A stretch of DNA of 45,220 nt from Candidatus Latescibacterota bacterium (GTDB taxonomy: Bacteria; Latescibacterota; UBA2968), in NCBI GenBank assembly GCA_022821275.1, contig JAJEDY010000075.1, positions 1 to 45,220 of the forward strand, written 5' to 3'. Position 1 is the first letter of the stretch. Every line of letters begins with the position of its first letter. The notes beneath the pieces are model-generated. The model saw only the letters and a program-made list of their open reading frames with translations. It had not been told where the DNA came from and made no database searches. A program made the position numbers and the translations under genes. Below are positions 1-45,220 of the stretch, in pieces.

Positions 1-509
1 TTTAGAGCTGTAAGTGTAAGGACGATCTCAGTTCTTGTTTTTACTGTTATCCACTCTGGATAGGGTACGCGAAGCGTATCCCTTCCTATACTCGCAGGGT
101 AGGGTGAGATGAGCGTATCAGTTTTAGTTACAGTTATTGTCGCCACGAAACAACGAACATCATCAAAGGAAGCTCGGCTTATTACCCCTACTGTTTCTGT
201 GCCTCTCATAATAATGTACGGATCACTGATGTAATATTTTCCAGTGAAACTCTCATTTAAAAAAAAGTCCACTTCGCGAACCGAATTATCAGCACGGGTG
301 CCGAACGTATAAGACCAAAATGGATGCATCTTATAGTACCAACCACCAGCGAGGTTCTCATAACTCAGTTCTTTATACTGGGGGTCTGATTTTGGTTCTG
401 GCTTTTGTTCTGGTTCTGTTATCGGTTCTGGCTCAGGCTCAGGTCCTGCACTATTACCGCCACAACACAGAATGCAAAACGCAAGCAGAATACACCAAAA
501 GTGGTTCAT
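1..509 (-). CDS. Putative lipoprotein, cut by window edge
   Basis: I do not recognise this protein family. The reading frame starts at ATG 509 and stays open to base 1, so the C-terminus lies outside the window (169 codons visible). The start is supported by a good ribosome binding site (GGAGGT, about 6 bases upstream). The N-terminus is a short hydrophobic stretch ending in ILCCGG, which looks like a lipoprotein signal with a lipidated Cys at about residue 16. It is followed by a Pro/Glu-rich spacer (PEPEPEPITEPEQKPEPK) and then a soluble region rich in aromatic residues and Thr. The likely product is an exported, membrane-anchored protein of unknown role. A small hairpin (CCGCT-ATTT-AGCGG) lies just ahead of the ribosome binding site. 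Codon pattern and signal peptide favour this frame over the overlapping plus-strand frame at 320-559. Confidence 0.6.
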   Translation of the reverse strand, partial: MNHFWCILLAFCILCCGGNSAGPEPEPEPITEPEQKPEPKSDPQYKELSYENLAGGWYYKMHPFWSYTFGTRADNSVREVDFFLNESFTGKYYISDPYIIMRGTETVGVISRASFDDVRCFVATITVTKTDTLISPYPASIGRDTLRVPYPEWITVKTRTEIVLTLTAL

Positions 510-579
510 CACAACCTCCGCTATTTAGCGGCTTGTCACATCGGTTTTCAAACCATTGACCAAACCACGTAGTAATGCT

Positions 580-738
580 CTATCCCTGGGAATGCGTCAG
601 ATTCACAGGCCTTATTTCTGCAAGTTCGTCTTTCAAAGATTGCTCTACACGCCACAAATCACAAGCCTGTTGCAGGCGTAACCAAAATCCAGGACCATTG
701 CCTATTGCCGAGACTTGCACGCGCGGTCTCACACGCAT
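580..738 (-). pseudogene. higA antitoxin remnant (C-terminal third)
   Basis: A 52-codon frame from ATG 738 to a TAG at 580-582 ends in a sequence typical of the C-terminus of HigA-type (XRE-family) antitoxins: GNGPGFWLRLQQACDLWRVE, then EQSLKDELAEIRPV. Normal HigA proteins are about 95-105 residues, with the helix-turn-helix domain in front of this segment. Here that domain is missing; upstream codons in the same frame (LRRRFFK) only faintly recall it, and no ribosome binding site is visible. No higB toxin is adjacent. The fragment starts 18 bases after the stop of the next gene upstream. It is best read as a relic of a toxin-antitoxin module; expression is unlikely. Confidence 0.55.
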
Positions 739-755
739 CTTAAAAAAACGCCTTC

Positions 756-1319
756 TCAAAATCGCAGTGTGGCAACAGCGGAGACTCTGCCTTTGGGACC
801 GGGGAACAGACCGATGGAAACACGGCGAACCTCTGGCGGTTTTCGAGAAAACTCGGACATAATTATAGTACCAACGAGGGGGCAGATAATAAGAGTCCAG
901 AACTCGTCTTTGGAGTTCGTTAGTACAAGACTTGCTGCCCCTCCCGTCAGGCTACCTGCTAATGAATATATAAAGCGATCGTGTGTATCCATTCGGTTCA
1001 TGCCGATGGGTAAGCCAACGACATAGCCATACCATCCACCAATGAAAAAATTTTCTAATTCACAGAATGACGCGCCTCTTGGACATTCACTGATAGCCGC
1101 GTTGGCGAAACCCCCTGCCATACCCAATACAATCCCGCCAAGAACACCGCCCGCCAACTTTCTGACAATCCGCCTGGATTTGTTCTCTTTTTTCACAGAA
1201 AGCGTATCTGTTGTCTCTTTAAGCCTGTCAATCTCACCGTCTTGAAGGACCACGCCTGCGATCAGAGTCTGTGGTAGGCATAGACCCAAAATCAGAACAA
1301 TTGCAGCTATATGTCTCAT
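756..1319 (-). CDS. Exported glycine-rich membrane protein, function unknown
   Basis: I do not recognise the family. The 187-residue protein starts at ATG 1319 behind a strong ribosome binding site (AGGAGG, 5 bases upstream). Residues 1-22 form a clear signal peptide ending in LIAG. A charged stretch (about 26-52, rich in Lys/Arg/Glu) is followed by glycine-zipper-like hydrophobic segments (GGVLGGIVLGMAGGF near 58; SLAGSLTGGAASLVL near 120), which suggest membrane insertion. The chain ends in VATLRF; a C-terminal Phe is the usual Bam-recognition residue of outer-membrane barrels, so an outer-membrane location is possible but not proven. Two Cys (SECPRGASFCE) could form a disulfide. It is about 55 bases downstream of the large Ig-repeat gene and may be co-transcribed with it. 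Confidence 0.6.
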   Translation of the reverse strand: MRHIAAIVLILGLCLPQTLIAGVVLQDGEIDRLKETTDTLSVKKENKSRRIVRKLAGGVLGGIVLGMAGGFANAAISECPRGASFCELENFFIGGWYGYVVGLPIGMNRMDTHDRFIYSLAGSLTGGAASLVLTNSKDEFWTLIICPLVGTIIMSEFSRKPPEVRRVSIGLFPGPKGRVSAVATLRF

Positions 1320-1373
1320 AAATACCTCCTGACAAAGATGGAGAGAAAACCCTCTATTGAGGTGCGCCAGCCG

Positions 1374-4300
1374 TTAAAAAAACTGGTCAGCATTGGGAAA
1401 GTGACTGACAAAGATCTGAAAATCGGCAATGTTAATGATCCCATCACCATTCATATCCATCTCGGCATTAAAACCATCATCACCTTCGGATAGACCAAAT
1501 GTGGCTACAAAAAGTAAATGATCTGACGTATTGACCGCACCATCACCGTTAAAGTCACCGATCAGACTCACTGCCATTGAGAAACTTTCAGTGGCAGTCT
1601 TGTTGGCATTATCAGTCACCTTCACGGTAAGCGTGAAAGTCCCTGCCGATGTTGGCGTACCTGTGATACGACCACGGCTCGAATTGATGGATAAACCGGA
1701 ACCTGTGGCAGGGGTGCTGGACAGGGAATACACATAAGGTGTTTGACCACCGGATGCCGAGACCTGAATAGGCGTAATTGGGTCGTTGGTCTGCACAGCA
1801 CTGATCTTGACACTTATATCATTTATTTCTGCGATTGTCAATGCTGAAACGGGAGTGGGTGCATTTACCGTCATAGAGAAACTGCCTGTGCCTGTCCTGC
1901 CGTGATCATCAGTTACAGTGACGGTCACAGTAAACGTTCCCGTCTGCGTTGGCCTGCCCGTGATGCGACCGCTGGATGAATTGATCCTGATACCTGATGG
2001 CGCACCAGATATGGCATAGGTATAAGGCGTCTGACCGCCAGATGCCTTGACCCGAATAGCCGTGAGCACATGATCCTTAGTCGCTCTGACATTTGATATT
2101 GGCTTGATTGAGAGCGGCGCCTGCACATACATTTTAAAAGAAACACTTCCCCTGATGGGAGGTGCAGAACCTATGATGCCATCGCTGGGTGGCATCTCTT
2201 GAACCTGCACGCGAATGGTGAACTTGCCACTTTGCGTGGGGCTACCCGTGATGCGACCACTGGAGGTATTGATTGTAATACCCGATGGCGCACCAGATAT
2301 AGAATACCGATATGTCCCCGAACCGCCGGACACAGAGACCTGAATGGGGGTGATGGCCTGATTGAGTTTCGCAATAACATCTGATATGGGTGCAACATTT
2401 AGAGCCTGAGAAACAGACATCTGAAACGAAATCGAATCCCTTTGGCTGTCATGGCTTTCTACCTTCACTTTTAAGGTGAACGTGCCACTTAGCAGGGGCG
2501 TGCCAGTGATGAGACCACGGTCTGAAATCGTGATACTTTGTGGCGCACCAGACAGGGAATAGGTGTAGGGCTCCCACCCACCAAAGGCAGTGACCTGAAT
2601 GGGCGGCGTAATCGCTTTGTATTGCATTTCGGTTTTATCGTTTATGGGTGCGACTGTGAACGAAGAGGTATTTTTTCGGCTGTTCTTTACGACCACGTCA
2701 AGTAGTGTATCCGTGCCCTGCCGGTTCAGACCGGTTACCGCATGCTGGATATCACAATGCTTCATGTCCAGTTTGCCGTAATTCCTGATGCCATACCAGT
2801 CTCCTGCCGAGGGGGTTGAACTGTCGGAACGAAATACAATTCGCTGGCTGCTTGATCCATTGGCGATTAGTGTGCCATAGTTGATAATATCCACGCGATT
2901 TGGATCTTCCATGTCGTGAATATCTCGATTGGGAGATGCCTTGATCGTTGTGCCAGCGTCAATGGTCAAGGTTGCACCGGGATAGATGACAATATCACCA
3001 ATCAGGTTTATCGTACCGCTCCATGTAACGTCTTGCACAATGGGGAATTGTTGAAATTCGGTATAAGGAACATTATGCTTATCGTAACCACTTGCTTCCC
3101 AACTGCCCCAACCACTATGAAATGGCCCAGCAGCAGCCTTACTATCTCCTTGGCTTGGGACGTGTACAGTTCCCCATAATGCCCCAGTACCTAACCAACT
3201 CATTTCTGGTGACAAACCCTTATTGGGTTGGCCCGGATCGGGATTGGGCAGAAATATTAAATCATAAGATTGTGCATCGTCACGATTTGTGTCCTCAATA
3301 TTGGTACTCAGGACAATACCATCCGTTGTCAGGTCTTCATCAACTCCTAATTTAGCAGCACTGGTATAATTGCCTCCCGTGGGAAATGAACCATGGGAAC
3401 CTGCTCCCACATAGATAACAGGATGGGTTCCACCTTCAGCCGATGCAAAATGTGTCTGTGGGTTGAAAGTCCTTTCGCCAATGATGGTATAATTCATACC
3501 TTTGCCATGAAATTTGTAGTCAATCCCAACGAGGTCAGCCATCTCTGGATCATAGGATGTTACGCGAACATTAACATGCGGCCAATCCCCTTCGTGGTCA
3601 TTTTGAAAATCATTGAAGGGATAAAAGTAATAATACTGTATGACGACTTGACCGCCTTCGTCAAAAATATGCACATAAGCTGTGTTGGGAAAGTCGGGAT
3701 TAGCCCCGCGCTTAGGATGAGTAGTGCTATCATAGTAATCATACCAGCTATCTTTACCCTCATCATCTCTGTCCCCGTTACCAGGATATTCAAAATGTGC
3801 CGTCACTGGATAGGCTCCGATTGCGTAATCCCCCGCAGGACGTCCAGTATAACTTAAAACTTCCGGTAAAGACGCAAATTTATTCGCGGAAAAATGAATA
3901 TCAGCATATAGACTTTGATAAGCATCAAGCAGATCAGAACTCCATCCTGATGCTGGATATTGAAAACGTTCTAAAAATTGTCCTGTAACAGTGTAGAGAC
4001 TAAACCAAAGATTAGAAACAGACTCTGCGCCCATGATCTCTACGGGTTCAGGAAAGATCACTTTGCGATCTGGTTGCGTTGGATTTTTTGTTAAAATTAA
4101 AATCGGAGAAAATAGTTTGGCAAGTTCTATCGAATAAACACTCATCTTGAAACTGCTTTCCGCAGTATTGCCATGATCATCGGTAACAGTCACGGTAATT
4201 GGGAAAGTCCCATCCTGTGAGGGACTGCCTGTAATGAGATTATTACTTGATAAAGAGATACCCATCGGTGCGCCAGAGAGAGCATACGTATAGGGGGACC

Positions 4301-4634
4301 AACCACCAGATGTTGATAAATGAATGGGGGTAATCAAGCTGTCCTTCTCAACAGTTTTATACGCTATTGGCGAGATGCTCAGTGCTGGACGAATCGTTAT
4401 GTCCAGGGTATCACTTACACTCTGACTTGCGGCATCCCGTACTGCGACTCTCACTTCGAAAGCCCCACTATCTATGGGTGTGCCTGTGAGGGTTCCGGAT
4501 GAATCAATAGAAAGACCATCGGGTGCTCCATCTTTGGCTATTTCATAAGTATAGGATGGTCGGCCTCCAGACACGCTTATCTGAGGTGGCGTAGATGTTA
4601 TGGTTTTCGCTCTTAATCTGCGGATGAACACCAA
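1374..4634 (-). CDS. Ig-repeat / Vps62-like / dockerin protein, 5' end decayed
   Basis: A 1086-residue modular protein. In order: two putative-Ig (He_PIG-like) repeats (about 8-165); a Vps62-like region (about 175-510) with the hallmark IQYYYFYPFNDFQNDHEGDW and VYVGAGSHGSF; a short beta-helix-like stretch (about 515-640, with GTTIKASPN and INYGTLIANG); four more He_PIG repeats (about 645-1010, each with SGAPSGI..SSSGRITG..T); and a dockerin-like pair of calcium loops at the C-terminus (DFNGDGAVNTSDHLLF and DMNGDGIINIADFQIF). Such proteins are normally exported and attach to surface partners. The in-frame start would be TTG 4634, right after an in-frame TGA, with no signal peptide or ribosome binding site. 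A different frame just upstream (ATT/ATG near 4641-4670) encodes HSISLSMTV, the usual end of one more Ig repeat, so a frameshift near 4610-4630 and loss of the true 5' end are likely. It may be a pseudogene. Confidence 0.7.
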   Translation of the reverse strand: MVFIRRLRAKTITSTPPQISVSGGRPSYTYEIAKDGAPDGLSIDSSGTLTGTPIDSGAFEVRVAVRDAASQSVSDTLDITIRPALSISPIAYKTVEKDSLITPIHLSTSGGWSPYTYALSGAPMGISLSSNNLITGSPSQDGTFPITVTVTDDHGNTAESSFKMSVYSIELAKLFSPILILTKNPTQPDRKVIFPEPVEIMGAESVSNLWFSLYTVTGQFLERFQYPASGWSSDLLDAYQSLYADIHFSANKFASLPEVLSYTGRPAGDYAIGAYPVTAHFEYPGNGDRDDEGKDSWYDYYDSTTHPKRGANPDFPNTAYVHIFDEGGQVVIQYYYFYPFNDFQNDHEGDWPHVNVRVTSYDPEMADLVGIDYKFHGKGMNYTIIGERTFNPQTHFASAEGGTHPVIYVGAGSHGSFPTGGNYTSAAKLGVDEDLTTDGIVLSTNIEDTNRDDAQSYDLIFLPNPDPGQPNKGLSPEMSWLGTGALWGTVHVPSQGDSKAAAGPFHSGWGSWEASGYDKHNVPYTEFQQFPIVQDVTWSGTINLIGDIVIYPGATLTIDAGTTIKASPNRDIHDMEDPNRVDIINYGTLIANGSSSQRIVFRSDSSTPSAGDWYGIRNYGKLDMKHCDIQHAVTGLNRQGTDTLLDVVVKNSRKNTSSFTVAPINDKTEMQYKAITPPIQVTAFGGWEPYTYSLSGAPQSITISDRGLITGTPLLSGTFTLKVKVESHDSQRDSISFQMSVSQALNVAPISDVIAKLNQAITPIQVSVSGGSGTYRYSISGAPSGITINTSSGRITGSPTQSGKFTIRVQVQEMPPSDGIIGSAPPIRGSVSFKMYVQAPLSIKPISNVRATKDHVLTAIRVKASGGQTPYTYAISGAPSGIRINSSSGRITGRPTQTGTFTVTVTVTDDHGRTGTGSFSMTVNAPTPVSALTIAEINDISVKISAVQTNDPITPIQVSASGGQTPYVYSLSSTPATGSGLSINSSRGRITGTPTSAGTFTLTVKVTDNANKTATESFSMAVSLIGDFNGDGAVNTSDHLLFVATFGLSEGDDGFNAEMDMNGDGIINIADFQIFVSHFPNADQFF

Positions 4635-4738
4635 CTGTCATTGATAAGGAAATAGAATGAGAATTATCAATTGACTTGATGTGCTGAGGTTGTTACATTT
4701 ATGATGTTGCGGGGTAGAAATATCCCGTGATCCAGTGG

Positions 4739-4788
4739 CCGAAGGGGGTTCTTATCTTGGTAGATTCCCCCCTTCGGCTTTGTTTTTT
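4739..4788 (+). terminator. Strong hairpin with T-tract, plus orientation
   Basis: The arms CCGAAGGGGG (4739-4748) and CCCCCTTCGG (4768-4777) pair perfectly over 10 bp, and CTTTGTTTTTT follows. This is an intrinsic terminator for plus-strand transcripts. Both neighbouring genes are on the minus strand, and read that way the hairpin has no T-tract after it. It may block antisense transcription or be left from a lost gene. The rest of the 4640-4843 gap shows nothing else recognisable. Confidence 0.65.
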
Positions 4789-4843
4789 AGATATTCTGTT
4801 GGCGTTTAGAGTAGTTCTATATTGAAGGCGTATATCTGCAGCG

Positions 4844-6019
4844 TCATGCATTCTTTAAGGCATTTACCGCTTCTATCAATCGCCGGTCGGCTTTGTAGCG
4901 CAATTCTAAGATCGCGTCTATATCCGATAGTGCGTTAGACTCGGCCTGGAGTCGGCATACGTCAATGCGGTCTGACAGGGCATTCATCACCACGTCGAGC
5001 AACATCAAATCTGTGACATCGTCGGCAACCATACACTCATCGGCCAGAACTTTGCGGATCATTTGTAGGGGCTTTTTGAGCCTTTCAGCGTCCGGGATGG
5101 ATTCGCTTTTTCCATTGTTGACCAGTTCGGGCGACAAACTGCCGAGAAAGCCTTCACTGATGAATTGCCGCGTTTTGTCTTCGGTCCACGATTGCGCCAA
5201 TATTTGTGTCAATCTGTTCGATGGTTGTTCGGGTTTCTGGCGGCGATTGCGATCATTGTTGCGCTTTGAAGGTCGCTGTTTGCTCTGATTGCGTCCTTTA
5301 GGTGGACGAGACACATTGCGCGTGTCTTCTTTTTTGGGTTCATCCCGCTGGGCCTGAGCAGGCGTTTCGGTTCGCACAGGTTTCGCTGGTGCTTGAACGG
5401 TTTTTTCCTCTGTGTCCGCGTTTTGCTGTCGCGTGGGTTGAACGGGTGTGCTTACACCCGATGCTTCAACGGGTTGTGCTGGTGCGCTTACACCGGCGTG
5501 ATCTTCCCAGCCAATTGGAGCTGATCGCCTTGTCCGACGCCCCCATTGCATTTCTTCTGGTTGCACATTCTGGGGCGTTTGTGTTTGCGCGGTGGTTTCT
5601 ACAGTTTTTTGATTTTGATCAACAGCGGTCTTTTCTCTTTCCCTGCGCCGTCTGGATGGCGGCGATGAAATTACCGTGCGCTCTTCCTGTGCGGCAGGTG
5701 TTTCAGCCTTTTTCACAGGTTTTTTGGCTGTTTTTTTGGTTGCCTGCTTTTTGGCTACACGCGGTGTAGAAGACCTGGTGCTCGTTTTCTTAGCTGGTTT
5801 TTTGGCTGTTTTTTTAGTTGCCTGCTTTTTCGCAGGTTTTTTGGTTGCCTGCTTTTTTGATACACGCGGTGTAGAAGATCGGGTGCTCGTTTTCTTAGCT
5901 GGCTTTTTGGCTGTTTTTTTAGATGGCTGCTTTTTGGACGGGCGTTTTGCTTTTTTTGCTGTGGATGTCGCGCCTTCAGTTTCCCGAGGGTCATCGGTCT
6001 GTGATTTCGTTTTTGCCAT
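4844..6019 (-). CDS. Histone H1-like Lys/Ala repeat protein
   Basis: A 391-residue basic protein. Residues about 15-110 are made of repeats of the KKTAKKPAKK and TSTRSSTPRV type, as in histone H1 tails and the bacterial AlgP/Hc1-like nucleoid proteins. A Pro/Gln/Arg-rich disordered stretch follows (about 110-265). The C-terminal 120 residues look folded and helical (LTQILAQSWTEDKTRQF through IEAVNALKNA). The tail probably binds nucleic acid; what the helical domain does is unknown to me. ATG 6019 has a ribosome binding site (AAAGGAT) and a plausible promoter upstream, so the gene is probably transcribed on its own. The DNA repeats make the N-terminal region prone to length change by slippage. 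Confidence 0.7.
   Translation of the reverse strand: MAKTKSQTDDPRETEGATSTAKKAKRPSKKQPSKKTAKKPAKKTSTRSSTPRVSKKQATKKPAKKQATKKTAKKPAKKTSTRSSTPRVAKKQATKKTAKKPVKKAETPAAQEERTVISSPPSRRRREREKTAVDQNQKTVETTAQTQTPQNVQPEEMQWGRRTRRSAPIGWEDHAGVSAPAQPVEASGVSTPVQPTRQQNADTEEKTVQAPAKPVRTETPAQAQRDEPKKEDTRNVSRPPKGRNQSKQRPSKRNNDRNRRQKPEQPSNRLTQILAQSWTEDKTRQFISEGFLGSLSPELVNNGKSESIPDAERLKKPLQMIRKVLADECMVADDVTDLMLLDVVMNALSDRIDVCRLQAESNALSDIDAILELRYKADRRLIEAVNALKNA
5715..5936 (-). repeat. Tandem DNA repeats coding the H1-like tail
   Basis: Two near-identical units of about 105 bp begin with TACACGCGGTGTAGAAG at 5756 and 5861. Within and around them are shorter units of the type TTTTTGGCTGTTTTTTTRG, coding for AKKTAKK. 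The long units differ at only a few bases, which suggests recent duplication. Confidence 0.7.
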
Positions 6020-6056
6020 AATATCCTTTCGTCAAATTTGGTTTAAGTCTTTGCAT

Positions 6057-6085
6057 AATATAGATAAAACTGCCCACAAATTCAA
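6057..6085 (-). promoter_or_regulatory. Predicted promoter of the H1-like gene
   Basis: On the minus strand, TTGAAT (6080-6085) and TATATT (6057-6062) are separated by exactly 17 bases, fitting a sigma-70 type promoter. The predicted start lies about 30 bases ahead of the ATG at 6019, leaving room for the AAAGGAT ribosome binding site. Confidence 0.45.
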
Positions 6086-6093
6086 CCAAACAC

Positions 6094-6123
6094 AAAAAAA
6101 AGGCTGACCATTGGTCAGCCTTT
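6094..6123 (-). terminator. Intrinsic terminator of groESL
   Basis: On the minus strand an 8-10 bp stem (GGCTGACC 6102-6109 with GGTCAGCC 6113-6120, extended by A/T pairs) and a 3-base loop are followed by eight T. It sits about 33 bases beyond the groEL stop. Confidence 0.9.
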
Positions 6124-6155
6124 TGTGGAGGTTGAGCATATTTTGACAGCTCAAT

Positions 6156-7775
6156 TTAGTGCATGTGCCCGTGATCGTGGGCGGGCGCAGCACCTTCGTT
6201 TTCTTCTGGCAGATCTGTCACCAGGGCTTCGGTTGTCAATAATAGTCCCGCGATAGACGCTGCATTTTCGATTGCGGTGCGCACCACTTTTGTGGGGTCA
6301 ATCACACCGGAATCTACCAGGTCTTCGTATTGCTCGGTGCGTGCATTAAACCCGTAAGCGCCTTCGCCTTCGTTTACTTTTTGCACGACGAGGCTGCCTT
6401 CTGCGCCGGTATTATCGGCGATCTGACGCAGCGGTGCTTGTAGTGCGCGACGCACGATATCTACGCCTGTGCTCTGGTCGCCATGCACATCCGTTTCGTC
6501 TAAAGAGCCGGTACTGCGCAGGAGAGCGACTCCGCCGCCGGGTACGATGCCTTCTTCAACTGCGGCACGCACGGAGTGGAGTGCGTCTTCGACGCGGGCT
6601 TTCTTTTCTTTCATTTCTGTTTCGGTTGCCGCACCAACGTTGATGACGGCCACACCACCGGCTAATTTTGCCAATCGCTCTTCGAGTTTCTCGCGGTCGT
6701 AGTCAGAGGTGGTCTCTTCTATTTGCCGACGAATCTGACTCGTTCGGCCCTGAATATCGGCTATAGATCCCGTGCCTTCTACAATTGTGGTGTTGTCTTT
6801 GTCGATCACCACGCGCTTGGCTTGCCCGAGGTCGCTGATTTCGACGTTTTCGAGCTTTATGCCGAGGTCTTCTGTTATCACGCGTCCATCAGTCAGGACG
6901 GCGATATCACCCAGCATTTCTTTGCGGCGGTCGCCATATCCCGGTGCTTTTACGGCACAGGCAGCAAGCGTGCCGCGCACTTTGTTGACGACAAAAGTGG
7001 CGAGGGCTTCCCCTTCAACGTCTTCGGCGATTACCAGAAGCGGCTTGCCTGCGCCGGCGACTTTTTCGAGGAGAGGCAATAGGTCATTCATGTTTGACAA
7101 TTTTGCCTCGTGAATGAGGATCAGCGCGTCCTCCAGTATGGCTTCCATGTTTTCCTGATCGGTCACAAAATAGGGCGATAGATAACCGCGATCAAACTGC
7201 ATCCCTTCAACCACATCCAGCGTTGTCTCGATGCTTTTGGCCTCTTCAACTGTGATGGTGCCGTCTTTGCCGACTTTGTCCATTGCATCGGCTATGATTT
7301 CACCAATGCTGCTGTCGCTGTTGGCGGATATTGTCCCTACTTGTGCAATTGAGTTGCGGTCTTTTACCGGCTGGCTCTGGTCTCCCAGTGCTTTGACCAC
7401 GGATTCAACAGCCGCATCGATGCCGCGCTTGAGGTCCATTGGGTTGGCTCCGGCGGTCACGTTGCGCAAGCCTTCGCGGAAGATGGCCTCGGCCAGAACC
7501 GTCGCCGTGGTTGTGCCGTCACCCGCAACGTCAGAAGTCTTGGAGGCGACTTCTTTGACCATCTGTACACCCATGTTTTCGTAAGCGTCTTCGAGTTCGA
7601 TTTCTTTGGCTACAGTCACGCCGTCTTTTGTTACGGTGGGAGAACCCCACGACTTGGCGATAACCACATTTCGGCCAGCAGGTCCCAATGTGGCTTTCAC
7701 GGCTTTGCTCAAGAGCGTTACACCATCGAGAACGCGCTCGCGAGCATCTATTCCATAGGCAATCTGCTTTGCCAT
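6156..7775 (-). CDS. groEL: Chaperonin GroEL (Hsp60)
   Basis: The 60-kDa chaperonin subunit, which forms the double-ring ATP-driven folding chamber in the cytoplasm together with GroES. The 539-residue length is normal. The start ([19 protein letters not shown]) is typical, as are the ATP-binding GDGTTTATV segment (about residues 85-93, with Asp86), the equatorial-domain stretch [15 protein letters not shown] and the apical domain between them. ATG 7775 has an AGGAG ribosome binding site 9 bases upstream. groES lies 18 bases before it and both share the CIRCE-controlled promoter. The C-terminal tail is unusual: instead of GGM repeats it ends in a His-rich AHDHGHMH, which could bind metal and would project into the ring cavity. 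Confidence 0.98.
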
Positions 7776-7793
7776 AACATCAATCTCCTCGCG

Positions 7794-8081
7794 TTATTGA
7801 ATAATGCCCAATACGTCGTCTTCGTTTACGATTACGTACTCATCGCCGTCAACTTCAATTTCTGTGCCGGCGTATTTGCCCATTAAAATTTTTTCCCCAG
7901 ATTTTACCGCTGGTGTAATCACGTCGCCGTTCTTATTGCGTTTGCCCGGCCCAACGGCAATGACTTCAGCTTCCTGAGGCGTTTCTTTCGCGGTATCGGG
8001 GATGATAATGCCCCCCTTCACCTGCTCATCAGCATCCACCCGTCGCACCAGAATGCGATCGGAAAGCGGACGGACATTCAT
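7794..8081 (-). CDS. groES: Co-chaperonin GroES
   Basis: The heptameric lid of the GroEL chamber. The 95-residue length and sequence are standard: start MNVRPLSDRILVRRVDADEQ, mobile-loop region KGGIIIPDTAKETPQEAEV (about 22-40), then AVGPGKRNKNG and the C-terminal DEYVIVNEDDVLGII. ATG 8081 has a strong AAGGAGGG ribosome binding site. It is the first gene of the groES-groEL operon, with a promoter and CIRCE operator directly upstream. Confidence 0.98.
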   Translation of the reverse strand: MNVRPLSDRILVRRVDADEQVKGGIIIPDTAKETPQEAEVIAVGPGKRNKNGDVITPAVKSGEKILMGKYAGTEIEVDGDEYVIVNEDDVLGIIQ

Positions 8082-8136
8082 GAAAACCCTCCTTGAAAAA
8101 CAGTTAAACGTAATAAATATAATTGTTTATATGTTG

Positions 8137-8163
8137 TTAGCACTCTGTTATTTTGAGTGCTAA
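8137..8163 (-). promoter_or_regulatory. CIRCE operator (HrcA binding site)
   Basis: TTAGCACTC, nine bases, GAGTGCTAA: a perfect match to the CIRCE consensus bound by the heat-shock repressor HrcA. It begins 8 bases after the -10 box of the groES promoter, so bound HrcA would cover the transcription start. An hrcA gene is therefore expected elsewhere in the genome; none is in this window. Confidence 0.95.
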
Positions 8164-8171
8164 GGCGGGAA

Positions 8172-8200
8172 AATATACAGAAGCACCAATATTTGCGCAA
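8172..8200 (-). promoter_or_regulatory. groESL promoter (sigma-70 type)
   Basis: On the minus strand TTGCGC (8195-8200) and TATATT (8172-8177) are spaced by 17 bases, immediately upstream of the CIRCE element. It also lies just past the stop of the rhodanese gene (8212), so groESL has its own promoter after the long upstream operon. Confidence 0.75.
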
Positions 8201-8211
8201 GTGTAAAAGGG

Positions 8212-8682
8212 CTATATATCAGCCAGTTTTGTTTTTTTCTGGGCCAATACTTTTTCGAGATGATCAATTTGCTCTTTGAGCAGTTCGGGTTTTTCCGGCG
8301 CGCCCGTTTCTTCTGGTGGCGGTGGTATTTCAGCCGGCAAATGCGCATCTTCCCAATCCCCGTATCCGCCGTCCATCGAGATCACTTTTTCGTATCCCAG
8401 GATTTTCAGGGTTTCGCCAGCGAGGAGGGATCGCACGCCGCCTGCGCAGATTACTATTACTTCACGCGATTTGTCGGGCATTGCCGATTCTGCTTTGTAT
8501 TCCAATTCTCCGCGGGGTATGTGTACTGATCCTTTCAGGTGCCCGCGTTCCCATTCATCCAGTCCGCGCACATCGAGTAATACGGGATCGTTACCCTCTT
8601 TTATATACTCATGTACTTCCTGTACGGTCATTTCCGGAATATTTTGACGCGCATCATCCAGCAAATTTTCACGCGACTTCAT
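8212..8682 (-). CDS. Rhodanese-domain protein with coiled-coil tail
   Basis: A single-domain rhodanese (sulfurtransferase fold) of 156 residues. The domain spans about 15-115, with LLDVRGLDEWERGHLKGS, the active-site loop CAGGVRS beginning at Cys79, and MDGGYGDWED near the end. The Cys and the loop length fit an active persulfide-forming enzyme. The last ~35 residues (ELLKEQIDHLEKVLAQKKTK) look like a short coiled coil after a Pro/Glu-rich linker. ATG 8682 has an AAGGAGATA ribosome binding site. The gene begins 20 bases after secA and is probably the last gene of that transcription unit. Its cytoplasmic partner is unknown; the coiled coil may mediate oligomerisation. Confidence 0.85.
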   Translation of the reverse strand: MKSRENLLDDARQNIPEMTVQEVHEYIKEGNDPVLLDVRGLDEWERGHLKGSVHIPRGELEYKAESAMPDKSREVIVICAGGVRSLLAGETLKILGYEKVISMDGGYGDWEDAHLPAEIPPPPEETGAPEKPELLKEQIDHLEKVLAQKKTKLADI

Positions 8683-8702
8683 ACGTTTATCTCCTTATTG
8701 CT

Positions 8703-11700
8703 TTAAGCTCTTCCATGGCAGTGTTTGTACTTTTTTCCACTTCCGCACGGACACGGCGCGTTTCGCCCCACCTTTTTTTCAACGCGCACGGGCTGTTTTT
8801 TGGGTGTATCGCCTTCTGTAGAATTGGCGGTCAATTCATCGGCGCCCGGTTCGGGCATGCCGGCAAAGCCCATTCCCGTGGCATCGCGGTGTTCCAATGA
8901 CAGGCGTGCGGGCTGTTGGGTGCGCGGTTGTGCGGGTGTTTCTTCAACGGAAATGCGGAATAACAATCGCAGGGTTTCGCGGTTGATGTCTTCGAGCAAT
9001 GCCACAAACATTTCATAACCTTCGCGCTTGTATTCGATCAATGGATTTTTTTGTCCATAACCGCGAAGGCCAATGCCCTCTTTCAGATCGTCCATCTCGC
9101 GGAGGTGTTCTTTCCATTTTTCATCAAAGACGCTCAGGTAAATCATGCGTTCTATCTGGCGCATGCGGTCTTCCCCGAGGACCCTTTCGCGGCGATCATA
9201 AGCCTCGCGAATCCCGCGCAACACGCGATCTCGCAAACCCGCTTCGCGCAATTGGGGCAGATCTTCATCGGGTATGATGGGGGCTTGCAAAAACACATTG
9301 CGCAAATCTTCCATCAAGCCATCAAAATTCCAGTCTTCGGGATGTGCGTCGGGCGGTATATGAATATCGAGTAGCGCATCGACGGTTTCGTCGATCATCT
9401 CGCTGATCATCGCCGATATATCTTCTTCTTCCAGCGCGTGTCTGCGTCTGTCGTAAATTACTTCGCGCTGTTGATTCATGACGTCGTCGTAATCCAGCAC
9501 CTGTTTTCGAAATTCAAAATTGCGCGCTTCAACCCGTTTTTGCGCGGTTTCAATGGACTTTGTCACCCATCTGTGTTCGATCACTTCGCCTTCTTCGGCT
9601 CCCAGGCGGTCCATGACGCGGGCAATGCGCTCGGAGCCAAATAGACGCATCAAATCGTCTTCCAGTGAGATGAAAAATCGCGAGCTTCCCGGGTCTCCTT
9701 GCCGTCCAGAGCGACCGCGCAATTGCCGGTCGATGCGCCGGGATTCGTGTCGTTCGGTGCCGATGATATTCAAGCCACACGGGACTTCATCTCGGCATCC
9801 GTATTCGTCTATGTAGGGACACAGGGGCCGGGTGTTATCGGGATCTGCGATCAATGCACACTGGTGTTCTTCGGGTGCTTTTATGACGCCGGGTCCCAGT
9901 TTGATATCTGTGCCGCGCCCGGCCATGTTGGTTGCTATTGTCACGGCACCGGGTTGCCCTGCTTGCGCGATGATCTGCGCTTCCTGTACATTTTGTCGGG
10001 CGTTGAGGACCTGATGTTTGATTTTTTTGCGCGTGAGCATCCGCGAGATCAACTCGGAGGTCTCAACGGAGATTGTGCCGACCAGGACGGGCAATTTTTG
10101 TTCGTGCAAGTGCGTGATTTCGTCGAGCAGGGCATTGTATTTTTCGCGTTTTGTGCGGTAGATCCAGTCGTTGAAGTCGATGCGGCGCACTGGCTCATGC
10201 GTTGGGATCGATACCACATCGAGCTTGTAGATTTGATGAAATTCTTCTGCTTCTGTTTCGGCAGTGCCCGTCATTCCCGCCAGTCGGTCGTAGAGTCTGA
10301 AGTAATTCTGCAGGGTGATTGTTGCTACGGTTTGCGTGTCGCGTTCGACTTTTACCTTTTCTTTGGCTTCCAATGCCTGGTGCAATCCATCGGCAAAACG
10401 GCGTCCGGGCTGTGGCCGTCCCGTAAATTCATCGACGATGACGACCCTGCCGTCGTCGATCATATATTGCACGTCTTTTTCGTACAGAGAATAGGCTTGC
10501 AATAATTTTCGCACGCTGTGGATAGACTCATTCTTTTCTCCATAGTCCTGATAGGCGGCTTCCTTTGCGTGGTCTTTGTCTGAATCGGATAGCGATTTAT
10601 TTTGTTCGATGTCCCGAAGTACTTCGTCGAGGTCTGGCAATACAAAATCGTCTGGATTGCGGCTGATTTCGTCGCGTCCCTTTTCTGTCAGGTCGATGAT
10701 GTGGCTTTTTTCATCGATGCTAAAATAGAGGTCTTCGTCCAGCTCTCCCGTGCGCTTATCGCGGATATAATCGGATTCAACCCGCTGCACGAGGCGCTTG
10801 ATACCCTCTTCTTGAAGGCGCTTCATAAAGCGACTGTTTTTGGGCATTCCGCGCTGAACCTGCAATAACAAGATGCCGGCTTCGTATTCGTCGCCAGACT
10901 CGAGTTCTTCTTCTGCCTGCTTTAGAATATTATTTACGACTCGGGTTTGCGCGCGTACCAATTTTTCGACCAGTGGACGCATTTCTTCATACCGATGCGA
11001 CGTGGATTCCGACACGGGTCCCGAAATGATCAGTGGCGTGCGCGCTTCGTCGATCAGGATGCTATCTACTTCGTCAATAATTGCAAAATAGTGCTCGCGC
11101 TGTATCAGGTCTTCGGGGCGAATCGCCATGTTATCGTAGAGGTAATCAAAACCAAACTGGTCTTTTGTGCCGTACACGATATCCATGAGACAGGCGTCTT
11201 TGTGGTCACACGCGTGCATGCGATACCCGTCTTTACCCTCTTCTTCCATAATAAAACCTTCCACACCCAACGCGCGATCCTGAATGACGCCTACGGTGAG
11301 GCCCAGGAACAGAAACACGGGTCCCAGCCACATGGCGTCGCGCTTGGCGAGGTAGGAGTTTACGGTGACGAGGTGTACGCCGCGCCCGAGCAAGCCGTTT
11401 AAGTACAATGCCAGGCCCGCAGCCAGTGTTTTGCCTTCGCCCGTGGCCATTTCCGCGATTTTGCCTTGATGTAATACGGTCGCACCGATCAATTGTACAT
11501 CATAGGGTATTTCATGCCATACGATTTGATCGCCAGCCCGGTCCCAGGATTTGCTCCGCTCTTTGAAGCGGCGACACGTTTCCTTAAAGACGGCAAATGC
11601 TTCTGGATGAATTTCATCGAGTACGTCGCGCTCAATATCCTTGATTTCGGCTTCGATTTCCGCAATGGCTTCCAATTGTTCGGTGCGGTCTTCGTCTCGC

Positions 11701-11921
11701 TGCAATGCGGCCAATTCTTCCTTGAGTTGCGTGAGGTGCTTTTGCGCTTCATCGGTCGCTTCGGCTATGCGCGCGCGGAATTCGGTTGTTTTGCCCTTTA
11801 ATGCCTCGTCGGATAAAGACGCATATTCTTCGTAGAGTTGGTTGATTTCATCCACGACCGGTTGCATTTTCTTTACGTCCCGATCGTGTTTGCTGCCGAA
11901 AATTTTTGTCAGGATATTCAT
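8703..11921 (-). CDS. secA: Protein translocase ATPase SecA
   Basis: The motor that pushes preproteins through SecYEG. I place the start at ATG 11921 ([19 protein letters not shown]), giving 1072 residues; the frame stays open for 70 more codons upstream, but those run through a palindromic repeat and look non-coding. Visible motifs: Walker [13 protein letters not shown] (about 159-170), [19 protein letters not shown], the [13 protein letters not shown] helicase motif, [13 protein letters not shown], and a C-terminal [14 protein letters not shown] zinc-binding SEC-C tail. It is longer than the E. coli protein (901) because of a coiled-coil insertion near residues 50-100 and an insertion in the first nucleotide-binding domain, as seen in Bacteroidetes/FCB-type SecA. 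The ribosome binding site is weak (AGGACA). Confidence 0.97.
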
Positions 11922-11940
11922 GGTGATTTGTCCTGTGTAG

Positions 11941-11980
11941 GGGCGAGGCATGCCTCGCCCAATTATTCTCGCCCAATTAT
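11941..11980. repeat. 20-bp perfect palindrome plus tandem repeat
   Basis: GGGCGAGGCATGCCTCGCCC (11941-11960) is a perfect palindrome. It overlaps a 14-base near-tandem repeat of CTCGCCCAATTATT (11954-11967 and again from 11968). It lies between the phosphoesterase stop and the secA start. No T-tract follows, so it is not an obvious terminator; it resembles repetitive extragenic palindromes. Confidence 0.6.
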
Positions 11981-12004
11981 CATAGACCCACCTCTTACCG
12001 CCTT

Positions 12005-12739
12005 TCACATCCCGAGTTCGATGCGTTCGGCCAAAAAAGGCGGAAGTCCCGCGGATAGTATTTTGGCCTGCGCTGTTGCCACATCGTAAGACACGCGGCG
12101 CAGTTGGAGGTTCCCTTTTTCCCGATCCCAAACGACAAAAGCCGCCCGCGCATCGCCGTCGCGAGGTTGTCCCACGCTGCCGACATTTACGAGATAGCGG
12201 TCATTGTCGGATAATTGTACTTCTCCTTCGCGCGTGAGTACTGTTTTTTGGGATGCCGAGCACACAAATGCGCGGTGAGAATGCCCGACAAAACACATCT
12301 CGAAATTGGTTTGAGCGAGCATTGGCCAGCTGTCTTCGGGGTCGAATAAATAGTGCCATAACTCGGGTTCAATTGGCGAAGCATGGGCATAACAACAAGT
12401 GGATTCATTTTGAAAGGGTTGGTAAGAACGCAATAGCGAAGCGTTTTCATCACTGAGCATCTGAACAGTCCATTGAATTGCCGCCAGTGCCACGGGGTTA
12501 AAAAATCCCGGATCTTCCAGGCCCACAGCCGCCCAATCGTGATTGCCCGCGAGTACGAGGTCCGATACTTCGCGCACGCGCTCTATACACATATTGGGAT
12601 CTGCGCCGTATCCGACCATATCGCCCAAACAAATAATTCGATCTACCTGTGCTTCTGCAATTTTTTCCAGTACGGTTTGCAAGGCTTCGAGATTTCCGTG
12701 TACATCTGAAAAGATCGCAATGCGTCCAATATTATCCAT
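12005..12739 (-). CDS. Calcineurin-like metallophosphoesterase
   Basis: A 244-residue phosphoesterase of the YfcE/MJ0936-like branch. The dinuclear metal site is complete: SDVHGN (Asp12, His14), [10 protein letters not shown] (Asp40), GNHDW (Asn66, His67), a His near 119 (YAHASP) and GHSHR (His153, His155). Such enzymes hydrolyse phosphodiesters or phosphomonoesters; the substrate cannot be told from sequence. I chose ATG 12739 because the family starts directly at the first metal motif; it overlaps the nusB stop by 8 bases, which suggests translational coupling. It lies between nusB and secA in the operon. Confidence 0.85.
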
Positions 12740-13151
12740 TGGGTTGTTCCGCATCTTTGGACAGGGTATCGAGAATGCCGTTGATAAAGTTAGAAGCATT
12801 GGCTTCGCTGAATTGCTTGGCCAGTTCTATGGCTTCGTCAATAGAGACTTTATAGGGAATATCTTTGAAATAGCGCATTTCCGCAAGGGCCATCCAGAGC
12901 ACGATGCGGTCGATGCGCGAAACCCGATCCAATGACCAGTTTTCCAGTACGGGTTCAATAGATGCGTCCAGTTCTTCTCGGTGTTTCCAGGCTGTTTGGG
13001 CAAGATCTATCGCAAAGTCTGAGGTCGATGCCGAGAGGCGTGCGCGGATGCACATGGTATGCGCTGTCTGTTGTACTGGATCGCCCACACTTGCGGTCCA
13101 GTAAAGCGCCTGCAACGCAGCCTGACGCGCTTTGCGTCTTGATTTAATCAT
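12732..13151 (-). CDS. nusB: Transcription antitermination factor NusB
   Basis: The all-helical RNA-binding protein that pairs with NusE (S10) on boxA RNA in rRNA antitermination. Starting at ATG 13151 ([17 protein letters not shown]) it is 139 residues, the usual length. The N-terminal Arg-rich [10 protein letters not shown] helix and the C-terminal pattern [45 protein letters not shown] are characteristic. The start overlaps the ribH stop by 8 bases. A ribH-nusB pairing is common in bacteria. Confidence 0.95.
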
Positions 13152-13623
13152 TTTCCGCCTCCCAGGCGGCGATAACGCCAATCATTTCAATAGCGCATAG
13201 GGCGGCTTCCCAACCCTTATTGCCGGCTTTTGTTCCCGCCCGTTCAATCGCCTGTTCAATGGTATCGGTTGTCAAAATGCCAAATATGGTGGGCACACCT
13301 GTTTCGCGGCCAACGGACGCCACCCCTTTTGCGGCTTCATTGCATACGTAGTCAAAATGCGGTGTGCTGCCTCTGATTACTGCGCCCAGACAGATCAGAG
13401 CGTCGTACCGACCGCTTTGCGCCATTTTTTGCGCCATCGTGGGAATTTCAAAACTTCCCGGTACCCACACCACGTCTATGGCATCTGTATCGCCGCCATG
13501 CCGCGCAATACAATCGAGCGCACCGCCGAGTAGCTCTTTGCTGATAAACGCATTGAATCTCCCCACCACAATGCCAAATCGCACGCCTTTTGCCGATAAT
13601 TGGCCTTCATAAATTTTGGGCAT
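13144..13623 (-). CDS. ribH: 6,7-dimethyl-8-ribityllumazine synthase (RibH)
   Basis: The penultimate enzyme of riboflavin synthesis: it joins 3,4-dihydroxy-2-butanone-4-phosphate with the ribitylaminopyrimidine. It usually assembles as a 60-mer capsid or pentamers. With ATG 13623 ([19 protein letters not shown]) it is 159 residues. Key segments: [37 protein letters not shown] (containing the catalytic His region) and [11 protein letters not shown]. An AAGGAGAC ribosome binding site sits ahead of ATG 13623, favouring it over the ATG five codons upstream. It overlaps the ribBA stop by 17 bases. Confidence 0.96.
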
Positions 13624-14857
13624 CACTGTCTCCTTCATCGCCTAATTGCAATTCGTCCTCTTTAAACAAGTGTCCCATCTTTTCCTGCTTGGTTCGCATA
13701 TATGATAGGTTCCATTTGTTGACCTGAATGGCGACCGGGATGCGGTCTATGATTTCTATTCCATACGCTTCTAATCCCACGCGCTTTGATGGGTTATTGG
13801 TGATGAGTGCGACTTTTTTGATACCCAAATCCGACAGGATTTGCGCGCCAATGCCGTAGTCTCGTTCATCCATTTTAAACCCGAGTTTCATGTTGGCTTC
13901 TATCGTATCATATCCCTCTTCTTGTAATTTGTACGCGTGCAATTTTGCCCGCAGGCCAATGCCCCGTCCTTCTTGCCGCATATACACCAGTGCCCCGCGT
14001 CCTTCTTTTTCGATCATCTCGAGTGCGGAGTGCAAATTTTTTTCGCAGTCACATCGCAATGAGCCGAGCGAGTCACCCGTCAGGCATTCGGAGTGCATCC
14101 GCACCATTACGGGTGCATCGCCGGAAAGATCGCCTTTTACCAGTGCGACGTGTTCGCGTTCATCTACGTCGCTTTCATACAGGTGCAATTGAAATGCGCC
14201 AAATCGCGTGGGCATATCTACTTGCTCGATACAGCGCACCAGTTTTTCGGAGCGACGGCGATAGGCAATTAGATCGTGAATGGTCGTCACTTTCAAGCCA
14301 AATTGGTCGGCGATTTCCAAAAGCTGTGGCAAGCGTGCCATGGTGCCGTCTTCATTCAGTATTTCACACAGTACACCGGCGGGATACAGGCCAGCCAAAC
14401 GCGCCAGATCTATCGCTGCTTCTGTGTGTCCCGCTCGTCGCAAGACCCCACCGGGCATGGCGCGCAGTGGAAAAATATGACCTGGCCTACCAAAATTTTC
14501 AGGCCGCGATTTGGGATCTACAAATTGTCGAATGGTTTCGGCGCGATCCTGTGCGGAGATACCGGTCGTCACGCCGTAGAGCGCGTCGATGCTCACCGTG
14601 AATGGCGTGCCGTGAAGCGCTGTGTTGGTATTGACAATCATGTCCAGGTCGAGTTCTTTGAGGCGGTCGGGGGTTGCGGGCAGACAGACGAGGCCGCGTC
14701 CATGGCGCGCCATAAAGTTAATGGCCTCAGGTGTGACCTTTTCCGCCGCCATGATGAAATCGCCTTCGTTTTCCCGGTCTTCGTCATCGACCACAATGAC
14801 AATTTTTCCCGCTCGAATATCTTCGAGTGCGTCTTCAATTGTTGCGATTTTGTCCAT
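13607..14857 (-). CDS. ribBA: Bifunctional DHBP synthase / GTP cyclohydrolase II
   Basis: A fused enzyme (416 residues) that catalyses both entry steps of riboflavin synthesis. The N-terminal half is RibB (ribulose-5-phosphate to 3,4-dihydroxy-2-butanone-4-phosphate), with the acidic metal loop [11 protein letters not shown] (24-34) and [14 protein letters not shown] (143-156). The C-terminal half is RibA (GTP cyclohydrolase II), with zinc ligands Cys258, Cys269 and Cys271 in [26 protein letters not shown] (294-302) and DYGIGAQIL. Both active sites look intact. A short acidic tail follows the RibA domain. It lies 17 bases downstream of ribE and overlaps ribH. Confidence 0.96.
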
Positions 14858-14874
14858 ATATGTCTCTCTGTAAA

Positions 14875-15519
14875 TTAACGGCCGCCCATCATCGCCCCAA
14901 TGCGATCTTCTGTGAGATTATTTTTGCCATTCCCGGACTGTACCAATCGCTTCAGATAACGCGCGATTATATCCACTTCGATATTTACCCGATCACCCGG
15001 ATATTTTTCCGATAGTGTCGTTACTTTTAGTGTGTGCGGTATTGCCGCGATTGAAAAAGAGCGGTCGGTTACCGAGACGACTGTCAGGCTGATTCCGTTG
15101 ACGGTGATAGAGCCTTTCTCGGCAATATAAGGAGCCAACTCAGACGGTACTTCGAATTCAAACACGATTTGATCCGAAGATTCCGTGCGGTTTTTCACGC
15201 GCCCTACGCCATCTACGTGTGCGGCAACGAGATGACCGTCGAGGCGGTCGCCGAGTTTTAATGACCGCTCCAGATTGACGCGATTGCCCACGCGGCAATC
15301 GTCCAATGTGGTTCTTTGCAGTGTTTCTGCCACGGATTCGATTACAAATGTGTCGGCATCAAAATGTACGACGGTATGGCACGCGCCTTCAATGGCAATG
15401 CTATCGCCTATTTTTACGCCGTTGAGTACTTGCTTCGCCGCAATGGTCGTGCGCTGATAGCCCGCGCGCGATTCAATGTGCCGAATCGTTCCCACTTCCT
15501 CTACAATGCCAGTAAACAT
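14875..15519 (-). CDS. ribE: Riboflavin synthase alpha subunit (RibE)
   Basis: Catalyses the last step, dismutation of two 6,7-dimethyl-8-ribityllumazine molecules to riboflavin. The 214 residues contain the two homologous lumazine-binding beta-barrels: the first begins [12 protein letters not shown] with [13 protein letters not shown], the second has [31 protein letters not shown] and [15 protein letters not shown]. The usual Cys48-type residue is present in the first barrel (EGACHTV). The start overlaps the end of the upstream reductase gene by 19 bases. Confidence 0.95.
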
Positions 15520-16217
15520 GATTGCTCAGCCGTTTTTGGACGTTTTTTTACGCGGGCAGTGAACAGAAAATCATTGCCGATGGATTCGACGTTCACGTTT
15601 TCAAGTGCAATCGCATCGGTTATTGAAGTGATGTTTAAGGATCCGATTGCGGGGGTTCCCGCACCCAGTATTTTGGGCGCGACAAATGCGGCTATCCGAT
15701 CTACGAGGCTCAGGCGCAATGCCGATGCAGCCACGCGACTGCCGCCTTCGATCAGGATGTGTTGCAATCCCGATAGCGCGGCTTTTTGCACGACTGCCTT
15801 CAAATTGATTTGGCCATTCATTACTGGCATCTGCCAGACCTGCGCTCCTTTTTTTTTTCGTTCTTTTATCCGTTTTTTGCACGCTTCTTCAGTTGTTGCT
15901 ATAATCAGAGGTGCCCCACTAAAAATTTTGGCGGTTAATCCGATTTTTAGCTGAGAGTCCAGTACGATCTTTGTCGGGCTTTTTCCATTGACATATCGCA
16001 CGGATAATTCCGGGTCGTCGGCTATTACAGTGCCGCGTCCGACCAGAATTGCGTCGGCCTCTGCGCGAAGTTGATGTCCGCGCACCCGCGATGCTTTTGA
16101 TGTGATCCACTTCGAGTCGCCTGTGCAGGTGGCGATGTTGCCGTCCAGTGTTTGCGCCAGCTTTAAGGTGACAAAAGGCAATCCGGTTGACCGATATTTG
16201 GTTTCGAGTTCATTCAT
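15501..16217 (-). CDS. RibD reductase domain only, deaminase missing
   Basis: A 238-residue protein matching the C-terminal reductase half of RibD, which reduces the ribosylaminopyrimidine with NADPH in riboflavin synthesis. Typical segments: VTLKLAQTLDGNIATCTGDS, WITSKASRVRGHQLRAEADA, ILVGRGTVIADDPELSVR, and ILIEGGSRVAASAL near the end. A full RibD (about 360 residues) carries an N-terminal zinc deaminase domain with HAE and PCxxxGxxxPC motifs; none of this is present here, and the protein begins directly at the reductase fold. The deaminase must be encoded elsewhere or supplied by another enzyme. The start shares a base with the upstream stop (TAATG), indicating coupling. Confidence 0.88.
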   Translation of the reverse strand: MNELETKYRSTGLPFVTLKLAQTLDGNIATCTGDSKWITSKASRVRGHQLRAEADAILVGRGTVIADDPELSVRYVNGKSPTKIVLDSQLKIGLTAKIFSGAPLIIATTEEACKKRIKERKKKGAQVWQMPVMNGQINLKAVVQKAALSGLQHILIEGGSRVAASALRLSLVDRIAAFVAPKILGAGTPAIGSLNITSITDAIALENVNVESIGNDFLFTARVKKRPKTAEQSCLLAL

Positions 16218-18247
16218 TATTTTACTTCGAAAACGGTTTTTCCAACACCCACATTGCCCAGTGCGTCTTCCGCTTTTACTACGAGTGTATAAGAGCCGGT
16301 TTTTAGATTTTGAATGGAAAAATTCAGTGTCTCTGTCGGCGAGTCAAAAATCTTGTCAGTGGGAAAGACGACTTTCCATTCGTCGGAATTGAGGGAATAC
16401 GCTGCTTTGTGGATCGCAGTGGCAGCATCTTGAATTGAACCGGTTACGTTTATTTTTTTGTCGGTCTGCTTTATGTTGTGCAACTGCACTGTTGGTGCCG
16501 AGTTATCAATTTCAAAGGGCGCGCTGATCGCTTCGGTTGTCAATCCGATGGGATTGTCCAACCGGTCTGATGCTACGACCTTAACTTCGACTGTGCCATC
16601 GGGCACTGCTTCGGTGTGCCAAAAATAATGTGAGGTTTTCAAGTCGTCTTTTAGTAGCCGCCAGTGCGATTCGCCAATACTTCTAAAATACAGGGTATAA
16701 ATCAGGGTATCGTCATTGGCATCACCGGCAGCCCAGTCTATTTTCCACACGCCTTTTTCCATAAATTCTGGATTTTCACTTTCGTTGTCAGATAGATCGG
16801 CTTCGGCTTTAACCCGTAATATTCTGGGATGAACATTGTCCTGCAAACCCGCAAGTTTGATAGAACGCACCAGAGGTGTCGCATTTTCCGATTGTGTCTT
16901 CAAAGTCAATCGATATTGCAAAAAACGCCCGGGGCGACTGGTTATGGGTTTTCCCGATGTGGTGATTGGCTCTGACCACGCGCTCCAGGTATCATCGGGT
17001 TCTTCGCTGTTGCCGGATCGCGTTTGTACAGCGACTGATGTTTCTGCTGGTGTTTCGCTTTGCCAGGCTACGCGCCCCCAATGCGATACCCGATCAAAGT
17101 CATAAGGTTCAGAAGTGAGTTGTCCTTCTCTGGCAAATTCTTTTTTTATGCGATAAATCTCACCTGATCCGCTGCATCCTATCCACAATGCGTTTTTGGG
17201 TGCGGCTACCATAACATAGGGATTTACGTCTTTTAATTGTGCGAGAAAGGTGGCGTTGCCATCGGGCCAGACGCGATGTACGCGGCCGTGTTTTCCCGTG
17301 ACCACTTTTACTGTGCCATCGGCATCTACTACGGAATCCAATAACATCGGGTCATTGGTATTCCACAGTCGCATTGTCAATCCCGAAGGTCGGATCGCAT
17401 ACAGTGTTGCTCCGGGTTGATCTGATCTTTTTTGATCTCTTCCATTTCCTTCTGTCCGACCGCTTTGCGCCATCGCTGTTGCATAAATTGTGCCATTTGG
17501 CCCTATACTCAGCGAGTGAATCTCTTTTTCACGGGCGTCGTAAAGCACATCTGCACCACCCTGATCGCGCACCCGATAAATTAAGCCGCTGTTATCTGTG
17601 CTCGCATAGAGCGCGCCCTGAGCATCTATCGCGAGCGATACCACATTGGGGTCTTTGCACGCGTAGAGCGGGATGACTTTGCCCTGTTTGTCTATTTTCA
17701 AGATGCGCCCCTGGTCACCACCTGTACCCGCATATAAGCTACCGTCTGGACGTGCGATGAGTGCAAATACATGGCGATCGCCTGTCTGACAAAATTCCGT
17801 GGGGTCTCGTCCTGGTGCGATGCGATAAATCAGCCCGCCCGGCGATGTTCCCGCGTAAATCGAACCATCTGCGCCGATGGCGAGGCTAAAAATGTGAACT
17901 GTTGCGGAGTCGGGGGAATCAAATAACAGTTCTGCCCGATCGCTGTCGGGTTTGAGCACGTAAATTCGACCTTTATTGCCGGTTCCGATGTACAGGGTTT
18001 TGTCTTTATCTACAGATAGTGCCCACACAAAGTCTTCACCTGTATCTGCTACCCGTTTATAGGATGGCGCCAATGTAACTGTGCCTTCCCGCGTGAGCGA
18101 CACGCTGTCGGGTTCTCCTTTCAGGAATGCCGTCTGTGAATTTTCTCGCCAAATTTTGGGCGATACTGCGTTTGCGATTGTTCCAAGGAGGACGAAGAGT
18201 AGCACATGTGTCATCCCCGCTCTCAATATTCTATCTTTTTTGTTCAC
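16217..18247 (-). CDS. Exported beta-propeller protein
   Basis: A secreted or periplasmic protein of 676 residues. The most likely start is GTG 18247, with a GGGAGAGG ribosome binding site; it gives a signal peptide with a basic start and the core MTHVLLFVLLGTIANA. Residues about 60-380 hold six or so propeller blades with the recurring pattern DGSIYAGTSPGGLIYRI / GALYASTDNSGLIYRV, as in NHL/SMP-30/PQQ-like propellers. The C-terminal third is beta-rich, with Ig/fibronectin-like segments (EIDNSAPTVQLHNI, SGSIQDAATAI). The ligand is unknown. It overlaps the upstream peptidase gene by 17 bases and touches the ribD-like gene, so the three are co-transcribed. I know of no functional link to flavin synthesis. 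Confidence 0.8.
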   Translation of the reverse strand: MNKKDRILRAGMTHVLLFVLLGTIANAVSPKIWRENSQTAFLKGEPDSVSLTREGTVTLAPSYKRVADTGEDFVWALSVDKDKTLYIGTGNKGRIYVLKPDSDRAELLFDSPDSATVHIFSLAIGADGSIYAGTSPGGLIYRIAPGRDPTEFCQTGDRHVFALIARPDGSLYAGTGGDQGRILKIDKQGKVIPLYACKDPNVVSLAIDAQGALYASTDNSGLIYRVRDQGGADVLYDAREKEIHSLSIGPNGTIYATAMAQSGRTEGNGRDQKRSDQPGATLYAIRPSGLTMRLWNTNDPMLLDSVVDADGTVKVVTGKHGRVHRVWPDGNATFLAQLKDVNPYVMVAAPKNALWIGCSGSGEIYRIKKEFAREGQLTSEPYDFDRVSHWGRVAWQSETPAETSVAVQTRSGNSEEPDDTWSAWSEPITTSGKPITSRPGRFLQYRLTLKTQSENATPLVRSIKLAGLQDNVHPRILRVKAEADLSDNESENPEFMEKGVWKIDWAAGDANDDTLIYTLYFRSIGESHWRLLKDDLKTSHYFWHTEAVPDGTVEVKVVASDRLDNPIGLTTEAISAPFEIDNSAPTVQLHNIKQTDKKINVTGSIQDAATAIHKAAYSLNSDEWKVVFPTDKIFDSPTETLNFSIQNLKTGSYTLVVKAEDALGNVGVGKTVFEVK

Positions 18248-20039
18248 CCGAACCTCTCCCGCCTGAAAAAGTTGCACTACCATCTTTGCCCACGACCAGA
18301 ATCGCCATTTGACTGCCGGTCAATACATAGTTGGTTCGCACATGTTTTTGGCTATATACCGACTGCTGTGATTTTTGCACGATATCTGATCCACGCGCCA
18401 GTGATAGTGCTGACAGAACCGACATGGGCAATCCCGAAATTTCGCGTCCGTCCATTGTCACGCTGGGACGGGCAGCTATGAATCTCGCAACGAGTATATC
18501 ATTGCGCCCCGGTTTTTCGATCAGACCAATCAGTTGATCCAGTGTTTTGGGTTGATATGCGGTGCGTTTCATATCCTGTAATCGCTGTTCGCGCTCATTC
18601 ACAATCTGCAAGATCAAACGACCTGGCGCTATAAATCCGGGAATTGGCAAGGCGACATCTGCGGTTTCGCGTTTGCCGAGCAATGGAGCCAGCGCAATAG
18701 AGGCATGTACTGTATCGCCCGGTTCGTAGCGCGAACGATCCAATCGCAGCCCTTCAATACGCGCACTCCGGGTGCGTTCCTCAACGGATAATTGAAATAC
18801 AGCCGAGTCAATACGCGCATCGACAAAAGGATTCTGGATCACTTGTGCAAGGGGTTGTGTTAAGCCCAGTACTGCCAACCCAAGTCCTTGAGTACCGGCG
18901 TATTTATTTTTTATTATTATGGGTTCGCGTTCGGGCAGGTGCAATGTCAATTGTCCTGCAACAGTGGTTTCTCCCGTCAATTTCTCAGCGGAGATAACAG
19001 AGGTCGCGACAGCCATTCGCACCAGCAATGGCCCCAATTCTCTGTGACGAAATATCTCCATATTAAACGAGGCGTCGTGGTTGGGAGATGCGACAGAGAT
19101 ACGCACGGGCATCATTTCTGCTTCAGTCCCTATTACGCCAGCAATGCCCGGTGCGCGATCTTGTAAAATCACACCGATATGTCGCGATGCCGTGCCCACC
19201 TTAAACGAAAGCATCTGGCTTGAGATCACTTCGTGAATAAATGCTGCGGTCATAGACATCGCCGTGCGACCGCCAAATAACAGGGGATGTCCAAATCCCA
19301 CGACTTTATCACCCACGCGATGCGTCAGGGTGCCAATACCCGTGACGCTGAGGTCGCCCCGAACCAGTTGTACGCCCAGGGGCGCGCCCGGTTCAAATGC
19401 ACCGACAGATAGGGTTGGGTCTGTTCCTCCGCCCCCCTGCATGGGCAACAGGCCGTATTTTGACAATTCACCGCGCGCTTCCGCGACTACTTGCGGCGCA
19501 AATCCCGAGAGCATCAAAGGTACAGTCACGGGTTTTAGCACGCCGCCATGTACACCAGCGATTTGTCCATCCCACGGTGTAGATCCAAATGTCGCACTGG
19601 ATAGGGTGTCCCCCGATGTGCGCTGGAGCACGGTCATCATTTCGCCAATTGGCGTGATTCCCGCAATTGGCTCTTCGGCGAATGCACCAATGCTGTAGCC
19701 AACTGCGCCGACGAGTTTGCCTTCGATATATACCGGACTGCCACTCATGCCGGCGATGACGCCCGTTTGCGCCATGGGACCACCGGATAACCGGGCGAGA
19801 ATCATATCGCTTTTTGGGCCAAAAACATTGCGTAAAACACCCAGTACCTCAACGCCAAATGTATCGATGCGGGTGCCTTGAAATACCGTGCGGCCAACGC
19901 CTTTCATGCCACGCTGGATTTCATCGACGGGCATGTATAACTCTGCACAGCTCGATCCATATAGGGTGCAGATCGTTAAGAATGTCAAAAATCGAGAAAG
20001 CATAGTTCTATAGAATGGGGTGAGAGAAAATTTTTGCAT
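18231..20039 (-). CDS. S55 (SpoIVB-like) serine peptidase family protein
   Basis: A 602-residue exported protein with an S55-type serine peptidase domain. Motifs visible: GMSGSPVYIEGKLVGAVGYS with the nucleophile-type Ser near 101, and GTLTHRVGDKVVGFGHPLLF with the candidate catalytic His near 251. In B. subtilis SpoIVB the His precedes the Ser; here the order is reversed, as I recall for other bacterial relatives of this family. A hydrophobic segment (FLTFLTICTLYGSSC) is the signal peptide. The remainder is beta-rich and unrecognised. The alternatives for the start are ATG 20039 (MQKFSLTPF) and ATG 20003; the predicted transcription start falls at 20039 itself, so the message would be leaderless. 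It heads the run of overlapping genes that continues into the rib genes. Confidence 0.75.
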   Translation of the reverse strand: MQKFSLTPFYRTMLSRFLTFLTICTLYGSSCAELYMPVDEIQRGMKGVGRTVFQGTRIDTFGVEVLGVLRNVFGPKSDMILARLSGGPMAQTGVIAGMSGSPVYIEGKLVGAVGYSIGAFAEEPIAGITPIGEMMTVLQRTSGDTLSSATFGSTPWDGQIAGVHGGVLKPVTVPLMLSGFAPQVVAEARGELSKYGLLPMQGGGGTDPTLSVGAFEPGAPLGVQLVRGDLSVTGIGTLTHRVGDKVVGFGHPLLFGGRTAMSMTAAFIHEVISSQMLSFKVGTASRHIGVILQDRAPGIAGVIGTEAEMMPVRISVASPNHDASFNMEIFRHRELGPLLVRMAVATSVISAEKLTGETTVAGQLTLHLPEREPIIIKNKYAGTQGLGLAVLGLTQPLAQVIQNPFVDARIDSAVFQLSVEERTRSARIEGLRLDRSRYEPGDTVHASIALAPLLGKRETADVALPIPGFIAPGRLILQIVNEREQRLQDMKRTAYQPKTLDQLIGLIEKPGRNDILVARFIAARPSVTMDGREISGLPMSVLSALSLARGSDIVQKSQQSVYSQKHVRTNYVLTGSQMAILVVGKDGSATFSGGRGSGEQKR

Positions 20040-20045
20040 CTTGAT

Positions 20046-20074
20046 ATTATACCGTTTTTTGGGGCGGTGAACAA
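20046..20074 (-). promoter_or_regulatory. Promoter of the peptidase-rib-secA gene run
   Basis: On the minus strand TTGTTC (20069-20074), exactly 17 bases, then a consensus TATAAT (20046-20051). Six bases later comes the A of ATG 20039, the expected start of transcription. No ribosome binding site is possible for that ATG. Confidence 0.75.
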
Positions 20075-20079
20075 GTTTC

Positions 20080-20108
20080 TTGTAAAACATATCTAATCTG
20101 TGTATAAT
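20080..20108 (+). promoter_or_regulatory. Promoter of rlmH, divergent
   Basis: On the plus strand TTGTAA (20080-20085), 17 bases, then a consensus TATAAT (20103-20108). The ATG at 20116 lies 7 bases further on, at the expected transcription start. The upstream ATG at 20107 overlaps the -10 box and would be outside the message. The two -35 boxes of this divergent pair are only 5 bases apart. Confidence 0.75.
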
Positions 20109-20115
20109 GGCAAAT

Positions 20116-20586
20116 ATGCAGATCACGTTGCTAACTGTAGGCAGGTTTAAAGACGCCTGTTATCGAGATGCCGCACAAAATTATATCAAACGGCTGAAGC
20201 ACTACGTCGCTTATGATGAGATTGAAGTGCGCGAAGAGCGCGGTGGCAAAAATGTCCGGGTGTCTGATGTTATCGAAAAGGAAGGCCAGCGTCTCTTAAG
20301 TGCGCTGCATCCAGATGCCACTGTGGTTGCCCTGGGGCCTTCTGGCAAATTGTGTCGTTCTGAAATTTTAGCCAAACGCCTGAACTATCTGCGCGTACAA
20401 AGAAAAAGCCGCCTCATATTTCTGATTGGCGGCCCTTTTGGGCTTGCATCCCGAGTTTTGTCGCGTGCAGATTGGCATTTGTCACTTTCACCTATGACTT
20501 TTCCGCACGAATTGGCGCGCGTTATTTTGCTCGAGCAACTCTATCGCGCTTTCACGATTATCAGAGGTGAAAATTATCACAAGTGA
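20116..20586 (+). CDS. rlmH: 23S rRNA pseudouridine-1915 N3-methyltransferase
   Basis: RlmH methylates pseudouridine 1915 of 23S rRNA in helix 69 of the 70S ribosome, using S-adenosylmethionine through a SPOUT (knotted) fold. From ATG 20116 (MQITLLTVGRFKDACYRDAA) it has 156 residues, the normal length. The knot and SAM-binding motifs are present: VVALGPSGK, FLIGGPFGL and the C-terminal block LSLSPMTFPHELARVILLEQLYRAFTIIRGENYHK, which is almost invariant in the family. The start at 20116 is chosen because the transcript predicted from the TATAAT box begins there and relatives start MKITLL. It is the only housekeeping gene of the window on the plus strand. Confidence 0.96.
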   Translation: MQITLLTVGRFKDACYRDAAQNYIKRLKHYVAYDEIEVREERGGKNVRVSDVIEKEGQRLLSALHPDATVVALGPSGKLCRSEILAKRLNYLRVQRKSRLIFLIGGPFGLASRVLSRADWHLSLSPMTFPHELARVILLEQLYRAFTIIRGENYHK

Positions 20587-20610
20587 AGAATTTGGAAACT
20601 GCTTAAAATC

Positions 20611-20694
20611 AGCCCGGGGGCAGGCGACTCACACAGCCTGGGAGAGATGATTCCGCGAGAATCCGGCTGCATTGAGTCAACTCGCCCCCGGGTT
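20611..20694 (+). ncRNA. Strongly folded intergenic element, possible RNA
   Basis: Four nested inverted segments form one long hairpin: CCCGGGGGC (20613-20621) with GCCCCCGGG (20684-20692); GACTCA (20626-20631) with TGAGTC (20673-20678); CAGCC (20634-20638) with GGCTG (20665-20669); GATTC (20649-20653) with GAATC (20659-20663) closing a CGCGA loop. TTTT follows. It may be the rlmH terminator (25 bases after its stop), a small RNA or a mobile palindromic element. The rest of the 20587-20935 gap has only a weak hairpin (TTCTCT..AGAGAA near 20722-20741) and no gene that I can see. Confidence 0.5.
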
Positions 20695-20935
20695 TTAATA
20701 TGTTAAAACCAAAATAGCGAGTTCTCTTGTATGGTAGAGAGAATTGGAATGGGGAGTTCAGATAAGTTATTCACAGATGACGGAGAATATCCGATGGGGA
20801 ATCGGGGTCACCTGCTTGACTCAGGGGGATTGATGAGTTTTTATTCCAAAGACGGCATTAAAATAAGCCATTGTTTTTATTAAGTCAAGATTACTTTTTT
20901 GTTTCACTTATATGCGCCAGATATTGTGTATTGCA

Positions 20936-22237
20936 TCATTGTTTACCACAGCCCAATGTGGTTCTATTTTTAAATAATCGCGTGTACGCGGTCGGTTCTT
21001 CAAAAATCCCTCCGCTTTGATCGTAGTAGTTTTCCTCCAACACATAAGCACCACCTCTGGGTCGCAACCACGATGCATTGGGCATGGGATATTCCGAGAG
21101 CAGGCGATCCCATGTTCCGTAATTTTCCGGGCCGTTGGATTCCATCAATCCCCCTTTTACACCGGGAAATGCGGGTAATCGCGTGGCCACATTTTTGTTC
21201 CATTCCACCAATACGGGTACACACGCGTTATCCGCCACAAAACACGGCACACTATTTTTCACTGCTTCTATCATGCGAAAAGCCAATGAGAGGGTTTTTC
21301 CCGCGGGTTTGATCGCCATAGCGCCATATCCCTGTTCCAAACGGGTGTGTACATCCGAAACTGTCTCGATGCTTTCATCCCCTGCAAAACGGGCAGGCAA
21401 GCCGTGTACATCGATATCTGCTGGACGCGAAAAGGGTTCTTCTATCAGGACAATGCGATCCAGAATGCCTTCGCGTTCTGCATGATCTAATAAGCGCGCC
21501 ATGCTGTCTTTTTCGCCATAGCGACCATTGGCATCGAGATAATAGAGCACGTGGCCCGAATCGGTCATTTCCGTTTCGTACTGATGTGCCAGACTGTGAA
21601 TCTGCGATAGACAGGCCATGTCTGTTTTTACCATTTCGGTTTCATCTCCCGGATGTCCAATTTTGATTTTTAGTATGTACGCTCCGTCGTCTAAAATCGC
21701 CTGCAGTTCATCTATGGGCAGGGTATAACTCACCGCGGGGACAAGCGCGACATGCGATTGGCGATGGGATAAAAATGCGCGGTATTTTTTTGGGATTAAG
21801 GCGTCGAAGGTCGCCAATCCCTTCCGCTTTGCATACAAGGTCCATGCGGCGTTGTCCAGTGCTACCAGTGCAATCAGCGCGAATGTTCGGCGCAACTCCC
21901 CATGGCCAGTGATCGCTTTGGCATAGGAGAAGACCTCGTTTTCAACGGCGTCGAATAATGCCATCGGATCGGCAAATTCTCTCCCTTTGATGTGCTGGAG
22001 TGCAAATTCCAGGAGAGACGCTTGAAGCAGATTGCCGCCCATTTCCGTATGTGCAGCAAATACGGTGGCGTCTGACCAGAGTACGGCCAAACCGCCTATC
22101 CCAAAAGCCTCATACCCATCGGCATCTTTCAATCGCACGATGAGATTCCACTTTTCGTGAAATGCCGATCCCTTAAATGCAAAGGGCCGCGCGAATGGCT
22201 CGCGCTGAATTTCTAAATCTGTTTCGACTATTTGCAT
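20936..22237 (-). CDS. Enolase-superfamily enzyme (mandelate racemase-like)
   Basis: A 433-residue member of the enolase superfamily, which abstracts a proton next to a carboxylate through a Mg-stabilised enolate. The barrel motifs can be read: KIKIG (Lys190 and Lys192, the KxK base), LDANGRYG (Asp235), VLIEEPF (Glu266/267) and FAGDES (Asp287/Glu288), plus AIKPAGK (Lys310). The metal ligands and a Lys base on each face resemble the muconate-lactonising/dipeptide-epimerase groups rather than the His-Asp mandelate racemase group. The substrate cannot be assigned. It follows a terminator and appears to be a single-gene unit; an AGGGAT ribosome binding site lies upstream of ATG 22237. Confidence 0.8.
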   Translation of the reverse strand: MQIVETDLEIQREPFARPFAFKGSAFHEKWNLIVRLKDADGYEAFGIGGLAVLWSDATVFAAHTEMGGNLLQASLLEFALQHIKGREFADPMALFDAVENEVFSYAKAITGHGELRRTFALIALVALDNAAWTLYAKRKGLATFDALIPKKYRAFLSHRQSHVALVPAVSYTLPIDELQAILDDGAYILKIKIGHPGDETEMVKTDMACLSQIHSLAHQYETEMTDSGHVLYYLDANGRYGEKDSMARLLDHAEREGILDRIVLIEEPFSRPADIDVHGLPARFAGDESIETVSDVHTRLEQGYGAMAIKPAGKTLSLAFRMIEAVKNSVPCFVADNACVPVLVEWNKNVATRLPAFPGVKGGLMESNGPENYGTWDRLLSEYPMPNASWLRPRGGAYVLEENYYDQSGGIFEEPTAYTRLFKNRTTLGCGKQ

Positions 22238-22250
22238 TTGTTTGTATCCC

Positions 22251-22284
22251 TAAAAATAAAGGGGAGACCTTTTGAGATCTCCCC
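22251..22284 (-). terminator. Intrinsic terminator after the beta-barrel gene
   Basis: On the minus strand GGGGAGA (22278-22284) pairs with TCTCCCC (22261-22267), closing a 10-base loop, followed by TTTATTTTT. It separates the outer-membrane gene from the enolase-like gene. Confidence 0.85.
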
Positions 22285-22362
22285 TCTCTCGCCTGGGCGC
22301 ATCTGATTAACCACGCCACGAAGCAAACCAGAAATGCCGACCCGGGTCGAGAATTGAATAAT

Positions 22363-23109
22363 TTATTGCCCAAAGCCGATGCTCACGCCTCCCCAAATGG
22401 TGCGGTTGTCGGGGTTGATTTCTGTATCGGCATAAGAAAATCCAAGGGTTGGTGCTATCGAGATTGAGCACGCATTACAACTGAGAGAAGCTGTAACCGT
22501 GACATCGTTAAAACCTATTTTATTAGCACCTGTTTCATCTACTACGTAATTGCTCATTGCTACACTTGCACCGATACTCAATACTTGTCCGTCTTCCGAC
22601 CCGAGCGGAATGTCATAGCCACCCGACAAAGACACATACCAGGCATCGACCAGGCCAAAATCGTAATAAAATGTCAGTGCAGGTGATATGGCGTTGTCCA
22701 GAGAAAACCCGATATAAGCTTCTTCTGAGCGATTTGCGTCTTCAGATGCACTGGGAAAGATATATTGAATATAACCGATGGAAACGCCCAGGCCCATGTC
22801 CTCGCTTAAGGCTCTCGAATAGTCAGCGTAAAAGTCGAGTTCATCGACATTTTGGGTTTGGGTATCGGGATTTCTGTCATCAATACGGTCCTGCACAAAC
22901 CACGATCCCCAGGCGCCTAATGACAAACCCGTTTCACCGAATCCCACCTCAATTCCCGGTTGAGCCACAATTTTGTCATCGGCTCCGAGTACGTAACCAC
23001 GCCAAATATATCCCGTATAGCTATCCAGGGTAATACCGACCGACATTTGAGCATTTGCGGGGGCGAAGAGCATTATTCCCAAAAGTAAAATGCCACATAA
23101 TTTTTTCAT
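22363..23109 (-). CDS. Outer-membrane beta-barrel protein
   Basis: A 248-residue outer-membrane protein. ATG 23109 is preceded by AGGAGGG and gives a textbook signal peptide (MKKLCGILLLGIMLFAPANA). The mature chain alternates as in a transmembrane barrel: SYTGYIWRGYVLG, PGIEVGFGETGLSLGAWGSW, DELDFYADYSR, LTFYYDFGLVDAWYVSLSGGY, and ends GGVSIGFGQ. The opening resembles the TorF-like/TIGR02001 group of putative porins; substrate and exact family are uncertain. The frame is open for 72 codons further upstream, but those lack a ribosome binding site. It is monocistronic, with a terminator 80 bases downstream and an inverted repeat in its leader. Confidence 0.8.
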   Translation of the reverse strand: MKKLCGILLLGIMLFAPANAQMSVGITLDSYTGYIWRGYVLGADDKIVAQPGIEVGFGETGLSLGAWGSWFVQDRIDDRNPDTQTQNVDELDFYADYSRALSEDMGLGVSIGYIQYIFPSASEDANRSEEAYIGFSLDNAISPALTFYYDFGLVDAWYVSLSGGYDIPLGSEDGQVLSIGASVAMSNYVVDETGANKIGFNDVTVTASLSCNACSISIAPTLGFSYADTEINPDNRTIWGGVSIGFGQ

Positions 23110-23148
23110 AATTCCCTCCTGATGAGTTTGTACTTCGCGATGCATGAT

Positions 23149-23185
23149 GATCTGTATGCATATCTGCGTGGCGTACATACAGATC
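23149..23185 (-). promoter_or_regulatory. 10-bp inverted repeat in the barrel gene leader
   Basis: GATCTGTATG (23149-23158) and CATACAGATC (23176-23185) are perfect inverted copies 17 bases apart, 40-75 bases before the ATG at 23109. It may be an operator or an mRNA hairpin. The remaining bases up to 23386 show an AT-rich stretch and GGGGACTGGGGACTG-like low-complexity sequence near 23365-23385, but no gene. Confidence 0.45.
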
Positions 23186-23386
23186 ACATTTTGGTTTTTG
23201 AAGCTGTGTGCTTTCAGTTTTCCATTTTCTCCTTTCTTAAAAATATATGCAGAAGATGTTTCATTAGGATTTCTTAAACATAAAAAAAAATGAAATAAAA
23301 AACAAAAATACGCCCAATGTTTCAAGTGTGTAAACGGTTATCAGCGGTCAGACCAACCAGTTCTCAGTCCCCAGTCCCCTTGTCTC

Positions 23387-25138
23387 TTAAAAATAATAAA
23401 TCAAATAAATTGCCAGAAAAATAATTGCCAGGAGTACATTGCTTTGCGATAACCACGAGCGGCCAAACAATCCCCTATTATCGTGTCGTTTCTGGACGCC
23501 CATAACGAGTTTTCGAACCAGGGCTTTTCCATTTTGAAAGAAGGCATTGACGAGTGGTCCGCCCGTGCGGACAATGGCGCGAATACTTTTGGGCAAAGCG
23601 CGTCGATAAATCCAGTCGAAGTCGAGATTTACACCGGGCAATTCGGGAGGGTGCTTGCCTATCAATAGAAGTATCCCGACAATACCTCGCTTCTTCTGCG
23701 TTTCCAGATATATGTCGATTTCACTCGTCGATATCAGTACCACAAATGCGAGTACTGCGAAGAAGACCAGTTGAAGTTGGAGCACGACATGGGTCGTGGT
23801 ATAGGGCACGTAATCTACGGGATGCGGCAACAGGTTGTAGAGCAGCGGTGGGTAGGAGCCTATGACGATACAGAGTATGGCTGAGATCGTCATGGCGATC
23901 CGCATGTTGAGGGGGGCTTCCCGACAGCGGATCCCGGCGTCGTGCGCAAAGAAGGAGAAAAATGGAATTTTGACGCCCGCATGGTGTAGTACGCCCGCCG
24001 ATGCAAATAAGAGTACCAGCCAGATGGCTACAGCACCGCTGTCCGCGACGCCCTGCATGACCATGGATTTGCTGATAAACGCGTTGAACAGGGGGACTGC
24101 GGATATGGATGCGGCGCCTATAATACAGCAGGCACAGGTCCAGGGCATGGACTTGTAAAGGCCGCCCAGATCTGAGGCATTGATACGCCCGGTAGAAAAT
24201 AAGACAGCGCCCATGGACATGAATAGCAGTCCTTTGAATAGCACGTCATTGAATGCATGCGATACTGCGCCGTTGATGCCCAGTGCGCCTCCGATGCCAA
24301 TGCCCGCGACCATAAATCCGATCTGGTTGATCATGCTGTAGCCCAACACGCGACGCATATCATTTTCGATGGCTGCGTAGAATATCGGAAAGATGGTCAT
24401 GATTGCGCCGATGTAGATGAGCAGTTCTTCTCCGGCAAATCCGCGCGCGAGGGCATATACAGCGGCTTTGGTCGTGAAGGCACTCAAAAATACCGTGCCC
24501 ACGGGCGTGGATTCTGGATAGGCGTCAATCAGCCAGTTGTGGAGGAGGGGAAAGGCGCATTTGATTCCGAAGGCGAAAAATATGAGGTAGTGATGTCCTT
24601 CATTTAGTCCGATGTGATCAAAGGCAAGGGATTTTGTGTTCAAATAGTAGAATACCGCGCCGAGCAGGAGTAGCAATCCCGAGGCGATGTGCATGACCAG
24701 ATAGCGCATTCCCGACCGCAGTGCCCGTTCACCGCCGCGCGCCCACACGAGGAATACCGATGTGATCGCCAGGAGTTCCCAGAAGATGAACAGGGTGATC
24801 AGATCGCCGGCAAATACCGCTCCAACGGCTGATCCCGCGTAGATCAATCCCATGCCGATCTGCAACCGGTCTTTGAGATGGAGCGCGTAAATTGCGCCGA
24901 TAAAAGCCGCCAGATGGAACAGGTATCCAAATAGCATGCTCAAGCGGTCCGCACGCATTACGGTCAGTTCGTAGCCGCCCCAGGTGATGTGCCACAGGGT
25001 GCCATCGGCAATGGTTAGCAGGTTTAAAAATCCGAGCGCGGGCAAGCATACCGACACGATGCGACGCGGTGTGGTCGGCAGGCAAAATAAAAACAAGCCG
25101 CCCGCCAGCAGGATCAGTGCGGGATGAACCTCACTCAT
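23387..25138 (-). CDS. Third ND/MnhD-type antiporter subunit
   Basis: A polytopic membrane protein (583 residues, roughly 14-16 helices) of the proton-conducting transporter family shared by Mrp antiporters and complex I (MnhD/NuoM/NuoN-like). Characteristic stretches: LITLFIFWELLAITSVFLVW with the conserved Glu, FGIKCAFPLLHNWLIDAYPESTPVGTVFLSAFTTKAAVYAL (Lys and His channel residues), and VLGYSMINQIGFMVAGIGIG. A hydrophilic segment near 470-520 and a final C-terminal helix are extra to standard MnhD. ATG 25138 has a GGAGG ribosome binding site and overlaps the upstream 94-residue gene by 8 bases. It is the last gene of the operon. Confidence 0.88.
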   Translation of the reverse strand: MSEVHPALILLAGGLFLFCLPTTPRRIVSVCLPALGFLNLLTIADGTLWHITWGGYELTVMRADRLSMLFGYLFHLAAFIGAIYALHLKDRLQIGMGLIYAGSAVGAVFAGDLITLFIFWELLAITSVFLVWARGGERALRSGMRYLVMHIASGLLLLLGAVFYYLNTKSLAFDHIGLNEGHHYLIFFAFGIKCAFPLLHNWLIDAYPESTPVGTVFLSAFTTKAAVYALARGFAGEELLIYIGAIMTIFPIFYAAIENDMRRVLGYSMINQIGFMVAGIGIGGALGINGAVSHAFNDVLFKGLLFMSMGAVLFSTGRINASDLGGLYKSMPWTCACCIIGAASISAVPLFNAFISKSMVMQGVADSGAVAIWLVLLFASAGVLHHAGVKIPFFSFFAHDAGIRCREAPLNMRIAMTISAILCIVIGSYPPLLYNLLPHPVDYVPYTTTHVVLQLQLVFFAVLAFVVLISTSEIDIYLETQKKRGIVGILLLIGKHPPELPGVNLDFDWIYRRALPKSIRAIVRTGGPLVNAFFQNGKALVRKLVMGVQKRHDNRGLFGRSWLSQSNVLLAIIFLAIYLIYYF

Positions 25139-25415
25139 CGTAATAGTCCTCCGACCGCATGAGTGCTTTTCTCAAGAATATGGAGCCCCAGACGATCAAT
25201 ACATAAGCGACGAATCCGTAAACCGCATAAAATCCAAATCGGCCTTCAATTGGCAACAGGCCTTCGGCAAAAGTCAAGTGTCGATGTACAATGAGGTCGG
25301 TCAGGACCAACAACGCACACCATACGAAGAAGCCCAAAATCAGCCAGCGCACGGCTCCGAGATGGGTCAAAAGGCCCGGATTTTCATTCTGTTTTGGGGA
25401 TTCGGAATGGTTCAT
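25131..25415 (-). CDS. Small two-helix membrane protein of the Mrp operon
   Basis: A 94-residue protein with a hydrophilic N-terminus and two predicted transmembrane helices (about 24-41 and 61-78). I do not recognise a family. ATG 25415 overlaps the preceding stop as ATGA, and its own stop overlaps the next start by 8 bases, so it is translated as part of the antiporter operon. Its position between two ND-type subunits suggests an accessory or assembly subunit of the third ND protein. This is inference from position only. Confidence 0.75.
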   Translation of the reverse strand: MNHSESPKQNENPGLLTHLGAVRWLILGFFVWCALLVLTDLIVHRHLTFAEGLLPIEGRFGFYAVYGFVAYVLIVWGSIFLRKALMRSEDYYDE

Positions 25416-26881
25416 GGCATGGCCCCTCCGATCATGAGCAACAGGTGCAGGACAGGGTCGGGATAGATATAGAGTACCAGGCAGCCAGCGGCTGTAAATA
25501 ATAAGGGGAGCACACATGCAAGCGGTGCTTCGTGCAGACCGTCTGCGTGATGGTCATTTGTTGCGGTGGCAAAAAATGCATAGATGGGAATGGGCAATAA
25601 ATAGAGGACATTGAGTAGTGAACTCATCAGCAATACCCCAGCGGCCACGTAGCGATGGGCTTCAATCGCAGCCAGTACCAGATACCACTTGCTCCACGCG
25701 CCCGCAAAAGGCGGTATCCCAATGATGCTCAGAGAGCCGATCAGAAAGGCGAACATCGTAAATGGCATCTGCCGTCCGATGCCTTTCATGTCGCTGATTT
25801 CTGTTTTGTGCAAAGCCACCAGGATGGCTCCGGCACAGAAGAACAGGGTAATTTTGCCAAAGGCGTGCGTTACGATGTGCATGCTGCCGCCCAGCACACC
25901 CAGGTCATTTGCCAGCGACGCTCCCAGTACGATGTAGGATAATTGGCTGATTGTGGAATACGCCAGTCGCGCTTTCAAATTGTCTTTTGTCATCGCTACC
26001 AGAGATCCCACCAGGATGGTGAAGCCGGCGATGTAGGTCAACCATTCGCTGAGGCCCGCACCCGAAAGCAACTCTGTGCCAAAGAGGTAGATCACCACTT
26101 TCATGATCGTAAATACGCCAGCTTTTACCACGGCTACGGCGTGTAGCAATGCGCTGACAGGCGTAGGCGCGACCATTGCCGCGGGCAACCACCTGTGGAA
26201 TGGCATTAACGCCGCTTTTCCGGTTCCAAAGGTATAGAGACCGAGCAGGACGATTACAATGCCTTCGCTCGCTTTGCCAGTTAGAATGCCGCCAGGCGCA
26301 AATTCCAGTGTGCCGGTCAGTTGCCAGGTCCACACCATGCCCAGCAATAAAAACCCCACCGATGTGCTCATCAAAATGCCCATGTAGATTCGCCCGGCGC
26401 GCATGGCTTCTTTGCTGCGATGGTGCGTGACAAGCGGATATGTCGATAGGGTCAATACCTCGTAAAAGATGAATAAGGTGAACATGTTGCGGGCAAAAGC
26501 TACGCCCAGAGCAGCCGAGATCGCAAATGCAAAGAAGACAAAAAATCGGGTCTGATTTTCTTCGTGATGCCCGCGCATGTACCCGATGGCATAAACTGTG
26601 GTGACAATCCACAATCCCGACGCGATGAGGGCAAATATCATGCCCAATGGCTCTACTTTAAATGCCAGTGATAGGCCCGACATTACGTCTGTGACATGCG
26701 CGGCGGGCTGTGCGCCGTCCATTACCGAAGGTAAAAGTGAAAGTACGGTGCCAAAGGTCAGTACAGCCGCAATCAATCCGATGGCTTCGCGCACATTGGG
26801 GCTGCGCGAGGCCAGTGCAATAAAGGGCATGCCCAGAAGCGGCAACGCAATGGATACGAGTATGGCGGTTGATCCACTCAC
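25412..26881 (-). CDS. Second ND/MnhD-type antiporter subunit
   Basis: A 489-residue membrane protein of the MnhD/NuoM family. The start is GTG 26881, which overlaps the upstream stop as GTGA; the open frame upstream lies inside the preceding gene. Conserved features: MFTLFIFYEVLTLSTYPLVT with the membrane Glu, GKAALMPFHRWLPAAMVAPTPVSALLHAVAVVKAGVF (with the Lys/His pair), and LAYSTISQLSYIVLGASL. Similar in length to MnhD, it probably pumps or conducts protons in the complex. Confidence 0.92.
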   Translation of the reverse strand: MSGSTAILVSIALPLLGMPFIALASRSPNVREAIGLIAAVLTFGTVLSLLPSVMDGAQPAAHVTDVMSGLSLAFKVEPLGMIFALIASGLWIVTTVYAIGYMRGHHEENQTRFFVFFAFAISAALGVAFARNMFTLFIFYEVLTLSTYPLVTHHRSKEAMRAGRIYMGILMSTSVGFLLLGMVWTWQLTGTLEFAPGGILTGKASEGIVIVLLGLYTFGTGKAALMPFHRWLPAAMVAPTPVSALLHAVAVVKAGVFTIMKVVIYLFGTELLSGAGLSEWLTYIAGFTILVGSLVAMTKDNLKARLAYSTISQLSYIVLGASLANDLGVLGGSMHIVTHAFGKITLFFCAGAILVALHKTEISDMKGIGRQMPFTMFAFLIGSLSIIGIPPFAGAWSKWYLVLAAIEAHRYVAAGVLLMSSLLNVLYLLPIPIYAFFATATNDHHADGLHEAPLACVLPLLFTAAGCLVLYIYPDPVLHLLLMIGGAMP

Positions 26882-28356
26882 GGCGTTACCCCTATCAATA
26901 ATCCGGCGGCGCGTTGTGCTACGTTGACGGTTAAGTCCGTTTGAATACCAAAATACAATGTCGCTCCCGTCAAACCCCACATGGAGATCTGCATCATTAA
27001 CGGCGCTTCTTTTATTTTTGAATCATCATCGGCTTTCTGAAAATAAGCCACTTCAACGACGCGCCATACATATACTACGGCGAGTAGAGAGCTGAGCAGG
27101 GCCAGCAGTGCTATGGGCCACCATCCCGCTTCCAGCGCGGCTAAAATCAAATACCACTTGCTGATAAAGCCTACGGTTAATGGCACACCGATCAAGCTCA
27201 GACCTGCCAGTACAAAGGCTGCCATTGTTACGGGCATGCGTCGCCCAAGTCCTTTCCAGTCGGCGAGATTAGATGATCCGAGGCGCAATACCACGCAGCC
27301 TGCGGCCAAAAATAGGGCGGCTTTCATCAGGGCGTGATTAAACAGGTGAACAATCCCGCCGGTCAATCCAGTTACGGAAACAAAGCCGATGCCCAGCATC
27401 ATATACCCGATTTGCGCCACGCTGGAATAGGCCAATAATCGCTTTATATTGGTCTGGTATATGGCGGATAGGGATGTCACGTAAATCCCGATGAGAGATA
27501 GGGGAATTAAAAAGATATCGAGGTTGAGTTTTTCAAATACAAATTCGGCACCCCATACGGTAAATGTGAATCTCAGAAATACGTAGATGGATACTTTTGT
27601 CGCTGTTGCGGCCAGGAAAGCCGTGACTAAAGAGGGGGCGTAACAATAGGCGTTGGGCAACCACATGTGCAGCGGGAACATCGCCAGTTTGATTAACATG
27701 CCCACGGTCAAGAAGGCGAATGCGACCATTGCTGTGCGGGTTTCAAACATCGGGGGCAAACGCTGGGAGAGATCAAACATATTCAGGGTGCCGGTCATCA
27801 TGTACATCAGTCCGATGCCGATGACAATAAATGTGGCTCCCAATGTGCCCATGATCAGATATTGATAAGACGCGGTCAGTGCACGCCGATCGCGTCCCAT
27901 GGCTATCAGGGTATAGGAGGATAGGGATGAGATTTCCAAAAATACAAAGACGTTAAACGCATCGCCTGTGATCGCTATGCCCATCAATCCGGTGAGGCAT
28001 AGCAGATAAGCTGTATAAAATAAATAATGCTGCTTGCCGGAGACTTCATCTACCACGCTCGGCAGTGCAAAGAACATCAGCACGGCGGCGATGATCGAAA
28101 CCAGTAGCAGCACATAAGCATTGATCGTATCGACGCGGTATTCAATGCCCCAGGGCGCAATCCATCCGCCTATTGCATACGAGATTACACCCTCTTCCAG
28201 TACGCGAATGAGCAGCATGGAAGCCAGGCCCAAAGAGGCGACACACACGAGAGATGCAAAAGCCCACACCAGCGTTTTTTGCCGCAATAACACACATAAG
28301 GGGGCCGATACGAGAGGGACAACAATCAACAATATGGGCAGATGCATATCAATCAT
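26878..28356 (-). CDS. mnhD: Na+/H+ antiporter subunit D (MnhD/MrpD)
   Basis: The 492-residue core antiporter subunit. It lies directly after mnhC, as in canonical Mrp operons, so I give it the MnhD name. Motifs: FNVFVFLEISSLSSYTLIAMG with the membrane Glu, LIKLAMFPLHMWLPNAYCYAPSLVTAFLAATATKVSIY with Lys and His, LLAYSSVAQIGYMMLGIGF, and HALMKAALFLAAG. About 14 transmembrane helices. ATG 28356 overlaps the mnhC stop by 8 bases. Confidence 0.94.
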   Translation of the reverse strand: MIDMHLPILLIVVPLVSAPLCVLLRQKTLVWAFASLVCVASLGLASMLLIRVLEEGVISYAIGGWIAPWGIEYRVDTINAYVLLLVSIIAAVLMFFALPSVVDEVSGKQHYLFYTAYLLCLTGLMGIAITGDAFNVFVFLEISSLSSYTLIAMGRDRRALTASYQYLIMGTLGATFIVIGIGLMYMMTGTLNMFDLSQRLPPMFETRTAMVAFAFLTVGMLIKLAMFPLHMWLPNAYCYAPSLVTAFLAATATKVSIYVFLRFTFTVWGAEFVFEKLNLDIFLIPLSLIGIYVTSLSAIYQTNIKRLLAYSSVAQIGYMMLGIGFVSVTGLTGGIVHLFNHALMKAALFLAAGCVVLRLGSSNLADWKGLGRRMPVTMAAFVLAGLSLIGVPLTVGFISKWYLILAALEAGWWPIALLALLSSLLAVVYVWRVVEVAYFQKADDDSKIKEAPLMMQISMWGLTGATLYFGIQTDLTVNVAQRAAGLLIGVTP

Positions 28357-28705
28357 TCACAATGTCCCGTTCTATAATTTCATCTTCTTCAATCGTATCA
28401 TAAGCTTCCCCAATTCGCACGACGAGTGCCAAACCCAGAGAGAGGGTTGCGATGCCCACGACAATTGCCGTCAGGATGAGTACATGGGGCAATGGGTTGG
28501 AATACGCTTCAATGCCTTCCCCCAAAATTGGCGCAGTACCACCGCTGACCTTTCCCACGGTGATATAGAGCAAGAAGACCGAGACCTGAAAGATGCTCAG
28601 GCCAATCAATTTTTTAACGAGATTGGGACGCGCAATCGCGGTGTACAATCCAATCATCATCAAGACCATGCAGGCCCAGTAGTTGAATAATCCGACAGAG
28701 ATCAT
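28349..28705 (-). CDS. mnhC: Na+/H+ antiporter subunit C (MnhC/NuoK-like)
   Basis: A 118-residue, three-helix protein homologous to complex I subunit NuoK. It has the expected pattern of a first helix (FNYWACMVLMMIGLYTAI), VKKLIGLSIFQVSVFLLYI, a short polar loop SNPLPHVLILTAIVVGIA, and an acidic C-terminal tail. ATG 28705 overlaps the mnhB stop as ATGA and has a GGAGG ribosome binding site. Confidence 0.93.
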   Translation of the reverse strand: MISVGLFNYWACMVLMMIGLYTAIARPNLVKKLIGLSIFQVSVFLLYITVGKVSGGTAPILGEGIEAYSNPLPHVLILTAIVVGIATLSLGLALVVRIGEAYDTIEEDEIIERDIVND

Positions 28706-29127
28706 CGCAATCGCCTCCGACCTGCAAAAGCAAAAAAGATCGCTATCATTACAGCGGCTACGGTAATACCCACGCCGAGTTCGACCAGGAAGATGCCCAG
28801 GTGTTGTCCGTGCGGTGGATCGGCCGGATCCAGAGCAGTATAATCCAGGAAATTGTAGCCGAGAAATAGGGAGACCAATCCCGTGCCCGCATAGAGCAAG
28901 ACGCCGAGTGCGACGAGCGTTTCAATGATGCGGGGTTTTACAATTTGTTTTGCGGCTTGCAGGCCAAAAATTAGCGTGTAGAGCACGACTGCTGCGGCAA
29001 AAATTACACCGGCTTGAAACCCACCACCAGGCCCGAAGTCGCCGTGAAATTGCACGTAGAGCGCGAATAATAGTATCGGAGGAATGAACCACTTGCTCAC
29101 TACGCGGGGAATACTCTCATGTTTCAT
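28702..29127 (-). CDS. mnhB: Na+/H+ antiporter subunit B (MnhB)
   Basis: A 141-residue membrane protein with the MnhB signature FHGDFGPGGGFQAGVIFAAAVVLY near residues 28-51 and three further helices. The segment is well conserved among Mrp antiporters. ATG 29127 overlaps the upstream stop by 4 bases (ATGA). Confidence 0.93.
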   Translation of the reverse strand: MKHESIPRVVSKWFIPPILLFALYVQFHGDFGPGGGFQAGVIFAAAVVLYTLIFGLQAAKQIVKPRIIETLVALGVLLYAGTGLVSLFLGYNFLDYTALDPADPPHGQHLGIFLVELGVGITVAAVMIAIFFAFAGRRRLR

Positions 29128-29669
29128 TGCTCGTCCTCCTTGCGCCAGATATGTCCCAGGAGCAATATTACGCCGATACCTGCTGTAAAAATCACGGTTA
29201 CTTCCCCCAGTGTATCGTATCCCCGGTAGCTCGCCAATACCGATGTGACAATATTGGGTATTCCCATTTCTTCTCCCGATTTTTCAATATAGCGATCGGC
29301 AACGTGCTGGTGAACGGGTGCATTGGGGTCGCCGTAATTCGGCATATCCAGTGTGCCGTAGATAAGTGCGCTGCCCGTAATGAGCACGACGAGCAGTGCC
29401 AATGCGTTATTTTTTTTGACAATTTTTTCTTCGCGCGTCGTCAATGATAGTGTGCCCAGCAGGAGCACGGTTGATACGCCAGCACCAACAGCCGCTTCGG
29501 TAAATGCGACATCAACGGCGTCGAGCAATGTAAATACGATTGCCGATAGGAAGCTGAATATACCCGTCATCATTGCGGCCATAAACAGATTTTGCATTCG
29601 GGAAACCGCAATCGCGAGTACGATCATAAAAGACAGCAGGGCGATGTCCAGAATTTCAGTCATGCTCAT
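29124..29669 (-). CDS. DUF4040/MbhD-E-like antiporter subunit
   Basis: A 181-residue membrane protein equivalent to the C-terminal part of MrpA. Residues 1-80 match DUF4040 (MbhD-like: NLFMAAMMTGIFSFLSAIVF, DVAFTEAAVGAGVSTVLLLG). The C-terminal part (GYDTLGEVTVIFTAGIGVILLL) resembles MbhE or the MrpB N-terminus. The operon has no full-length MrpA; this gene supplies its tail while extra ND proteins can supply the antiporter-like part. The start has AAGGGA ahead of ATG 29669 and overlaps mnhG. Confidence 0.85.
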   Translation of the reverse strand: MSMTEILDIALLSFMIVLAIAVSRMQNLFMAAMMTGIFSFLSAIVFTLLDAVDVAFTEAAVGAGVSTVLLLGTLSLTTREEKIVKKNNALALLVVLITGSALIYGTLDMPNYGDPNAPVHQHVADRYIEKSGEEMGIPNIVTSVLASYRGYDTLGEVTVIFTAGIGVILLLGHIWRKEDEQ

Positions 29670-29988
29670 TTTTCCCTTTGTTGTCGGGATTGCCCAAAAA
29701 AGGCTTGAGGCCCGACGTCAATGCCGCTTTGCCCACTGCGTGGGTCGATGTGGGACTGGTGAGGAGCAATATCACCAGAAGCATCACTAATTTTACTGTG
29801 ACCATTGTCAGGCCGCCCTGAAACATCAGTCCCAACAGGACGAGGCTCGCCCCCAGTGTGTCGGTAATACCACCGCCGTGCATGCGGCTGTAAAAATCGG
29901 GCAAGCGCAATAGCCCCAGGCCGCCTATCATGCACAGAATACATCCCGGGATGAGGCAAATCCAGCTCAATATATCGACAATCGTCAT
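29656..29988 (-). CDS. mnhG: Na+/H+ antiporter subunit G (MnhG)
   Basis: A 110-residue, three-helix subunit with the family hallmark GGLGLLRLPDFYSRMHGGGITDTLGASLVLLGL (residues about 22-54). It lies 5 bases after mnhF. A short, polar C-terminal tail carries several charged residues (GNPDNKGKNEHD). Confidence 0.94.
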   Translation of the reverse strand: MTIVDILSWICLIPGCILCMIGGLGLLRLPDFYSRMHGGGITDTLGASLVLLGLMFQGGLTMVTVKLVMLLVILLLTSPTSTHAVGKAALTSGLKPFLGNPDNKGKNEHD

Positions 29989-29993
29989 GGTGT

Positions 29994-30275
29994 TCAGGTC
30001 CTGTTTTGTTCTTCGGGATCGGCACCCAGATCATTATAGGTCACAAATTTTAGAACGGCCAATGTGCCGATAAAGTTGATCAATACATAAATAAGGGCGA
30101 GGTCCAGAAAATCGGGTCGGTCAGTTAAAAATCCGAGCACGGCAATAAATAATACGGTTTTGGTGCCAAACATATTTACCGATAGGATGCGATCATACAC
30201 AGTTGGCCCCAATAGGGCGCGGCAAAGTGCCAGTGCCATGGTGACCAATATACCGATCATTGCCGCAATAAACAT
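29994..30275 (-). CDS. mnhF: Na+/H+ antiporter subunit F (MnhF)
   Basis: A 93-residue, three-helix subunit. LCRALLGPTVYDRILSVNMFGTKTVLFIAVLGFL and the ALIYVLINFIGTLAVLKF helix are typical. It begins one base after the mnhE stop, with GGAG upstream. Confidence 0.93.
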   Translation of the reverse strand: MFIAAMIGILVTMALALCRALLGPTVYDRILSVNMFGTKTVLFIAVLGFLTDRPDFLDLALIYVLINFIGTLAVLKFVTYNDLGADPEEQNRT

Positions 30276-30276
30276 C

Positions 30277-30756
30277 TCATTGCTCCAGTGCCGTCGTCAC
30301 GCGGCGGTCCATATCGCCGCTCTGTACATCGTCAGCGGCTTCTTTTGTCAGGGCATGTACCACAATATCTTCTTCGTCCAGGTCGAGTGATACGGTGCCG
30401 GGGGTCAGAGTTATTGAATTGGCAAAAATGACGCGACATAGATCGGTTTTTTGCGTTCCCGTTACGCGTACTATGCGCGGGGCAATGGGCAATCTGGGAT
30501 TCAAAATGCGTTTTGCCACGTCGATATTCGCTTTGATAATGGCCCAGATTAACCAGGGAATATACAAAGCGAGGCTCCAGATCAGATGAATTGAATACCC
30601 TTCTTCATCTACAATAGATAGACGACCGGCCAGATAAACGACAAAAGCACACGACAATATACCTATGGCAAGGACGAGCGTGTGTTCAAGCGTATAATGT
30701 CCAGACCAGAGCAGCCATGTGCCAAATGCCACAATGCTCATGAAGATGTAACGCAT
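30277..30756 (-). CDS. mnhE: Na+/H+ antiporter subunit E (MnhE)
   Basis: A 159-residue subunit: two N-terminal helices, then PRIVRVTGTQKTDLCRVIFANSITLTPGTVSLDLDEEDIVVHAL, the cytoplasmic domain shared by all MnhE/MrpE proteins. It is the first gene of the antiporter operon. ATG 30756 has a GAGGT ribosome binding site. Its leader holds a terminator-like hairpin that may attenuate the operon. Confidence 0.94.
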   Translation of the reverse strand: MRYIFMSIVAFGTWLLWSGHYTLEHTLVLAIGILSCAFVVYLAGRLSIVDEEGYSIHLIWSLALYIPWLIWAIIKANIDVAKRILNPRLPIAPRIVRVTGTQKTDLCRVIFANSITLTPGTVSLDLDEEDIVVHALTKEAADDVQSGDMDRRVTTALEQ

Positions 30757-30828
30757 ATAGACCTCGGATGAAATCGTAGGGGACTGTCCTATCCTGAGCA
30801 GTTAGCACCCATTCTATAGGAAAGGCAC

Positions 30829-30856
30829 AAAAAACCCATTCGTTCGCCCAAATGGG
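30829..30856 (-). promoter_or_regulatory. Attenuator-like hairpin ahead of mnhE
   Basis: On the minus strand CCCATT (30851-30856 complement arm) and AATGGG (30835-30840) form a 6-bp stem with a 10-base loop, followed by six T. It lies about 75 bases before the mnhE ATG, and no minus-strand gene ends just upstream, so it would terminate the operon's own leader. A second AATGGG copy (30808-30813) could pair with the same CCCATT arm and break the terminator. The rest of 30757-30987 contains only AT-rich sequence with possible promoter boxes. Confidence 0.4.
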
Positions 30857-30987
30857 ATGAATGTAGGAACTGTTTTATTTAATATTTTTTAACGCAAAAA
30901 ATCAAGCGAAATATCGCGTTGTGTTCTATCTTGTAGGCGGGTTATTTATTATTGTGCAACCATTTAATTAATAGAAAGGCACATTTG

Positions 30988-31296
30988 GTGTCAACTATTC
31001 TGATCGCATATCTGTTTACAGCGCTTATTTTTGGATTTTTTCTCTATTATTTTGTTTGGCGAAATCGCTATGTCACACAGATTCGTCTGGCTATTCACAA
31101 GATTGAAGGGCGTGCTGTGAGCATTGAACGCATTGTGAGGGAAACAAAAAAAATCCGGGCGGATCATTACCCGGGTCTGTTGGCATTAACAAGCATCGAA
31201 TGGAGAGTTATTTATAAAGATCGCAATGACAATCTCTGCGAGACCCGCTGCCGTGTTAGAGATGGACAACTCGACTGGCATCCGCCGCTGTCATGA
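30988..31296 (+). CDS. Small membrane protein, function unknown
   Basis: A 102-residue protein from GTG 30988 with a GAAAGG ribosome binding site. One N-terminal transmembrane helix (TILIAYLFTALIFGFFLYYFVW) precedes a basic linker and a compact domain (about 35-100) with IEWRVIYKDRNDNLCETRCRVRDGQLDW, which reads as a real beta-rich domain. I do not recognise the family. It converges with the AAA ATPase gene, five bases away. A terminator-like repeat of the minus strand lies inside its coding sequence near 31146-31175. Confidence 0.6.
   Translation: MSTILIAYLFTALIFGFFLYYFVWRNRYVTQIRLAIHKIEGRAVSIERIVRETKKIRADHYPGLLALTSIEWRVIYKDRNDNLCETRCRVRDGQLDWHPPLS
31146..31175 (-). terminator. Terminator-like repeat, copy 1
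   Basis: On the minus strand CCGGG (31171-31175), a 10-base loop, CCCGG, then eight T. It sits 130 bases past the AAA ATPase stop, inside the opposing small gene. It shares about 60 bases of sequence with the element at 32942-32971. Confidence 0.5.
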
Positions 31297-31301
31297 TTTT
31301 G

Positions 31302-32879
31302 TTACATGCCCCAGATATCGATCTCGATTCCACTGCTCGATGTTCGGCGATTGTGGAATACCTTGTCCGCCCAACGCCTGCCTTCACGACGGTCAAAGAT
31401 CACCAGGTGCCCCGCCTCTGCATCACACCGATCCATGTATTCTGCGCTCTGATCCAAACCATCAGCGATGGTCTGTTTTAGGCTCTTGTGGAGTATTTTA
31501 CACTCAATCACGACTTTGCGCGTCTGATCACCCTGCGGCCATAAGATGAGCAAATCCGTGCGCATCCGTCCAAGACCATACTCCCGCTCAATACGTCCAC
31601 CGCTGTTCACGATACGCTGCAAAAACGCCTGCAATAACAACTGTGGCCCCGCCTCCTGGTATTGAAATCGTCTCACCCAATGCTCTGAGTGTTCGCGGAA
31701 GAAGGTCTGAAACTCGGTCATCAGTTTGACCACATTCAGGCTACCATCGGCATCGACGTACCAGGCCGTATCCTCATTGAGTCCCACCTGGGCTGCGTAG
31801 GTCAATTCGCGGGGGACGATTTCCGCGTAGATCGGATTGGCAATGCGGAGTGGGTCGTTTGGAGCGATCAAACCCAGATCGCGGACGTACTCGAGGTCGC
31901 GGGTCGAGAAATCGCTGTCCTCTGACCCACTCAAAAGTGGCTCGACAACGCGACGCACGCGTTCTTCCTGCAATTTGTCGGCTAGCTGGTCAAGGTGCGT
32001 CTCACGACGCAGGATGAGTTGCTCTTGTGCATTGTGGATTGTGTCGGCAGTGATCGGAATGCCGCGGTCTTGTGCGGCTACGCCATAGAAACAGGTTTCG
32101 TCCGCCAGCGCGTTGACCAGCCACGGCTGCCCCTGGGTCTGTGTCCAGATCAGTTCCAGCGCGTCGGGGGTGAACACCTGTCCCGTCTCCTCAGTGTGTT
32201 GTCCGATCAGGGCGAGCACCTCGTCTTGCGAGAAGTCGCCCAGGCGCAGGGATCGCGCTTTGATGTTGAACGCACTGCCGCCTGCGATGATCGCGTTCTC
32301 TGCGGTGGATTGGATGCGGTAATCGCGCACGTCGCGCACACCGCACAGCACCACACTTTGCGGAAAGTCCTCCGGGCGACGGACGTAGCCTGCCCGCAAC
32401 TGCCGCAACACCGACAACAGCGCGTCCCCGATCAGCGCGTCAATTTCGTCAATGAACAGTAGCAGAGGTTTCGGAGTAGCCTCAGACCAGCGCGTCAACG
32501 CCTCACGCAGGGCACCGTGGGGGCCGTATTTCGCCAGGATGTCGAGCCAAATCTCGTCCAGAAACTCGTCGCTCAGTGTTGAACGCGCCCAAGAAGCCAG
32601 TTCACCCAGGATCGTGCGCATCACTTGTTCCACATCTTCGCGTGCAGCCTGTCCGCCTTCGACGTTGACATACACGCAACGGTAGTCGCCTTCGGCGTTG
32701 AGCAGGTCGCGCAGGGCCAGTAGTGCAGAGGTCTTGCCCGTTTGCCGGGGCGCGTGCAAGACGAAATAGCGTTTGTCGCGGATAAACCGGCGAACCTCAG
32801 TTAGGTTGAGCCGCTCCAGAGGCGGGATGCAATAGTGATCCGCAGCTACTACGGGTCCGGTGGTATTAAAAAAACGCAT
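31302..32879 (-). CDS. AAA ATPase fused to PD-(D/E)XK nuclease-like domain
   Basis: A 525-residue protein. The N-terminal ATPase has Walker A APRQTGKTS (43-51) and Walker B LLLFIDEID (139-147), in the style of archaeal/STAND-like AAA proteins. After a helical and winged-helix-like middle (about 230-370) comes a C-terminal domain with the restriction-endonuclease pattern: Asp442 (RTDLLILW) and Glu459-x-Lys461 (VVIECKI). This resembles the AAA-ATPase-like/PDDEXK fusions found in many copies in some environmental bacteria. The biological role of these is not settled; defence or mobile-element functions have been proposed. It appears GC-richer than its neighbours, suggesting transfer. ATG 32879 has an AGGGAGA ribosome binding site. 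Confidence 0.8.
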   Translation of the reverse strand: MRFFNTTGPVVAADHYCIPPLERLNLTEVRRFIRDKRYFVLHAPRQTGKTSALLALRDLLNAEGDYRCVYVNVEGGQAAREDVEQVMRTILGELASWARSTLSDEFLDEIWLDILAKYGPHGALREALTRWSEATPKPLLLFIDEIDALIGDALLSVLRQLRAGYVRRPEDFPQSVVLCGVRDVRDYRIQSTAENAIIAGGSAFNIKARSLRLGDFSQDEVLALIGQHTEETGQVFTPDALELIWTQTQGQPWLVNALADETCFYGVAAQDRGIPITADTIHNAQEQLILRRETHLDQLADKLQEERVRRVVEPLLSGSEDSDFSTRDLEYVRDLGLIAPNDPLRIANPIYAEIVPRELTYAAQVGLNEDTAWYVDADGSLNVVKLMTEFQTFFREHSEHWVRRFQYQEAGPQLLLQAFLQRIVNSGGRIEREYGLGRMRTDLLILWPQGDQTRKVVIECKILHKSLKQTIADGLDQSAEYMDRCDAEAGHLVIFDRREGRRWADKVFHNRRTSSSGIEIDIWGM

Positions 32880-32915
32880 CGCTGGATCTCCCTGTCCCAG
32901 GCATCAGTTACTCTG

Positions 32916-32943
32916 AATATATAATATTGCGACAGAAAGACAA
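32916..32943 (-). promoter_or_regulatory. Possible promoter of the AAA ATPase gene
   Basis: On the minus strand TTGTCT (32938-32943) and TATATT (32916-32921) with a 16-base spacer, about 37 bases before the ATG. The -35 box overlaps the T-tract of the terminator of the preceding gene cluster. Confidence 0.35.
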
Positions 32944-32971
32944 AAAAATCCGGATGACTCAGTATCCGGAT
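32942..32971 (-). terminator. Terminator-like repeat, copy 2
   Basis: On the minus strand a stem of ATCCGGAT with ATCCGGAT (each arm palindromic), an 8-base loop and seven T. It would end transcription of the glycan gene cluster. Compared with copy 1, both arms of the stem changed together (CCGGG/CCCGG versus CCGGA/TCCGG), so the hairpin is conserved. Confidence 0.7.
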
Positions 32972-32980
32972 CTGTTGGCA

Positions 32981-33160
32981 TTAAAACGCATCGCGTGGCA
33001 GTACCTTAATGACAATCATTTTTTGCGCTTTCGGCCAATCCCCCTCATCGGAAACCATAACCTTTTGTGATTCATAATTACCTTCTTCCTTTATCATTCG
33101 CATGGATGAGTCCGAGCGCATCCGCCGCCAGTTTGGGTTCCCATCTCAAATTTAACGCCT
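32981..33160 (-). pseudogene. Possible decayed reading frame
   Basis: Between the methyltransferase stop and the terminator, the minus strand reads LRWEPKLAADALGLIHAND up to a TAA at 33078, and in the next frame NYESQKVMVSDEGDWPKAQK and on to IKVLPRDAF, ending at TAA 32981. Joining the two needs one frameshift near 33085. I recognise no family, and there is no start codon with a ribosome binding site. On the plus strand the same region near 32930-33003 reads KIRMTQYPDLLALKRIAW, similar to residues 50-70 of the small protein at 30988. At most one of these readings is genuine. Confidence 0.25.
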
Positions 33161-33901
33161 TCAATTTTCTTGTTTCTTCGCAATGCATATAAAGTTTTCC
33201 GTCCAAATATCCTGACGTTTACCAGAACTGATTCTTCGCATCATATTCAACCCTATCTTTAATACGTGCCAAAGCATGTATCTCATTTTGCTTTTCAAAC
33301 CCCTGCCTGGAAATATAGACTCTTTCACACTCACAATTTCAAATCCTGTAAATCTCAAAAATTGCCTCAAAGACTGTGGCGTTAATATGGTCATGTGAGT
33401 CAGATCACCATAGATTATTTGACCTGCAAACATTCCTTGTCCGTTAGGAGTTCTCAAAATTAAATGACCGTTTTTATTCAGAATTTTTTTGATGCCATAA
33501 AGAAACTGGATTAATTCCTGACGTGTAAAGTGTTCGACAAAATCAATAGCGAGAATCAGATCATACGCCTGATGGTATGCCTGAAGAAAATCAAATACAT
33601 CCGAGTGATATATCTGTAATCCGTATCGCTTTGCAGCCATAACCTGTTCTTCTGAGGTGTCAATACCCTCTGCACTTGAAAATCCTTGCTTACTCAAAAA
33701 ATCAAGCACCTCACCTCGACCACAGCCTAATTCTAAAATACGGCTTTGTTTGGATAATTTTTTCAGGAACGGCTGAAGATTTTGTTCACACCAGTTATGC
33801 AGGATGGCTTGTTTGCGCTTCCAATTTCCATCGTCCTTAAACGTTGACAGATATCGGTCGTATAAAGCCTGTCTAAACTGTGTCATAATGTGATCAGCCA
33901 T
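33161..33901 (-). CDS. SAM-dependent methyltransferase
   Basis: A 246-residue class I methyltransferase. Motif I is ILELGCGRGEVLDFL (residues 55-69), with the acidic residue of motif II in GIDTSEEQV, and DLILAIDFVEHF after it. The C-terminal part (FTGFEIVSVKES, MLWHVLKIGL) is typical of methyltransferases that act late in glycan or lipid assembly. As the last gene of the glycan cluster it may cap or methylate the polymer; the substrate is unknown. The start follows the DUF354 stop with no gap. Confidence 0.82.
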   Translation of the reverse strand: MADHIMTQFRQALYDRYLSTFKDDGNWKRKQAILHNWCEQNLQPFLKKLSKQSRILELGCGRGEVLDFLSKQGFSSAEGIDTSEEQVMAAKRYGLQIYHSDVFDFLQAYHQAYDLILAIDFVEHFTRQELIQFLYGIKKILNKNGHLILRTPNGQGMFAGQIIYGDLTHMTILTPQSLRQFLRFTGFEIVSVKESIFPGRGLKSKMRYMLWHVLKIGLNMMRRISSGKRQDIWTENFICIAKKQEN

Positions 33902-34894
33902 TTATCTTGTTAGCTCTTGTATAATCACATCCGTCGTATCGTCCCAACCTGCATTCTGTTGTGAAAAGTCCTTTTCTTCCCAAAGCATTCTCTCCAAAGT
34001 CGGTATAATCTCAGTCACATCTGGACAATGCAACCGGCCGAAATTAATCAACTCGCTATTGATTTTCATGTCTCGACCACCAATATATATCGCTGGCGTA
34101 CCAAGCAAAGCAGCCTCTCTTGCAACAGTGTCTCCAGATGAGATCACACATTTGGCATAGTATAATAAGGTATGCATTTCACTTGTAGATTCCGGTAGCA
34201 CATATATGTTATCAAATTCTCGAAATTCCAAAATATGGGAGCTTCCTTCTTCCACCGAAGCGATTACAGAAAATTTATTCTGGGATAAATAAGCCAATAT
34301 TGTCTTCATATTTTGACTTGAATGATCAGACCAGTAATCCAAACTGATATGTGCAATTTGTCTAATAAAAACATACTTCTTTTTCCGAACGCCATACTTT
34401 TTTAGAATTTCTTTTGCAGGCTCAAAACGGTTGAGATACGCGAGTTCTTTATACCCGTTGAAAGTGCCAATATTCTTTCCCGTGATTCCCAGAAGCTGTG
34501 GAATAATAAATTTTGAAGAGAATATTCGGCACAAAAAAAATAAGAGTTTGTATTCAGCATTGTCGTAAAAAACCACAGATCTCTTTCTCGTAATCCAACA
34601 AGCAATTGAAACGTAAAATCCCCCATGGCTTGTTGCGACATCATAAGGATTTTTCCATCCCTCCCAAATCAGATAGGCTATGCGGTGAAATAAGCCGAAC
34701 AGTTTGCCCATACGCGATCCATAATGCCTCCCAAAAACCTTAATGGGCACATTGAGCTCTTTCTTGGCAAAATCAATCAAATCTCCTCTGGGCCTAATCA
34801 GGACAGTTACATCATGTTCAGCCTGTAGATTCCGAATGGTTTTCTTGTAGAAATTTAAATGGGCTGGATGTAAAATATCAAATAGAATACGCAT
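33902..34894 (-). CDS. DUF354 protein, glycosyltransferase-B-like fold
   Basis: A 330-residue DUF354 family protein. Members resemble UDP-GlcNAc 2-epimerases and MurG-type glycosyltransferases and occur in polysaccharide clusters. ATG 34894 (MRILFDILHPAHLNFYKKTI) has an AGGTGA ribosome binding site. The HPAHLNFYK start, RPRGDLIDFAK, and the C-terminal nucleotide-binding-like ISSGDTVAREAALLGTPAIYI are family hallmarks. The precise reaction is not established for the family. Confidence 0.82.
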   Translation of the reverse strand: MRILFDILHPAHLNFYKKTIRNLQAEHDVTVLIRPRGDLIDFAKKELNVPIKVFGRHYGSRMGKLFGLFHRIAYLIWEGWKNPYDVATSHGGFYVSIACWITRKRSVVFYDNAEYKLLFFLCRIFSSKFIIPQLLGITGKNIGTFNGYKELAYLNRFEPAKEILKKYGVRKKKYVFIRQIAHISLDYWSDHSSQNMKTILAYLSQNKFSVIASVEEGSSHILEFREFDNIYVLPESTSEMHTLLYYAKCVISSGDTVAREAALLGTPAIYIGGRDMKINSELINFGRLHCPDVTEIIPTLERMLWEEKDFSQQNAGWDDTTDVIIQELTR

Positions 34895-34931
34895 CTTCAC
34901 CTGCCGTATAGGTTGGTGTTTAAAAAATAAT

Positions 34932-35564
34932 CTATTGTTGTAAATTATCTGCATTGACACGCCTGAGCCATCTTGCAGTTGTCCATTTGTAAATCTCGTG
35001 CGATAGGCTATACATCAAATAGATGCCCGTGGATACAATAATCTGAATATCGAGTTTCACAGACTTATTATTGATATAGTAACAGTCACAAGTCAGGCCA
35101 AGACTGCGATCTGTATTTTCAGGATCAACAATTTGAGAGATGCCAGTAAGGCCGGGTAAAGTTTGGTATCGGCGTTCAAAGTTCGGGATGTTTTTCATAT
35201 AAAAATTGTGTAGTGGTTCCCTGATCGGCCTCGGACCTATAAAATCCATATCCCCCTTGATGATATTCCAAAGCTGAGGTATTTCGTCAATTTTTGACAT
35301 TCGGAGCAAACGTCCACTTTTTGTCGTGTATTTTTCCTTATCTACAAACAGGTCATTTTGACCTGTTTTTTTTCGGTCAATCATTGTTTTAAGTTTATAA
35401 ATGGTAAAGGGTCTTAAGTTTTTTCCCACCCGGATTTGTTTGAACAAGCATCTATCCCGCGTCTCTATCCAGATCAATACAATACCCAGGATGACGAGCG
35501 GTAATAGCAAGAGGAGAAAACTCAGCGCACACAGCACTCTTAACATTTTATTGAAACGGCTCAT
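34932..35564 (-). CDS. Polyprenyl-phosphate sugar-1-phosphate transferase
   Basis: A 210-residue monotopic phosphoglycosyl transferase (bacterial sugar transferase family, as WcaJ/PglC). It starts glycan assembly by moving a sugar-1-phosphate from a nucleotide sugar to undecaprenyl phosphate at the inner membrane. One N-terminal re-entrant helix (LCALSFLLLLLPLVILGIVLIW), FKQIRVGKN..FTIYKLKTM and the catalytic Asp93-Glu94 in SKIDEIPQLWNIIKGDMDFIGPRP are present. It sits between a GT4 gene and the DUF354 gene. Confidence 0.93.
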   Translation of the reverse strand: MSRFNKMLRVLCALSFLLLLLPLVILGIVLIWIETRDRCLFKQIRVGKNLRPFTIYKLKTMIDRKKTGQNDLFVDKEKYTTKSGRLLRMSKIDEIPQLWNIIKGDMDFIGPRPIREPLHNFYMKNIPNFERRYQTLPGLTGISQIVDPENTDRSLGLTCDCYYINNKSVKLDIQIIVSTGIYLMYSLSHEIYKWTTARWLRRVNADNLQQ

Positions 35565-35567
35565 TTC

Positions 35568-36836
35568 CTAAACCTGATTGACGAGCGTGTCAAGGATATG
35601 AGCAAGTTGCTTTGCTAACTGTTTTCGCTCAAATGCCCAGAGGTGCTTATTATTTTGAATCTCACAATCCGAAACCTTGCGATATCGCAATAGATTTGAC
35701 ATATAACGTGCTATATGCCCAGGGTCTCGGCTTGCGAAACATAAACCTTGGTTTACACGCGCGATAATTTGTACAGCGTCTGAATCCTGGTCTGCTATTG
35801 CCAGTATTGGTCGGTTGGCTCTTAAGTATTCGAAAATTTTGCTCGGAATCCACTGTTTATCTGGTACAAAAAAAGTCAATACATCAGCTCCTAACATGTA
35901 CTGCAAACATTCTCTGTGTGGTATTTGTGAGATGATATGCACACAAGGTCCTAACTCATATTTCTCTATCGTGTCTCGGATAAATGCGTCCTGTCTTCCT
36001 AAGAGGACCAATTGCATTTTTTGCCGCAGTTTTGGATGTGTTCGCCGCAGCACATCCAATGCTTGGAACATTGGCAGCGGAGACAATTCTCTAAACAGTG
36101 ATCCGGCATATAAAAAAGTGAATTTGGAGAATACATGAGGTGTTAGATCTCTGAAGTCTTCTTCATCAAATCCATTCGTCAAAACTTGCGACTTCTCTTT
36201 TATATCAGACTCAAAACTTCGGAGAATACCAGGCCAGGCAGCAAGAATGCAATCTGCATCGCGAAGCACAATTCTTTCTAAGTACTTCTCGAACTGTTCG
36301 AGAGGCTGAATGCGTTTTGGACGGTGTTGTTTCTCGATCCAGGGATCTCTAAAATCGGCTATCCAGGGACGCTTATATTTTAGATGGAGTGTTCTTCCAA
36401 TGAGATGTGAGGTTTCACGAGGAGATGTAGAATAGATCGCGTCTATATTCTCCGTCTGGAAAATCTCTCTTGCCTTACGTACACCCGTAAAATACCAGAC
36501 GACATATTGGTCAGGCACAAATAAGGACCGGATTAAAGAAGCCAGGGAATTTTTAGACAATGAAAAAGATCCTTGTTTAGCCCGTCCACCTATTAGTCTG
36601 TAAACGTCATACAGAGAAGGAGAATTGACCCGATAAATGCTTAAATCTTTCGGAATGCCATCTAACAGTTTTTCATCCACAGCGTCTAAATGATTTTCTT
36701 GCCGCTTGCAAGTCAGAATAACCGGTCGCCATCCAAAATCCTGAATATACTTCACGAATTTAGTAACCCGCAGAACCCCCACACCATTAAAAGGAGGAAA
36801 TTTTTGTGTGATCATCAAAACTGTTCTCAAAATCAT
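35568..36836 (-). CDS. Glycosyltransferase, GT4-like
   Basis: A 422-residue GT-B glycosyltransferase, likely of family 4. The N-terminal domain opens MITQKFPPFNGVGVLRVTKF; IADFRDPW, VLTNGFDEEDF, FLYAGSLF and PSKIFEYLRANRPILAIADQ give the nucleotide-sugar binding half. The donor and acceptor sugars are unknown. Its ATG overlaps the preceding stop as ATGA. Confidence 0.85.
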   Translation of the reverse strand: MILRTVLMITQKFPPFNGVGVLRVTKFVKYIQDFGWRPVILTCKRQENHLDAVDEKLLDGIPKDLSIYRVNSPSLYDVYRLIGGRAKQGSFSLSKNSLASLIRSLFVPDQYVVWYFTGVRKAREIFQTENIDAIYSTSPRETSHLIGRTLHLKYKRPWIADFRDPWIEKQHRPKRIQPLEQFEKYLERIVLRDADCILAAWPGILRSFESDIKEKSQVLTNGFDEEDFRDLTPHVFSKFTFLYAGSLFRELSPLPMFQALDVLRRTHPKLRQKMQLVLLGRQDAFIRDTIEKYELGPCVHIISQIPHRECLQYMLGADVLTFFVPDKQWIPSKIFEYLRANRPILAIADQDSDAVQIIARVNQGLCFASRDPGHIARYMSNLLRYRKVSDCEIQNNKHLWAFERKQLAKQLAHILDTLVNQV

Positions 36837-37900
36837 ACCTCCCGAATAAATTGATCGTGACCCGTATTTTCTAATTTCTTAATGTCATAGATTTCTGTCA
36901 CATCGGGGACAGGTAAGAACTCCCAATTATATCCACCATCTGTTAATTTTGGCGGTTGTCTCGCATACCATAGCCCTGCCTTTTCCCATTGCTGTTTGGC
37001 GGTAGAATGATTTTTGGTTGCACTCGCACCTGCAATGATTTTTTCGCCATCAACATGCAATCCGCGTATATATCCGCCGGGAAGTTGTGCTACGCGCTCA
37101 ACCTTTTCTCCAGCGGGTGATATTCGCCATATCCTGTGATCAGCAGATTCACAGACATAAAACCAATTGTCAAAAAACTGAATGCTGTGAGGGTGAATTA
37201 TGCCTTCATATATGATTTCATAGCGAACAGGCGCTCGCTGTTGAGATAAACTGCGTTGTGCTTGTATATCCTTCCATTTGATTAAAACCAGACCACCATC
37301 AAGCATTTCGCTCCATCGTTTTTTTGAATTTATATCTCTGCCTTTTAGTGAAAACATGGTCATATACAAACCATTGGATGCAGGATAGATCGAGTTTACA
37401 TGTCGCAGATCGTTATCATGAGTGTCGATATATATAAATCCCAGAGGGTGTAATATTCTTTCTTGCTCGACTTGAAACATAGCGATACAGTTGTACCGAG
37501 ACATGACAACATATAGAACGTTTTGGTAAATACTCACATCGTGCAAATCCAGTGACATTCTACGCAGGGGAAGCCTGGGCAAAAGACGCTCAAACCCACG
37601 CGTTAATTTCCTCACGAATGCCGAAGAGGAATCAGGTCCAATGACCAGATTTTTTAAAAAAATGTTGCGTCTGAGTTTTGCATGTAGTCCTTCGGCTGCA
37701 ATTCGATATTTGTGATTAATTTTGAAATTTCTGTCCAATCGTATCAAATTGCCATTGCAGGCAACCCAGGCACCATTTTCACAAAGCCCTATTCCCCGTG
37801 AATTACCCGCTAAAATAGGCCACGTTTTTTTTTCTTTCAAATCAACCAAAAAGATGCGCCCATTCGATCCACAGGAAGAAATCAGGTACAGTGATTTCAT
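36833..37900 (-). CDS. Beta-propeller-like protein of the glycan cluster
   Basis: A 355-residue protein without a signal peptide. Repeating beta-strand patterns (GRIFLVDLKEKKTWPILAG, LHDVSIYQNVLYVVMSRYNCI, HPHSIQFFDNWFYVCESADHRIWRISPAGEKVERV) suggest a propeller like DUF4915/SMP-30 proteins. I cannot name a reaction. It overlaps both neighbouring glycosyltransferase genes by 4 bases, so it is translated with them and likely works in the same pathway. Confidence 0.65.
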   Translation of the reverse strand: MKSLYLISSCGSNGRIFLVDLKEKKTWPILAGNSRGIGLCENGAWVACNGNLIRLDRNFKINHKYRIAAEGLHAKLRRNIFLKNLVIGPDSSSAFVRKLTRGFERLLPRLPLRRMSLDLHDVSIYQNVLYVVMSRYNCIAMFQVEQERILHPLGFIYIDTHDNDLRHVNSIYPASNGLYMTMFSLKGRDINSKKRWSEMLDGGLVLIKWKDIQAQRSLSQQRAPVRYEIIYEGIIHPHSIQFFDNWFYVCESADHRIWRISPAGEKVERVAQLPGGYIRGLHVDGEKIIAGASATKNHSTAKQQWEKAGLWYARQPPKLTDGGYNWEFLPVPDVTEIYDIKKLENTGHDQFIREV

Positions 37901-39045
37901 CGCATAATCTCTTCTATGATAGCAAGCATACGTTTAGTTGAAGCAGTCCAGTTCAGTTCTCTTTCAACTCTTAATCTACCAGCTTTTCCTTGTGCCGCAG
38001 CGAGTTCTGGATTTTCGAGATATTGGATGAGTGTATCAGCGCAATCGTCAGCAGAAAATGGATCGATAACTGATCCTGTCTGACCGTGTAGAACAGCTTC
38101 TTCAACTCCGCCTGACTTGCCACCGATAACCGGCGTTGCACATGCATTTGCTTCAAGAAAAGCAATACCAAAGCCTTCGACCTGACAAAAATTTCCCCTG
38201 ACTTGTGAAAGCATAATGAAGACATCTGCAAGGTTGTAATAGTCTCTCAGGTCACTATCCGCCACAAAACCCGTGAAGATAACATATTGTTGCAAGTTTA
38301 AAGATTTGACCAATTTTTCGAGGTAATTCCGATGATGTCCTGTGCCTGCAATGAGGTACTTGATCTGTGGGATTTGGCGACAAACCTTCGGCAAGGCGCG
38401 AATCACCGTTTCATGGCCCTTATGTGGTACAAGCCGAGATACTGACAAGATCACCTTGTGGTCTTTTAGTCCATATTTTCGAAGCAAATCATTTGGTTTC
38501 TGAGTAGGATAAAAATCTTTGGGATCTACAGCGGGATTTACGATATGTGTTTTCCCCATCGAAAGCCCCATCTTTTGCAAAAGCGACTTCGTATAAGCAC
38601 TGTTTGGGAATATACCATCAGATGCTTGCAGGATTTTATATCTGAGAAATCCCAACCGTTTCCATATACGATGCTTTAAGGTGAGATCAGTCTCCCGGAG
38701 TTCGGTTCCATGGGCGATTGTGAAGTATTGAAATGGCATCAGGTGTCGAATGAGATAGGTATGTATGCCAGACCGCCATTCCCCATTGATTACCACATCA
38801 CTTCCTGCACTGAGCGTATAATAGAACAATCTCAGGGTCCATATAGGGGTCCAAAAAAGGCTTTGAGGAATGCGTTTTGTTATGAACGGTTGCTTTCTAT
38901 CAAAGGTTTTGCATCCTTCACAGTGTGAAGCGACCACGCAGATAGCGTGTCCTTGAGAAACCATTTCTAATGCAAGATGATGGAGATAGGTCTCAATACC
39001 GCCTTCTTTGGGGCGATAATTTCGGGATGTAATTAGAATATGCAT
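37897..39045 (-). CDS. Glycosyltransferase family 4
   Basis: A 382-residue GT4 glycosyltransferase. Opens MHILITSRNYRPKEGGIETYLHHLA; has ILSVSRLVPHKGHETVIRALP, IAGTGHHRNYLEKLV and the donor-site block EGFGIAFLEANACATPVIGGKSGGVEEAV with the EX7E pattern. A retaining enzyme, donor unknown. It begins 3 bases after the BtrH-like gene and overlaps the propeller gene. Confidence 0.93.
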   Translation of the reverse strand: MHILITSRNYRPKEGGIETYLHHLALEMVSQGHAICVVASHCEGCKTFDRKQPFITKRIPQSLFWTPIWTLRLFYYTLSAGSDVVINGEWRSGIHTYLIRHLMPFQYFTIAHGTELRETDLTLKHRIWKRLGFLRYKILQASDGIFPNSAYTKSLLQKMGLSMGKTHIVNPAVDPKDFYPTQKPNDLLRKYGLKDHKVILSVSRLVPHKGHETVIRALPKVCRQIPQIKYLIAGTGHHRNYLEKLVKSLNLQQYVIFTGFVADSDLRDYYNLADVFIMLSQVRGNFCQVEGFGIAFLEANACATPVIGGKSGGVEEAVLHGQTGSVIDPFSADDCADTLIQYLENPELAAAQGKAGRLRVERELNWTASTKRMLAIIEEIMR

Positions 39046-39048
39046 GTG

Positions 39049-40113
39049 CTATTGACCCCTTAGCATCCTGTAGATAGATCTTAAAATTTGTTCTTCATCA
39101 TCTGCAATGCGGAGAAACTGATCCTGCAAATCGCTCAGGGTTTTATCATCTTTTGTCATATAAATTCTGGTAAATGACCGAGCAATGAGCTTCCATTGTT
39201 TTGAGATAGATTGCCATTGGCGTTCTATCTTATGAAGATCAGAGGCACAACCTTTTACTTGTAGGCCAGAACAGACAGCCATAAATTCCGATCTTTCCTG
39301 GTTGAGCATAAGTGCTTCGCTACACGCCTTTCTTGCTCTGCGCTCAAGCACATCTGGAGATTCTTGCGCCCACAGAGGAAGATTGTCCGCAAAGCTCCGA
39401 ATGCCTTTCAGTCCAGAAATAACAGATAATGGTGGCAAATCTCGACTCGGTTGATTTCTTAAATATTTCCAATAGACCTTTTGAATGAGCCGCGTTGGTT
39501 TTCTATATGAATAGAGATTGTTTTCGACTTTTTTCTTCATTAACCGAATCAAGGTTTTAGTCTCAGGGATGTGGCACCCCTCTGGTACATGAAAATCATG
39601 GAACTGTTTATGTGCCAAATGATTTCCTACAAATTCAATGGGCATCCATTGAAAAGGCTGCGCCCCATTACTCACCATCAGAATAGTGTCCTGCACATCA
39701 TCAATACCACATCCAACATAAGTCGCGTGATCTGAGCCATCATCGGAATAGCTGTTGCGATTTTTTGCTGCAATCCACAATAGCAATGACCGGTTATTCT
39801 GTATTAAAATAGTGATGTGTTTGCGAAACTCTGAAGGGGTTGAGCAGATAATTGGTTCTATTCGAACATTGAAAAGTTCTCGTAGATTATGGAATACACG
39901 CCCTCGGGTATAAGCATGACGAAAGGTATTTGAGGTAGGAAAGTGCCAAAAAGACCATCCTAATTTGAGCAACTCAAAAGTTTGTAAATTTTCAAAAAAC
40001 GGAGCATGATAGGCCAAAATATTCATGACATGTCCGATGCAAAACATGTACTTGTTGCCAGCAGTTCCATCAGGGCCGGGGTATGGTTTTACTCTGTCTA
40101 TTACACTATTCAT
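39049..40113 (-). CDS. BtrH-like papain-fold protein, tentative
   Basis: A 354-residue protein. The first half resembles the BtrH N-terminal domain, a papain/C39-like fold known from butirosin biosynthesis, where it acts as an acyltransferase. The candidate catalytic Cys is Cys25 (YMFCIGHVMNILAYH) and the His is His129 (GSDHATYVGCGIDD). The C-terminal half is helical and Arg/Lys-rich (about 215-354) and may correspond to DUF4872. If right, it may transfer an acyl or aminoacyl group onto the glycan. The assignment rests on motif spacing alone; no carrier protein gene is nearby. It lies 58 bases after the beta-helix gene. Confidence 0.4.
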   Translation of the reverse strand: MNSVIDRVKPYPGPDGTAGNKYMFCIGHVMNILAYHAPFFENLQTFELLKLGWSFWHFPTSNTFRHAYTRGRVFHNLRELFNVRIEPIICSTPSEFRKHITILIQNNRSLLLWIAAKNRNSYSDDGSDHATYVGCGIDDVQDTILMVSNGAQPFQWMPIEFVGNHLAHKQFHDFHVPEGCHIPETKTLIRLMKKKVENNLYSYRKPTRLIQKVYWKYLRNQPSRDLPPLSVISGLKGIRSFADNLPLWAQESPDVLERRARKACSEALMLNQERSEFMAVCSGLQVKGCASDLHKIERQWQSISKQWKLIARSFTRIYMTKDDKTLSDLQDQFLRIADDEEQILRSIYRMLRGQ

Positions 40114-40171
40114 GACATCAAAATCTCATAAAGCACTTTTAGATTTAGAAATAGGATCCAATCTACAATCG

Positions 40172-41908
40172 CTACCGATTCACTTTCTCATAAATACTCA
40201 GTGAAAACCCAACGCCTTCGTAATTCATTCTTAATCTTCTTTGTAGTTGGTCTTCGTAGAGAGACATTGGCAACAGCCTATCTCCCTTCCCAATCCCTTC
40301 AACGTAATCCAATGGTGTCGCGTCTTTGCCAAATATTAGATCTGTTAACCAGAGTTTTAAATTGCGAGGTTTTAGGGTTACTTTATAGCACTTACCCCGG
40401 GTTCCAATAACATATCCCCATCCAAACTGTCTCGAGTCGATAATTGCTGATTTGCTGTGGGGATGATATTTTTTTCCGATTGTATTCCAAAAGACAGATT
40501 GCGTAGTTGTATGTCCATGCACTTTTTGTTCAAATAAATTGTCAATACCGCCTAAACGATAACGCGCCTCTAACCAATCTTTATCAACTGTCACATTATC
40601 AAATAAATTCGCCACACTCAAATACATATGAAAATCACTTGGCAACCTGCCATTTTTTGAGAGACAACGGTGAATAACATTTCCGGTTGCCCACATTCTT
40701 TTTATAGAGTAATTGTGTCGTCCATTTACAGCAGAGCAGTCTTGAATAAGACAGTCACTTCCAGCTAATATATAAAGATAACCGTTGCCCCCTCCTCCTC
40801 TATACTGAGGATTTCGCAAATCACAGTTGCGAATTGTGATGTTGCGAGACATGTTTATCTTGATGCCATGGGAGAGAACATGCCAGTCATGTGAATTTTC
40901 CTTTGGCCTAAAAGTATTGATATTCTGAACCCAGCAGTTAATCGCATTTTGAATATAGATTATTGAAGAATCATGAACCTCATAAGCTCCCGTATCGGCT
41001 TCATCCCAGTCATCATCTTGGAAGCCAGAGCCAAGATGCTCTTTCATACCAATCGAAAGGTTTTCAATACCGACCTCTTGTATATGGGGTCTTACTTTGT
41101 AAATATGTGCCTGATATTTCTGCAAAAGAAAATAGCGGGTGGGTATATCAACAGTGAGGACATTAGCGATCGTATCAACTTCTGTAATGCGACGTAAAAG
41201 AAGCATCCCCTTTTGCTCAGCAGATGACCAAAGTGTATTCATACCATGATCATCTACAAACGCTTTTGTAACATCTGCCCTTAAAACGACCCAGTCATCT
41301 TTTTTAAAGTTGGAAATGTTAGCTACAGGTATTCTGTGCGTTGGACTATCTAAGTCTTCAGTGACTCTCACTGATTTTCCTGATGGAATTAGCCAGGAGC
41401 CAGGCTTGCTAATCAAAACAACCTTCTTGTTGCGCATCTTCCATTCGTCATTATATAAAAAGGTTTTATTTTTTCCTGCGCCTCTCAATATTACCCGGTT
41501 TGACCTGATATGAAGTGCCTGGGACTGTCCGGAAGGAGGTCGTATTCTGTACGTACCTTCTGGCAAAAAAACAATACCACCGCCTTGCGATCCGACATGG
41601 TCGATGGCTTTTTGAATTGCAAGTGTAGCATTCTTTTTTCCCGTATTATCCGCTCCAAATGGATCTGCCGTGACATCCACCTGAATTCCACTATGAGATA
41701 CTGGTATTTCTTTTTCGCCCATATAATACCCAGCATAGGAAAAGTCATGAAGAAAACGGCCTTCTTTATCCTTATATCCTGGTTGCCAAGATTTGGGATA
41801 TAGTTTGCTTCGCCAATAATTGTCTTCTTGAGCATTTACTGGCTTTTGAATAAGGAGAAAGAAGAAAATAAAAATCGAAGCTATTCCTAAATGGGTTGAT
41901 CTACGCAT
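40172..41908 (-). CDS. Secreted right-handed beta-helix protein (pectate lyase-like)
   Basis: A 578-residue protein with a cleavable signal peptide (1-26, ending PVNA). Residues about 78-180 have the Pectate_lyase_3/GH28-like opening: DPFGADNTGKKNATLAIQKAI, GGGIVFLPEGTYRI, VILRGAGKNKTFLY. Repeating rungs follow (IENLSIGMK, INCWVQNINTF, ITIRNCDLRNP, CLIQDCSAVNG). It is probably a periplasmic or surface lyase/hydrolase or glycan-binding protein that trims the polysaccharide. It leads the 33-42 kb cluster. Confidence 0.82.
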   Translation of the reverse strand: MRRSTHLGIASIFIFFFLLIQKPVNAQEDNYWRSKLYPKSWQPGYKDKEGRFLHDFSYAGYYMGEKEIPVSHSGIQVDVTADPFGADNTGKKNATLAIQKAIDHVGSQGGGIVFLPEGTYRIRPPSGQSQALHIRSNRVILRGAGKNKTFLYNDEWKMRNKKVVLISKPGSWLIPSGKSVRVTEDLDSPTHRIPVANISNFKKDDWVVLRADVTKAFVDDHGMNTLWSSAEQKGMLLLRRITEVDTIANVLTVDIPTRYFLLQKYQAHIYKVRPHIQEVGIENLSIGMKEHLGSGFQDDDWDEADTGAYEVHDSSIIYIQNAINCWVQNINTFRPKENSHDWHVLSHGIKINMSRNITIRNCDLRNPQYRGGGGNGYLYILAGSDCLIQDCSAVNGRHNYSIKRMWATGNVIHRCLSKNGRLPSDFHMYLSVANLFDNVTVDKDWLEARYRLGGIDNLFEQKVHGHTTTQSVFWNTIGKKYHPHSKSAIIDSRQFGWGYVIGTRGKCYKVTLKPRNLKLWLTDLIFGKDATPLDYVEGIGKGDRLLPMSLYEDQLQRRLRMNYEGVGFSLSIYEKVNR

Positions 41909-41938
41909 GATCGTCTTTTCTCAGATTTAAAGACACAG

Positions 41939-41967
41939 TTTCTATGCAAGAACATTACAATCTTCAA
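41939..41967 (-). promoter_or_regulatory. Possible promoter of the glycan cluster
   Basis: On the minus strand TTGAAG (41962-41967) and TAGAAA (41939-41944) with a 17-base spacer, about 31 bases before the ATG at 41908. The -10 box is a weak match. Confidence 0.35.
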
Positions 41968-41991
41968 TAGGTATTTTTCATTCATCAAGCC

Positions 41992-42075
41992 CACATTTCC
42001 AAATGCTTGAGCCTTGAACTGCAGTTTTAGTCTGCCACCGACACTCGACTCGCCAGGGTCTGTCAGTGGATTTTG
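41992..42075 (+). repeat. Terminator-like direct repeat, copy A
   Basis: Begins CACATTTCCAAATGCTTGAG and contains CCACCGACA...TGTCAGTGG, a 9-bp stem with one mismatch, then ATTTTGC. A second copy lies at 44966-45038 in the same orientation. Between 41909 and 42117 there is no gene. Confidence 0.65.
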
Positions 42076-42117
42076 CTTGTGAATACTTCCTCAGATTAAT
42101 TCCAGAAGTCCATTACC

Positions 42118-42567
42118 TCAAGAAGGATAAAGAAAATTGTCGAGAGAGTAAGGAGTAGATTCCGACAAAGATAAAAAACAACAACAAAGTAAGAAGACCA
42201 AATCCTGGAGCAACACAACATACAAATTGGTTTCATTGAACCCAAAACAACCACAGGCAATATCTGCACCGCGGAGAATATTAATGCTGACTGCGGCTGC
42301 AAATATTAAAAAAAGGACAGAGCTACTGAGCACCGCACTCTTGTGCCACAAACCGAAAAATAAAAATAAACCTGTCACAAGCTCAATATAGGGCAAGAAA
42401 ATTCCCCATAGCACGACCAATTCCTCAGGGAGCAAATTGTAGGCTTTAACAATTTCAATAAATGCTTCAGGATTACGGATTTTTACAATCCCAGCCCATC
42501 CGAGAATGACCCCCAGAAACACCCGGACTACGGTTCCTGCCCATGCCATTTTGGGATATAGAATCAT
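42118..42567 (-). CDS. MauE/DoxX-like redox-associated membrane protein
   Basis: A 149-residue protein with four predicted helices, in the MauE/DoxX family. It carries the motif ADIACGCFG, the Cys pair typical of MauE-like proteins thought to handle disulfides or redox equivalents in the membrane. ATG 42567 overlaps the rhodanese stop as ATGA, so the two are translationally coupled. A rhodanese-MauE pair is a recurring arrangement; the partner substrate is unknown. Confidence 0.78.
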   Translation of the reverse strand: MILYPKMAWAGTVVRVFLGVILGWAGIVKIRNPEAFIEIVKAYNLLPEELVVLWGIFLPYIELVTGLFLFFGLWHKSAVLSSSVLFLIFAAAVSINILRGADIACGCFGFNETNLYVVLLQDLVFLLCCCFLSLSESTPYSLDNFLYPS

Positions 42568-43103
42568 CTGTCAAAACCCATTTGGACTTGTCTGCATGCG
42601 GTGATGCACAAGCAGGTCGGATTTTCACCCTTTACCCATTCCTCCCATCCTCCTTCAAAAACTTGAACCTGTGTAAATCCAAATTTTCGCGATAGAAACT
42701 TCGCCAATTCGATACTGGTATTACAATTCTTACTGGAACAATAGACAATTATTGGGGTCTCGCGGGCAACATTACTCAAAAGCTGTTCGGAAAAATAATC
42801 TCGCTGAATGTACGGTATGTTCACTGCCCCTGGAATATGGCCTTCGTGATAAGCTGATTCAGAACGTCCATCGATAAGCAATATTTGTGATTTCGATTGT
42901 GTTGCATTTTGAAGACCGTCTAAAGAGACATAAGTTATATCATCTTGTTCTTCAGAGATTTCAACATTGCCCAACAAAAACTGTTCAATAAAAATAACAG
43001 TATAAATCAATCCTGCACCCATTCCCAAAATTTGGATAACCAATGCACGCAAAAGAACTAATTTTATGTCAGGATTGCGAAATTCTATACTCACCAGTTC
43101 CAT
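42564..43103 (-). CDS. Membrane-anchored rhodanese
   Basis: A 179-residue protein: an N-terminal transmembrane helix (about 15-38) followed by a periplasmic rhodanese domain (about 55-165). The features include ILLIDGRSESAYHEGHIPGAVNIP, active-site Cys122 in YCSSKNCNTS, and VFEGGWEEW. A Cys cluster near the C-terminus (TCLCITAC) is unusual for rhodaneses and could bind metal or take part in thiol exchange. It lies 3 bases after the ABC exporter gene and is coupled to the MauE-like gene. Confidence 0.85.
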   Translation of the reverse strand: MELVSIEFRNPDIKLVLLRALVIQILGMGAGLIYTVIFIEQFLLGNVEISEEQDDITYVSLDGLQNATQSKSQILLIDGRSESAYHEGHIPGAVNIPYIQRDYFSEQLLSNVARETPIIVYCSSKNCNTSIELAKFLSRKFGFTQVQVFEGGWEEWVKGENPTCLCITACRQVQMGFDR

Positions 43104-43106
43104 TCC

Positions 43107-44876
43107 CTATGCGATAAGTTGCTTGCGAAAAAGATGCCAATAGTGTCCTTTTCTCTTCACCAACTCGTCATGGGGTCCTTTCTCAACCACTCTCCCCCCA
43201 TCCAAACAAATAACCTCATCTACCTGCTGGATAGTACTGAGTCTGTGGCTAATCACAATCATTGTCTTATCTTCATATAAATCCTGTAAATTTGCTATAA
43301 TTTCACCTTCGCTTTCAGAATCCAGTGCCGACGTAGCTTCATCCAGGATTAGAATATCCGAATCTCTCAAAATTGCACGCGCAATAGCAATACGCTGCCT
43401 TTGACCAACCGAAAGCGTGTTACCCCGGTCACCGATAAGTGTAAGAGCACCATCTTCTGCATTCTCAATAAATCCATCTAAACCAGCTATCCTGATCGCT
43501 CGATTGATTTCTTCAGGCGTACTTTCCGGCTTGCTGTATCGGATATTGTCCCAGATCGTATCATGAAAAACTTGATTTTCCTGGGTTACCAGACCAATGT
43601 GCTCTCTCAGATCATACAGCTTGATATGGGTAAGCGGTGTGTGATCAATAGTAATCTCACCTGTATCGGATTCGTAAAAACGACACAGCAAATTGACCAA
43701 TGAACTCTTGCCACAACCGCTTGATCCTACCAGAGCATATTTTTTTCCTTTTTCAAGTCTTAAACTGAAGTCCTGCAAAACGGGTTGTCCGTTATATCCG
43801 AAATTGAGGTTGGTGAACGCAATCTCCTTATGAAAAGAAAACGGACTGGCGGCAGATGAGTCGGACGTTTTTTGAATATCAATCTCGAGAAATTCAAATA
43901 CCCGCTTCATTGAAACAGATACACGGATGAGTTCTACATAAAGCTGATTGAGATTTCTAAATGGTTCAAAAAGACGCGACAGGTATTGCAAAAAAGCAAC
44001 CAATGCCCCCAGGCTCATGACGCCTAACATGACTTTATGCCCGCCCCATCCCAGAATGATCGCAGGCGTCAGGGATGTGAAAAATCTCGAAATTGATCTC
44101 ATCACGCCAGAATAGGTTACATTTTGCATACTGATATCCATGAGACCATTTAGCTGTGACCGCAGTCTATTATTTTCATAATTATAGGCATTATAGACCT
44201 GAATCAATTGGATAGACTCAAATCGCTCAATCAAATAGCTCATGACTTCAGAGCCTTTCTTTTGGCCGCGTTCCGTAATATCTTTTATTTTTGGCTGGAA
44301 GTAGAGAATATTGAGTGCCAGAAAGGGTATGACAATAATAGAAACCAAAAATAGCTGCCAGTTCAACCAGCAGAGAGCCACAGTAATCCCTATGAGTGTC
44401 AACAAGCTATGTACAAGACTCAAAGCACTTGAAGTGATAAACGACTGAATCCTATCAACTTCGTTGCTCATTCTATAAACAACATCTCCAGACTTATTGC
44501 GATCATAAAAGCTCAAGGGCAACTGGATCAAGTGGTCGAAGAGATGGCTCCTTATATCCAGCATAATGCGATTGTTTATCCATGCAAACAAATAGTCTGA
44601 ACAAAAACCAATGATGATATTACCTACTGTAATGCCCAAGAGCAGAAGCAAAATCCATATCAATAGTTCGTAATCTTTGTTTGGAAAAACGTCATCAATA
44701 ATAATTTTCATGATATAGGGAAAAGCCAGCGAGCTAACAGTCCCTAAGATCATGAGGACGAAAACAATGCTTTGGTGTACCCAATAAGGTTTCAGAAATT
44801 TTAAAAAATGATAAAAGACGTGTCTATTCTTAGAGACATCAAAAATAGCCGAGATGACTTGTTGCTTGTTCTTCAT
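43107..44876 (-). CDS. ABC exporter, MsbA-like permease-ATPase
   Basis: A 589-residue half-transporter with an N-terminal six-helix domain and a C-terminal ATPase. Motifs: Walker A GSSGCGKSS (about residue 382 on), Q-loop VTQENQVF, signature LSVGQRQRIAIARAIL, Walker B ILILDEATSALD and H-loop VISHRLST. It works as a dimer that flips lipids or exports glycolipids or peptides. ATG 44876 has AGGTGA upstream; a GTG 39 bases earlier lacks a ribosome binding site. Position beside the glycan cluster makes a lipid-linked glycan a reasonable guess for the substrate, but the redox genes behind it leave other options open. Confidence 0.92.
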   Translation of the reverse strand: MKNKQQVISAIFDVSKNRHVFYHFLKFLKPYWVHQSIVFVLMILGTVSSLAFPYIMKIIIDDVFPNKDYELLIWILLLLLGITVGNIIIGFCSDYLFAWINNRIMLDIRSHLFDHLIQLPLSFYDRNKSGDVVYRMSNEVDRIQSFITSSALSLVHSLLTLIGITVALCWLNWQLFLVSIIVIPFLALNILYFQPKIKDITERGQKKGSEVMSYLIERFESIQLIQVYNAYNYENNRLRSQLNGLMDISMQNVTYSGVMRSISRFFTSLTPAIILGWGGHKVMLGVMSLGALVAFLQYLSRLFEPFRNLNQLYVELIRVSVSMKRVFEFLEIDIQKTSDSSAASPFSFHKEIAFTNLNFGYNGQPVLQDFSLRLEKGKKYALVGSSGCGKSSLVNLLCRFYESDTGEITIDHTPLTHIKLYDLREHIGLVTQENQVFHDTIWDNIRYSKPESTPEEINRAIRIAGLDGFIENAEDGALTLIGDRGNTLSVGQRQRIAIARAILRDSDILILDEATSALDSESEGEIIANLQDLYEDKTMIVISHRLSTIQQVDEVICLDGGRVVEKGPHDELVKRKGHYWHLFRKQLIA

Positions 44877-44965
44877 ATTCACCTGTGATGTAAACAACTT
44901 AAAGTAGGTAGGCACCTATATGAGGCATCTTACTTGAGGGATATAGAAAACCATTCTCTCGTTCT

Positions 44966-45038
44966 CACATTCCCAAATGCTTGCGCTTTGAATGCCTGCT
45001 GCCGACACGCGACATGCCAGGGTCTGTCGGCGGCTTTT
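44966..45038 (+). repeat. Terminator-like direct repeat, copy B
   Basis: Begins CACATTCCCAAATGCTTGCG and contains CCGACA...TGTCGG followed by CGGCTTTTTAT. It matches copy A at 41992-42075 over its length apart from a 12-base gap and scattered changes. The other parts of 44877-45080 hold no gene that I can see. Confidence 0.65.
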
Positions 45039-45080
45039 TATATTTAGAAATTCGGACAAGTAGATAGATAACCCCGTATC

Positions 45081-45220
45081 TGGACTTGACCCGTTTGGGT
45101 GGGTACCTTATCAGTAACCAGAAAGGAGACCCACTATGCCACCAACACGTCCCCCTTATCCATCCGAGTTGAAACGTCAGATCGTGGAGCTTGTGCGCGC
45201 TGGTCGCAGTCCTTCTGAAC
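45081..45220 (+). mobile_element. Left end of an IS3-like element, cut by window edge
   Basis: The sequence from TGGACTTGACCCGTTTGGGT at 45081 has the look of an IS3-family left inverted repeat (TG-start, TTGACCC-GTTTGG core), followed 55 bases later by the start of a transposase frame. The right end is outside the window, so the exact boundary and target duplication cannot be checked. Confidence 0.6.
45136..45220 (+). CDS. IS3-like transposase OrfA, 5' end only
   Basis: Twenty-eight codons from ATG 45136, preceded by AAAGGAGA. The peptide MPPTRPPYPSELKRQIVELV..GRSPSE matches the N-terminal helix-turn-helix (HTH_Tnp_1) of IS3/IS911-type OrfA proteins. It runs off the window; OrfB should follow by a programmed frameshift. 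Confidence 0.75.
   Translation, partial: MPPTRPPYPSELKRQIVELVRAGRSPSE

Follow-up and report, generated by a model that had tools for sequence, protein, structure and literature searches.

The window, meaning the whole 45,220-nucleotide stretch analyzed here, is contig C100 of a Latescibacterota MAG (G000, genome 5.66 Mb). The named relatives of its ATPase gene come from metagenome bins, mostly of Latescibacterota and with Entotheonella and Pseudomonadales included; together with the literature, these bins suggest a marine-sponge symbiont setting. The locus of interest holds a minus-strand gene that encodes an AAA ATPase joined to a nuclease-like domain, with a direct repeat on either side and a small plus-strand gene at its 3' end. 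Its features, read as proposed below, are:

30988..31296, plus strand: intact small-protein gene, the putative target gene, 102 aa, GTG start, found in 9 of 10 congeners
31147..31296, plus strand: copy 1 of the putatively duplicated target segment, A-run to stop codon, about 150 bp, matching the right copy and a fragment on contig C10
31155..31174, minus strand: terminator-like hairpin within copy 1, lying about 130 nt beyond the ATPase stop, with a T-run after the hairpin
31302..32879, minus strand: putatively inserted AAA / PD-(D/E)XK (PDDEXK_9-like) gene, 525 aa, AAA_22 match at 1.4e-9
32880..32954, minus strand: 5' region that appears to travel with the gene, with ribosome-binding site, promoter-like TTGTCT-16-TATATT (promoter scan) and T-run end
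32942..33001, plus strand: decayed front part of target-segment copy 2, 81% identical to copy 1
32946..32973, minus strand: terminator-like hairpin within copy 2, a short way upstream of the promoter-like site of the ATPase gene, with a T-run after the hairpin
33002..45220, no strand assigned: left part of a probable polysaccharide-gene island of about 22 kb, whose other part is C10:1-8915

The AAA part of the encoded protein matches AAA_22 and AAA_35 best, and its C-terminal domain looks like a PD-(D/E)XK nuclease of PDDEXK_9-like type. Eighteen of 20 relatives match PDDEXK_9 (PF08011) at E <= 1 (best 2.5e-4; the window protein itself is not among the matches), and the isolated domain scores 23.3 bits against PF08011, below the curated cut-off of 25.5. 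Across 20 sequences, the P-loop at A43-T50, the Walker B motif IDEID, and residues D442, E459 and K461 are invariant or nearly so, and purifying selection on the gene is strong (omega about 0.11). The predicted structure is poor (pLDDT 55.8). A PDB sequence search gave nothing useful, phage genomes and viral contigs gave no match, PADLOC and NCBIfam gave no assignment, and PADLOC gave no restriction-modification match. About 70 bp of the 5' region recurs at 79% identity upstream of the gene copies L027, L032, L033 and L081.

The repeat and the small gene

The original prediction described a direct repeat of about 60 bases flanking the AAA/PD-(D/E)XK gene in one orientation, and this repeat is real: positions 31147-31203 and 32942-32998, on either side of the gene, agree at 46 of 57 positions (81%), with an alignment score of 62 against a maximum of 28 among 1000 dinucleotide shuffles. 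The small ORF encloses the left copy rather than adjoining it, and the congener alignment identifies the repeat as coding sequence. Read from the sequence, the right copy translates as KKIRMTQYPDLLALKRIAW and the left as KKIRADHYPGLLALTSIEW, so the right copy can indeed be taken as a fragment like the small protein. The small protein itself has no Pfam match; its gene occurs as one copy, at 75-91% protein identity, in the congeners that have it, where it adjoins the same antiporter operon. The proposed search of the genome for further copies of the segment was also run. Across 5.66 Mb, a TCTGTTGGCATTAA search allowing at most one mismatch returned both repeat copies and two unrelated matches, and no further copy of the repeat.

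Each copy also carries a hairpin. The observation that paired stem positions had changed together is a fair one, since a terminator-like minus-strand hairpin with its T-run is kept in both copies and in congeners G002 and G008. Folding z-scores are weak in the window (about -0.3 to -0.5 for copy 1, -1.9 for copy 2), and comparable hairpins occur in G002 (z -2.1) and G008 (z -3.2). The A-run and hairpin are present together in the window copy, G002 and G008; the other aligned congeners have lost the A-run to a 9-nt deletion. With this weak support from folding, the hairpins look like minus-strand terminators, and the hairpin may once have terminated the convergent gene that lies 3' of the small gene in relatives. 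The hairpin is nevertheless incidental to the origin of the repeat, which hairpins do not explain.

The second copy and the polysaccharide island

Downstream of the small gene, the congeners have the convergent gene; the window instead has the ATPase gene, with polysaccharide genes beyond it. A search of the same genome found the native downstream sequence on contig C10, from about position 8970. There, C10:8916-8975 contains the last part of the small gene, its stop codon, and then the native flank. The right repeat in the window ends about 25-40 nt short of the point in the gene where the C10 fragment begins, and that stretch is missing. Window 32942-33001 and C10:8916-8975 evidently belong to a single second copy of the 3' half of the small gene, running from A-run to stop. 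This copy meets the 5' end of the ATPase gene through an A-run common to both, which suggests repair at short homology. It differs from copy 1 at 19% of positions and keeps states common to the congeners (AAAACGCAT).

The second copy occurs only alongside the ATPase gene, clearly in G000 and probably in G010. Comparison with relatives that lack the ATPase gene, as the original prediction proposed, covered eight congeners, and none of them has a second small-gene copy. This absence favors the suggestion that the ATPase gene was inserted by duplication, as do the locus-specific duplications that flank other ATPase copies. G010 also carries an ATPase gene at the small gene's stop. Beyond that gene lies the native flank, and ahead of the flank a decayed 28-bp piece of the small gene (score 31, reached by 0 of 2000 shuffles). 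The tree suggests independent insertion in G000 and G010. The ATPase-gene copies are mosaics, however, so recombination among them appears common and the two genomes could share one insertion.

The sequence between the two parts of the second copy, window 33002-45220 and C10:1-8915, probably forms one island; the C100-C10 join is inferred from MAG contigs. Stretches of both island parts are syntenic with G002:C48 and G005:C49, their order and orientation preserved, and by inspection the ends of C100 and C10 read as the start of an IS3 orfA and the end of an orfB, the window ending at the start of the IS3-like orfA. Crossing-over between ATPase copies was considered because the native flank on C10 adjoins another ATPase copy; it was set aside because a single inserted island explains the synteny and the IS3 ends more simply. 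The methyltransferase gene at 33161-33901, which matches Methyltransf_23, belongs to this later island.

Several other repeats were observed. The island contains a recurring short interspersed repeat, about 75-110 bp long (window 41965-42074 and 44964-45039; 7560-7657 and 4188-4262 of L117, the C10 locus). An intergenic segment of about 165 bp is 82% identical at two unrelated places, window 4642-4807 and L117 8424-8592, with a similar match at G000:C4:16505-16650. Window 4844-6019 encodes a Lys/Ala-rich repeat protein with histone H1-like tail repeats and a 105-bp tandem unit at 5721-5930.

Other copies of the gene and their targets

Relatives of the ATPase protein, 65-89% identical, are encoded at unrelated sites, with 4 copies in G000 and 1-19 per congener; two genomes of another family carry 14-15 copies, tandem arrays included. 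Head-to-tail arrays are seen at G008:C1:2373-10850 (L086), G008:C1:242781-246098 (L089) and G046:C1:4213882-4217146, with spacers of about 100-180 bp between the ATPase genes. Copies share homology up to the stop codon or barely past it, and in most subgroups it reaches no more than about 20-100 bp upstream of the start. An insert nearly always consists of a single ORF plus about 15-240 bp of sequence at each end. Copies 68-80% identical also appear in MAGs labelled Pseudomonadales, Entotheonella and Gammaproteobacteria (L101, L102, L105, L083), the Entotheonella copy on a chromosome-size contig, and they reflect either transfer across phyla or misbinning. Many plasmids from Pseudanabaena and other cyanobacteria each carry one or two relatives that are about 41% identical (PLSDB H1-H12).

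Empty sites are available for about nine insertions, and they record varied changes to the target. Target duplications measure 60 bp at L085/L111 (against three empty sites) and about 404 bp in the C10 ApbE gene (against five), and L083 has a 126-bp flanking duplication. Insertions at L094, L080 and L046 are near-blunt. Deletions in place of a duplication span 3 to about 640 bp (L080, L046, L094, L027, L074, L033, L118), among them about 30 bp at L027, 66-170 bp at L074, about 160 bp at L118, and up to 640 bp at L033. Upstream flanks match downstream flanks at 6 of 31 non-redundant loci, a result reached in 0 of 5000 permutations. A second flank set, dominated by other genera and divergent copies, gives matches at 5 of 37 loci against 0.19 expected, one of the five being a tandem pair; clear duplications in other genera measure 83, 53 and 32 bp (L161, L186, L187). 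Locus-specific direct repeats of tens to hundreds of base pairs flank the gene and are absent from empty sites at L085 (60 bp), in the C10 ApbE gene (404 bp) and in the window (about 150 bp, against eight ATPase-free loci), though not every locus has them. A long target duplication should leave one repeat copy close to the stop of the gene and another on the side of its start, and the best-resolved cases show this placement.

The ApbE locus on C10 also shows traces of its own history. At L117 10123-11700 and 11713-12744, a second ATPase copy sits between duplicated parts of the ApbE-like gene that adjoins it. That gene begins MRFFNTT, the first residues of the ATPase, as it does in G007; in G001 and G003, by contrast, ApbE is immediately preceded by a relic of an ATPase C-terminus (HDIWGM stop). 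From these remnants, an older ATPase copy at this locus seems to have decayed.

Divergence bears on where the copies came from. ATPase copies at different loci differ by a dS of 0.7-1.1, and the window's genome differs from eight congeners by 0.18-0.36 and from G008 by 0.88. Because the divergence between copies exceeds most of that between congeners, most new copies would have come from outside the genome. G008 holds a younger copy group (L095/L098, dS 0.21).

Origin of the repeat

The repeat is probably the trace of an insertion at the small gene's stop with a long, variable target duplication, followed by decay and by splitting by the island. The ATPase-nuclease gene would insert at the small gene's stop codon as a unit of about 1.67 kb carrying no other cargo, duplicating about 150 bp of target from the small gene's A-run to its stop. 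Before the island arrived, the order would have been intact small gene, ATPase gene, 3' part of the small gene, and native downstream sequence. The redundant second copy would then decay and later be split by the island of about 22 kb, leaving its front as the right repeat and its end on C10. Mechanistically, the target would be opened by a break or by two separated nicks, most likely through the gene's own PD-(D/E)XK nuclease, and a copy of the gene would be captured, usually from another cell. Repair would proceed by template switching at short homologies, here a ACAAAAAAATC-like run found in the small gene as well as at the 5' end of the ATPase gene, giving a duplication or a small deletion depending on where both ends fall. 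A fixed target duplication was rejected since the empty sites show both duplications and deletions. Sequence comparison lays out the anatomy of the insertion; that the gene's own nuclease drives it, we infer.

The main rival is passive capture with selection for the gene. It is quite possible that the gene spreads by horizontal transfer and is kept as useful, for example in defense, with host end repair making the duplications and deletions and the nuclease uninvolved. The dS between copies, 3-5 times that between most species, agrees with this, as do the strong purifying selection, the near relatives in other phyla with more distant ones on cyanobacterial plasmids, and the mixture of duplications and deletions. 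Yet randomly captured DNA should bring neighbors, and the inserts nearly always consist of this one ORF, present in up to 19 copies per genome, some of them in tandem. More tentatively, the gene may be a self-mobilizing single-gene element without cis-acting ends, whose nuclease opens the target and whose long duplication often spares the target gene.

Other origins fit the repeat less well. A conventional transposon with fixed ends would account for the gene's many sites and for the direct repeats at some of them, but it is very improbable: termini are not common to the subfamilies, inspection revealed no terminal inverted repeats, and target changes range from a 404-bp duplication to a 640-bp deletion. 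It is also unlikely that the ATPase gene landed between the small gene and a tandem paralogue. The congener states in copy 2 and its distance from copy 1 would suit a paralogue, but no congener has a second small gene, copy 2 begins at the A-run, precisely at the end of the 5' region of the ATPase gene, and other ATPase loci duplicate other genes. Least credible is a dispersed terminator or palindromic element, the repeated terminator family raised in the original prediction. Both copies do fold as hairpins, each followed by a minus-strand T-run, but a count of two in 5.66 Mb already refutes such a family. Moreover, there is no Rfam match, and the homology runs past the hairpin through coding sequence, with the rest of the small gene on C10.

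The reading as an insertion with a long, variable duplication has a precedent. Restriction-modification genes insert with a long, variable-length target duplication (Nobusato et al. 2000, as cited in PMC3031569). As that article outlines, they too are lone nuclease-coding units, polymorphic between relatives, flanked by variable long target duplications and linked to rearrangements (PMC3031569). Unlike them, the ATPase gene has no methyltransferase partner, fuses an AAA domain to a PDDEXK_9-like domain, reaches 19 copies per genome, and often inserts with small deletions. The DUF1703 family, which combines AAA-ATPase_like (PF09820) with PDDEXK_9 (PF08011), likewise places an AAA module before a PD-(D/E)XK nuclease and has expanded in symbionts, and the function of both families is unknown (Knizewski 2007, PMC1913061; Siozios 2019, PMC6387759). 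The accessible portions of these two papers describe no target duplication or mobility mechanism for DUF1703. The AAA part here differs, matching AAA_22/AAA_35 best, and the PDDEXK_9 match falls below the curated cut-off. Unlike a DDE-type insertion sequence, with its fixed ends, inverted repeats and constant short target duplication, the gene has termini that differ per subfamily, and the change at the target varies. Rpn / YhgA-like proteins, which are recombination-promoting and multi-copy, are also PD-(D/E)XK proteins, but they have no AAA module, and the family searches gave no PF04754 match. PMC1913061 calls the members of this family (PF04754) putative transposases.

On the best reading, a scar type known for restriction-modification genes appears here for a different, AAA/PDDEXK_9-like nuclease family. 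New here are a second copy recovered on a different contig, empty-site evidence seen repeatedly, and a connection of AAA/PD-(D/E)XK proliferation with restriction-type mobility. AAA-ATPase/PD-(D/E)XK families of enigmatic role multiply in many bacteria, and a restriction-modification-like scar would tie these two puzzles together. A long duplication would explain how a gene can land inside another while leaving its target intact, and the several empty sites available for comparison make a direct test of nuclease-promoted insertion possible. If the gene does mobilize itself, it would be a mobile element of a new class, which would account for the multiplication of AAA-nuclease families of this kind.
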